Shown: piece by piece, positions 1 through 41,368 of the stretch
Layout: each line of letters opens with the position of its first letter
Numbering within the stretch: position 1 is the first letter of the stretch
From: a virus
DNA: 41,368 bases
Reading direction: 5' to 3' (one strand)
IMG/VR virus record: IMGVR_UViG_3300022200_000113
Location: 1-41,368 of that record
Translations under genes and position numbers: made by a program
The notes under the pieces: generated by a model
What the model was told of the DNA's origin: nothing
Seen by the model: the letters and a program-made list of their open reading frames with translations, nothing else
Database searches by the model: none

Positions 1-132
1 TATTTTTTTAGTTTTACTTTTGTTTTTAGGATCCTCAACAATAGTATAAGCACCCTTATCATTTAAATAATAACCTATCACATTGTAAGTTTTTATTTTA
101 TTTTTTTTCTTCTTTTTCTTTTTTTTCTCCAT
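1..132 (-). CDS. Small protein with poly-lysine N-terminus, 3' end outside window
   Basis: An ATG at 130-132, preceded by a GGGAG-type ribosome binding site, opens a frame that runs uninterrupted off the left edge. The first ten codons are almost all lysine (M-E followed by eight K), then a more ordinary segment (NVIGYYLNDKGAYTIVEDP) looks like real coding sequence. It overlaps the last 35 bases of the upstream 74-residue gene in the -1 frame, across a long A-run. At least 44 residues are visible. Function is unknown. The overlap could be a normal coupled start, a programmed -1 shift on the A-run, or a homopolymer length error that split one gene into two. Confidence 0.5.
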   Translation of the reverse strand, partial: MEKKKKKKKKNKIKTYNVIGYYLNDKGAYTIVEDPKNKSKTKKI

Positions 133-322
133 GTTTCTCCCTCAATTTAGATTGAAGATATTTTTTCTGTTTGATTAACATATCAATTTCATCATTTTGT
201 TTTTTAATGACTCCATTGAGTTCCTTAATTAATAAAGACTCTAACACTAATCTTTTAGTTTGATGTTTTAGTGGATGAGAATCTTTTAATTTACTAAGTC
301 TTTCTAAATCTTCTGGGGTCAT
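98..322 (-). CDS. Hypothetical 74-residue coiled-coil protein
   Basis: A short charged protein, mostly helical, with a heptad-like stretch in its middle (NGVIKKQNDEIDMLIKQ) and a lysine/glutamate-rich tail. It starts at an ATG that shares bases with the stop of the upstream zinc-ribbon gene (ATGA overlap), so translation is probably coupled. It sits in the left-end run of small genes that begins with a ribbon-helix-helix protein. No recognisable domain, signal peptide or membrane segment. The C-terminus is encoded by an A-rich tract that overlaps the start of the next gene. Function unknown. Confidence 0.6.
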   Translation of the reverse strand: MTPEDLERLSKLKDSHPLKHQTKRLVLESLLIKELNGVIKKQNDEIDMLIKQKKYLQSKLREKHGEKKEKEEKK

Positions 323-492
323 TGCATCCTCGCAGATTTTACTTCATCGAGTAAAGCATTAATAGATTCTTCAGTGATTTCTATTTCACCTTGATTATTA
401 CACTTCTTACAATCCCTGCATTCATGAGGTTGTTTGGCAGTTCCAAGATAACCATTACCATTACAATCAGGACAAATCATTTTACCACTCAT
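319..492 (-). CDS. Small zinc-ribbon protein (57 residues)
   Basis: A 57-residue gene. The ATG (490-492) overlaps the upstream stop as TAATG and its TGA overlaps the next start as ATGA, so it fits exactly between two neighbours. The N-terminal half has CPDCNGNGY followed by C-R-D-C-K-K-C, the CxxCxGxG-like pattern of DnaJ-type zinc ribbons. The C-terminal half is acidic and helical. A role in binding nucleic acid or a protein partner is likely for such a fold, but the target is unknown. Confident as a gene because of the exact junctions and clustered cysteines. Confidence 0.75.
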   Translation of the reverse strand: MSGKMICPDCNGNGYLGTAKQPHECRDCKKCNNQGEIEITEESINALLDEVKSARMQ

Positions 493-701
493 TACTTCCT
501 CCCAAATAAAGTTTCTGGAGTTACATCTGGTGGCGGTGTTAGAGATATACCAGTTACCGCTTGGATATAGGTTTTATCTCTTTCCTCTGTAGTTTTTGCA
601 TCCATTAATTTTGTAATTAATTCTAATGCATTTACAGCAGTTTGATTATCTTTAGTTAAATAATCTTTAAGCATTTGCTTATGCGTTTTGTTTAGTTTCA
701 T
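492..701 (-). CDS. Hypothetical 69-residue protein
   Basis: A short, mostly helical protein (KLNKTHKQMLKDYLTKDNQ... ending in PPPDVTPETLFGRK). No recognised domain, signal peptide or membrane segment. It overlaps the upstream 118-residue gene by 23 bases and is joined to the downstream zinc-ribbon gene by a TAATG overlap, so it belongs to the same left-end operon. Function unknown. Confidence 0.6.
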   Translation of the reverse strand: MKLNKTHKQMLKDYLTKDNQTAVNALELITKLMDAKTTEERDKTYIQAVTGISLTPPPDVTPETLFGRK

Positions 702-1035
702 TTATATTCCTCACTTTCGTTGATAGATTACTTATAGCAGAAATAAATTTTTCTGCAAATTTTTTTCTAGCTTTACGTTTTATATATCCAGGATCAAATC
801 CTGCATTTTCACATAAAATTTTAAACTCTTCACTATCCGTATTTTTTAAAAAGTCTAAAGCTTCGTGTTTTTCTCTTTTACTCACTTCATATCTATCAGG
901 ACCAAATGCATCAAAAAACGCTTGACCTAATACTGCTTGCCACAGTTTAGTTTCTGGGTCTTTTTCTCTAATTGGTTCTAATTGAATAGTATGACTACTA
1001 TATCTACTCATTGATCTTGGTGATCCTATTGTCAT
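679..1035 (-). CDS. Hypothetical 118-residue early protein
   Basis: A basic, helix-rich protein. Its centre has FGPDRYEVSKREKHEALDF and then an ENAGFDPGYIKRKARKKF segment that resembles a short DNA-contacting helix seen in small phage proteins. I do not recognise a named family. The start shares its last base with the stop of the ribbon-helix-helix gene at 1035, so the two are coupled. By position it may be an early regulator or host-interaction protein, but nothing in the sequence proves this. Confidence 0.65.
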   Translation of the reverse strand: MTIGSPRSMSRYSSHTIQLEPIREKDPETKLWQAVLGQAFFDAFGPDRYEVSKREKHEALDFLKNTDSEEFKILCENAGFDPGYIKRKARKKFAEKFISAISNLSTKVRNINETKQNA

Positions 1036-1226
1036 TATTTACTCCTTTTTTTCTTTCGTGTTGATAATTTACCATTTAATGATTTTGCTTTTTCATTAAC
1101 TAGTAATGTTATAGTTTGAGATCGACTAATTGTCATCTGCGGCACAATAACGCGTCTAATGTCGTCAATCTTATTATAAGTTTCTTTTGGTAAAGAAACG
1201 TTTTTGTATTTACTTATATCTGTCAT
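1035..1226 (-). CDS. Ribbon-helix-helix (Arc/MetJ-like) DNA-binding protein
   Basis: A 63-residue protein with the compact pattern of a ribbon-helix-helix regulator: a short beta segment (KNVSLPKET), helix A (YNKIDDIRRVI), a turn with an ISRSQ helix cap, and helix B (TITLLVNEKAKSL), followed by a very basic tail. Proteins of this fold dimerise and insert the beta ribbon into the major groove of operator DNA. It is the first gene of the left-end minus-strand operon, directly behind a promoter-like sequence at 1268-1294, so autoregulation is plausible. The DNA target is unknown. Confidence 0.7.
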   Translation of the reverse strand: MTDISKYKNVSLPKETYNKIDDIRRVIVPQMTISRSQTITLLVNEKAKSLNGKLSTRKKKRSK

Positions 1227-1267
1227 TAGTATAAACCTTTCATTAAGAATAACATTTTATCTGGGAT

Positions 1268-1294
1268 GTTATAGTAATTTATTCAAGGTGTCAA
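1268..1294 (-). promoter_or_regulatory. Sigma70-like promoter for the left-end small-gene operon
   Basis: On the minus strand a perfect TTGACA (1289-1294) and a TATAAC (1268-1273) are separated by 15 bp, slightly short of the usual 16-18. They lie in the divergent gap between the plus-strand gene at 1296 and the ribbon-helix-helix gene at 1226. The -35 box overlaps the ribosome binding region of the plus-strand gene. Confidence 0.45.
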
Positions 1295-1295
1295 C

Positions 1296-1541
1296 ATGAA
1301 ATTTTTTTTAACTTTATACATTTGTTCTGCAATTACTGGAGATTGTATAATTCCTGCACAAAATCCTTATACATACCCTAAAGAATATAACACGCATTAC
1401 GAGTGTGTGAGAGCTGGACTTACTGAAGCATATGAGATATTATATGCGGAAAAATTTTTTACAAAAGAAAGTTTTATTGAATACGAATTATATCCAAAAT
1501 TTGGATGTGATAAAGTTCCTGTAAAAGGTAGCGATACTTAA
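1296..1541 (+). CDS. Small putative secreted cysteine-containing protein
   Basis: One of only three plus-strand genes. The 81-residue product begins with a hydrophobic, signal-peptide-like stretch (MKFFLTLYICSAITGDC) and has four cysteines (positions 10, 17, near 37 and near 71), consistent with a disulfide-stabilised exported protein. An AAGGTG ribosome binding site precedes the ATG. It is transcribed away from the ribbon-helix-helix gene and converges on the 45-residue gene, overlapping it by a few bases. Similar short exported proteins occur near lysis genes in marine phages. The specific role is unknown. Confidence 0.6.
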   Translation: MKFFLTLYICSAITGDCIIPAQNPYTYPKEYNTHYECVRAGLTEAYEILYAEKFFTKESFIEYELYPKFGCDKVPVKGSDT

Positions 1542-1675
1542 GCTCTACCTTGACCTACGTAAGGTTTATAATTACGTTTTTCTGACTTATTCATTTTCTT
1601 TTTATGTCGACCTAAACTAGGTTTGGTCCTTTTTTCGTAAGTATTTACTCCGAAGCCCTTTGTCTTTTTAACCAT
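1538..1675 (-). CDS. Small very basic protein (45 residues)
   Basis: A 45-residue gene with an ATG at 1673-1675 and TAA at 1538-1540. The product is strongly basic (KRTKPSLGRHKKKMNKSEKR) and ends in YVGQGRA. It overlaps the 3' end of the upstream zinc-ribbon gene by about 31 bases in another frame and converges on the plus-strand gene ending at 1541. Its composition suggests nucleic-acid binding, but I do not recognise a family. Called as a gene because the frame is open, fills an otherwise empty gap, and has clearly non-random composition. Confidence 0.6.
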   Translation of the reverse strand: MVKKTKGFGVNTYEKRTKPSLGRHKKKMNKSEKRNYKPYVGQGRA

Positions 1676-1866
1676 TCTTTATCCTTATCATCTAATCTTA
1701 GATATCTAATTTTACCATTTATGTGTTGTTTAGTATCTTCACCACAATTAGTACATCTATAATAGTCTGGTACAATTGCAACTAAAATTGATTCTTCACC
1801 ACAATGTTCACAATGTCCATTTACAGTATCTATATTATTAAATAATCTTACTGATTTAAAACTCAT
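1645..1866 (-). CDS. Zinc-ribbon protein (73 residues)
   Basis: Contains two CxxC knuckles, CEHC near residue 19 and CTNC near residue 38, spaced as in a typical four-cysteine zinc ribbon. The C-terminal half is charged and helical (LDDKDKEWLKRQRASE). Zinc ribbons of this size usually act in nucleic-acid or protein binding. It overlaps the downstream end of the M15 peptidase gene by four bases (ATGA-type), so it is probably co-transcribed with the lysis group, although a lysis role is not implied by its sequence. Confidence 0.7.
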   Translation of the reverse strand: MSFKSVRLFNNIDTVNGHCEHCGEESILVAIVPDYYRCTNCGEDTKQHINGKIRYLRLDDKDKEWLKRQRASE

Positions 1867-2339
1867 ATTATATCCTTAAATTTTCCTGTTACGGGTTTAT
1901 ATTTAACTTTACCCTCAGATCTATAAGCATGTAAACAACTTGCTCTTCTTTGTTCGGGTATATAGCTACAATGTATCCATCCACTGTTCGGCTCACCAGG
2001 AGTATAAAACTCCAATATCAATTGATCATATTCTAAATTGTTTTTAATCCAGTCAGCAACTTCTGCATTATCTACACCTGGGCATTCGAAATCAGCGGCT
2101 TCTGCTTTGGAATGTTGACTATTAGCTGAGCTGCCTATTGCTATACATAATTCTGCACTACGGAATCCGCTAGTTATGGTTACTCTTCCAAACCTATCTC
2201 TTACCGGTTGAAGTATATTTTCACATAATACTTTTAATTTTTCTACTTGGTCCGCCGAAGGATTATTATTGATCCCTTTACGGATAGCTGTATCTGATTT
2301 TGTTAGTTCGGATAAACTAAAATTACGAGATAAGTTCAT
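1863..2339 (-). CDS. M15-family peptidase, probable endolysin
   Basis: A 158-residue peptidase of the D-Ala-D-Ala carboxypeptidase/L-alanyl-D-glutamate endopeptidase type. The zinc-site motifs are visible: SGFR (R60), SQHSKAEAADF with H76 and D83, and GWIHCSY with H123. The usual H-x-x-G-x-A-x-D glycine is alanine (A79), a mild change. Such enzymes cut peptidoglycan cross-links and serve as phage endolysins. There is no signal peptide, so release needs a holin; membrane-associated genes lie immediately upstream at 2336-2931. Length fits a single-domain M15 lysin. Confidence 0.85.
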   Translation of the reverse strand: MNLSRNFSLSELTKSDTAIRKGINNNPSADQVEKLKVLCENILQPVRDRFGRVTITSGFRSAELCIAIGSSANSQHSKAEAADFECPGVDNAEVADWIKNNLEYDQLILEFYTPGEPNSGWIHCSYIPEQRRASCLHAYRSEGKVKYKPVTGKFKDII

Positions 2340-2554
2340 TTTGATTTTAATATTTTTTCAATACTATAACTTCCATCTACATTTTTTGCAAGGTGCGCTT
2401 GTACTTCACCACACATTAGTTGTTTATTTTCCATATTCATATTACGTGTTGCTTCTCTTTTCATTTTAAGGCATGTGCTCATAGATTCTTGAAATCTATG
2501 TTCTATTAATTCACCATTTATAAATAAACATAATGCAAATACTAATTTTATCAT
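2336..2554 (-). CDS. Small secreted protein in the lysis group
   Basis: A 72-residue protein with an N-terminal hydrophobic segment (KLVFALCLFINGE) that looks like a signal peptide or membrane anchor, followed by a polar domain with two more cysteines (near 28 and 48). It lies between the membrane/coiled-coil protein and the endolysin and overlaps both by a few bases. This is where an outer-membrane spanin subunit would be expected, but the FALC sequence is not a good lipobox because the residue before Cys is Leu. I therefore call it a secreted lysis-associated protein of uncertain role. Confidence 0.6.
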   Translation of the reverse strand: MIKLVFALCLFINGELIEHRFQESMSTCLKMKREATRNMNMENKQLMCGEVQAHLAKNVDGSYSIEKILKSK

Positions 2555-2931
2555 TAATGTCCCCCATTACCATTTGCAAACTTAATATCTCTTGTTGCAT
2601 CCTTTAATTTTTCAATATCTTTTTTTAATTTTTCAATTTCTTTTTCATGACTAGATAACATTACACCTGTGTGTACATTTGCTTCTAACATTTTCTGCAT
2701 CTTCTCTATTTGTGTTGCCTGCCATTCGAGAATCATGAACTGCTCCTGGTCAATTGGTTTTTGAACACTAGCCTCTAATAAATCTTTTTCAAAGAGCTGG
2801 TTTTTAGTTTCTAGCTTATTGAGCCTCTCAATCACACCAAATGCAAACCATGCACCTACAATTATGGCGCCGATCAGGCCAATTAAGTTCCTTAACGGAA
2901 GACCGATGTTCGTGTTCTCACTAATTTTCAT
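2554..2931 (-). CDS. Membrane-anchored coiled-coil protein, holin or spanin candidate
   Basis: A 125-residue protein with one transmembrane helix at about residues 13-33 (LRNLIGLIGAIIVGAWFAFG), then a long charged coiled-coil region (RLNKLETKNQLFEKDL; HEKEIEKLKKDIEKLKD). An N-terminal anchor plus a periplasmic coiled coil is the layout of an inner-membrane spanin subunit, and single-span holins are also possible. Its position directly upstream of the secreted small protein and M15 endolysin supports a lysis role. Confidence 0.6.
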   Translation of the reverse strand: MKISENTNIGLPLRNLIGLIGAIIVGAWFAFGVIERLNKLETKNQLFEKDLLEASVQKPIDQEQFMILEWQATQIEKMQKMLEANVHTGVMLSSHEKEIEKLKKDIEKLKDATRDIKFANGNGGH

Positions 2932-2966
2932 AGTGCCTTTGTATTAAAAAATGTTTATAGGATCAA

Positions 2967-3164
2967 CTACCAATTATCGTTGGATTTGGTGATTCTATGA
3001 GCTAAAACTTTACCTTTGTTTGGCCCATGTTTTACAACATAACCAGAAGTTCCATTAGCATTAATATCTACTTCACTTCTTGCTTTTAATAAAACTTTTG
3101 TTTTAGAAGCTAAGTTTTGTTCTTTGTGTCTATGTTTAAACAAATGTGTAAATCTATCTAACAT
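2967..3164 (-). CDS. Hypothetical basic 65-residue protein
   Basis: A short basic protein (RFTHLFKHRHKEQNLASKTK; NGTSGYVVKHGPNKGKVLAHR). No known family. It has a strong AAGGAGG ribosome binding site and is the first gene behind the promoter and palindrome at 3178-3201, leading into the lysis group. The centre resembles a small beta-rich domain. Function unknown. Confidence 0.6.
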   Translation of the reverse strand: MLDRFTHLFKHRHKEQNLASKTKVLLKARSEVDINANGTSGYVVKHGPNKGKVLAHRITKSNDNW

Positions 3165-3177
3165 ATGTCCTCCTTAA

Positions 3178-3201
3178 TTAGGTGAACCTAATATTATAAC
3201 A
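3178..3201 (-). promoter_or_regulatory. Extended -10 promoter with a palindrome at the start site
   Basis: On the minus strand TGT-TATAAT (3193-3201) is a perfect -10 box with an extended TGn element. No good -35 is present, which is normal for extended -10 promoters. Immediately downstream is the palindrome TTAGGTTCACCTAA (3178-3191), two 6-base arms around two bases, at the expected transcription start. That is a natural place for an operator. The site precedes the 65-residue gene and the lysis group. Confidence 0.5.
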
Positions 3202-3207
3202 AAAATT

Positions 3208-3861
3208 TTATTTTTTAATAGTGTTATTTGGTTCTATCTCATAGAACATTTTGTCAGTATCTTCTGTAATCCAATCCGAGCCTTCGACATCCCAGACTGT
3301 ATTTTGAACTTTATAGTCAGGCCAATCGTTATCAGTAGTGTAGTTATTAACATGCCACAAAATGCGATTATTAGGCTGAGCTGCAAAATTACCGTTATTA
3401 AGAGCCAATATATGTGCACACTTATGTTCTTGAGGTATTTGAGAATGTTCCACATCCAAAATATTAGGTTCAGGATGGGCCCAATCAACAGTGAATAAAT
3501 AATTTCCTGGATAAAAGTTTTTATCCTTTCCACGATACTTACCATCTACACCAGCAAGAAAATCAAAGACATGAACACTAGGCCAATAACTAAAACAGTT
3601 CCACAACTGTAACTGGTCGACCGACATATCCGGCACTTCGGATCTAGAAAAACGTTTTTGGAAAAACGCGCTGATAGGCAACCTATAAAAGACTGCACCG
3701 TTGGGAAGCATTGCATGAAATAAGAGAGCACGACCTGAAATAGAGCAAAGACCGAAGACAACACAGTCACGCTCCCCTTTCTTATCCATGTCCATATCAT
3801 ACAAATATTCGGTACGAATTTTGCAGTAAATAGGTGGTATATTCGCGTTAAGGTAGGCCAT
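3208..3861 (-). CDS. Conserved hypothetical 217-residue phage protein
   Basis: A 217-residue protein beginning MAYLNANIPPIYCKIRTEYL, a style of N-terminus familiar from marine phage hypothetical proteins encoded near DNA polymerase. It is rich in aromatic residues, with no membrane segment or signal. I recognise no catalytic motif. It lies directly downstream of polA, with a 21-base gap and a weak ribosome site. Base composition is noticeably less AT-rich than the neighbours, and an alternative frame stays almost open across it. Function unknown. Confidence 0.75.
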   Translation of the reverse strand: MAYLNANIPPIYCKIRTEYLYDMDMDKKGERDCVVFGLCSISGRALLFHAMLPNGAVFYRLPISAFFQKRFSRSEVPDMSVDQLQLWNCFSYWPSVHVFDFLAGVDGKYRGKDKNFYPGNYLFTVDWAHPEPNILDVEHSQIPQEHKCAHILALNNGNFAAQPNNRILWHVNNYTTDNDWPDYKVQNTVWDVEGSDWITEDTDKMFYEIEPNNTIKK

Positions 3862-3882
3862 ACTTTTATCCTTATATTATCA

Positions 3883-5739
3883 TCATCCATATATATCTCC
3901 CCAGTTTTTACCTGATTCAAAATCAACCTTATTTGGGACTTCTAGTTTAACAGCATTTTCCATAATCTCAATAATTTTATTTGCATGTTCTTGAGATTCT
4001 ACAGATAAATCTAACTCATCATGAATTTGAATATGAGCAACAATACCTTCTTTATATAAATCTAACATAGCTTTCTTAGTCATATCAGCTGCACTACCTT
4101 GAATTAATTTATTAAGAGCTTTGTAAGTATAAGCTCTCTTGATCCCTGGTCCGTGTTCCCTGAGTGCATCTTCATGTGACATGGCTTTATGCATACCAAA
4201 CATATTCGGTTCCCATAGATGAAACCTACATAATCTTCCAAGTAAAGTTCTTATCTGACCACGTTCTTGTGCTCTATTAGAAGCACTATTCATTAACTGT
4301 TTTACAAAAGGTACTTTAGCATGATACTGATCAAATAGTTCAGCAGCTTTTTCTTTTGTTACACCTAGTTCAGCTTGTAATTTTGTTTTTCCCATACCAT
4401 AAAATAATCCTAAGTTGATTGTTTTAGCCTGACTTCTAGGTATGTCTGCCATATCTGCAACAGTTTGATGGAAGTCTGTGTCTGGATTATCATTATATTC
4501 ATCCACCACATCATACACTGATGGAAATTTTTCTAATGCTGCATAATGTGCAACCAATCTAGGTTCTTGTTGTGAATAGTCAAAACAACCCCAGGTACAG
4601 TTTTCTTCGGGTAAGAATAAAGATCTAATTTGTGGTCCTAGGTCCTTGTTCCGTGCTGGTAGTTGCTGTAAGTTAGGATTGTTATAACTAAATCTTCCTG
4701 TCACCGTACCACCAGCATCAGAACGGATCTGATTTATCTCAGCATGAATTCGTCCTTTATGTTCAAATCTTAAAATGGTATCTATAAAAGTTGTATGTGC
4801 CTTGTTAATTTCTCTAGCTTGTGCTATTTTCTTTACTAAAGGATGATTATGTTCAGAAAGAAAATTTTTAGTAAATGATGGTGCGTCTGATTTCTCTGTT
4901 CTTGAATATTCTAAACCGAGTTTATCAAAAACTTTTGCAATACTTCTTGCCGCCCAAATCTGAGGCTCAATACCTGTCTGATTTTTTACTTCTAACAATA
5001 AGCTTTCTTCTTTGCTTTGTAATTCTTGTTTTAATGATAGAGCCCGTTCTGCATCTACTCTCACTCCTTTAAATCTCATATCAACTAGACATGGAAATAA
5101 ATCTGTTTCCAAATTAAAAATAGATTCTATATCTTGATGAACAATTTCTTTTTTAAAACATTGCCATAACTCTAATGTAAGTTCAGCATCTTTTTCTGCA
5201 TATGATCCAACATGAAGTGCCGGTAGTTGCCACATATCTGCTTTAGGATCTAATCCTCTTTCTTTAGCAGCTTCATTTAAAGCAGCTTCATTTTTACCGT
5301 GACCTAAATAATCCCAAGACAAAGAATTTAATGTAAATGAAAATCTATTCTCATCAATTAAACTTGCTGCAATCATCGTATCTACGATTAAACCATTGAT
5401 TTTTATACCTAAATTACGTATCCAACATACGTCATACATTGCATTATGAAAGATTTTTATAGCTGAAGATTCACAAATATCTTTAAACCATTCTAAAGTT
5501 TTCTTACGATCCATGTTGGGTCCTGATCCGTGAGCAATGGGAAAATAAAATTTTCGTCCTGGTACAGCAACTGCAATACCTACAACTTCACCATTACCAA
5601 TTACAGAACCTGAACCCAGTTTCTTTAAATCAGGATCTCTGGTTTCTAAGTCGATTGCTATTTCATCATACTGTCTTAAATCAGGATACTCTTCTGGTTC
5701 AATCCATTCTGTTTGTGCTACAAATAAAGGTACTTTCAT
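3883..5739 (-). CDS. polA: Family A DNA polymerase with 3'-5' exonuclease
   Basis: A 618-residue replicative polymerase with an N-terminal proofreading domain and C-terminal polymerase domain, and no 5' nuclease. Exonuclease residues: D30/E32 in IDLET, N99 and D103 in HNAMYD, Y180 and D184 in YAEKD. Polymerase motif A is DYSQQEPR (D387, E392), motif B is RSQAKTINLGLFYG (R435, K439, Y447) and motif C is HDE (573-575). The residue equivalent to E. coli Phe762 is leucine (L443). Motif A has Gln where Ile is usual (Q391). Length and layout fit T7-like podoviral polymerases. The start overlaps the stop of the small upstream gene (ATGA). Confidence 0.96.
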   Translation of the reverse strand: MKVPLFVAQTEWIEPEEYPDLRQYDEIAIDLETRDPDLKKLGSGSVIGNGEVVGIAVAVPGRKFYFPIAHGSGPNMDRKKTLEWFKDICESSAIKIFHNAMYDVCWIRNLGIKINGLIVDTMIAASLIDENRFSFTLNSLSWDYLGHGKNEAALNEAAKERGLDPKADMWQLPALHVGSYAEKDAELTLELWQCFKKEIVHQDIESIFNLETDLFPCLVDMRFKGVRVDAERALSLKQELQSKEESLLLEVKNQTGIEPQIWAARSIAKVFDKLGLEYSRTEKSDAPSFTKNFLSEHNHPLVKKIAQAREINKAHTTFIDTILRFEHKGRIHAEINQIRSDAGGTVTGRFSYNNPNLQQLPARNKDLGPQIRSLFLPEENCTWGCFDYSQQEPRLVAHYAALEKFPSVYDVVDEYNDNPDTDFHQTVADMADIPRSQAKTINLGLFYGMGKTKLQAELGVTKEKAAELFDQYHAKVPFVKQLMNSASNRAQERGQIRTLLGRLCRFHLWEPNMFGMHKAMSHEDALREHGPGIKRAYTYKALNKLIQGSAADMTKKAMLDLYKEGIVAHIQIHDELDLSVESQEHANKIIEIMENAVKLEVPNKVDFESGKNWGDIYG

Positions 5740-5897
5740 TTTTTTTCCTTAGTTATATTTTTAATATCTTCTTCTATTCTGTCACCAACATCTTTAGGTT
5801 CTTTTTTCTTTCCAAAAATTTCTTCCCAACGTTTACGATATGTTTCATCTGATGGTCTTGACTTACCATCCCATTGTCTACCTTTTTCTTTTGTCAT
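5736..5897 (-). CDS. Small charged protein upstream of polA (53 residues)
   Basis: A 53-residue gene with ATG at 5895-5897 and a TGA that overlaps the polA start. The product is charged (KGRQWDGKSRPSDETYRKRW... KKKEPKDVGDRIEEDI) with no recognised domain. It overlaps the 3' end of the DUF3310 gene by 20 bases in another frame. The tight fit with polA suggests translational coupling. Function unknown. Confidence 0.65.
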   Translation of the reverse strand: MTKEKGRQWDGKSRPSDETYRKRWEEIFGKKKEPKDVGDRIEEDIKNITKEKK

Positions 5898-6132
5898 CGG
5901 TATCTTTCAATTTCTTTTTTTCTAATTCACAATAATGAATTATTTTTTCTAAATCTTCTATGCCATTTTTATTTAAATAACGACACACATATTTGATAAC
6001 ATTTCCTTGAAAGAAACTCAAGTTGTTCTTAGAAATGAATTCATAAGGTTGAATGGTAAAGTCTTTATAGTGACTCCCACCTATCTGCTTATCTTGTGGA
6101 AATATATCCTCAAACATTTTTTTATTTGTCAT
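5878..6132 (-). CDS. DUF3310 family protein (T7 gp1.7-like nucleotide kinase family)
   Basis: An 84-residue protein whose core, IGGSHYKDFTIQPYEFI then FFQGNVIKYVCRY and GIEDLEKIIHYCELE, is the hallmark of DUF3310. The family includes T7 gene 1.7-related proteins linked to nucleotide phosphorylation. Position in the replication block supports a nucleotide-metabolism role. An AAGGAAA ribosome site precedes the ATG. The activity itself is not proved by the sequence. Confidence 0.85.
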   Translation of the reverse strand: MTNKKMFEDIFPQDKQIGGSHYKDFTIQPYEFISKNNLSFFQGNVIKYVCRYLNKNGIEDLEKIIHYCELEKKKLKDTDDKRKR

Positions 6133-6189
6133 AGTTTTCCTTTATAGTTGTTGTGGCAGTTGTTGATTTAACAGGGATGATAAAAATTT

Positions 6190-6262
6190 GGGACTTCGAG
6201 GCCCCGAACCAACGTCGCTCGTTAGAGCATGAAGCTGCCACTCTCCATTGAGACATTCCCTC
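6190..6262 (-). other. tRNA-like or terminator-like structured element
   Basis: In the 149-base gap between the helicase and DUF3310 genes, the minus strand has tRNA-like pieces in about 73 bases: a D-arm-like TCTC-AATGGA-GAG, a TT-CAT-GC loop resembling a CAU anticodon loop (6227-6233), and GGTTCG near the expected T-arm. The acceptor, anticodon and T stems do not pair properly, so it is not a sound tRNA by eye. The 3' part can instead form GGGGC-CTCGAA-GTCCC followed by AAATTTTT, a possible terminator of the helicase transcript. GC content is higher than in the flanks. Confidence 0.35.
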
Positions 6263-6281
6263 TATCCCGACCGGTTTAAAA

Positions 6282-7751
6282 TCACAAAGAATAGCCATAA
6301 CGCTCCTTCTTTGGTTTTAATAAGTATAAACTGTTTTTAGTTCTTGTGATGCCAACATACCAAACTCTATGTTCTTCATCAGCTTTACTAATATTATTTT
6401 CAATTGAATCTCTTATTTTTTTAGCATTATCTAAAACAACAATTACATTTTCACATTCACCACCTTTTGCTGCATGAATAGTTGATACTTCTATTCTAGG
6501 TTCCTGTGATAATTTTTCACCATTAGATAACATTGTTCTAATATAAAAACATTCATCCTGGTCTGCTTTAGTAAATACATTGTACCAAATATCATCTTTA
6601 TGATATCCAAAATCATTTAATTTATATAAAGCTTGTGTGTCTTTAAATTGTGGAGCTCTTATTATATACTCTGCTAATTCTTTTGCATCAGCTGAAGATA
6701 ATGCTGCACCTTTACATAACGCATTAAAATTTAATATAGATTTATAAAGCCTGGTATTATAACTTTTACCGAATCTATTTTTAAAATATAAATTATTTGT
6801 TCTTAATTGTTTTGATATTTCATCAGATCTATAAGTTGTTCTAGTTAAAATTAACCAATCACCTTGAGTCAAATCAATATGATCCATATCAAATATATGT
6901 TGAACGGATCCTTCCACATCTTTTTTTGGAAAATAATCTTTTTGTTTTCTATTTGATATTCTTTCTAATATAACATTGGTTAAATCTTGTACTGCTGGTG
7001 GTATACGATTTGAATATCTTAACACCTCTTCTTCTGCAGGTTCACTTAAAAATCTTTCTACATCAGCGCCAGCCCAGGCAAAAATAGCCTGGTCATCATC
7101 ACCTGCTAAATAAATATCTTTTGATTTTTCTTTTAATACATCAAACATCATCCATTGTATTGGAGATAAATCTTGAGCTTCATCTATAAATATAACATCA
7201 AACTCTTTACATTTTTCTTTTTCATTTACAAACTTAGTGATCATATCATTAAAATCATATAATGAATCACCTTTGAAATGATTATAGTTTAAATAAATAT
7301 GACCTAATGTTTCATAATCAACTTCATCACTCCATTCATTAGTATTAAATTCATCTTCAACAGATATACCCTTAACTCTAGCTTTATTAATTAACCTAAA
7401 GTATTCACTATTAAAATTTAAATAACCAGATTCATCACCTGAATCCGTGACTCTTAAATTTAATTCTTTACCTATCTGTTCATAATGCACGGGTTGCATT
7501 ACATTTTCTTCACTCATACCTAAAGTATGAAAAGCAAACGAATGTAAAGTTTGAAAATATCTTAAATCTTTTTTATCTAGTCCAGGATTCTTTTCTAACA
7601 TTCTATCTCTAGCTTCATTAGCTGCTTTTCTAGTAAATGCAAAATAACCTATCTTATTTAAATCAGTTCCTTTTTTAATATACTCATCAACTTTTTCTAA
7701 TAGTGTATATGTTTTACCTGTACCTGGAGGACCAAATATCTTTTTAATCAT
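6282..7751 (-). CDS. UvrD/Rep-like superfamily 1 DNA helicase
   Basis: A 489-residue SF1 helicase. Visible motifs in order: Walker A GPPGTGKT (7-14); Walker B FIDEAQD (D190-E191); motif III LAGDDDQAIFAWAGAD (215-230); motif IV region RYSNRIPP; motif V STIHAAKGGECENV; motif VI WYVGITRTK near the C-terminus. It would unwind duplex DNA 3'-5' by ATP hydrolysis during replication or recombination. It is shorter than cellular UvrD (about 700 residues), as phage versions often are. Its start overlaps the primase stop as TAATG. Confidence 0.93.
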   Translation of the reverse strand: MIKKIFGPPGTGKTYTLLEKVDEYIKKGTDLNKIGYFAFTRKAANEARDRMLEKNPGLDKKDLRYFQTLHSFAFHTLGMSEENVMQPVHYEQIGKELNLRVTDSGDESGYLNFNSEYFRLINKARVKGISVEDEFNTNEWSDEVDYETLGHIYLNYNHFKGDSLYDFNDMITKFVNEKEKCKEFDVIFIDEAQDLSPIQWMMFDVLKEKSKDIYLAGDDDQAIFAWAGADVERFLSEPAEEEVLRYSNRIPPAVQDLTNVILERISNRKQKDYFPKKDVEGSVQHIFDMDHIDLTQGDWLILTRTTYRSDEISKQLRTNNLYFKNRFGKSYNTRLYKSILNFNALCKGAALSSADAKELAEYIIRAPQFKDTQALYKLNDFGYHKDDIWYNVFTKADQDECFYIRTMLSNGEKLSQEPRIEVSTIHAAKGGECENVIVVLDNAKKIRDSIENNISKADEEHRVWYVGITRTKNSLYLLKPKKERYGYSL

Positions 7752-9397
7752 TAGAAATTTTCTCCTCTTACATTATTTTTAATAACCTGTTCAGGTTCTT
7801 TTCCATCTTCTAATAACTCAGGAAATTTATCTAAAGATACTTTGGTTACTGCTATTGGATTATGTGACTTATCTTCTCTATCTTTTTTTGGAAATCTTTT
7901 ATTAACACCGAACTCTGCATTAAATAATCTTTTCATTTCCTCTGCAGTCTTACCTCTATTCTCTTTCCATTCTTTATTTTTTAAAGAATTATAAAAACTT
8001 GCAAAAACAAAATATGCATGTTGATCTTCTATTAATACTGCACCGGTTTTAAATGCTGCATAAGTTCCTGCTTTAGGTCCATTCAAATATTTACCTAAAT
8101 ATTCTTCTAATAAGTCATCATCACTTGTACCTTTTGGTGGAGGTGTTGTTAACTTAGGTGGAAATAAATTATCTAATATATCTTGAAATTCATTTTGTTT
8201 TATTTTTGGTGGAACCATATCAGCTGCTGCACCAATGATTGCTCTAATATTATCCAGTTCAATAATTTGTTTTATATTCTTTGCTCTAACTTCTTTTGTA
8301 GTTTGTCCATCAGGTAATGTAACATTAAATACATATTGTGGTTCTTTATAAGTTATTTTTTGTAATCCAGATAATGCTGGAAAGATTCTTTTCTTATCTG
8401 ATAAATATCCAAAAGCTCTTCTCCTACATTCTGCTTTCATACATACTGGTTGTATTGGATCTTCATTACAAGTATGTCCTTTAGTTTCTCTAGCCCAAGA
8501 TTTTAATTTCTTTTTAGTTTTTTCTTCTGTCCAATCGATAACTCCGTTTGTTCCAGGTTCAAAGTATTTACCTGGTGCAGCAATAACCATTTTCTCCCAA
8601 TCATCTGGATATTTCTTTTTAGCAAAGACCATATAGTTGTATAAGAATCTATCTCTGCCATCTGTTAATTTATCTTTAGTTAATATTGCAAGACATGGTG
8701 GTCCATCATGAAATTCTTCTCCACCACCATTTAATATTTTTTTAGTATGATCTAAATTAAATTGTTCTAAATCATCTGCACTATATGTATTTGCTTCTAC
8801 TACATCTATAAATTGATCAAAAGTAAATCTAGTGCCATCTAAATTAAATCCAACTCTTTCTGTTTTTTTATAATAAGGTAGATTAATATACTGACCCATA
8901 TTCCAATTACCTTCAGCATCTTTACCTAATTCAGTTTGTTTTGGATATATTTCAATGTTAGTTGGAAGTTTTAATGTAAATAATAATCCTTCTAAAAAAT
9001 TTCTAATTGCAACTGCTCTAATTGGTTCTTTAACAAATAAATATAAATGCATACCACCACTTTTAGATCTAACTGGAACTAATGGTAAATTATGTTCTGC
9101 AATGATGTCTAAATATTTTTTATATGGAAAGTTTGAATAACTATGTTGCTTATCATCTATATCAATAGCACCAAACCTTGCCATTCCTCTATCATCACAA
9201 GGTTGAATACCTATAGATTGTTTTCCTAATAAATGATTTAAATAATCTCTATCTGTAATTTCTCTATGAGCCCAACCATAAACTGGTTTTGCTTTACCTG
9301 TACTAGGATCAATTGATAACCTTGATAAATCAGCTGTACCAAAGTTTCTTTGTAAACCTGTAAATGCTTCTATAAATTTTCTTTCTTTATTATCCAT
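7751..9397 (-). CDS. TOTE-type archaeo-eukaryotic primase
   Basis: A 548-residue primase-like protein. The N-terminal half carries AEP motifs: FGAIDIDD with catalytic D79 and D81, RSKSGGMHLYLF with S113/H117 (the SxxxH pattern), and IEIYPKQ with E149. This arrangement matches the TOTE conflict-system primase domain found in many marine phages. A later cysteine group (GHTCNEDPIQPVCMKAEC) may bind zinc. It likely makes primers for PolA. The C-terminal 150 residues contain no motif I recognise. It lies between the SF1 helicase and the ssDNA-binding candidate. Confidence 0.88.
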   Translation of the reverse strand: MDNKERKFIEAFTGLQRNFGTADLSRLSIDPSTGKAKPVYGWAHREITDRDYLNHLLGKQSIGIQPCDDRGMARFGAIDIDDKQHSYSNFPYKKYLDIIAEHNLPLVPVRSKSGGMHLYLFVKEPIRAVAIRNFLEGLLFTLKLPTNIEIYPKQTELGKDAEGNWNMGQYINLPYYKKTERVGFNLDGTRFTFDQFIDVVEANTYSADDLEQFNLDHTKKILNGGGEEFHDGPPCLAILTKDKLTDGRDRFLYNYMVFAKKKYPDDWEKMVIAAPGKYFEPGTNGVIDWTEEKTKKKLKSWARETKGHTCNEDPIQPVCMKAECRRRAFGYLSDKKRIFPALSGLQKITYKEPQYVFNVTLPDGQTTKEVRAKNIKQIIELDNIRAIIGAAADMVPPKIKQNEFQDILDNLFPPKLTTPPPKGTSDDDLLEEYLGKYLNGPKAGTYAAFKTGAVLIEDQHAYFVFASFYNSLKNKEWKENRGKTAEEMKRLFNAEFGVNKRFPKKDREDKSHNPIAVTKVSLDKFPELLEDGKEPEQVIKNNVRGENF

Positions 9398-9415
9398 AAA
9401 CTGTCTCTAGTTTGA

Positions 9416-9437
9416 TGTGGGCGATTGCTCGCCCACA
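9416..9437 (-). other. Perfect stem-loop with GCAA tetraloop
   Basis: On the minus strand TGTGGGCGA-GCAA-TCGCCCACA forms a perfect 9-bp GC-rich stem closed by a GNRA tetraloop. It sits between the stop of the ssDNA-binding candidate (9449) and the primase start (9397). There is no following T-run, so it looks more like an mRNA processing or stabilising element, or an attenuator, than a classic terminator. Confidence 0.6.
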
Positions 9438-9448
9438 CATTAAATAAC

Positions 9449-10261
9449 TTAGAAGTGTGAAGCTTCACCTTTAGCAGAATCATTTGATTCGCCATGTTTA
9501 ACTTTCACATCTCCTTTTGATACACTATCAGCAAAAGACTTAGCTTGTTGATATAATACAGCATCCTGCACTGGACCAATTTTGCTAACTTCCCAACCAA
9601 ACCATGTACCTTTGTCATTTGATTGTTGAGTTGTTCTCAACTTATATGTATGACTAAAGAAAGCTGGAGTAAACATTCCGTTCTTTCCTTTCATCTTTAT
9701 ACTAGCCATCATACTATTCCACTTTCTACTAATCTTTAATTGCGTCGATTTCATGGCAATTAAAGCAGTTGAAGGTGTATTACTATTGACTACTACAAAA
9801 TGACTTGCAGTCTTTTCAATATAATTACCATTAGGTAATCTATCTTTATAGTCTGCACCTCTCGTAGTCTTAGTCATGATATCACTAGAAGATGAGTGAA
9901 TAGCAACGGGTGCTCCGGAACCTTCGCCTCTATCTTGCCATTCAATATATTCTAATTTGTAATGACAAGGAATAACTTCGATTCCTTTTTCACCATCAAA
10001 CAATTCACCAGTTACAGAGTTGTAAATCATTCCGGCTTCAGCGCCTTGAACATATTTACCATCTCTTTTATTAACTTCTGGAGATAATTGTCCGAGTATT
10101 TTTAGGAATGGTAATGCTAAATCTTCATGAGTTAGATTTTCCACACCTTGATTTGCATCAGCTTCAAACATGTTGACAGATAATGCACCTGCAGTAACTT
10201 TTTCAGTAACTGCAGAATTGGTTTTTGGTTCTTTGTTCTTGATTATTTGTTCTTGCGACAT
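9449..10261 (-). CDS. Candidate single-stranded DNA-binding or replication protein
   Basis: A 270-residue protein. The start at 10261 is chosen because AAGGAGG lies seven bases upstream; a longer reading to 10282 lacks a ribosome site. The centre is beta-rich (GIEVIPCHYKLEYIEW; FVVVNSNTPSTALIAMK; FFSHTYKLRTTQQSNDKGTW) and the C-terminus is acidic/polar with a terminal aromatic (GEASHF). A beta-rich core with a flexible tail is the usual shape of phage ssDNA-binding proteins, and it sits beside the primase. No diagnostic motif is visible, so the role is inferred from shape and context. Confidence 0.6.
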   Translation of the reverse strand: MSQEQIIKNKEPKTNSAVTEKVTAGALSVNMFEADANQGVENLTHEDLALPFLKILGQLSPEVNKRDGKYVQGAEAGMIYNSVTGELFDGEKGIEVIPCHYKLEYIEWQDRGEGSGAPVAIHSSSSDIMTKTTRGADYKDRLPNGNYIEKTASHFVVVNSNTPSTALIAMKSTQLKISRKWNSMMASIKMKGKNGMFTPAFFSHTYKLRTTQQSNDKGTWFGWEVSKIGPVQDAVLYQQAKSFADSVSKGDVKVKHGESNDSAKGEASHF

Positions 10262-10274
10262 AGTTTTTCCTCCT

Positions 10275-10826
10275 TTATGCACGCGTTATTTTGGTTCGGT
10301 TTCCTGCGAACACATTAAATAGGTCAGAGGGCATATCTTTCCCAGACTCGATACGCTCTCTAACCAAAGCCTTAAGTGTCATAGGTTCAACCTTTAACTT
10401 CTGGGTAGGTTGATAGCCTTGACCTTGTGCAAGGACAGCATATTCTGCCGCCTTGTTATCTTCGTTACGACCAAAGGAAACAGTAACCTCATTTTTAATA
10501 AGATCACCCAGGCCATTTTCACGAAGCCAGTTAAATGCTTCTTCCTTTTTATCTGCGGAAATTGAAGCACCGTAGACGGGTTTTACTTCTACAGCTGAAC
10601 CGTCTGCTAATTTTAATGTACTGATATTCATTTCTGTCATCATAGTAGGTATGACATCACCAGAAATCATATCAGCTTGTTGCTTTAATTTTTTTAAATT
10701 ATCTTCAGCAACTTTTATTTTATCTTCTATGTCTCTTAACTTAACTACTTGATCAGCTAAAGATGCTGCATCATTAGTTTGAGTTATCGACTCAGTTTGA
10801 TCTGCTTCGAAATTAATATTGCTCAT
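10275..10826 (-). CDS. Conserved hypothetical replication-region protein with coiled coil
   Basis: A 183-residue protein with an N-terminal coiled coil at about residues 22-52 (VVKLRDIEDKIKVAEDNLKK), then an alpha/beta domain (LKLADGSAVEVKPVYGASIS; NWLRENGLGDLIKNEVTVSF) and a C-terminal helix (LKALVRERIESGKDMPSDLF). The domain order recalls small phage nuclease-inhibitor or loader proteins, but I cannot assign a family. It lies directly upstream of the ssDNA-binding candidate. Its 5' end overlaps the upstream small gene by 14 bases. Confidence 0.65.
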   Translation of the reverse strand: MSNINFEADQTESITQTNDAASLADQVVKLRDIEDKIKVAEDNLKKLKQQADMISGDVIPTMMTEMNISTLKLADGSAVEVKPVYGASISADKKEEAFNWLRENGLGDLIKNEVTVSFGRNEDNKAAEYAVLAQGQGYQPTQKLKVEPMTLKALVRERIESGKDMPSDLFNVFAGNRTKITRA

Positions 10827-11124
10827 ATATTTTTATCTCCTTTGTTAGAGTTATTATTTCTTTCTTAGTTCTTTTAATCATATTAAAAGCTCTGTACTTC
10901 ATATAATAGAAATCAAAAATTTTGTCAAGGTGTACTATAAACATAAATACAACCATAGGAATAAATTCTAAAAATTTAATATCTTTATCTCTTTCAAATA
11001 AATTAAAATTTTTTATAAATTGTATATCTTTCTGAGTTACTTTTAAAAAATTTTCTAATTCTAACTTTCTTGCTTTCATACGATACAGTCTATTCTGTAT
11101 CTTCCATCGTTCTTTATCCGTCAT
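10813..11124 (-). CDS. Hypothetical small membrane-associated protein
   Basis: A 103-residue protein with basic helical ends and a central hydrophobic stretch at about residues 53-67 (FIPMVVFMFIVHLDKIFDF) that could span or lie on the membrane. It overlaps both neighbours by a few bases. No known family. Codon use is very AT-rich compared with the next gene downstream. Confidence 0.5.
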   Translation of the reverse strand: MTDKERWKIQNRLYRMKARKLELENFLKVTQKDIQFIKNFNLFERDKDIKFLEFIPMVVFMFIVHLDKIFDFYYMKYRAFNMIKRTKKEIITLTKEIKIYEQY

Positions 11125-11473
11125 CTACATTACCTTTCTCAAATAAATTAATTTCAATAGGATAGTATGTATGCTCTTGTCTGTCCCATTTCAAGAGATT
11201 ATATTTACCACCAGTTATATCTGCGGCAATTGAACACGCTACACCTATAATTGCAGGATCACCTGTTAATAATAAATAATCTTTTTCTGTATAATCTTTT
11301 AACAATTTTCTTAATTTAAATATTAATGGACCAGGTGACAAAATAATTTGGCTAAATTCAGGCAACAATGTGATTAGTTTGCCATACTTTTGTGCACCCA
11401 TAATATTAAATTTAGGTTTACCTGATCTGGTTCCAGGTAATTCTTGTATAATATAAACTTTTGAATCTTCCAT
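11114..11473 (-). CDS. Hypothetical 119-residue phage protein
   Basis: Begins MEDSKVYIIQELPGTRSGKP. I chose the ATG at 11471-11473: the longer reading would start at TTG inside the -35 box of the divergent promoter. The middle (LLLTGDPAIIGVACSIAADI) resembles a small Rossmann-like alpha/beta core, and the end (KYNLLKWDRQEHTYYPIEI) is a style shared by small proteins near replication genes in marine phages. No catalytic motif is evident. It is the first gene of the minus-strand replication operon. Confidence 0.7.
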   Translation of the reverse strand: MEDSKVYIIQELPGTRSGKPKFNIMGAQKYGKLITLLPEFSQIILSPGPLIFKLRKLLKDYTEKDYLLLTGDPAIIGVACSIAADITGGKYNLLKWDRQEHTYYPIEINLFEKGNVDDG

Positions 11474-11493
11474 AATTATTTTTACTTTCTGGG

Positions 11494-11521
11494 TTGACAA
11501 GTAAATAGCTTTTATTATATA
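11494..11521 (+). promoter_or_regulatory. Plus-strand promoter for the SNF2-like helicase
   Basis: A perfect TTGACA (11494-11499) and TATATA (11516-11521) separated by 16 bp, about 35 bases upstream of the helicase ATG. It overlaps the minus-strand promoter in the same gap. Confidence 0.6.
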
Positions 11522-11530
11522 GATTGTCAA
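11502..11530 (-). promoter_or_regulatory. Minus-strand promoter for the replication operon
   Basis: On the minus strand TTGACA (11525-11530) and TATTTA (11502-11507) are separated by 17 bp and precede the 119-residue gene. The two divergent promoters interlock: TTGACAA at 11494 and TTGTCAA at 11524 form a perfect 7-bp inverted repeat, so the two polymerases cannot bind at once. Confidence 0.5.
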
Positions 11531-11555
11531 TAGAAAGACAATAAAAAATATTATT

Positions 11556-12989
11556 ATGAATTATAAATTTAAAACTAAACCATATGCACATCAAATAACT
11601 GCATTGGAAAAATCGTGGAGTAAAGAAGTATTTGCATACTTTATGGAAATGGGAACTGGTAAATCAAAAGTTCTTATTGATAATATATCTATGCTATACG
11701 ACAAAGGTAAAATTAATGGTGCTTTAATTATTGCACCTAAAGGTGTTTATCAAAACTGGTATGATACTGAAATTCCTACTCACATGGCAAACCATATAGA
11801 AAAAGATGTTGTGTTATGGAAAGCTATGATTAATCAAAAGCAACAAAATGAATTAAATAAATTATTTGTATCTACAGAAAAACTTCATATTTTATGTATG
11901 AATGTTGAAGCATTCTCAACTAAAAAAGGTTTAGAGTTTGCAGCTAAATTTATGAGTTGTCATAATACAATGATGGCTATTGATGAGTCTACTACTATTA
12001 AAAATCCTGATGCTAAAAGAACTAAAAATATTGTAGCACTTGGTAAGCATGCTAAATATAGAAGAATTTTAACTGGTTCTCCCGTAACTAAATCACCATT
12101 AGATTTATATAAACAATGTGAATTTCTTGATCCTTGGTTATTGGAATATAGTTCTTACTACGCATTTAGAACACGATATGCAATTATGAAGTCTGCAAAC
12201 TTTGGTGGTCGTTCAGTTCAAATTGTAGTTGGTTATAGAAACTTAGGTGAGTTATCTAAAAAACTAGAACCATTTTCATATCGTTGTTTAAAAGAAGATT
12301 GTTTAGATTTACCTGATTACACATATACTAAACGTGTTATTCAATTAACTCCTGAACAGAAAAAAATATATCAACAAATGAAAATATTAGCATTGGCCGA
12401 ATTGAATGGAAAACAAATGACAACTCAATCTGCTATGGTTCAATTAATGAGACTTCATCAAATTACTTGTGGTCATTTTACTGCTGATGATGGTACGATT
12501 AAAACTATTAAAAATGAAAGACTTGATGCATTAGTAGATATATTAGATGAAGTAGAAAACAAAGCGGTTATCTGGGCCCACTATAGACATGATATAGATG
12601 CTATTGTTAATGCTGTTGAAACTCATTTTGGTAAAGATTCATATGTGACTTATTATGGTGATACTACAAATGAAGATAGACAAAAAGCTATTAAAGAAAT
12701 CCAAGATCCAAATAGTAAAGTAAGATTTATTATTGGTACACCACAAACTGGTGGTTATGGTATTACATTAACTGGTGCTAATGTTATGGTTTATTATGCT
12801 AATGGTTATGACTATGAAAAAAGAATACAATCAGAAGCTAGAATAAATCGTGCAGGTCAAACTAGAAAAATGACTTACATTGATATCATTGCAGAAGATA
12901 CAGTTGATGAAAAAATTGTAAAAGCTTTAAGAAGTAAAATGAATATCGCTAGTAAAATAACGGGTGATGATCTTAAATCATGGATTTAA
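11556..12989 (+). CDS. SNF2-like superfamily 2 helicase/translocase
   Basis: A 477-residue SF2 ATPase. Motif I is FMEMGTGKSK (Walker A, 32-38), motif II AIDESTTIKNP (D143-E144), motif III LTGSPV (172-177), and motif VI SEARINRAGQTRKM. The second RecA domain has GTPQTGGYGITLTGAN and ends with EDTVDEKIVKAL, typical of the SNF2/HepA group found in phages. It would translocate on double-stranded DNA, remodelling forks or displacing proteins. It is on the opposite strand from the other replication genes and has its own promoter. Confidence 0.93.
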   Translation: MNYKFKTKPYAHQITALEKSWSKEVFAYFMEMGTGKSKVLIDNISMLYDKGKINGALIIAPKGVYQNWYDTEIPTHMANHIEKDVVLWKAMINQKQQNELNKLFVSTEKLHILCMNVEAFSTKKGLEFAAKFMSCHNTMMAIDESTTIKNPDAKRTKNIVALGKHAKYRRILTGSPVTKSPLDLYKQCEFLDPWLLEYSSYYAFRTRYAIMKSANFGGRSVQIVVGYRNLGELSKKLEPFSYRCLKEDCLDLPDYTYTKRVIQLTPEQKKIYQQMKILALAELNGKQMTTQSAMVQLMRLHQITCGHFTADDGTIKTIKNERLDALVDILDEVENKAVIWAHYRHDIDAIVNAVETHFGKDSYVTYYGDTTNEDRQKAIKEIQDPNSKVRFIIGTPQTGGYGITLTGANVMVYYANGYDYEKRIQSEARINRAGQTRKMTYIDIIAEDTVDEKIVKALRSKMNIASKITGDDLKSWI

Positions 12990-13201
12990 TTATTTTTACA
13001 GATAATTTATATTATTTAGTTCCTGTAACTAAAGAAATGTTACAAGGCTTGACTATTTCTAAAGGTATAGATTGTATGGATCTTTGTGAAATAATAAGAG
13101 AAAATTTTACAACTTATATTAGTTCTAAAAACATTCATGTTCTGAATGGACACAATGCAAATTTTTATGGATGTATATGTGGGGCCGAAGCCCCACAATA
13201 A
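12980..13201 (+). CDS. Small protein following the SNF2-like helicase
   Basis: A 73-residue protein starting inside the last codons of the helicase gene (10-base overlap), so coupled to it. It has several cysteines (residues 32, 36, 65 and 67; the last pair in CIC) but no clear zinc-finger spacing. The last eight codons are part of the terminator stem at 13178-13197, which fixes the C-terminal residues GAEAPQ. Function unknown; a helicase partner is possible from position alone. Confidence 0.55.
   Translation: MDLIIFTDNLYYLVPVTKEMLQGLTISKGIDCMDLCEIIRENFTTYISSKNIHVLNGHNANFYGCICGAEAPQ
13178..13197. terminator. Bidirectional terminator with UUCG loop on the minus strand
   Basis: TGTGGGGC-CGAA-GCCCCACA forms a perfect 8-bp stem between converging genes. 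On the plus strand an AT/T-rich tract (ATAATTATTTTATTTTTATT) follows, as expected for an intrinsic terminator of the helicase operon. Read on the minus strand the loop is the very stable C(UUCG)G tetraloop, which would end the hsp20 transcript. The stem lies within the 3' end of the small plus-strand gene. Confidence 0.75.
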
Positions 13202-13624
13202 TTATTTTATTTTTATTTCTTGAGCTTTAATTTCTTCCGGTTCATTAACTCCTAATTTAACAGTCAATACACCGTCTTCCATTGTAGCATCATCAACAAC
13301 TACATCATTTCTTAATTGAAATTGTTTGTAGAATTTTCTGAATGCTAAACCTTTTTCAATGTATTCTTTTTCTTTGTCATCTACTTGACCAGAAACAGAC
13401 AATAAACCATCTTTATATTCAACTTTAACATTCTTTTTGTTGAATCCAGCAAGACCTAGTTCAATTCCATATTGTCCTTTTCCATATTTTACCACATTGT
13501 AAAATGGAAATGATTGTACTTTTGATAAACTATCAAAGATAGAATCAAAAGAATCACCAAACATTCTATTAGAATTATCCCAAAGATCTTTTTGGAATTT
13601 ATTAATTAAATCTAAACCTGTCAT
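13202..13624 (-). CDS. hsp20: Hsp20 / alpha-crystallin small heat-shock protein
   Basis: A 140-residue IbpA-like small chaperone. The start at 13624 is set by a strong AGGAGG five bases upstream; an in-frame extension to 13663 has none. The alpha-crystallin domain runs from about residue 37 (FPFYNVVKYGKGQYGIELGL, then AGFNKKNVKVEY, a GLLSVSG strand and the EDGVLTVKLGV strand near 120). Such proteins form oligomers that hold unfolding proteins in a soluble state. Marine phages, notably cyanophages, carry them, perhaps to help capsid assembly or protect the host during infection. It has its own strong promoter (13682-13710) and terminator. Confidence 0.93.
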   Translation of the reverse strand: MTGLDLINKFQKDLWDNSNRMFGDSFDSIFDSLSKVQSFPFYNVVKYGKGQYGIELGLAGFNKKNVKVEYKDGLLSVSGQVDDKEKEYIEKGLAFRKFYKQFQLRNDVVVDDATMEDGVLTVKLGVNEPEEIKAQEIKIK

Positions 13625-13681
13625 ATTAACCTCCTTGTTATAAGCAAAGTTTATAGGCCACATTATTGTGCACCTGCGTAA

Positions 13682-13710
13682 TATATAGGGGGTACCTAGG
13701 GTCGTGTCAA
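13682..13710 (-). promoter_or_regulatory. Near-consensus sigma70 promoter for hsp20
   Basis: On the minus strand TTGACA (13705-13710), an exact 17-bp spacer, then TATATA (13682-13687). It lies in an 86-base gap downstream of speD and about 58 bases before the Hsp20 ATG. It is the best promoter match in the window. The spacer is unusually GC-rich (CCTAGGTACCCCC). Confidence 0.8.
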
Positions 13711-13749
13711 GGTCGTTTCGTTAAAATACAAGGCTCTCAGGAAGACTTT

Positions 13750-14127
13750 TTAAAGGTCAACTAGTCCAGTTTCGCGGTTTAAGTACTTATATTCGATTTT
13801 AGATGTTTTAAAATCTTCTTTTATTTTATTACATATTTTTTCTAGATCAAACTCACCGCAACTGTATACATCAAATTGCATTAGTGCAGGTTTAACTTCA
13901 TCCCATATATGCATTGCGATATGTGAAGTTTCAATAATTGCAACAGCGGTAATACCTCTGTTACCAGGCATCGTACAATATTTTACATAAGGACCCATAA
14001 ATACTTTCATATTTATATCCATGATAAAATTATTTAACCAGCTCTTTAAATAGTTTTCTTCTACTGGTGGATTATTTATTTCTGCTCGGACAATAAGATG
14101 CTTATGCACCAATAAACTATTTTCCAT
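13750..14127 (-). CDS. speD: SpeD-family pyruvoyl-dependent decarboxylase (AdoMetDC-like)
   Basis: A 125-residue protein matching the class 1B S-adenosylmethionine decarboxylase proenzyme in length and motifs. The self-cleavage region is IIETSHIAMHIWDE with S68 as the likely pyruvoyl precursor and H73 in the processing position; FDVYSCGEFD supplies a cysteine (C90) near the expected catalytic site. The residue before S68 is Thr, not the usual Glu. AdoMetDC makes the aminopropyl donor for spermidine. Some viral SpeD homologues act on ornithine or arginine instead, so the substrate is uncertain. AAGGA precedes the ATG. Confidence 0.85.
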   Translation of the reverse strand: MENSLLVHKHLIVRAEINNPPVEENYLKSWLNNFIMDINMKVFMGPYVKYCTMPGNRGITAVAIIETSHIAMHIWDEVKPALMQFDVYSCGEFDLEKICNKIKEDFKTSKIEYKYLNRETGLVDL

Positions 14128-14139
14128 ATGTGTTCCTTT

Positions 14140-14352
14140 TTAATAAATACCGAAGTATTTTCCGGCTATAGCACCAAGTGCTGCAACAATCAATCCTAAT
14201 ATATAATCTATTTTTTTAGATGTTTTATCTATGTCTTCATGCATATGTTTTAAGTGATTGTTTTTAATTGCATATATGTCTTTCTTTAAACCCTTAATAT
14301 GGCCATATAAAGATACTAAATGTTCACCAGTAGTTTTAGGTTCTTTTGCCAT
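14140..14352 (-). CDS. Small membrane protein, holin- or XhlA-like
   Basis: A 70-residue protein with an amphipathic, coiled-coil-like N-terminal two-thirds (HIKGLKKDIYAIKNNHLKHM) and one C-terminal transmembrane helix (YILGLIVAALGAIAGKYFGI). This layout is that of XhlA-type haemolysin/holin accessory proteins. It lies next to the structural genes rather than beside the endolysin. Its start touches the stop of the upstream structural gene. Function inferred from topology only. Confidence 0.6.
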   Translation of the reverse strand: MAKEPKTTGEHLVSLYGHIKGLKKDIYAIKNNHLKHMHEDIDKTSKKIDYILGLIVAALGAIAGKYFGIY

Positions 14353-15194
14353 TATGCTTGATAACTTCCAGGAGAAGTTATGTTTCCTTGTTTTAATTGT
14401 TCAAATTCATATGGAGTTAAAGTACTTCCTGGATTAATCGACATATAAGTATCATAATCCATAGTTTGAGTCATTGGTTGTTTAAATTTTTCTAAATCCA
14501 TTTTAGTTACTTCAGCCATATACGGTGGAATATAATCAGTGGATCGAACCATTCCATCAAACTCACCTGCATCTATTCTAGCTTGAAGATTTTTAGACTC
14601 ATCCATATTAATTCTTCTAGCCATTTCTCTTTCATCATATCCACCATATTTTCTCATGTCTAGATAATCCATTAAACTTGTAGATCTTCCAAAATCAGAA
14701 TTTTGTATTTGGTCATTTAAACTCATTATTCCATCTTTTAATTTACGACCTTGATTTATTAAAAATCCAGCGCCAGGTATTGCCACACCGGCCAGTAGAT
14801 TTAATATACCTTTAAAGGGGTTTGGATTATAGTAATCCGTTGTCCTTGCTCCACCTTGATAGGGTACAAAAGGAGTGTTAGTTTGTTGTGCTCTTAATAA
14901 ATTGTTTTGATTTAAATTATTTATAAATTCATTTTCAGATCTTTGAAAGTCAGCACCTGTTATAGGTTTTTGATCTATATTTGTAGAATCATATGTGGGT
15001 CTAGTAGGTGCTTCATATCTTCTGTAATCAGAATCTTGTCCGCCTCCACCGCCGCCGAGATTTCCTGGGCTTCCGCCTGTACCTGGACTTGTACTTCTAC
15101 TTGTAGTATTTCCCATAGAGGCACTTTTGGCTTGACTTCTGGTATTACCCATGTCCATTCCGCCACCTCTATAATTTATTCTCTTTGCAATCAT
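14352..15194 (-). CDS. Structural or internal virion protein, Gly/Ser-rich N-terminus
   Basis: A 280-residue protein with a low-complexity N-terminus (many G, S and T, including a run of six glycines) and a helical C-terminal half with a hydrophobic stretch (FKGILNLLAGVAIPGAGFLI). It follows the 1385-residue gene by two bases and belongs to the virion block. The ATG at 15194 has no ribosome site; the internal ATG at 15156-15158, in GGGMDMGN, has AGAGGTGG upstream and may be the real start. Role in the particle is unknown. Confidence 0.6.
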   Translation of the reverse strand: MIAKRINYRGGGMDMGNTRSQAKSASMGNTTSRSTSPGTGGSPGNLGGGGGGQDSDYRRYEAPTRPTYDSTNIDQKPITGADFQRSENEFINNLNQNNLLRAQQTNTPFVPYQGGARTTDYYNPNPFKGILNLLAGVAIPGAGFLINQGRKLKDGIMSLNDQIQNSDFGRSTSLMDYLDMRKYGGYDEREMARRINMDESKNLQARIDAGEFDGMVRSTDYIPPYMAEVTKMDLEKFKQPMTQTMDYDTYMSINPGSTLTPYEFEQLKQGNITSPGSYQA

Positions 15195-15196
15195 AA

Positions 15197-18100
15197 TTAA
15201 AAGTTCATCCCAAATTTTCTAAGTCTATCAATAGTACTCTCCACTGGAGTTAAATTAAATTGTTCTCCTAAAGTTGGTTGTGATACTATACCAGTATTTA
15301 CTGGTGTTCCAGTTATTTGTGAAGGTAGATTAGGCGCTTGGCCCGGGACTACTGTTTCAGGAGCTCTTAATTCTCTAGCTCTACTGGTTCTAGGTGTTAA
15401 TATACCTTCTAAATATTCGTCTAATTCATCAATACCTCTTCTTAAATTAAACTGATTTACGGAATCTTTAATGTCATCAAATATATCCATGATAGTATCA
15501 TTTTCTCTTCTAATTCTACTTGCCGCTATAGGGTCTTCAATCATCAATCTTTCAACTAAAGATTCTAATGCATCTCTACTAAAACTAGGTGCTTTGAAAT
15601 CTCCATTTACTAGATTTCTAATATCTGATTTAGTTAAACGATCTTCAAATTTTTCTACAATTTTATATTCTGATATACCTAATGCTTTAGCGTCTTGAAG
15701 TACATTATATAAATTTTGTTGGTTTCTAAAGTTATCCATAATCGCTTCTTTAAATGCACCAAGTTTTTCTTCTGGAGTTGTTCTTGCGCTATAAACTCTA
15801 GAACTAAATTCTCTAGAAATTTCTCTTCTATCTTTATTAAAAGATGTAATAATAAATGGCATACTTGCTAGAGGTTTAGCTTCTTCAATTCTAACCCCTG
15901 ACATTAATGCAGCGATTTCTGATTTTGTGTCTCTTGCAGTACCATAATCTGTAAATCTTCCAGTAGCACCATCCCAAATTCTTTGAGCTGATGTAAATGC
16001 ACCAGGAGCTAATCCACCTAAAACGTGGTCTAAACTTTTTGCAAATTTGACACTTGTTGAATCTTGATTGTAATAAATATTTGAACCCGTTCGTGTTTTA
16101 CCACCTCTACCAATAGGTAAAACATCGGTTAATCTTTCAGTACCAATAGATTCAGTTACGAATGGTGTAATAAATTCTGCAATCGCACCTTTTCTTTTAC
16201 CATCACCACCAACAATACCACTAAACATTGAATCCATAAATATATTGTAAGCGGATTCTTGATTTAATTTCCCATCTGCGTAGGTACCTAAGATTGCATT
16301 GACTGGTGCAACCATTGCATCATATGGATTTGAATAAGAAAAATTATAATATTTAAATTTACCATCTGCATCAGGAGCTGTTAATGGAATTAGTGTAGAG
16401 TTCTTTTGGAAACTTGGAGCAAACGATCTTTGAAAAGAATTCATAGTTTCATCATCTACACCAGTTACATATTGTGCAGTTTGTTTTGTAACAGTACCTA
16501 TACCACCTAACACAGTGGATACACCTACCAATCTTCTTGCTCCCATTTGTCTTATAAATGGATTCGTACTTGTAAGTTCTCTTGAACCTAAAGCTATAAT
16601 ATTAGCTGTTGTTCTTAAAATTTCAGCTGGAAAAGCTATGAAGTTACCTAATGGTAAGTTTCTAATATTCTTAATGATGTTTGGTACTTTACTATAAGTT
16701 GGTATTGTATTGGTAGTTAAATAAGCGGATATATCTTTTAATGCTTCTTCAGGAGTTTTCTTTAATCCTGTTAATACATTAGTTTCAATAAACTCTTCTT
16801 GGGCTATATTTTTATACCAATCTTTAACATCGTTCATAAACTTTGTTTCAAGCTTAGTTCTTTTAGTTCCTTTAGCCATGTTTCTAAATACAGTAGGATC
16901 AATACCAAAAGCAGTTTTTAATGCATCTTGATAAAAGTTATCTGCATATATTTTCCAAATGTTATCTGAACCTTGATAAATATCTGTTAGCTTTCTCATA
17001 ATTTTAGATTCCATAGCTCTATCAAAACTTAATCGTCCTGTTTGGGCCTTATCTAAAACCTTCTTAATTTCTTGAACTTGAATGTTTTGATCAATTACAC
17101 CTCTATTAACTAAGTCTTCAATACGAGCTAATTTTTCTGTATTGGTTTTAGCTCCGTTAAAAATATCATCAGCAACAACTTTAAATCCATCTTTAAATCT
17201 AACTTTACCTCCAATCAATCCACTTGCTAATGGAAAGAAAGATGCAGTTGTAAAGTTTCTTATTTGAGTCATTGGAGATAAAATAGTTTTAGCAATTTGA
17301 GCTCCACCTTTTAATTGCATAATACCTCTGTAAAAAGATAAATTATATAAACTACCAGATGCTTCTTCTGCACCAATAAGAGCATTAGCTATTTCTTTAT
17401 TTGTTACATAACCTTTATTAAATAATTCACTTGTACTTAATGCATCAGGTATATCACCTTTAGGTGACGCAATTCTACCTAATCTGGATTCATCTATTCC
17501 TCTTAATGCAGCACTTCCTTCTTTAAATATCCAACCATTTTTAAGCCCATGATCTAACATAGTATCAAAAACTCTTCTGCCATACATTTGTTCTGCTTGA
17601 TTAATGACGGTATCTAAAGCCGCACTTTTAAAATCGGATGATACAACTTCAACTTGCTTGCCGCCTACTTTAATATATGCATCTTTTTGTTTTGAAAATA
17701 AATCTCTAATTCTATCATCAAAAGTTTCACCTGCTTTTAAATCCACACCTGTTCTATCCGCTACTCTTTTAAATATTGTTTCAGGTCTTGCGTTAGATTT
17801 AATAACTAAATTTTTTAAACTCAACATTTGAGATCTAGATGATTTTTCTAATTGATCTTGAAATGCTTTTGATTTTACATTTTTAGTTCCAGCTAATCTT
17901 GCAACTTCTTCAAATTGATTTATATCTCTAATAATACCTTTTTTCTTATTACCTATTATTCTATCTTTAAAAAAATCAACCGCTTTAGTTTCTTTTGTTG
18001 GATCAAATTTAAATAATCTATTCTTAAACGCAGCTAATCTTTGTTTTGAATATGCACTAAAATCACTAACGGCAGCATTTTTTAAATCTAAATCAGATAT

Positions 18101-19354
18101 AAAATTTTTATATCTTGATGTGCTTCTTTCCAATATATCATGTAATGCTTTTACTTCAGGATGTAATTCTTTACTAATATCTTTTAATATATTTGTATAA
18201 TCTGAAGATCCTTTTTTAGTTTTTAAAAAATTGGTAATTTTAGTATTTTCATAATCAATTAAAAAATTAGATTCACCTCTATCAAATAATTTAAATTTAT
18301 AATTTTTAACTAAGTCTTCTTGTTTTTGAAGAATGTTATTTGATAATCTCTCAACTGTTCCTTTTTCTGCAGCAATTTTATTTAATGCAGTCGTTTGAAT
18401 CTGTTTCATTTCTTTAGGTAATGCACCTGCAGTTGTAAACTGATCTTGTATTAATCTTATTTTATTTAATATGGTATTTACAAAACCACCTTCGGATGGA
18501 ACAAATCTCCATTCTTTATTATTAGGTAATCCTGTTTTTGCTATACCTTTATCAACTAAAGCTCCTGTTTTAATAACAGCTTGTTGTAATGCACTCTTTT
18601 CACCTTTACCTACAATTGCATTTAAGGCTGCACCTAAAGGTTTATCAATAACTTGTAATGCTTTACCACCTACATAACCTACAACTTTTGATGCAGGCAT
18701 TAATCCATATTTAACACCTAATGACCCAGCGACAGGAAGTAATGGTATACCACCTCCAATAATAGTTCCTTCAGCCCCAAACTTTAATTTAGATTTAAAA
18801 GTTTCAGAAGCTCTTTCTCTTCCACTTAAACCTTCCAAAGAAGTTTGTGGTAGTAAACCTAAATCTTCTGATATTGTTGAAATTGATCCAGGGGTAGATA
18901 CAGCTAAATCAGTAATACCACCAATACCACCAAAATATCCAGCTCGTTTTGCAAGTTCAGTGCTTTTACCTGCAATGGTAGGAATAGAACCTAATTTAGT
19001 CATTTGACTAATACCTTTAAGCTTAGTCATTCCACTAGCAAACTTTAATGCAAGTCCTCCTGGTAAACCAAACTGAACTAAAGTAGATGTGATATCTCCA
19101 ACAGATGTAGTTGTTTCAGGTGTAATTTTATCAAATACTTTTTCTATAAAATCTAAACCATTAGTATCAAATAAAAAATCGATTGGCATTACACCAAGCT
19201 GTATTAAACCTTCTGCAGCTTGACCTAAACCTTTACCGGTTCCTCTTACAACATCAATGAAATATTCTCCTAAAGGTACGTCACCACCTCTAGGTTCCAT
19301 TACGCCTTCATCTTGCAAGAATTCGTTAAAACCTTTAAAGCCTTCTAAAGCCAC
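15197..19354 (-). CDS. Very large internal virion protein (1385 residues), ejection-protein candidate
   Basis: Starts at GTG (19352-19354) with AGGAGG four bases upstream. It is the longest gene in the window, with several hydrophobic segments near the N-terminus (residues 40-60, 85-110, 195-225) and a long helical remainder. Size and position beside other structural proteins match T7 gp16-type proteins (about 1318 residues), which are ejected with the DNA to form a channel. I see no lysozyme or transglycosylase motif at the N-terminus, unlike T7 gp16. The assignment rests on length and context. Confidence 0.65.
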   Translation of the reverse strand: MALEGFKGFNEFLQDEGVMEPRGGDVPLGEYFIDVVRGTGKGLGQAAEGLIQLGVMPIDFLFDTNGLDFIEKVFDKITPETTTSVGDITSTLVQFGLPGGLALKFASGMTKLKGISQMTKLGSIPTIAGKSTELAKRAGYFGGIGGITDLAVSTPGSISTISEDLGLLPQTSLEGLSGRERASETFKSKLKFGAEGTIIGGGIPLLPVAGSLGVKYGLMPASKVVGYVGGKALQVIDKPLGAALNAIVGKGEKSALQQAVIKTGALVDKGIAKTGLPNNKEWRFVPSEGGFVNTILNKIRLIQDQFTTAGALPKEMKQIQTTALNKIAAEKGTVERLSNNILQKQEDLVKNYKFKLFDRGESNFLIDYENTKITNFLKTKKGSSDYTNILKDISKELHPEVKALHDILERSTSRYKNFISDLDLKNAAVSDFSAYSKQRLAAFKNRLFKFDPTKETKAVDFFKDRIIGNKKKGIIRDINQFEEVARLAGTKNVKSKAFQDQLEKSSRSQMLSLKNLVIKSNARPETIFKRVADRTGVDLKAGETFDDRIRDLFSKQKDAYIKVGGKQVEVVSSDFKSAALDTVINQAEQMYGRRVFDTMLDHGLKNGWIFKEGSAALRGIDESRLGRIASPKGDIPDALSTSELFNKGYVTNKEIANALIGAEEASGSLYNLSFYRGIMQLKGGAQIAKTILSPMTQIRNFTTASFFPLASGLIGGKVRFKDGFKVVADDIFNGAKTNTEKLARIEDLVNRGVIDQNIQVQEIKKVLDKAQTGRLSFDRAMESKIMRKLTDIYQGSDNIWKIYADNFYQDALKTAFGIDPTVFRNMAKGTKRTKLETKFMNDVKDWYKNIAQEEFIETNVLTGLKKTPEEALKDISAYLTTNTIPTYSKVPNIIKNIRNLPLGNFIAFPAEILRTTANIIALGSRELTSTNPFIRQMGARRLVGVSTVLGGIGTVTKQTAQYVTGVDDETMNSFQRSFAPSFQKNSTLIPLTAPDADGKFKYYNFSYSNPYDAMVAPVNAILGTYADGKLNQESAYNIFMDSMFSGIVGGDGKRKGAIAEFITPFVTESIGTERLTDVLPIGRGGKTRTGSNIYYNQDSTSVKFAKSLDHVLGGLAPGAFTSAQRIWDGATGRFTDYGTARDTKSEIAALMSGVRIEEAKPLASMPFIITSFNKDRREISREFSSRVYSARTTPEEKLGAFKEAIMDNFRNQQNLYNVLQDAKALGISEYKIVEKFEDRLTKSDIRNLVNGDFKAPSFSRDALESLVERLMIEDPIAASRIRRENDTIMDIFDDIKDSVNQFNLRRGIDELDEYLEGILTPRTSRARELRAPETVVPGQAPNLPSQITGTPVNTGIVSQPTLGEQFNLTPVESTIDRLRKFGMNF

Positions 19355-19362
19355 TAGACCTC

Positions 19363-20805
19363 CTATCCTCTAGTTGGAGGTATTACTAAATTAACTCCAT
19401 ATTTGGTATTGAAGCTATTTACATCATCTTGAGTTCTAATGTATGCAAATTCTTGTAGAGCTTCTTCACTATTTGATAATAAACTAACAACATCGTCAGT
19501 AATCTCTTGAGGTAATCTATCTCTTAATTCTTGATAACTTAATCTTTGTACTGGTTCACTGACTGTTTGAGAGCCACTACCTTCACCAATTTTTTCTACT
19601 GCCATTCCAACAGTATTGTCGCTTGCTTGCATATCAGTGTCTTCTTCTTCTGAAACATCTCCACCGATTGCTTTCATAACTCTACCACCATATTTATAAC
19701 CTAAAGATTCCTTAACACCCGGATAAATACTTTCAAATTCAGGCATTTTTATTAAAAACTCTAATTGAGTTTTTTGTTGTAATATTTCATCTACAATTTG
19801 TTCTTTTCTTTTTGGTTTTGCAGTTTTTGATTCAATATTTAATCTAGCTATTCTATCTGCTACATTTTTTATTTCTCCTGCTGTCTGTGGAGATTTTAAT
19901 ATATTAACTCTAGCTTCAGCTGAACCAGACATTAATTCTCTATATATTTGATCTGCTGTTTTATCTTTATATCCTGGTGTACCTACTAAACTATTTGCTC
20001 TCTCTTTGTAAAATCTAATAGTATCAGAATCTTGACCATATCTTGTCTCATACTTTTCTTTTTCTTTAGCAGCTTTGTATGCAGCAAGAGTAATTGCTTT
20101 ATCTTCTTCTCTACGTTTTCTAGCTATCGGTAATGAAAGTTCTCTAGCTTTATCTAATTTTGCAGCAATACCACCTGGTTCTTTTAATGCACCAGCTATA
20201 ACTAAAGCTAATTCACCTTTTGAATAATCTTCATCTTTTAATAATTTTCTTAACAATTCTGATTCTTTTACTACTTCGTCTTCAATATTAGAAGCTTTAT
20301 AAGTTGGTTTATCTTTTTCACCTGTATCTTTGTTTTCATTATCGTTAGCAGCTTTATTTATCGCATCTATCGCAGCCTGATTTGCTTTTATATTTGCATC
20401 TTCAGTATCAAAACTACCTGTATCTACAGCCATTCCAGTATCACCTGAACCTGTACCTGTACCAGTTATATTAGCCGTGATTCCTGTTCCATAAGTCTTA
20501 GGACCAAAATTCATAAAACCAAAACCAGTATTTGTTGAAAAGAAATTTTTAAATGGTGATTGATAATTAGGATCCGTGAACCTTGGTCCTAAAAAGAAAC
20601 TAGGTTGATTTCTTATATTTTCAATTCTTTGTTGATTTGCTAATTTAAAAGCTTCTATTTCTGATTGATCAGGTTGTCTAGGTAAACCAAAATTTGGAAA
20701 ACCTGTTGCAGCTTTTACTCTAGGTTCAACATGTGACATGATTCCTGTACCAGTGGTAGAACCACCCCTTTTAAACATAGGTCTTTTAAAAACGTTATAT
20801 GCCAT
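19363..20805 (-). CDS. Internal virion or structural protein with MFKRGG N-terminus
   Basis: A 480-residue protein beginning MAYNVFKRPMFKRGGSTTG and followed by a GIMSHVEPR segment, a signature seen in marine (SAR11-type) phage structural proteins. The middle is a long charged helical region (residues 190-370) and contains YKYGGRVMKAIGGD, another recurring Gly-basic motif. The C-terminus is acidic. GGAGG is six bases before the ATG. It lies between the large internal protein and the Q/A-rich protein. Specific role unknown. Confidence 0.65.
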   Translation of the reverse strand: MAYNVFKRPMFKRGGSTTGTGIMSHVEPRVKAATGFPNFGLPRQPDQSEIEAFKLANQQRIENIRNQPSFFLGPRFTDPNYQSPFKNFFSTNTGFGFMNFGPKTYGTGITANITGTGTGSGDTGMAVDTGSFDTEDANIKANQAAIDAINKAANDNENKDTGEKDKPTYKASNIEDEVVKESELLRKLLKDEDYSKGELALVIAGALKEPGGIAAKLDKARELSLPIARKRREEDKAITLAAYKAAKEKEKYETRYGQDSDTIRFYKERANSLVGTPGYKDKTADQIYRELMSGSAEARVNILKSPQTAGEIKNVADRIARLNIESKTAKPKRKEQIVDEILQQKTQLEFLIKMPEFESIYPGVKESLGYKYGGRVMKAIGGDVSEEEDTDMQASDNTVGMAVEKIGEGSGSQTVSEPVQRLSYQELRDRLPQEITDDVVSLLSNSEEALQEFAYIRTQDDVNSFNTKYGVNLVIPPTRG

Positions 20806-21689
20806 TATCTGCCTCCAAATAAACTACCTAAACCATAGACAGTTGCTGCTCCTGATAAAGCTTGACTCAATGGTCCAACAGTTGCTGCTGCAGGTTGTTG
20901 TTGAGTTGTCATATATGGTTGAGGGTATCCTGACATTAATCCACCAATTGTAGAACCTAAGAATTGCATTCTTTGATAAGGTTCATAAGCTGATTCTCTT
21001 CCTCCAGCTGCTGCTGCATCTAGAACTGCTTGTTGATAAGCTAAATCTGAAGTTCCTGCTGCACCTAACTGTTGAATATTAGATTGTACTAAACTCGGCT
21101 GTAATGAAGCAAGACCTGCTTGTTGAGCTTGAGCTTGAGCTGCCGCTTGTTGAGCTTGTGCAAATCCTTGTGATCTTAACTGTGCTTCTAATAAAGCTCT
21201 ATCTTGTAAACTTTGTGCTGCAAATTCTCCTTCTGCAATTTGTCCTCTACCTTGACCAAATGCTCCTTGAGCAACTTGAGTTCCCATTAATTGTTGTCTT
21301 GCAATTTGTCTCTGTTTGTCAAATTCACCTAAAGAAGTATCAATCACTTCTTGTTGATAAGGTGACATAAATTGTTGATAAGCTTGTGGTCCAGAATATG
21401 CAGCTGCTTGTTGTAAGAATGGTTGATAACCTGCAACACCAGTTCCTGCGCCAACTCCAGTCACCGCTCCTGTTGTTGGATCAAAAGTTAATGCTCCAAG
21501 TCCAGCTTGAGTTGCTGCCTGTTGTTGAGCCTGTTGTGTTAAAACATTTTGTCCTGCAACACTTGGAGCAAATGCACCGACATCAACTGGCTTTGCAGCA
21601 AGTTGTGATGCTAAATCTAAATACTTTTCACCAGCTGCTTCTAAATAGGGAGCCGGTCTTGATATTTGAGTTGTTGTTGATTCTGCCAT
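20805..21689 (-). CDS. Gln/Ala-rich structural protein
   Basis: A 294-residue protein with extreme Gln and Ala content, for example QAQQAAAQAQAQQAG, and long predicted helices (residues 110-230). The C-terminus has a Gly-rich stretch (GSTIGGLMSGYP; VYGLGSLFGGR). The composition resembles T7 gp14-like core or internal proteins that form helical tubes, and its place in the virion block agrees. AGGTAG precedes the ATG. No enzyme motif. The assignment is tentative. Confidence 0.6.
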   Translation of the reverse strand: MAESTTTQISRPAPYLEAAGEKYLDLASQLAAKPVDVGAFAPSVAGQNVLTQQAQQQAATQAGLGALTFDPTTGAVTGVGAGTGVAGYQPFLQQAAAYSGPQAYQQFMSPYQQEVIDTSLGEFDKQRQIARQQLMGTQVAQGAFGQGRGQIAEGEFAAQSLQDRALLEAQLRSQGFAQAQQAAAQAQAQQAGLASLQPSLVQSNIQQLGAAGTSDLAYQQAVLDAAAAGGRESAYEPYQRMQFLGSTIGGLMSGYPQPYMTTQQQPAAATVGPLSQALSGAATVYGLGSLFGGR

Positions 21690-23941
21690 TATACTACCTT
21701 ATTTTCTAATTGTTTCATTAATGCATACATTTTTTGTGCACCTTTATTTACACTTCCTCCACCTGCAGCTCTTACTGCATCAGCGGTAAATACAAATTCA
21801 TTATTAGATAACATTGCAGGAATGTCATCTGCCTTTTCTTTTATACCAATTGGCGGCACAAATCCACCACTTTGTCTAAAATCCATCTCCTTGGTCCCTG
21901 CTTCATTCTGCCTGATTGGCACTTCAGAACCCATTGCATATTGAATTCTACCACCTTTTTTAAACCCAAAATCTCTTGAATCAATATCAGCTTGAATCTG
22001 TTTAGATACTTTTTTATCTTCTTCACTTTGATTGATTCCAGCGTCATCATAACCAAATATCCTATTTTCAATAGTTTTAATAAGATCTCTATCATCTCTA
22101 CCAATAGATCTCTTTAATCTTCTAAGTCTAGTCTCATCATCAGTTAAATTTTTTTCAGGTGCAAATCTTTCTAAGTAATATAACGGTTGAATAAATCTTG
22201 AAGCATCACCGCTTTCTTGAACAGTTTTTTTAGCAACATCATAAATACCACCAGCTACATCACCTATTGTTTCTCTAACAGGTTTAGTTAAATCGTATCC
22301 TGCTTTTGTTGCAGCAGCTATTAAACTTGCAGCTTCTTTTCCTGTTTTAGCTACTCCTCTAATAATATCAATTAATGGAGCTCTAACTGTATAACCTATT
22401 TTTACAATATCTCCTAAAGGATCACCCCCTAAATCTGCTTCCCATACATCATCAATAGATCCAGTGTATTTAAATGGTTTATATTCTCCAACTTTAAAAT
22501 TTTGTAAACCATCTTTACCAGGTCCATCTTTTAAACCAACTCTACCACCAGTAGCTTTCTTCTCTAATTTAATACTAGGAATACCAGACTCAGTCATTTC
22601 GTCTTTTAATTCTTGTAATAAATATTCAAATGATTCAGGTTCTAACATACCTTTTGCTTCCATTAATCTTTTCATTCTACCTTCAAAAACCATTTCTTTT
22701 GGTTTAGGCATAGGTAATATTCTTTTTCTAGTTTTAGGTTCACCTAAAGGTTTACCTTCCATATCAGTTAACACTTGATCTTCTAATGGCATTTCATCAA
22801 AAGCTTTCATAGCTTCTGCTTTAGTAATTGGATTACCTTCTGGATCTCTGTAAATAACACCTGATTCATCATCTGTGTAAGAAATAAATTCTTCTGGAAT
22901 ATCTCCATTTGCTTTCATTTTTCTTAATGAAATAATACCACCATCTTTTAATCCAAAAGATTCTGGAGTTAATATTTTTGAATAGTAATCTTTATATCTA
23001 GCTTTATCTGCTTCATACATTTCTTCAGTGTATTGATCTTCATCATCAACAAGTTCTGCTTCTTTAGCTAGTTTTCTAGCTTCTATATAAGTAGTAGCAC
23101 CTGCAATCGTTGCACCTACAGCTAGTTTATCAATTTGGTATTCGGTCTTACCATCTATAGTTACTGGTTTTGTGTAAATATCTTTTAATGCTTTACCACC
23201 AAGATCTGTAATCGCTTGAGTTCTTTCACCTAATGTTGCGTCAGGGCTAATAACTTTACTAAATAAATCTTTATAACCACCTACTACATTTCCCGATGAT
23301 CTTTCTGCAAAAGTTTTACCTGCCTCTAGAGACATCTGTTTACTTAACTGTGAGCTTGTTAATTTACTTGGATCTGTTTTATATAAGAAAGATTCAATGT
23401 CTCCACCTGGACCAACTATTTCATCTAAACTTGCACCAACATTTGCTTGACCAACATTTGCTATATCTTGACCAGCTTTAAATGCTTCTGATCCAGGACC
23501 ACCAAATAATTTATATTGACCTAATTGTAATCCAGTTTGTGTTCCAATTGGTGAAGTAAATAAACTTCCAAGTCCTGACATAATACCACCAGAAAAATTA
23601 GCTCCCGCAAATGGATTAATACCTTGTTGGAATCCTGCACCACCAATATATCTTCCAGCTTGACCTAATCCGTAATTAATTAATCCGGATTTAACTCCTG
23701 CACTAATACTTCCTGTTTGATCAAAAGTACCAATACCAGACATTGCTCCTGCAAGAAGAGGATTAAATGGAGCAACAAAAGGTGCTGCTTTAACTGCTAT
23801 ATCAGCAACTTCGTTAGGTATGATATTTCTAACAAATTTTTTAAGTTTACTTCCTAAACCAAATTTTTCTCTTGGGGCTAGGTTCATGATGCCTCCCCCT
23901 GCTCTTAATTGTCTATACATTTGCATTCTAGATATCGCCAT
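21689..23941 (-). CDS. Large structural protein with AGGGIM N-terminus
   Basis: A 750-residue protein. The N-terminus has the AGGGIMNLAPREKFGLGSK motif and a long Gly/Ala-rich hydrophobic region (residues 50-160). Internal repeats of a basic-Gly motif appear (ATGGRVGLKDG; FKKGGRIQYAMG). The C-terminus has GGFVPPIGIKEKADDIPAML followed by SNNEFVFTADAVRAAGGG, a block I associate with marine phage structural proteins. The ATG at 23941 lacks a ribosome site, while the internal ATG at 23885-23887 follows GGGGGAGG, so the true start is uncertain. Confidence 0.65.
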   Translation of the reverse strand: MAISRMQMYRQLRAGGGIMNLAPREKFGLGSKLKKFVRNIIPNEVADIAVKAAPFVAPFNPLLAGAMSGIGTFDQTGSISAGVKSGLINYGLGQAGRYIGGAGFQQGINPFAGANFSGGIMSGLGSLFTSPIGTQTGLQLGQYKLFGGPGSEAFKAGQDIANVGQANVGASLDEIVGPGGDIESFLYKTDPSKLTSSQLSKQMSLEAGKTFAERSSGNVVGGYKDLFSKVISPDATLGERTQAITDLGGKALKDIYTKPVTIDGKTEYQIDKLAVGATIAGATTYIEARKLAKEAELVDDEDQYTEEMYEADKARYKDYYSKILTPESFGLKDGGIISLRKMKANGDIPEEFISYTDDESGVIYRDPEGNPITKAEAMKAFDEMPLEDQVLTDMEGKPLGEPKTRKRILPMPKPKEMVFEGRMKRLMEAKGMLEPESFEYLLQELKDEMTESGIPSIKLEKKATGGRVGLKDGPGKDGLQNFKVGEYKPFKYTGSIDDVWEADLGGDPLGDIVKIGYTVRAPLIDIIRGVAKTGKEAASLIAAATKAGYDLTKPVRETIGDVAGGIYDVAKKTVQESGDASRFIQPLYYLERFAPEKNLTDDETRLRRLKRSIGRDDRDLIKTIENRIFGYDDAGINQSEEDKKVSKQIQADIDSRDFGFKKGGRIQYAMGSEVPIRQNEAGTKEMDFRQSGGFVPPIGIKEKADDIPAMLSNNEFVFTADAVRAAGGGSVNKGAQKMYALMKQLENKVV

Positions 23942-23956
23942 AGTTTAATAGTTTAT

Positions 23957-23962
23957 ATTATA
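23957..23962 (-). promoter_or_regulatory. Possible -10 box before the virion block
   Basis: The minus strand has a perfect TATAAT 15 bases upstream of the 750-residue gene, in a 73-base gap after the glycosyltransferase. No good -35 is present and there is no TGn extension, so in AT-rich DNA this may be chance. Confidence 0.25.
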
Positions 23963-24014
23963 ATTTAGCAGGGAATGATACCTGGAATGTGTTAATTTAC
24001 TAGCTTTTATTGAA

Positions 24015-24911
24015 CTAGTCAATCTTTTTAGTAAAGCTTAAATCATCCATCAAACGACCTGTAAACTTATATTCACCTACATGGGTAATATAATCATCAA
24101 CTAAAATATGGCATTTACCATCTATTTCGGCCCATCTTTTACAGAAACCAAAATCCTCTCCATAATACCTTTTAGTCTCAGGTTCATGATAAGTATCAAA
24201 GAAATTATAGAAGTATTTTTTCTCTACCTGTTTACCATTGATAATGGTAGGTTGACTTATTTTTTTATCTGGAAAAGCTTTAATCATCTTTTCAAACACT
24301 TGTTTTTTAATCAGCATACAGCCTGTTGGTGCATGAGATACTTCAGCTACACCATTTATAACTTGTATCTCACTTCTATCTTCTATTTTAACTGGCCAAG
24401 TAAAACCGTGATGAGACATAGTTTTACCATCTTCAATATTTCTAGTTTTGGTTCTATGGGCTACTTTGTCCCAATCAATGTGCTTTAAAGGATAAGGAGC
24501 AGCTATTAATTCTTTATCAGCAACTACCATTTTCATTATAGTTTTGAATGAAAATTCAATATCCGAATCTATAAATAAAAAATGTGTATATGGTACTTTT
24601 TCACATTCTTCTAAAAAATTAGATACTGATAGGTTTCGTCCTTGAGTAACTAATGAAGATTTCAATAATGAAAAAGAAACTAATATTCCTGACTGCATAC
24701 ACTCTTGTTGAAATTTTAATAGTGATTGAGTGTAATGAATAGAACATTGATCATGTACTGGTGTGGCTACAAATATAACAGGTTTTTTATTAACTGCGTT
24801 ATTTATAACTGGTTTATTTATCCAGATAGGTTTAGTTGGATCTTGCACGTTTGTATTTAACTCCTTTATAGTTTGATAAGTATCTTCATTTCCCCATACT
24901 TTGTCTTGCAT
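24015..24911 (-). CDS. Glycosyltransferase (GT-A fold, DxD)
   Basis: A 298-residue protein. PVIFVATPVHDQCSIHYTQS opens a nucleotide-sugar-binding domain, and THFLFIDSDIEF supplies the metal-binding DxD (D115, D117). A later block (APTGCMLIKKQVFEK; YYGEDFGFCKRWAEIDGK) resembles the acceptor side, with the E-D pair of GT-A enzymes of the GT2/Anp1 type. It would move a sugar from a nucleotide donor to an unknown acceptor. It overlaps the upstream second glycosyltransferase by 26 bases, so the two likely act together. Confidence 0.8.
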   Translation of the reverse strand: MQDKVWGNEDTYQTIKELNTNVQDPTKPIWINKPVINNAVNKKPVIFVATPVHDQCSIHYTQSLLKFQQECMQSGILVSFSLLKSSLVTQGRNLSVSNFLEECEKVPYTHFLFIDSDIEFSFKTIMKMVVADKELIAAPYPLKHIDWDKVAHRTKTRNIEDGKTMSHHGFTWPVKIEDRSEIQVINGVAEVSHAPTGCMLIKKQVFEKMIKAFPDKKISQPTIINGKQVEKKYFYNFFDTYHEPETKRYYGEDFGFCKRWAEIDGKCHILVDDYITHVGEYKFTGRLMDDLSFTKKID

Positions 24912-25830
24912 CTAAAGCTCCTTGTAAAAATCTAGTCCAAGCATTACCTTGCTTATTCCAATTATAATATTGATTCACATAATCTATTTGAAATTGTAAA
25001 TGTTTCTTAACACCTTCTGAATTTAATCTAGAAGCTGCTGCTTCAATAGCATATGCAAAATTATTTGCTAAATTTAAATAATTTTTTTGATACGGAATAT
25101 AAGAACTAAATTCAGCACAAGTTTCATATAAAGCTCCAAAGTTTGTGGTAATTATATAACAGCCTGCAGCCATTGCTTCTAATGCTGATATACAAAATGT
25201 TTCTTCCCATATATTTGGGTAAGCGAATATATGATATTTATGTAGATTTTCTTTTATATATTCATTAGGTTTATATCCTATGTAATTTACATTAGGTAAT
25301 TGTTTTGCCTGTTCATATAACTCTTGATAATGTTTATCATTAGCATCTTTAAAAGATTGACCATATACTTCAGTAGAAGAATAAACATCTAATTCGATAT
25401 TAGGATTTTTAATATATTGCATAGTAGCTAACATAACATTTAATCCTCTCCATGGTGTTGGATGGAATATAAGTTTTATTTTATCTACTGGTTTATTTAA
25501 ATCTCTAGAAGGTATATTATCTACACCATTTTTTATAACTAAACATTTTTCAGTTGGTATATCAAATACCATTCTAAATTTTTCAAAATTCCAATGGCTA
25601 TTAAATATATACCAATCATATTTATGATGATTAGATTTATCTTTAAACCATGGTGCTAAATTACCTTGATCGTAAGAATTCTTTTGCCATAGAATATTCA
25701 TTTTTGTTGGATGTAGTGGAATCTTTTCAGGTACGGATGTACATATTTGTACTTGATCCAATAACTTTGAATCAACATATTTTCTTAAATATTCAAACTG
25801 TAACTCGGTACCACCTCGTGGTGCTTGCAT
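24886..25830 (-). CDS. GT-B glycosyltransferase (GT4-like)
   Basis: A 314-residue protein with PRGGTEL at residues 4-10, the N-terminal sugar-loop of GT-B enzymes, followed by KLIFHPTPWRGLNVM and the E-x7-E signature EETFCISALEAMAAGC (E210, E218). The fold suits a retaining transferase that uses a nucleotide sugar. It is slightly short at the N-terminus for GT4. It overlaps the GT-A gene downstream and lies upstream of the internal virion genes. Target (virion protein, capsular polymer or host surface) unknown. Confidence 0.83.
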   Translation of the reverse strand: MQAPRGGTELQFEYLRKYVDSKLLDQVQICTSVPEKIPLHPTKMNILWQKNSYDQGNLAPWFKDKSNHHKYDWYIFNSHWNFEKFRMVFDIPTEKCLVIKNGVDNIPSRDLNKPVDKIKLIFHPTPWRGLNVMLATMQYIKNPNIELDVYSSTEVYGQSFKDANDKHYQELYEQAKQLPNVNYIGYKPNEYIKENLHKYHIFAYPNIWEETFCISALEAMAAGCYIITTNFGALYETCAEFSSYIPYQKNYLNLANNFAYAIEAAASRLNSEGVKKHLQFQIDYVNQYYNWNKQGNAWTRFLQGALDARQSMGK

Positions 25831-25832
25831 AA

Positions 25833-26024
25833 TTACTTTCTTCCCATTACTTTCTGTAATAAGTCTAATCCTTTATTTGTTACTGTTACTATTGTATCAA
25901 CAGCTAAATCATTTTCTTGATGAAACTTTAAAAATTCTTCTTTAGATTCATAAGTTTTATTTGTGGACTTACTTCTAAATGTGTGTGTTGTTTTAGTTTC
26001 TATTTTTACTGGTTCTTTATCCAT
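25833..26024 (-). CDS. Hypothetical 63-residue protein
   Basis: A short polar protein (EPVKIETKTTHTFRSKSTNK; a helical C-terminus ending VTVTNKGLDLLQKVMGRK). It overlaps the small virion gene upstream by eight bases and ends two bases before the glycosyltransferase start. No recognised domain. Likely co-transcribed with the tail genes. Confidence 0.6.
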   Translation of the reverse strand: MDKEPVKIETKTTHTFRSKSTNKTYESKEEFLKFHQENDLAVDTIVTVTNKGLDLLQKVMGRK

Positions 26025-26352
26025 TCTCTTGCGATCTATCTATCATAAGATAGCTAACTTGTCCAGAGGCTTTGCCAGCAACACTTGCTTTTACTTTTAA
26101 AACATCTCCTGCTTCCATATTAATAACATCTATTGCAAAATTTTCTGTAGTTTTATTTAAAAGTTTATGGGCTATCTCTACATCAGAACCTCCTGATTTT
26201 TTTAGAATTACATCTATATCAACATTGGTATTATCTATCACTGCAGTTTGCACTGCTTTTACAATAGCAATTGAGCTCGTGTTAATTGTTAACACCGTTG
26301 TTAAATTAGTTGTTGTTAAACTGAATGTTTCACTTTTATAAAAATTTGCCAT
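26017..26352 (-). CDS. Small virion-associated protein, beta-rich
   Basis: A 111-residue protein beginning MANFYKSETFSLTTTNLTTV, beta-rich throughout (TINTSSIAIVKAVQTAVID; DVLKVKASVAGKASGQVSYL). This Thr/Val-rich pattern is common in small marine phage tail or decoration proteins. Its start overlaps the stop of the 54-residue gene as TAATG. A structural role is likely from composition and position in the tail block, but unproved. Confidence 0.6.
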   Translation of the reverse strand: MANFYKSETFSLTTTNLTTVLTINTSSIAIVKAVQTAVIDNTNVDIDVILKKSGGSDVEIAHKLLNKTTENFAIDVINMEAGDVLKVKASVAGKASGQVSYLMIDRSQENG

Positions 26353-26516
26353 TAGCTAAAAAACCAGTTTTTACGATCTTCTTCATTTCGAAGATCTTGT
26401 TGATATCCAAAGTTAAGTTCATTTTTTAAAGTATCTAAACCATCTCGTAATTGCCTTTGGTTGGTTTCTTGATATTCAGGAGTTGGTTCAGGAATAATTG
26501 CAGTAATCTTTGCCAT
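26352..26516 (-). CDS. Small tail-region protein (54 residues)
   Basis: A 54-residue gene: ATG at 26514-26516 overlaps the tail hub stop as TAATG, and its own TAA (26352-26354) overlaps the next ATG. It starts MAKITAIIPEPTPEYQETNQ and ends in EEDRKNWFFS, with a helical charged centre. The exact fit at both ends and the style of product make it a real gene. Function unknown. Confidence 0.7.
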   Translation of the reverse strand: MAKITAIIPEPTPEYQETNQRQLRDGLDTLKNELNFGYQQDLRNEEDRKNWFFS

Positions 26517-28459
26517 TATCTTCTACCTCCAGCTTGAATATCTAATCTCAAAGTTCCATATCTCCAAGATTGATTAACTGCATCATTTTCTATTTTTAAA
26601 CTTACTTGTCTTCCTCTAACTCTTGTACTATGAAAAGTTGTAGTAGTATTACATGTAAATGGACCAGTAATCAAGGGACCATTAGAATCTGATTGTTCTG
26701 TTTGACCTGGATAGTTTCTAAAAAACATAGTAACTTTTGCATTGCCAGATAAATTTTTAAAGTCGGGTATAAATCTAGATACTCTCATAATGTTTTCTCC
26801 ATCTCCTGCAATCCCTTGTTGTGCAGATATATCATAATCACCTGATTGGATATAAGATGTAATAGCTGTTGATACTCCATTTGCATCTACTTCATTCACT
26901 CCAGTTTCATGAGCCCAAAATTTAGATGAGCCATAAGTATTTGTCACACCATTAATAGTTGGGAAACTTGGTGTGCCATTAGTTGTAAACTGTGAAGCAT
27001 AAGGTAATGCGTAAGTATGGTTATCTGAATATGCAGTTCTAGATAAAGAACCTGTTGTCCAGGTATTTTCTAAAAAATTAAATACAACATTTCTATTTAT
27101 TTGTTGAGAACCCGATGCTGCATAGAACCAACCCACTTCATTATATAAAGAGTTGTGATACCCATATGCAATTTGATTTGCATCTGCATTATATCCTAAA
27201 TTATCTCCTTGTGTTGTAAATACAAAATCTTCAACTAATGATGGGAGTTGTTTAACCGTACCATCAAACATAAAAAAGCCTCCACCAAATCCCATCCAGA
27301 AAACCGCTCCTTGTGCATACACTGCTGCATGTTGACCTAAACATCCACAGTTAGAACCTACTTGTCTAATACTAAATGTAAAAGGTGAACCCACAAACTG
27401 TATTTGATAAGCTGCTTGATCCGTGAGTACTAATATATAATCCTTACCTTGAACTGCAGTTATAATTTCATTACCTTGGTCAATTAAAAATGTACCTGCA
27501 GTATTAGTTGCTGTAGGTTGCCATGTATTAATATCTTCTTGATTAGAGAATCTTATAAACATTTTGTTTTGAGAAGTTGAATCTGATAAGTTATCTAAAG
27601 TTCCCATTAAAAATAAATGTCTATCTCTATCAGAAACTAAACTCATTAAAGATGTTGTGGGAGCTCCTGATACAATTGATGCTCTAGTTTCCAATGCTCC
27701 AGAACCTGAAGGACTCCAGGTATAAGTTGCACCATTTCTAACAGTTGCAACTAGCAACTGGCCGTAATTATCGAGTGACCAGGAGCCAGGATCTAATTGA
27801 ACGTTAGTTGTTGAAGCAGCATCGCCCCAACCCTGACCTGCTGCAGCCCAAACATCCACACCCCAACCATATGCTGGTGTTTGAAACACTGGGCCAATTG
27901 TAATATATGAATTTAAAGTTGCTGAACCTTGAGTTGACATACCTGTGCCGGTTTCATTTGATGGCATGGTAATTGTAAAAGTATTTCCTGTAGGTACTGA
28001 AATAATTTCAAATACATTCGTTGTAAAATCTGCTGTGGTATATCCAGTTACTCCACCGCCAGGTAAAGTAACGGATTTAAATTTAAAATAATCACCAACA
28101 GATAAACCATGTGAAGTTAAATTAACTGTTACTGTCGCTGAACCTGTTGTTGAATCAAAAGTACATCCTGTTTGATCTGCATTAATAGGTGTAATATCAT
28201 AAAAACCACCTTCATAATAAATAACTAAAATTTTAGCAGTACCTAAAGCTGCATATTTTCTTCCCTGTAAATCTGTCCAAGTATGTTGATTTCTGACAGG
28301 TCCTGATAATGTATTATTAACTAGTTCTTGCCAACCACCTATTTTTTCGGGTTGGCCATATCTAAAACGTACATTATCTCCATCTACCCATTGCCCTTCG
28401 GCACCGGTTTCTGTAGCTTGTTTATTAAAACCTGGCTTAAATTGTATTTTTTGCAGCAT
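26516..28459 (-). CDS. Large tail protein, P22 gp10-like hub or stabilisation protein
   Basis: A 647-residue beta-rich protein with N-terminus MLQKIQFKPGFNKQATETGA and a C-terminus YGTLRLDIQAGGRR. Many short beta blades (FIRFSNQEDINTWQPTA; GAVFWMGFGGGFFMFDGTVK; VVFNFLENTWTTG) suggest a propeller-like tail hub or packaged-DNA stabilisation protein of podoviruses. An AAGGAAG site precedes the ATG. Its 5' end overlaps the nucleotidyltransferase gene by 23 bases, tying the accessory cassette to this virion gene. Confidence 0.75.
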   Translation of the reverse strand: MLQKIQFKPGFNKQATETGAEGQWVDGDNVRFRYGQPEKIGGWQELVNNTLSGPVRNQHTWTDLQGRKYAALGTAKILVIYYEGGFYDITPINADQTGCTFDSTTGSATVTVNLTSHGLSVGDYFKFKSVTLPGGGVTGYTTADFTTNVFEIISVPTGNTFTITMPSNETGTGMSTQGSATLNSYITIGPVFQTPAYGWGVDVWAAAGQGWGDAASTTNVQLDPGSWSLDNYGQLLVATVRNGATYTWSPSGSGALETRASIVSGAPTTSLMSLVSDRDRHLFLMGTLDNLSDSTSQNKMFIRFSNQEDINTWQPTATNTAGTFLIDQGNEIITAVQGKDYILVLTDQAAYQIQFVGSPFTFSIRQVGSNCGCLGQHAAVYAQGAVFWMGFGGGFFMFDGTVKQLPSLVEDFVFTTQGDNLGYNADANQIAYGYHNSLYNEVGWFYAASGSQQINRNVVFNFLENTWTTGSLSRTAYSDNHTYALPYASQFTTNGTPSFPTINGVTNTYGSSKFWAHETGVNEVDANGVSTAITSYIQSGDYDISAQQGIAGDGENIMRVSRFIPDFKNLSGNAKVTMFFRNYPGQTEQSDSNGPLITGPFTCNTTTTFHSTRVRGRQVSLKIENDAVNQSWRYGTLRLDIQAGGRR

Positions 28460-28796
28460 TCAACTTCCTTATTTTTGTAGCAGAAATAGCCTGTATTTTA
28501 TCAGGTAATACTATTTCTTCAACCTTATATCCTACGTCTCTACCATAGCATATATTGGTTATATTTGGAACTTGAATTATTTCAAATTTTCCTTTGTATT
28601 CTCGTAAGGCATACTTAATTTTTTCTTTAACTTGCTCAAAATCATAAGGATTGTTTTCAGATATAGGCATTGATCTAACCATAATAATTACTTGCCCTGT
28701 CTTTTCTAAAGATTTTTTAAACAATTCTTGATGTCCTTGATGCCAAGGTTGCCATCTTCCTAACATCAATGCTGTCGGTTTATCCCAATCTATCAC
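28437..28796 (-). CDS. HxGH nucleotidyltransferase (NMN/PPAT-like)
   Basis: A 119-residue enzyme. GRWQPWHQGH at 13-22 is the HxGH nucleotide-binding motif (H19, H22) and ISATKIRK near the C-terminus is the ISxTxIR motif. The family includes NMN and phosphopantetheine adenylyltransferases and, more distantly, ATP sulfurylase. The sequence is closest in style to NMNAT-type enzymes (GRFQPxHxGH) but is shorter. It overlaps the APS-kinase-like gene by 17 bases. Substrate not determined by sequence; a link to sulfate activation is possible from context only. Confidence 0.8.
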   Translation of the reverse strand: MIDWDKPTALMLGRWQPWHQGHQELFKKSLEKTGQVIIMVRSMPISENNPYDFEQVKEKIKYALREYKGKFEIIQVPNITNICYGRDVGYKVEEIVLPDKIQAISATKIRKLNAAKNTI

Positions 28797-29169
28797 GAAG
28801 TTCCTTTATAATTTTATCATAATCATAGTCATCTATAATGTAATTTGGGTTTAAAGGTCTTTCAAATATTTGATTGGTGTCTTCATATCTTCCAGATTCA
28901 ATAGTATTCATCCAAATTGTAATATCATAATATTTTCTATAGTCATCAAAAGGACATATAAAATCTACTACACAATTTTTAGTTGTTAGTTTAGTTAACC
29001 TTTCCATTCGAATTGCTTGTCTAGTTCTAGCAGCTGGAGCAAAATCCCAATCACTAAATATAGTTCTTATTTCATCAGCATTAAAATAAGCAACATTTAA
29101 ATCTTTACATAATTTTTTAGCAAAGGTTGTTTTTCCAGATCCAGGTAATCCATATATTAATATATTCAT
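28780..29169 (-). CDS. Adenylylsulfate (APS) kinase-like P-loop kinase
   Basis: A 129-residue kinase. GLPGSGKTT (7-15) is the P-loop; FNADEIRTIF (29-38), then FAPAARTRQAIRM, mirror the APS kinase DGDNxR ... FSxxDRxxNxR pattern, and VVDFICPF (67-74) mirrors FISP. The family makes PAPS from adenylylsulfate. It is shorter than cellular CysC (about 200 residues), and the C-terminal lid is divergent (ITIWMNTIESGRYEDTNQIF), as in other marine phage members. With two sulfotransferase-like genes close by, PAPS supply is a reasonable role, but another small-molecule kinase activity is possible. Confidence 0.75.
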   Translation of the reverse strand: MNILIYGLPGSGKTTFAKKLCKDLNVAYFNADEIRTIFSDWDFAPAARTRQAIRMERLTKLTTKNCVVDFICPFDDYRKYYDITIWMNTIESGRYEDTNQIFERPLNPNYIIDDYDYDKIIKELRDRLG

Positions 29170-29702
29170 TATGGATAAAAATTAAAATTAATAACTATTC
29201 TACAGTTTTTATCAGTGCAGCTTGTTCCTGAATGAGGAGTATTTGCATCAAAAAAAACTATTTTATTTTCTTCACTGTTTACTTTTGTCTTACCTATTTT
29301 AGTGTAACCATTACAAGTATTTATATAATATACAGCAGTGACCATGCCTTTTAAACTTGTTTGAGATCTATGAATTTTATCTATTGTCCCTATTTCAATA
29401 TTATCAGCTATATTAAAATCTGTATGTTCTCCATGTACACAAATTTTATTTGTTTTTGTCAATAAGTTAGCTTTAATTCTAACAATTGAAGTAGGTTTTA
29501 TTTTATCTATAATAGGGACTAAATCATCAACGTGTTCTGATTTAGGAGAATATTCATCATAAAAAGTATGAACAAGTTGAAAATGACCGTCATCATATCT
29601 TGTAACTCCTTCAACAAAAGTCCAGTTAAATAAGTGACTAGTCATTTTATTTTTAAGTGCACTAAATTGTTCGTAAGGTAAAAAATTTTTTATAATCTTC
29701 AT
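29169..29702 (-). CDS. 2OG-Fe(II) oxygenase-like protein
   Basis: A 177-residue double-stranded beta-helix protein. The iron triad is visible: H93-x-D95 in HGEHTDFN, distal H157 in TPHSGT, with R168 in CRIVINFNF positioned to bind 2-oxoglutarate. These enzymes hydroxylate proteins, nucleic acids or small molecules. It is joined to its neighbours by one- and four-base overlaps. One of six such genes in this cassette; substrate unknown. Confidence 0.72.
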   Translation of the reverse strand: MKIIKNFLPYEQFSALKNKMTSHLFNWTFVEGVTRYDDGHFQLVHTFYDEYSPKSEHVDDLVPIIDKIKPTSIVRIKANLLTKTNKICVHGEHTDFNIADNIEIGTIDKIHRSQTSLKGMVTAVYYINTCNGYTKIGKTKVNSEENKIVFFDANTPHSGTSCTDKNCRIVINFNFYP

Positions 29703-30247
29703 ATTTTTATATTGTCACTTTTTACAAAATTTAAATTTAAAGAGAAAATAGATTTTCTATTATTACTTTTATTAATAGGTGATCTATGTAAAAGATAAGA
29801 TGGAAATATTATAAAATCACCTTCTTTTAATTTTGTTGTTTTTAAAATAGATTTTGTTTTATAATCTAGTATCTCTGTTTTCATATTAGAATCTTTTAAC
29901 TCTAGGTAATATACACTACTGTAATTACAGTCTGGATGCGTGTGCCAATCATGAAAATTATTTTTTGTGTATTGTTGAAACCAAGATTTTATAATTCTTA
30001 CATGCTCACAATAAAAAAACTTAGCTGTTTCTAATAAATAAGGTGTTAACATTTTATATAAAGTATCTACATATTCTCTTTTAGTATTACTATCTATATT
30101 CCAATCAGTCTTATAAATATTTTGATGTTGTTGATCTATTTTTGATTTAGGTGTTTGTTCAATTAAAGATAATAATTTTTCTTTATATTGATTGTGCTCT
30201 TTAACATGATGCACAAAATAGTAACTATTTATATCTTTTATAATCAT
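29699..30247 (-). CDS. 2OG-Fe(II) oxygenase-like protein (Oxy_5 type)
   Basis: A 182-residue protein with WHTHPDCNYSSVYYLEL (H102, H104), IIFPSYLLHRSP (H154) and R164 in NNRKSIFSL. The HxHP...SxVYYL and FPS..H pattern is that of the small 2OG-FeII_Oxy_5-type family. If H102/H104 replace the usual HxD, iron binding may differ. It overlaps both neighbours by four bases. Target unknown. Confidence 0.68.
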   Translation of the reverse strand: MIIKDINSYYFVHHVKEHNQYKEKLLSLIEQTPKSKIDQQHQNIYKTDWNIDSNTKREYVDTLYKMLTPYLLETAKFFYCEHVRIIKSWFQQYTKNNFHDWHTHPDCNYSSVYYLELKDSNMKTEILDYKTKSILKTTKLKEGDFIIFPSYLLHRSPINKSNNRKSIFSLNLNFVKSDNIKI

Positions 30248-30834
30248 TTATCATTCACATAGGATAGCGCTGACATATCTCCAAAACTTTCAAAAATAAA
30301 AGTATTAAAAGATAAACTAAACCTTACTAATTCCGTATGGTTTACAGGAACCTGATGTTGTATATTTGATGGAAACAATATTAACTCTCCATCTTTAATT
30401 TCAAATAACATATTAGAGTAATTATAAGGAGTATTTTTTCCAGAAAATATAATCTGTTTTTTATCACTAGTAGAAAAAACAATAGGACATCCAGTTCCCT
30501 CTACTTTAAAATAGAATACGCCGCTAAGAATACTATTTGGGTGATAGTGAGGATGATGCTCAGAACCTTTATTATTTTGATTACACCAAGACTGCGTAAT
30601 TTTTAAATTATGAGACACACCTAAAACTTCTTTAGAATAATTTTTAATTGATTCATCAAAAAAAGTTTTTAGTTTTTTTAATTTTTTATTACTTAAAATA
30701 AAAGAATCTTGACTTTTATAATTGGAAACATTTTTAATGTATTCAACTGATTGAATATATTTAAATTCTTTATCAAAATTATCTTGATATCTAAAGACTC
30801 CAACCGTAGTTGGAAACATATTTATAAGTTCCAT
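30244..30834 (-). CDS. 2OG-Fe(II) oxygenase-like protein (Oxy_5 type)
   Basis: A 196-residue paralogue-like protein with HHPHYHPNSILSGVFYFKV (H96, H98, N100), LILFPSNIQHQVPVN (H160) and R171 in VRFSLSFN. This is a clear 2OG-FeII_Oxy_5 pattern. It differs enough from the two preceding oxygenases that it is not a recent duplicate. The start overlaps no upstream gene, with a six-base gap. Substrate unknown. Confidence 0.75.
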   Translation of the reverse strand: MELINMFPTTVGVFRYQDNFDKEFKYIQSVEYIKNVSNYKSQDSFILSNKKLKKLKTFFDESIKNYSKEVLGVSHNLKITQSWCNQNNKGSEHHPHYHPNSILSGVFYFKVEGTGCPIVFSTSDKKQIIFSGKNTPYNYSNMLFEIKDGELILFPSNIQHQVPVNHTELVRFSLSFNTFIFESFGDMSALSYVNDK

Positions 30835-30840
30835 ACTTTC

Positions 30841-31182
30841 TTAGTAGGTACAAATATTATCTGTGTTTTCCTCCGGATGTATTGTGTACCAAATTTTTTT
30901 AGCAGCTTGATTCCAGTTAAAAGGAACTGGAGTATCAGGAGCATCCCCTAGTGGATTTCCTGGTTGTGTTTCATCAGCTGGCATTAAAGTTTGTAAATGA
31001 GTTTCTATATCTGCAATAGAAGTTAATTCACCATCTCCATTATTTGATGGATTGTCTACCGATAAACCTATCGCAGGTCTAGTATTTTGATCTAATAATC
31101 TAACGTCTTGAAAAAAAGTTTTTTCTATATAATCAGGCGCTTCATTACCTGTCATAGTGAATTTAAGTATTTTCTTTGCCAT
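30841..31182 (-). CDS. Hypothetical acidic 113-residue protein
   Basis: A 113-residue acidic protein (SVDNPSNNGDGELTSIADIE; PADETQPGNPLGDAPD) with a C-terminal FNWNQAAKKIWYTIHPEE segment. No known motif. It overlaps the upstream coiled-coil gene by 20 bases. It sits within the oxygenase/sulfotransferase cassette and may be a substrate or partner rather than an enzyme, but that is speculation. Confidence 0.55.
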   Translation of the reverse strand: MAKKILKFTMTGNEAPDYIEKTFFQDVRLLDQNTRPAIGLSVDNPSNNGDGELTSIADIETHLQTLMPADETQPGNPLGDAPDTPVPFNWNQAAKKIWYTIHPEENTDNICTY

Positions 31183-32050
31183 TTTTTTTACCTGTGTTTT
31201 TAGTAGCTAAAGAAGACTTATCCATTATATTAAAGTTTTTATTTTTAACATTTAAAATAACGTCATCTTTAAAAATGTTATAACATTTCTCTAAAAATTG
31301 TAAAGTCATCTTTTGAGTAGGATATTTGCCTTCTTTTAATAATTCTTCCTCTTGTATTAAATAGTCTGTCAAAAGGGTTTGAGCAGTAGCTCCATTTACA
31401 CCAATATCAAAAAGGTATATATAATTACCTTCATCTATTCTACCTCCACTTGCTCTGGCTGCATGTAAGGCTTGTTTCATAGCAGTATATATATGATGTT
31501 TTATTTCTCCTTTTTCATACTCTTCTTCAGTAATATCTTTTTTACCTAAATTTTTTAATAAAGTTTCATATTGATTAGTAAAAAAATTTAACTTTCTAAT
31601 CCCACCTCTAATGTATTTCATAGCATTTTTATTACCTACTTCCATATGAAGTATCCTTGCTTCTAACATTTCTTTTTCTAAATCATCTTTAGTTTCAAGT
31701 AATTTTCTTCTTCTTTGATTAATCATAATCTCAGTCTTTTTTATATTTAACATACCTTCTTCAATACCGTTTTTAGTTTGTTCTATTTCTGCAAGAAGAC
31801 CATACATTTGTCTCTCAGGGGTAAGGTAAGTTACATCAACACTAACTTCCATAAACTGAGATTTAGCCTTATAAAAATTTTCTAAAGTTTTTGAAATAGC
31901 AGGCATTTTTTTATTGATATTTTTTATCATGCCTTTGTACTGTTTACTAACTTGAGGAAGATGTGTTTGAATATCTTTAATAACTAAATCAGAAGAATGT
32001 TCTTGATTAGATAGTAAATTACTTACTGATTTATTTTTCTTTTTACTCAT
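31163..32050 (-). CDS. Long coiled-coil protein of unknown function
   Basis: A 295-residue helical protein. A coiled coil spans roughly residues 75-150 (LLAEIEQTKNGIEEGMLNIK; DDLEKEMLEARILHMEV) and a globular C-terminal part includes YTAMKQALHAARASGGRIDE. Similar coiled-coil proteins occur in marine T4-like and pelagiphage genomes without known function. It overlaps the sulfotransferase-like gene by eight bases. A scaffold or structural role is possible. Confidence 0.6.
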   Translation of the reverse strand: MSKKKNKSVSNLLSNQEHSSDLVIKDIQTHLPQVSKQYKGMIKNINKKMPAISKTLENFYKAKSQFMEVSVDVTYLTPERQMYGLLAEIEQTKNGIEEGMLNIKKTEIMINQRRRKLLETKDDLEKEMLEARILHMEVGNKNAMKYIRGGIRKLNFFTNQYETLLKNLGKKDITEEEYEKGEIKHHIYTAMKQALHAARASGGRIDEGNYIYLFDIGVNGATAQTLLTDYLIQEEELLKEGKYPTQKMTLQFLEKCYNIFKDDVILNVKNKNFNIMDKSSLATKNTGKKNGKENT

Positions 32051-32639
32051 CGGTTATAACCTTTCCTAATTGCCAATACCAAAACTTATTACTTTTTAAA
32101 ATTTGTTGATATATAAAATAATCTATTTCAAGGTATTTTTCAAGAGATGTTTTAAAATTAATATTGTTATTAATAAATTTATTTATTTTATTTTTAATAG
32201 TTGAAGATCCTTTATTTTCGTGAAACACGGTATTAAAATTAATTTTTAAAAAATCATTTAAATCTTCATGTTTCACAAACATATTAACCTTACTACCTAT
32301 TAAATAAGTAGATTGTAATATAGTTAAAGGAATTAAAGATATAGATCTTAATTCAGGATCAATGGTATTAAACAATAATTGTTTTAAATTTAATTTATTC
32401 AAATCTATATTTGAAATAGATAGATTATGAGCAAGTCCAGATACAAATCTTTCTTTAGGATCTCTAAAAATGGTCCAACAAAACTTACCACTTTGTAAAT
32501 TTTGATTCATGGTCCAATTAATTTTTTTATTTTCTAAAGTCTTAAATACAGACTGACAACCTGTTTTATGTATTAATAAATATTCAAAATTTTTAGTTTC
32601 TATAAATTCTAAATTTTGAACAAACATATTATTTTTCAA
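32043..32639 (-). CDS. Sulfotransferase-like protein (Sulfotransfer_2-like)
   Basis: A 198-residue protein. LLIHKTGCQSVFKTL (21-35) resembles the 5'-phosphosulfate loop (PKTGGTSL type) and WTIFRDPKERFVSGLAH (55-71; R59, R64, S67) matches the 3'-phosphate loop of PAPS-dependent sulfotransferases of the carbohydrate type. Such enzymes transfer sulfate from PAPS to a hydroxyl on a glycan or similar acceptor. It is shorter than most cellular homologues. Overlaps with both neighbours suggest coupled expression. Confidence 0.7.
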   Translation of the reverse strand: MKNNMFVQNLEFIETKNFEYLLIHKTGCQSVFKTLENKKINWTMNQNLQSGKFCWTIFRDPKERFVSGLAHNLSISNIDLNKLNLKQLLFNTIDPELRSISLIPLTILQSTYLIGSKVNMFVKHEDLNDFLKINFNTVFHENKGSSTIKNKINKFINNNINFKTSLEKYLEIDYFIYQQILKSNKFWYWQLGKVITDE

Positions 32640-33099
32640 AACTTTTAAAAGCTAAAGTCACTCTTGGAGTATTTATTTCTTTAGGTGCTCTACCTCTATG
32701 TTTCTTTTTAGCATCAAAAATAACTAGTCTATTAGCAACAAAATCTATTTTATTTATTTTATCTGTCTTAATCTCAAACTGCCCAGAACCTTTAGACAAG
32801 GTAGGAGAAATCATAACTAACGCTGTTTTAGTTCCAGGATCCACATGCCAATCTCCATCCATACCATTAAACTGCATATTTGTATAACAACCTTCAAATT
32901 CTTTAAAATCTGTATGAGGTAAAATTTTTTTAGCTATAAAATTTAAAGTGGGATCTTTAACATTTAAAGAAGCAATAAAAAATGTATTACCATTTTCGTC
33001 AACAGAAGTTTGAGAATATTTGTAATTAGCTTCATAAATCAATAAATCTTGAATATGATTAAAAAAATCTAATTCTAAAAAATTATCTATAATCTTCAT
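32629..33099 (-). CDS. 2OG-Fe(II) oxygenase-like protein
   Basis: A 156-residue double-stranded beta-helix protein with all key residues: H85-x-D87 in DWHVDPGT, distal H134 in KKKHRGRAP, and R146 in PRVTLAF for 2-oxoglutarate. The pattern fits prolyl-hydroxylase-like enzymes. It overlaps both the sulfotransferase-like gene and the next oxygenase. Substrate unknown. Confidence 0.78.
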   Translation of the reverse strand: MKIIDNFLELDFFNHIQDLLIYEANYKYSQTSVDENGNTFFIASLNVKDPTLNFIAKKILPHTDFKEFEGCYTNMQFNGMDGDWHVDPGTKTALVMISPTLSKGSGQFEIKTDKINKIDFVANRLVIFDAKKKHRGRAPKEINTPRVTLAFKSFEK

Positions 33100-33764
33100 A
33101 CAATTCTATGACATGTTCCAATAGGAAAATAAGGAGCGACAATTTCTTGAAAAAATATAACCATCGTTAATCTTTCTTCTTCATCAGTACCGTAACCATC
33201 TGCAGCGTGCCATTGAGCGGCATCAAAAGAAATAGCTCTGTTATAAATTCCTTTAAAAGTTGTAGTTTTTTCAAATTGATCATTACTCTCTTTTAAAGCA
33301 TTAACATGTTCTTTAGACACGTTTTTATTTCCATAAAGTAAAGAGGAGTTCCATTCGCCATGTAATTCTTCTGCAAATAATTTTTTAGGTCTATATATAG
33401 AAGTTCCTTTTGTACAATTTTTCGATAAATAAATTATTGATGAAAGCATGTTTGGTATATCTCTATGTACCCATCCAGTATTTATTTCTTCATTAAATTT
33501 TTCTATTTTTTGAAAATAACTTGCCGCTTGAAAATGTATAATTTGATTAGAGAAAGCGGTGGTTCTAAAAGGATAATACATACTTAAAACTTTCATACAA
33601 ACGTAGTTATGAAAAGTAGGGTTTAAAATATGCAAACTTTCAGTTCTTTCTCCAGGCCAATAGTCACCTTTAGTTTTCCTTTTATATTTTAACGTTGAAG
33701 CATAATTTTTAACTTCATCAGGTCTATCAAAAAAATTATCTATACACAAAGATGGAAAATTCAT
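33096..33764 (-). CDS. 2OG-Fe(II) oxygenase-like protein (DUF6445-like)
   Basis: A 222-residue protein with GWVHRDIPNMLSSIIYLS (H100-x-D102), ISFDAAQWHAADGYG (H186) and ERLTMVIFF (R198). This order fits the DUF6445-type relatives of 2OG-Fe(II) oxygenases, which are frequent in marine phages. It is larger than the other five. It ends one base before the sulfotransferase gene begins. Substrate unknown. Confidence 0.72.
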   Translation of the reverse strand: MNFPSLCIDNFFDRPDEVKNYASTLKYKRKTKGDYWPGERTESLHILNPTFHNYVCMKVLSMYYPFRTTAFSNQIIHFQAASYFQKIEKFNEEINTGWVHRDIPNMLSSIIYLSKNCTKGTSIYRPKKLFAEELHGEWNSSLLYGNKNVSKEHVNALKESNDQFEKTTTFKGIYNRAISFDAAQWHAADGYGTDEEERLTMVIFFQEIVAPYFPIGTCHRIV

Positions 33765-34544
33765 TTACAAAGCTCCTTTTTTAAAAGCCGTAATAATAGA
33801 TTCTTCCAATACTTTAGATGCATATTTTTTAACAGGTTTTATTTTTTTATCTATTTTATATAGATTCTTGCCTAATAAAAAATTATTGTAAGAAATATTA
33901 TTTGGTTTGAAGTCTTTTAAATTATTAAAATCGTGTTTAAAACTTTTTATATTTAAAAAATGATATATTTTATTTATTTCTTTATCTGGATTTTTAGTTA
34001 AATCATAAAAATTTATAAATAAAGAATTTTTGTTTTCTTTTTCTTTTAGATAACTTATCACATTCCATTCAGTTTTTATAAAACCTTCATCACTCATCAT
34101 AAATTTACATTTATAAAAATCGTTAGTTAATTGTTCAATTTGATTTAAATATGCAGTAGGTTCTTTTTTAGACCATTTAATTAAAGAAGCTAATACTTCT
34201 AAAATATCTCTTTCTAATACGATAAATTTTATTTTTCTATCTGGATAATACTCTCTTAATCTTAAAATAATATCAGGACTTAAGGTCGTTCTTTGAATAA
34301 TATATTTAGCTTTCCAATCTTTATAATAAAGATCAATACAATTTTTTATAATATTATTAATAGAATTATGATCAGGATAACTTACAAATATTTCTGATAA
34401 TTTATAATCTACTAATTGATTAAATAAAGGACTTATAAAATTATGAGAGGTTACCTCTACTTCTTTATTTTGTTGAAATATAGATCCAAGTAATGAATGA
34501 CCTGATCTTGGTAATCCGACTAAAAATATTAAATCTCTTTTCAT
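33765..34544 (-). CDS. Sulfotransferase-like P-loop protein
   Basis: A 259-residue protein. FLVGLPRSGHSLLGSIF (7-23) is the 5'-phosphosulfate binding loop, and IKFIVLERDILEVLASLIKW (105-124; R112, S120) is the 3'-phosphate region of PAPS-dependent sulfotransferases. Length fits the family. The second sulfotransferase-like gene in the cassette, not closely similar to the first, which suggests different acceptors. Overlaps the next oxygenase by four bases. Confidence 0.8.
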   Translation of the reverse strand: MKRDLIFLVGLPRSGHSLLGSIFQQNKEVEVTSHNFISPLFNQLVDYKLSEIFVSYPDHNSINNIIKNCIDLYYKDWKAKYIIQRTTLSPDIILRLREYYPDRKIKFIVLERDILEVLASLIKWSKKEPTAYLNQIEQLTNDFYKCKFMMSDEGFIKTEWNVISYLKEKENKNSLFINFYDLTKNPDKEINKIYHFLNIKSFKHDFNNLKDFKPNNISYNNFLLGKNLYKIDKKIKPVKKYASKVLEESIITAFKKGAL

Positions 34545-35089
34545 ATATTTTTTGAACTTTTAAAATTTCTACTAAGAATGTCCCAATTCCAAACCATAGA
34601 AATTCTTTCTTTTTCTTTGATTGGATTAACCCAGTGAGTTAAATAACCTGGAAAAGTTAAAATTAAACCTTCCTCAATTTCAAATACACCTGCTTCTGTT
34701 CTAAAAGGTTCGCCTTTAGAGAAGTATAATGTAGAAGAAAATTCAGCGCTACCATGTACATGTTCTTGTACATAATGACCTTTATTTAAAATATTACCCC
34801 ATGCAGCCATGATTCTCATTTCATATAATGAAGAATTTTCATGACTTATATTATTTGCTGAAAACATTCCGGGTAAAAATTTTTTATTAATAAAATCTAA
34901 AAACTTTTCATCTTTTAAAAAAGAATCAAATAAACTCATTTGACCTTTTACATTGGTTACAAAATTATTTGCACCTACGTCTTTTTTTATTTTGTTTTTA
35001 AAATAATTTAAAAGTTTTTTATCATCAATAAATGATTTATAAATTTCTATTTTTTTATTAATTACAAAACCGTGCTTTTCTACTTTCAT
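34541..35089 (-). CDS. 2OG-Fe(II) oxygenase-like protein (Oxy_5 type)
   Basis: A 182-residue protein with HYVQEHVHGSAEFSSTLYF (H110, H112), LILTFPGYLTHWVNP (H152) and R162 in ERISMVWNW. It is the first gene of the accessory cassette in transcription order, following the tail fibre gene after a 41-base gap with small hairpins. The HxH (rather than HxD) arrangement is shared with two other cassette members. Substrate unknown. Confidence 0.7.
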   Translation of the reverse strand: MKVEKHGFVINKKIEIYKSFIDDKKLLNYFKNKIKKDVGANNFVTNVKGQMSLFDSFLKDEKFLDFINKKFLPGMFSANNISHENSSLYEMRIMAAWGNILNKGHYVQEHVHGSAEFSSTLYFSKGEPFRTEAGVFEIEEGLILTFPGYLTHWVNPIKEKERISMVWNWDILSRNFKSSKNI

Positions 35090-35094
35090 TTGGT

Positions 35095-35136
35095 GAGTTA
35101 TATATCATAACTCAAATAAAATGTCTAGGTTTAGAC
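35095..35136 (-). terminator. Two small hairpins between tail fibre and accessory cassette
   Basis: Reading the minus strand, GTCTA-AACC-TAGAC (35123-35136) overlaps the tail fibre stop and is followed by ATTTTATTTG, a weak terminator-like signal. Next GAGTTAT-GATAT-ATAACTC (35095-35113) forms a 7-bp AT-rich stem just before the oxygenase start. Together they mark the module boundary and may reduce read-through into the cassette. Both stems are weak. Confidence 0.4.
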
Positions 35137-36090
35137 GGTATTTCCACCTGTATTAGTACAGGCCATATTACCACCACCATCTTGTCCTGTAGTTCCAAAA
35201 GTCGTGAAACTTCCTGTAGATGCAATTGTACATTTTTGCATTGCCGAGTTACCATCTCTAAAAATACCTACAGTTACAGAACCCCCTTGTTGAGCTCCTT
35301 CAAAACCCCTTATAGTATCAAAAGTTGTTGCGTTACCTGTAGATGCAATAGTAACATATCCCGCTACAGTTTGTTGAGCTCCGATGGCTCTTGTCGTACT
35401 TGAACAAGCTCCTCCACCTCTAGAGTTTTGAGAGTCTCCAAATGCAGTAGAGTTTCCAGTTGAAGCAATTGTAATGTAATCAATATCGTTTCTTGCAGGG
35501 CCATGTACGTTTCCAAATCTACCCCAATAAATTCCTCTAGTTGGACTGCCTGCTCCACCTACAATTCTTCCGTAAGGAGTTAAGTCTCCAAACTTAACAG
35601 CATTACCTAATGAAGCATAATCAACATAATCAATATTAGAATTCCAAGTTCCAGGAGGAAAAGTTGAAGAGTTAGTTTGTCCCGCCCAGCAAGATCGTGT
35701 TGTGCTTGTGGCTGTTCCTACTGAACTGTTTCCACCAGTGTTAGCTCCGCCACCACCAGTTCTAGCTACAACATAACCAAAAAAATTAGCATTCCCTGTA
35801 GATCTCATAGTGATATATCCACCACCATTGTTTTGAGCAAAGCTGCCCGCTGAAAAAAATACTCCTCTAGTTGAGCTTGAACTACCAGAATTATCACAAT
35901 TACCAATTGAAGGAGCAATGTCGCCAAAATAAGCAAAATCAGAAAGGTCTTCTACAATCATGTATTGCATGGTTCTTGTACCACCAACATCATGACCAGA
36001 ACTAACAAGTACACTTCCTTTTAAAAGTGCTAATCCTGCAAAACCAAAACCTCTGTTTGATCCGCCTCCTCTAGAACCTAAAATTGGCAT
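35131..36090 (-). CDS. Repeat-containing tail fibre or receptor-binding protein
   Basis: A 319-residue Gly/Ser/Thr-rich protein built from about six degenerate repeats around a core such as YITIASTGNSTAFGDS, GYVTIASTGNATTFDTI or DYVDYASLGNAVKFGDL. The repeats are spaced by variable Gly-rich loops that often contain STTR. It suggests a beta-propeller or beta-helix distal fibre. It lies between the other tail fibre genes and the accessory cassette. GGAGG precedes the ATG at a slightly long distance. Receptor specificity unknown. Confidence 0.72.
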   Translation of the reverse strand: MPILGSRGGGSNRGFGFAGLALLKGSVLVSSGHDVGGTRTMQYMIVEDLSDFAYFGDIAPSIGNCDNSGSSSSTRGVFFSAGSFAQNNGGGYITMRSTGNANFFGYVVARTGGGGANTGGNSSVGTATSTTRSCWAGQTNSSTFPPGTWNSNIDYVDYASLGNAVKFGDLTPYGRIVGGAGSPTRGIYWGRFGNVHGPARNDIDYITIASTGNSTAFGDSQNSRGGGACSSTTRAIGAQQTVAGYVTIASTGNATTFDTIRGFEGAQQGGSVTVGIFRDGNSAMQKCTIASTGSFTTFGTTGQDGGGNMACTNTGGNTV

Positions 36091-36108
36091 CTTTCTATAA
36101 TCCTCCTA

Positions 36109-37185
36109 TTATGCAAACTGTGTTTGCGATGCTAATACTGTAAAAGTAGAAGATGCTGTTTTAATAGCAGTATATGTATAAACATCATTTGATGACACGT
36201 TTCCACCTGTAGGCGCAGATCCACCTTGCCATACTGGAGTTACAGTTGAACCATCTACTTGTACTGTAGTATTGTAATAAGCTGTTGCGTTTTGTTTTGT
36301 AATAACTGCTAAAGTTACAGATTCACCTGTATCCATAGACGCATCTAAAGAGTTTGAACCATCACCTCTTAAATTAACTGTAAAGTTTGCAGAAGCTGCT
36401 GCAGTATATAAAACTACACCTTGTGTATTTGTATCAACGTTAATATCTGAATCAAAAGAACCAGTTACAGTTACTTTTTCTGCAAGACCATTAATCTTAC
36501 CATTACCATTTAATGTAACTCTTCCAATACCTTTTGGTGTTAAATTTAAATCAATATTTGTATCTGTTCCAACCGCTGCAACATCTGGAGGTGATCCAGT
36601 TGCTTGGTTAGTTACATCCAAAAAGTTTACAGCTGAAGCTGTTTTTTGAAATCTAATGTATGGATTGTTTGCATCATCTTCAATTGCACCCGCATCATCA
36701 ATAACAATATCGTTTCCATTTGTATCTAGTATTCCAGATAGTGATGGAGAAATATCGTTTGAAACTTTTCCAATATTTGAATCTGCAACATCAGTTCCAT
36801 TTACGTATACAAGTTTTGCACCTTTATCAGTAGCTGAGAAAGTTACACCTGTTTGACCAGAAACTTTTACAGTTACAGTAAAAGCACCTGATGTGCTGTT
36901 TTTAACAATGTAAACTTTATTAGTTACACTCGTTGGAATAGTAACATCAACATTACCTGTGATTGTTCCAGTTAATTCGATAACTGCATTTTTACCATTT
37001 GAAGTTGCTGCGTTTGTAAATGCAAGAGTTGCACCTGTTGTTGCGTTTAATGCAACTTGTTCAAAACCAGCGATAGCTTGTTGTAAAATTACTAAATTTG
37101 TATTTGTGATGTCACCCCATAAACCAGCTTTTTCACCGGTAACCATCAACTCTAGTTTAAGATCTGTTGAATAACTTGATGCCAT
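36109..37185 (-). CDS. Tail fibre protein, Thr/Val-rich
   Basis: A 358-residue protein starting MASSYSTDLKLELMVTGEKA. The N-terminal region (LWGDITNTNLVILQQAIAGF) has the form of a virion-anchoring domain common in marine phage fibres. The rest is beta-rich with many T, V and G residues (LDLNLTPKGIGRVTLNG-type stretches). The N-terminal WGDxTNxN pattern is a familiar tail fibre marker. AAGGAAT precedes the ATG. Ends in ASQTQFA. Confidence 0.75.
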   Translation of the reverse strand: MASSYSTDLKLELMVTGEKAGLWGDITNTNLVILQQAIAGFEQVALNATTGATLAFTNAATSNGKNAVIELTGTITGNVDVTIPTSVTNKVYIVKNSTSGAFTVTVKVSGQTGVTFSATDKGAKLVYVNGTDVADSNIGKVSNDISPSLSGILDTNGNDIVIDDAGAIEDDANNPYIRFQKTASAVNFLDVTNQATGSPPDVAAVGTDTNIDLNLTPKGIGRVTLNGNGKINGLAEKVTVTGSFDSDINVDTNTQGVVLYTAAASANFTVNLRGDGSNSLDASMDTGESVTLAVITKQNATAYYNTTVQVDGSTVTPVWQGGSAPTGGNVSSNDVYTYTAIKTASSTFTVLASQTQFA

Positions 37186-37220
37186 AATTTTTAATTCCTT
37201 ATTTTATTAATTTACTAATT

Positions 37221-38171
37221 TTAAGCGGCCGTGTCAATAATATTCCAAGTGACATTTGAACCGGTATCGACAATCTGCCAAGCTTGAACATTAATGCTAT
37301 TAATTTCTACTGTCAAGCCAATTCCTGTTAAAGGTACCTCGGCTGAAGCACCTGCTACTGCACTATTTAAACTAATATTTAACTGTTGTCCAGTAGGTTC
37401 TGCAATAGTTACAGCATCTAATACTGCTGTTCCTAAATTAACTGTTAATTCTATGCCTGTAACATCTATGTCAGCAGTCCCTGAAACACTACCTAATCCA
37501 ACTCCTACAGTCATACCAATACCTGTAACTGTAGCATCTGGACTTGGATCTGCCGTTCCTTCTTCTGCTATTAAACCTATTCCTGTTGGTGATGCAATAG
37601 TAACGGGTTTCGCTTCAACTGTTCCAAGATTAGCTGTTAAACCTATTCCAGTTGTTTCACCAAAAGCCCAGAAACCAGAAGCTCCCCAAACTTCTTCTCC
37701 CCAATAAGTTCTTCCCCAACCTTCTTCGTTATATGCTTCTAAATTTCCTGTAGATAAATTTTGTTGTTGACCAGTAACTAAAGCATCTGGCGCAGGATCT
37801 ACAATACCCTCTGAAATTGTTAAACCTTGTAATGGATTATTTTGTAAAAATACTTCTACTGCAATATCAATTCCAACATTATTTAAAGATATATTTAACT
37901 GTTGACCTGCTAATTCTGGTGCAACATCAATTGTAACTGAACCTGTTCCAATACCAACATTTAATCCAATACCAGTGACTGCAACATCACCAGCAATACC
38001 CCAGGCGTTTTCACCCCAGGTTAATCTTCCCCAACCTTCATTTATTTCTGCTGAAACTCCAACATTATTTTGAGCACAACTTAACTGTTGTCCAGTTAAG
38101 GAAACAGAAGCGTCATTCTGTAATCCCCATGAACCTGTACTCCAACTTAGTTCGCCCCAAGCATTGGCCAT
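37221..38171 (-). CDS. Tandem-repeat tail fibre protein (GQQL / TGIGL repeats)
   Basis: A 316-residue protein made of repeated beta strands. Two repeat types alternate: GQQLNISLNN-like and VTGIGLTVNLGT-like units, about 20-45 residues apart. The N-terminal half also has WGRLTWGENAWG-type repeats (three copies). This looks like a beta-solenoid fibre. The start is behind AGGAGGG that lies inside a small hairpin (38172-38191), so expression may be tuned. Function in adhesion or fibre extension is inferred. Confidence 0.7.
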   Translation of the reverse strand: MANAWGELSWSTGSWGLQNDASVSLTGQQLSCAQNNVGVSAEINEGWGRLTWGENAWGIAGDVAVTGIGLNVGIGTGSVTIDVAPELAGQQLNISLNNVGIDIAVEVFLQNNPLQGLTISEGIVDPAPDALVTGQQQNLSTGNLEAYNEEGWGRTYWGEEVWGASGFWAFGETTGIGLTANLGTVEAKPVTIASPTGIGLIAEEGTADPSPDATVTGIGMTVGVGLGSVSGTADIDVTGIELTVNLGTAVLDAVTIAEPTGQQLNISLNSAVAGASAEVPLTGIGLTVEINSINVQAWQIVDTGSNVTWNIIDTAA

Positions 38172-38191
38172 AATAGGAAGTCCCTCCTATT
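38172..38191 (-). promoter_or_regulatory. Hairpin that includes the ribosome binding site of the repeat fibre gene
   Basis: On the minus strand AATAGGA-GGGACT-TCCTATT forms a 7-bp stem just before the ATG at 38171. The ribosome site AGGAGGG is half in the stem and half in the loop, and the upstream gene's stop is in the same stem, so translating ribosomes could open it. Confidence 0.45.
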
Positions 38192-38633
38192 ACGCGTTAC
38201 CAATTCTAAGAATCGCTGCTGAAGTTGTAAAGTTAGGAAACTGAATTGTAAATGTTCCTGAAGTTGCTGTTTTGTCTGCACCAAAATTTAATACTGCAAC
38301 TGCTGAATTTGAGTTTGAAGTATTGTAAATTAATGCACCTCTAGCTGTCAATGTTACCCCAGTAAAAGATAAATCAGCAAAGTCCACAATTGCAACACCT
38401 GATGCAACTGAAGTACTTGGATTTGGTTTTACTAGAGCTCCACCACCTGCAGTATATTGACCACTAGCTGAAACTTCACCAGTAGTTGTGTATGCTGTAG
38501 TAGTAGAGTTTAACGTTGCAGTAGAGACATACAAAGCAAGTTTAAATGCAGAACCACCAGAGAAAGCAAAATCATGCTTACCTTCTAATAATTCTTTTTT
38601 AAAACTATTTGCAACCGCTTGTGTTATTGCCAT
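38190..38633 (-). CDS. Small beta-rich virion protein
   Basis: A 147-residue protein: MAITQAVANSFKKELLEGKH, then FKLALYVSTATLNSTTTAYT, a YTAGGGALVKPNP loop and beta strands to the C-terminus. This pattern is common in marine phage tail or fibre-associated proteins. AAGGAGT precedes the ATG. It is co-transcribed with the adaptor genes upstream and the fibre genes downstream. Exact location in the particle unknown. Confidence 0.68.
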   Translation of the reverse strand: MAITQAVANSFKKELLEGKHDFAFSGGSAFKLALYVSTATLNSTTTAYTTTGEVSASGQYTAGGGALVKPNPSTSVASGVAIVDFADLSFTGVTLTARGALIYNTSNSNSAVAVLNFGADKTATSGTFTIQFPNFTTSAAILRIGNA

Positions 38634-38649
38634 TTTATTTACTCCTTAA

Positions 38650-39315
38650 TTATTTTTGTTGACGAATACGAGGACTACCATCTTGATATTCATCTCGTCT
38701 TCTTCTACCCATTTGCTCAATTGAAAACCCTTGTGCTGCTTCAGCATATTTTTTTTCATAAAACTGAATCATATCTGCAGGACCTTTTAAAAATCCATAA
38801 GCTTCAATTAAGCATGCATACAGCAAACCGTTTGAAAACTGTTTACTTAAGTATGTAGTTGTATTACTAGCCGATAATCCAGCAGGTTTCAAGATATAAT
38901 TTATCTGCATGTTATAATTTTGATCAGGAGTTGGAGCCAGGACAATTGTGTTTTCATCCCAATATGAGTAGTATTTAGGTAATCCCTGGGTTCCTTCTCC
39001 ATTATATTCAGATATAAAACTTGTGTCTCTGTATTCTAAAAAAGCTCTATTTGAATTGTCAGCACCACCTGTAGAATTAGTGATTTGAGCTGATCTAATG
39101 ATTAAAGTTTCATCATTAATTAATGGAGTATTTACATATCTTTGACCTGCAATAATATCAGCTTGTGCATATTGTCGATTATTATCAGAATCTATTTCTC
39201 TTAAAATTTTAAGTTCTGCATCATTAATAAAACCATTTACAATAGTTGATGTAAATACATTTGCATCTACTTCACAATAATCTCTAATTTTTGTTACTAA
39301 TTCCGCGTATGTCAT
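38650..39315 (-). CDS. Head-tail adaptor-like protein
   Basis: A 221-residue protein with an N-terminal helical domain (TYAELVTKIRDYCEVDANVF; NGFINDAELKILREID), then a beta region (YYSYWDENTIVLAPTPDQ; INYILKPAGLS) and a C-terminal helix bundle (LIEAYGFLKGPADMIQFYEK). This three-part layout is characteristic of podoviral adaptor/connector proteins. The start overlaps the upstream stop. A second adaptor-like gene lies at 40375. Confidence 0.72.
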   Translation of the reverse strand: MTYAELVTKIRDYCEVDANVFTSTIVNGFINDAELKILREIDSDNNRQYAQADIIAGQRYVNTPLINDETLIIRSAQITNSTGGADNSNRAFLEYRDTSFISEYNGEGTQGLPKYYSYWDENTIVLAPTPDQNYNMQINYILKPAGLSASNTTTYLSKQFSNGLLYACLIEAYGFLKGPADMIQFYEKKYAEAAQGFSIEQMGRRRRDEYQDGSPRIRQQK

Positions 39316-39869
39316 TATGCTTGTAGGTTAACCGGACCCGCCGAACAACCATTTCCTCCCCCACTTACATTTCCATTTGTAGCTGTGCTAGCACTTTGAA
39401 AATAAAAATAATTTGTTGTATTAGATACATTACCACTTGAATCTATTTTGCCAACCGTAATTGTAAAACCTGACGCACTTGAAATATCCGAAACATTATC
39501 AAATGTTGGAACATTATTGAATCCTGTTGGATTTGTTGCCCCTCTAAATCTGACTACAGCACCAGTAGTTCGGTTATGATTTGGTGAATAAACATTAATG
39601 TAGGTATTGCCTGAATATTTAATTGTTTCAAAAGGATTTGTTTGTAATAAAATTAATACAGGTGGTTCAGTTCTATCTGGTCTTGCTTTTGGCAATCCTT
39701 GTCCATCAGCCGTGAACCTTCTAGGTTGTAGTTGTGGATGTTTAGACTCGAACTCTGAATAATGGACAAAGGCCCCATTCCATTCAGTCACCATTTCAGA
39801 ATAAGGAAATTCCATTCCTGATCTATCTGATATCGCTCTTGCAAATTTTCCTTTAGATAAATTTGTCAT
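39315..39869 (-). CDS. Structural protein of the head-tail region
   Basis: A 184-residue protein. The N-terminal part is polar (SKGKFARAISDRSGMEFPYS; FVHYSEFESKHPQLQPRRF) and the C-terminal half is beta-rich and Ser/Thr/Asn-rich (ASGFTITVGKIDSSGNVSN). Many marine phages have such a protein next to the adaptor. It overlaps genes on both sides by one base. Function in assembly is inferred from position. Confidence 0.62.
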   Translation of the reverse strand: MTNLSKGKFARAISDRSGMEFPYSEMVTEWNGAFVHYSEFESKHPQLQPRRFTADGQGLPKARPDRTEPPVLILLQTNPFETIKYSGNTYINVYSPNHNRTTGAVVRFRGATNPTGFNNVPTFDNVSDISSASGFTITVGKIDSSGNVSNTTNYFYFQSASTATNGNVSGGGNGCSAGPVNLQA

Positions 39870-40372
39870 TACATATCTCTTGTTTCTGAAGGTAATGATT
39901 TATCCATTAACCCTTCTGTTTGTTTTAATTTTGCAAAATCTTCTAGTTTCATATTCATCTCATCAGAATTAGCTGGAGTAGATTGTAAAAACATAGTTAC
40001 TGTTGCAGCAGGTAAACTAGTTAAAATATTTAAACCTTTCATCGCTAAAGGTGTTAAAGATCCAGCTCTTGCTAAGATAGTTTGTAGTACATCTGTTTTT
40101 GCTTTACCAAGTAATTTTGGGTCTTTTATATTAACTTGAAAATCTGAACCACCTAGTTTTTCAAATAAATCTTTTGGTATTTCTAATTTTTTTACTGTAC
40201 CTTTTAAATCTCCAATAAGTTTATTTGCTGATTGTGAACCACCTTGGGCCATGTATTTAGCAAGATCTTTATCTTTTGTATAATAAGTTCCTCTTAAATC
40301 CCCAAAATCCATATTAAATCTTGAAGGAGCTTCTCCTCTATATAATGTAACTAAGTCTTCAATTCCTGCCAT
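39869..40372 (-). CDS. Hypothetical virion-region protein with ART-like N-terminus
   Basis: A 167-residue protein. The N-terminal LVTLYRGEAPSRFNMDF, then GTYYTKDKDLAKYMAQGG, resembles the strand-turn pattern (YRG ... YFT.D...A..YA) of ADP-ribosyltransferase-like folds. The expected catalytic Glu motif (ExE or QxE) is not evident, so this may be an inactive relative or coincidence. The C-terminal half has a hydrophobic segment (LNILTSLPAATVTMFL). It lies between two adaptor-like genes. Confidence 0.5.
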   Translation of the reverse strand: MAGIEDLVTLYRGEAPSRFNMDFGDLRGTYYTKDKDLAKYMAQGGSQSANKLIGDLKGTVKKLEIPKDLFEKLGGSDFQVNIKDPKLLGKAKTDVLQTILARAGSLTPLAMKGLNILTSLPAATVTMFLQSTPANSDEMNMKLEDFAKLKQTEGLMDKSLPSETRDM

Positions 40373-40374
40373 AT

Positions 40375-41103
40375 TTATACATTCGGATAATAAGTTTTTG
40401 GAGTTATAAAAGAACTAGATGAAGAACCATCTTCTTCAAGAGCTCTTTGTAATTCATCTTCATATAATAATTTTAATTCTTGTGTTCTTTGAGGCGCTTT
40501 TTTAATTGCCAAATAATAAGCAAGGCCCGCGCACATACAAGGAACGAACCTATAAGGTACATCGGTTGCGTTTGTATAAGCTCCAACATCTTGAATCCTT
40601 TTCACATAATAATAGTTAATAAAGTTTCCGGCTTCAGAAGATCCTGGAGTAAGGTATAAAGTTATTGTAACTTTGTCTATAAATCTTTGTACAAAATATT
40701 GTACAGGTTGTCCTTCAGATGATTTGTTTGATAAAGCTTGATAAGCTGATCTATTAATTTTTGTTAAAGGTGTATCTATAGAAGATGCATTCCTATAAGA
40801 GCACTCCAATATATCGTCAACACCGTATACAGCAGTCGCGTCGGATGTGCCATCACCAGTTGAACGATACATCGTATAAGTTGCTTGACCATCTACTAAA
40901 GTTATTGAATTGTTTGCAACTTCCCAATAATGCAAACCTCGGTTTGCCCATTCTTGAAATAGAATATTTAAAGATCGTCGCGCGGTTTTAATATCATAAC
41001 CGGCATTAGGTTGCAATCCAATTCTTTCATAAGCCTCTTCTATGATCTCATCGATCTGAAAATTCTTATCAAAGATATACGTACCTGAAGTAGTGTTAGC
41101 CAT
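40375..41103 (-). CDS. Tail/adaptor protein (P22 gp4-like)
   Basis: A 242-residue protein. The N-terminal helical part (QIDEIIEEAYERIGLQP; ARRSLNILFQEWANRGLHYW) and the following beta core (ITLVDGQATYTMY; VTITLYLTPGS) match the podoviral head-completion/tail accessory type exemplified by P22 gp4. The C-terminus is helical (FVPCMCAGLAYYLAIKKAPQ). GGAGG is six bases before the ATG, next to the upstream stop. Lytic activity reported for P22 gp4 is not implied here. Confidence 0.75.
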   Translation of the reverse strand: MANTTSGTYIFDKNFQIDEIIEEAYERIGLQPNAGYDIKTARRSLNILFQEWANRGLHYWEVANNSITLVDGQATYTMYRSTGDGTSDATAVYGVDDILECSYRNASSIDTPLTKINRSAYQALSNKSSEGQPVQYFVQRFIDKVTITLYLTPGSSEAGNFINYYYVKRIQDVGAYTNATDVPYRFVPCMCAGLAYYLAIKKAPQRTQELKLLYEDELQRALEEDGSSSSSFITPKTYYPNV

Positions 41104-41111
41104 TTAGCCTC

Positions 41112-41368
41112 CTACTTATCTAACAATACAGTTACTGTTCCTGTTAGTGAAGAAATACTAATTCCACTTTCAAATAATACTCCATCTTCTGGAATATTAA
41201 ATGCAAAGACATCACCTACTGGAGCATCTGCTTGGAAGTATATATTTGTAGTTCCACCATTAACTAATGTAACAGCTCCTACAGTTGTAGCATTTTCTGC
41301 ACCAAGAATAATTCCTCTTAGTCTAGTTCTTCCAGCAAATACAACACCAGTTGTATTTCTTCTTATTG
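41112..41368 (-). CDS. Small virion protein, 5' end outside window
   Basis: A frame open from the right edge to TAG at 41112-41114. The visible 84 residues are beta-rich: FAGRTRLRGIILGAENATTV, TNIYFQADAPVGDVFAFNIP, then EDGVLFESGISISSLTGTVT. The style is that of small marine phage head/tail decoration or joining proteins. The stop codon overlaps the ribosome site of the adaptor gene, so the two are coupled. The start lies beyond the window. Confidence 0.62.
   Translation of the reverse strand, partial: IRRNTTGVVFAGRTRLRGIILGAENATTVGAVTLVNGGTTNIYFQADAPVGDVFAFNIPEDGVLFESGISISSLTGTVTVLLDK

Follow-up and report, generated by a model that had tools for sequence, protein, structure and literature searches.

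A candidate PAPS-making gene pair beside sulfotransferase genes in the tail region of a marine phage

A variable slot between fibre-like and virion genes

Reports on phage sulfotransferases call their function unclear and describe no PAPS-making partner (PMC10580990). The stretch of viral DNA analysed here (41,368 nucleotides, hereafter the window) raises the question of whether such a partner lies beside them. Its minus strand carries, at 28437-35089, a co-directional run of twelve mostly overlapping ORFs that encode six 2OG-Fe(II)-type oxygenases, a sulfotransferase (ST1), a probable second one (ST2), a P-loop kinase, an HxGH nucleotidyltransferase (NTase) and two proteins of unknown function. 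The original prediction had recognised this overlapping enzyme run by the tail genes, but counted ten genes, missing two ORFs inside it: one at 30841-31182 (minus strand, 113 aa), with no family match, and one at 31163-32050 (minus strand, 295 aa, hereafter h295), which matches only phrog_1409 (1.4e-4).

Fibre-like genes, at 35131-38171, border the run on one side and a gene for a virion structural protein on the other. The border protein on the first side (35131-36090, minus strand) is rich in Gly/Ser/Thr repeats, as read in its sequence, has no family match and is probably a fibre. The other (26516-28459, minus strand, 647 aa) matches phrog_3287 (2.8e-79) and is 56% and 53% identical to the virion proteins of HTVC023P and HTVC027P. 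The predicted label of tail hub is not borne out; annotations of its relatives read 'stabilization protein' or 'constituent protein'. Our comparison with HTVC023P and HTVC027P, which covers the virion gene and the slot, places the run in the same slot with a glycosyltransferase downstream. The 2OG cassette of HTVC023P-type pelagiphages (PMC9599517) has this slot, a homologous virion gene, several 2OG oxygenases and the downstream glycosyltransferase. In contrast to the window, the slots of two cultured HTVC023P-type phages that we examined have no annotated sulfotransferase, APS-kinase-like or NTase gene; in the window these genes replace ferrochelatase and other cargo. Judged from its genes, the virus is best read as an HTVC023P-like podovirus, its host is probably SAR11, the ocean's commonest bacteria, and 28437-35089 is best read as a variable cargo slot between the tail-fibre genes and the virion gene.

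The oxygenases, all on the minus strand, fall into several families. Three match PF13759: OG2 (29699-30247, 182 aa; 3.6e-10, phrog_81 1.6e-26), OG3 (30244-30834, 196 aa; 5.3e-19, phrog_81 3e-40) and OG6 (34541-35089, 182 aa; 1.2e-9, phrog_81 1.1e-18). Two match phrog_274 and, weakly, PF13640: OG1 (29169-29702, 177 aa; phrog_274 6.4e-42, PF13640 1.1e-4), in which we read the motif HTD...H...R, and OG4 (32629-33099, 156 aa; phrog_274 1.2e-25), with HVD...H...R. OG5 (33096-33764, 222 aa), with HRD...H...R, is a 2OG-oxygenase-like DUF6445 protein (PF20043 1.4e-13, phrog_1644 2.8e-32). The original prediction had singled out the density of these genes, but a six-oxygenase array is ordinary, because in related HTVC023P-like phages the 2OG genes of this slot number four at the median and as many as eleven, with six or more 2OG-family genes in 13 of 46 distinct complete slots; we therefore ruled out density as a novelty. 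Nor is the proposed coupling of hydroxylation to sulfation supported, as 2OG genes are plentiful in slots without sulfotransferases. They are best read as standard slot cargo and need not share a sulfation pathway. Trp halogenase and carbamoyltransferase families, known chiefly for their part in natural-product chemistry, also occur as cargo of this kind of slot.

Relatives of h295 were found only in sulfotransferase slots among those sampled. A fibre-like protein type and h295 are both confined to sulfotransferase slots, a weak association (3/17 vs 0/29, P=0.045), and fibre type is weakly linked to sulfotransferase presence (P=0.045 to 0.13, uncorrected). A 224-aa gene near other sulfotransferases, considered as a counterpart of h295, proved unrelated by BLASTP.

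Sulfotransferases, a small kinase and a minimal nucleotidyltransferase

ST1 (33765-34544, minus strand, 259 aa) has a clear sulfotransferase domain, with PF00685 (9.3e-12) and PF13469 (2.5e-9) both above cut-off. Reading its sequence for the predicted PAPS-binding residues, we found both PAPS-site motifs, GLPRSGHSLL (5') and ERDILEVLAS (3'). The sulfotransferases of cyanophages S-SKS1 and S-SRM01 and of OM43 phages (PMC10580990) belong to sulfotransferase families and are 27-30% identical to ST1. ST2 (32043-32639, minus strand, 198 aa) itself matches no Pfam or PHROG family. It carries the motifs HKTGCQS and FRDPKERFVSG and shares HKTGCQS and RDPKERFVSG with a 40%-identical relative from another locus, which matches Sulfotransfer_2 (PF03567) at 18.7 bits, below the cut-off of 22; on these motifs and this sub-threshold match, ST2 is a probable Sulfotransfer_2-like sulfotransferase. 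A search of IMG/VR for ST2 relatives yielded nothing beyond what is apparently this same virus, and a structure predicted from three sequences (pLDDT 39) was left unused.

The kinase (28780-29169, minus strand, 129 aa) matches PF01583 at 24.5 bits against a cut-off of 21.1, also over cut-off in a genome search, and AAA-type P-loop families reach similar scores. Compared with the PDB, its family profile finds its best full-domain matches among APS kinases, down to 2e-10; two PDB sequences ranked above them match only P-loop stretches of the profile. Residues of the APS site in APS kinases are the Arg of DGDNxR, the Phe of LGF and the Arg and Asn of DRxENxRR. The kinase's Arg34, Phe42 and Arg47 are invariant in 21 relatives and align with their counterparts in the APS kinase 3cr7, and Gln stands in place of the Asn. 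The PF01583 and PDB matches place the kinase in the APS kinase family, as the original prediction had proposed.

The NTase (28437-28796, minus strand, 119 aa, GTG start) matches PF01467 (4.2e-5, 24.2 bits, cut-off 21) and carries the HxGH-superfamily motifs GRxQPxHxGH and ISATxIR. It forms the C-terminal half of a single PHROG family, phrog_10255 (2e-26), of which the kinase is the N-terminal half (residues 124-226 and 2-102, respectively), and some phages and bacteria encode the two as a single fused gene. Against the ATP sulfurylase family PF01747 the NTase scores below significance (15.4 bits, cut-off 24.3), and no ATP sulfurylase was among the PDB matches of its family profile or the listed Foldseek matches. 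ATP sulfurylases carry the motifs QxRN, HxxH and GRD; the NTase alignment has GRxQP-xHxGH instead, and only GR[D/G] resembles GRD. By profile it lies closest to NMN adenylyltransferases (NMNATs). An AF2 model (pLDDT 85), from an alignment that left out two rows from annotated phage records, gave Foldseek matches, all at E=0.001 or above, to NMNAT, PPAT and pantothenate synthetase. NadM-type enzymes (for example MJ0541, 1f9a), which share GRxQPxHxGH and ISxTxIR, give the best profile match (6e-11) and the top fold matches. Unlike the matched NMNATs (168-181 aa), the NTase is about 50 aa shorter, with a YGRxVGY motif, invariant among its relatives, replacing the middle/C-terminal segment, and its partners are APS-kinase-like and sulfur genes rather than NAD genes.

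In PAPS synthetase systems (metazoan PAPSS; bacterial CysC with CysDN or Sat), an APS-kinase-family kinase is likewise adjacent or fused to an adenylyltransferase. The kinase comes first in the PAPSS fusion, as it does in the phage and bacterial kinase-NTase genes, and the pair, like those systems, adjoins PAPS users (sulfotransferase, CysH). The differences lie in the phage proteins: the kinase has only 129 aa, and the 119-aa adenylyltransferase is NMNAT-like, with no PF01747 match or ATP sulfurylase motifs.

Genomic company of the pair in phages and bacteria

The original prediction had linked sulfate activation to sulfotransfer. In a survey of 38 distinct slots fetched via the virion gene only, a sulfotransferase was present in 5/5 slots with the kinase/NTase and in 2/33 without (Fisher 4e-5). 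This test replaced an earlier one (P=9e-9), because its loci had been partly fetched through the NTase or sulfotransferase itself. Among 47 kinase-bearing tail-slot loci, the gene immediately upstream of the kinase is a sulfotransferase in 32, and a sulfotransferase lies somewhere on the locus in 41; of the other six, four are truncated near the kinase, and in L122 a Sulfotransfer_2 gene scores over cut-off. Three fragments (L134, L136, L137) have sulfotransferase and kinase with no NTase detected, and a phage contig outside the tail slot (L161) has the two side by side. Judged by the starred branches of the tree, tail-slot NTases group in three or more separate positions, so the sulfotransferase link is not one lineage's accident. 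The co-occurrence, the kinase matches and the ST1 motifs together support the predicted link.

The pair also occurs in other phages, namely Stenotrophomonas, Xanthomonas and Clavibacter siphophages and T4-like contigs. Most of these, many of them fragments, have no sulfotransferase and no CysH over cut-off, which removed CysH as a candidate PAPS user there; two of the large ones do carry a sulfotransferase, at another position. In some siphophages, of the Stenotrophomonas type, the gene has a NADAR-domain neighbour, and in Bhz60 it adjoins NADAR and MazG genes.

In marine bacteria, NTase relatives 57-60% identical to the phage protein adjoin aprMBA or cysH. The SAR11 NTase adjoins aprM-aprB-aprA in 23 of 80 loci and, in a second, convergent arrangement in 11 genomes, lies 372-644 bp from aprA. 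Across 118 SAR11-order genomes, 84 have both NTase and aprA, 17 neither, nine the NTase without aprA and eight aprA without the NTase (P=1e-8); canonical ATP sulfurylase (PF01747) is present in 5 of them. In about half of the SAR11 loci, their commonest setting, the pair has Rieske, M24-peptidase and HalD-like genes as neighbours, for which a role in sulfur metabolism is not evident. In another alphaproteobacterial order, all four genomes have the order cysH-DUF2061-kinase-NTase, preceded in L200 and L212 by cysG and sulfite reductase. PF01747 occurs in one of the four, and in one that was tested the sole PF01507 protein is its CysH, so that genome has no CysD. A fused copy (L217) adjoins a sulfotransferase in an apparent surface-polysaccharide cluster. 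Outside SAR11, one genome among the 397 others of a phylum-wide sample has the NTase, as a fused gene with no sulfur neighbours in the 3.3 kb of sequence covered. The surveyed cellular neighbours of the NTase are sulfur genes or others, with no NAD genes among them. The kinase and NTase form a single module that has counterparts in cellular APS/PAPS operons, which the original prediction had missed. The placement of the NTase where sat or cysDN belongs, beside aprBA and in a cys operon, supports its working like an ATP sulfurylase, not its membership of that family.

A proposed route to PAPS

We propose, with a probability of roughly 60%, that the kinase and NTase are a minimal, non-canonical PAPS-making pair feeding the tail-slot sulfotransferases. 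The NTase, an NMNAT-like protein with the chemistry of an ATP sulfurylase, would make APS from ATP and sulfate; the kinase would phosphorylate APS to PAPS; and ST1, and probably ST2, would use PAPS to sulfate an acceptor made late in infection. Most plausibly this acceptor would be a component of the tail or fibres, or a glycan on it, a guess for which slot position is the only hint. Several observations count against the proposal: the NTase resembles NMNATs and not Sat, the kinase has Gln for the Asn of APS kinases, most other phages with the pair show no sulfotransferase or CysH over cut-off, the gene adjoins NADAR and MazG genes in Bhz60, some SAR11 genomes have the NTase or aprA alone, and the commonest SAR11 setting has no evident link to sulfur.

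The profile and fold of the NTase, its GRxQPxHxGH and ISATxIR motifs and the NADAR-domain neighbour in Stenotrophomonas-type phages would also fit a NadR-like pyridine-nucleotide module, in which a nicotinamide riboside kinase and an NMN adenylyltransferase make NAD, for instance to compensate for its depletion during infection, and the sulfotransferase link is incidental. We consider this very unlikely, as the kinase's best full-domain matches are APS kinases rather than nicotinamide riboside kinases, the NTase is about 50 aa shorter than the NMNATs it matches, and both the aprMBA and cysH operon settings and the strong tail-slot link would go unexplained. Those operon settings also weigh against the pair activating another metabolite by phosphorylation and then adenylyl or cytidylyl transfer, for nucleotide, glycan or small-molecule metabolism, while the sulfotransferases use host PAPS and share the slot by hitch-hiking. 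Phage contigs with the pair and no sulfotransferase (T4-like and siphophage) and the Rieske/M24/HalD-like setting in SAR11 favour this reading. However, the kinase directly abuts a sulfotransferase in most tail-slot loci, and the reported lack of cysDNC and sat in SAR11 hosts (PMC5069961) makes a host PAPS supply doubtful; we regard this reading as unlikely, if less so than an NAD module.

A closer contender accepts that the pair supplies PAPS but takes the sulfated, and separately oxidised, acceptor to be a host surface polymer or small molecule rather than a virion part, and the slot to be a general repository for accessory metabolic genes. Glycans are frequent substrates of bacterial sulfotransferases, the L217 pair lies in an apparent surface-polysaccharide cluster, and the halogenase and carbamoyltransferase cargo points the same way. 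Similar enzymes are scattered in cyanophages (PMC3037559). Against it, the run sits within the structural block, shares its direction and overlaps it, and a fibre-like type and h295 track sulfotransferase slots, if weakly. We hold it possible, at about one chance in three.

Beyond the phage, we give even odds to a broader reading of the PAPS-making pair as an unrecognised, non-orthologous form of sulfate activation, with the NTase as partner of AprBA in most SAR11 and PAPS made for CysH and pelagiphage sulfotransferases. In SAR11 the NTase would finish AprBA sulfite oxidation with ATP recovery, and in the other alphaproteobacterial order the NTase and small kinase would make PAPS for CysH. In the literature covered, mostly open journals searched with few terms, we found no earlier account of the pair as sulfate-activating enzymes. 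The strongest purifying selection acts on AprBA, a core enzyme of SAR11 whose pathway is described as incomplete (PMC12636525), and cysDNCHIJ and sat are reported missing from 'Ca. P. ubique' (PMC5069961). The cassette offers a concrete hypothesis of PAPS supply for marine phage sulfotransferases and points to a small gene, often beside aprMBA, as a candidate for SAR11's own 'missing' ATP sulfurylase, which the NTase may also be; if so, it would fill the reported 'missing sat' gap of SAR11.

Gene run and tail-slot cargo

The virus record of 41,368 bases carries a run of twelve minus-strand genes from 35089 to 28437. In transcription order these encode a 2OG-Fe(II)-type oxygenase (2OG; 34541-35089), a sulfotransferase (ST1; 33765-34544), a DUF6445 oxygenase-like protein (33096-33764), a second 2OG (32629-33099), a probable sulfotransferase (ST2; 32043-32639), proteins of 295 aa (31163-32050) and 113 aa (30841-31182) with no assigned function, three further 2OGs (30244-30834, 29699-30247 and 29169-29702), a kinase of the APS-kinase family (28780-29169) and a nucleotidyltransferase (NTase; 28437-28796), directly followed by a virion gene on the same strand (26516-28459). 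Judged by eye, all six oxygenases keep the metal-site pattern of their own family; three have HxD...H...R and the other three have the PF13759 pattern. Gene order and family matches largely bear out the cassette described in the original prediction, including its count of ten enzyme-like genes; it missed the two further genes inside the run, and ST2 is only probably a sulfotransferase. The PHROG labels 'DNA endonuclease V' (phrog_274) and 'minor coat protein' (phrog_1644) look wrong for the products of 29169-29702, 32629-33099 and 33096-33764, which resemble 2OG oxygenases or DUF6445 proteins. Elsewhere in the window, the main long plus-strand gene encodes an SNF2-type helicase (11556-12989), near a minus-strand primase gene (7751-9397) matching PF22548 (AEP of TOTE conflict systems).

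The virion protein is 56% identical to that of HTVC023P and 53% identical to that of HTVC027P, both cultured SAR11 phages, and the host is therefore probably SAR11, judging from these relatives. In the same slot, the variable cargo region beside the virion gene, HTVC023P has three annotated 2OG genes and a putative ferrochelatase, and HTVC027P has one annotated 2OG gene; both have a glycosyltransferase downstream. Multiple co-located 2OGs are already published for the HTVC023P phage type (PMC9599517). We compared 80 loci fetched through the virion gene and others fetched through the NTase, ST1 and kinase. The oxygenase density once singled out as striking proved ordinary: 46 distinct complete slots hold a mean of 4.4 2OG-family genes (median 4, maximum 11), so an array of six is unexceptional, and 13 of them have six or more. 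Slot cargo in related phages also includes Trp halogenases (PF04820) and carbamoyltransferases (PF02543/PF16861; L038:2336-3823, L071:1395-2756, L126:7043-8587), and enzymes of these cargo types are scattered among cyanophages (PMC3037559). A 111-aa family (cluster c111; L079:6859-7212 and relatives) occurs in 13/29 slots without a sulfotransferase and 0/17 with one (P=7e-4, uncorrected). At locus L050, most of the slot that precedes the virion gene at 10001 runs against the virion genes: 11 of its 13 genes are on the other strand, among them the sole other ST2 relative.

Association with sulfotransferases

A single PHROG family spans both proteins, the kinase matching one half and the NTase the other, and some phages and some SAR11-related genomes carry the two as one fused gene. 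Among non-redundant loci fetched solely through the virion gene, a sulfotransferase was present in 5/5 slots with kinase/NTase versus 2/33 without (P=4e-5), which partly supports the proposed linked sulfation pathway. Across tail-slot loci with a kinase, counts still inflated by related loci, a sulfotransferase lies immediately upstream of the kinase in 32/47 and somewhere on the locus in 41/47. Four of the six loci lacking one are truncated near the kinase and one (L122) has a Sulfotransfer_2 gene over the cut-off. The last (L126) has, in the usual sulfotransferase position immediately upstream of the kinase, a 228-aa gene (5171-5857; N-terminus MKTIFHTSFCASTYL) that has no Pfam match and is possibly a divergent sulfotransferase. 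On the NTase tree, which is coarse and built from few columns, the tail-slot label changes at least three times on starred branches, and more than one lineage is therefore involved. One slot (L024) retains its sulfotransferase and a 57-aa NTase remnant (8182-8355) with the kinase absent, an apparent decay of the pair.

The cassette's location among structural genes makes a virion component the likelier candidate for the sulfate acceptor. In this sample, the 295-aa protein and proteins of the type encoded at 35131-36090 occur in sulfotransferase slots only (3/17 versus 0/29; P=0.045, uncorrected and weak). Nothing in the data suggests that sulfation depends on prior hydroxylation.

Cellular settings and the role of the NTase

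The best full-domain matches of the kinase family profile are APS kinases, and the kinase retains the P-loop and several APS-site residues, with one Asn changed. The NTase failed tests for canonical ATP sulfurylase by family profile and by motifs. It is closest to NMN adenylyltransferase by profile and, weakly, by fold, a likeness by which it may serve NAD chemistry. The pair also occurs in many phages outside the tail-slot group in which neither a sulfotransferase nor CysH was found, including three complete genomes (Bhz60, DLP_6 and Clavibacter phage 33), one of which has an annotated NADAR neighbour beside the pair. The commonest SAR11 setting of kinase and NTase, beside Rieske, M24 and HalD-like genes, likewise counts against sulfate activation. 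Our reading of NTase function was decided by genomic context.

That context in SAR11 includes NTase genes directly upstream of aprM-aprB-aprA (AprB confirmed by PF12139) or convergent with aprA at 372-644 bp. Across 118 genomes NTase and aprA co-occur (P=1e-8), and canonical Sat is present in five. 'Ca. P. ubique' is reported to lack sat and cysDNC (PMC5069961), and aprAB is reported to be retained under strong selection (PMC12636525). In another alphaproteobacterial order, 4/4 genomes have the order cysH-DUF2061-kinase-NTase, preceded at loci L200 and L212 by cysG and sulfite reductase; here the pair occupies the place expected of CysC and CysDN, and Sat is absent from 3/4. Apr-linked NTases nest among fused kinase-NTase genes on the tree, as if the kinase had been lost where only APS-to-sulfate conversion is needed. 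A HalD-like gene lies near about 17 SAR11 loci, along with Rieske and M24-peptidase genes; in one genome the halogenase gene (L230:8360-9211; PF23169, 1.5e-11) directly follows kinase and NTase.

A proposed route through APS

The simplest substrate common to the apr, cysH and sulfotransferase neighbourhoods would be APS. In the route that these contexts suggest at every step, AprBA would produce APS, the NTase would interconvert APS with ATP and sulfate, the kinase would convert APS to PAPS, and CysH or a sulfotransferase would consume the PAPS. The most valuable outcome is that the 119-aa NTase can be proposed as a non-canonical ATP sulfurylase, both in phages and in SAR11.
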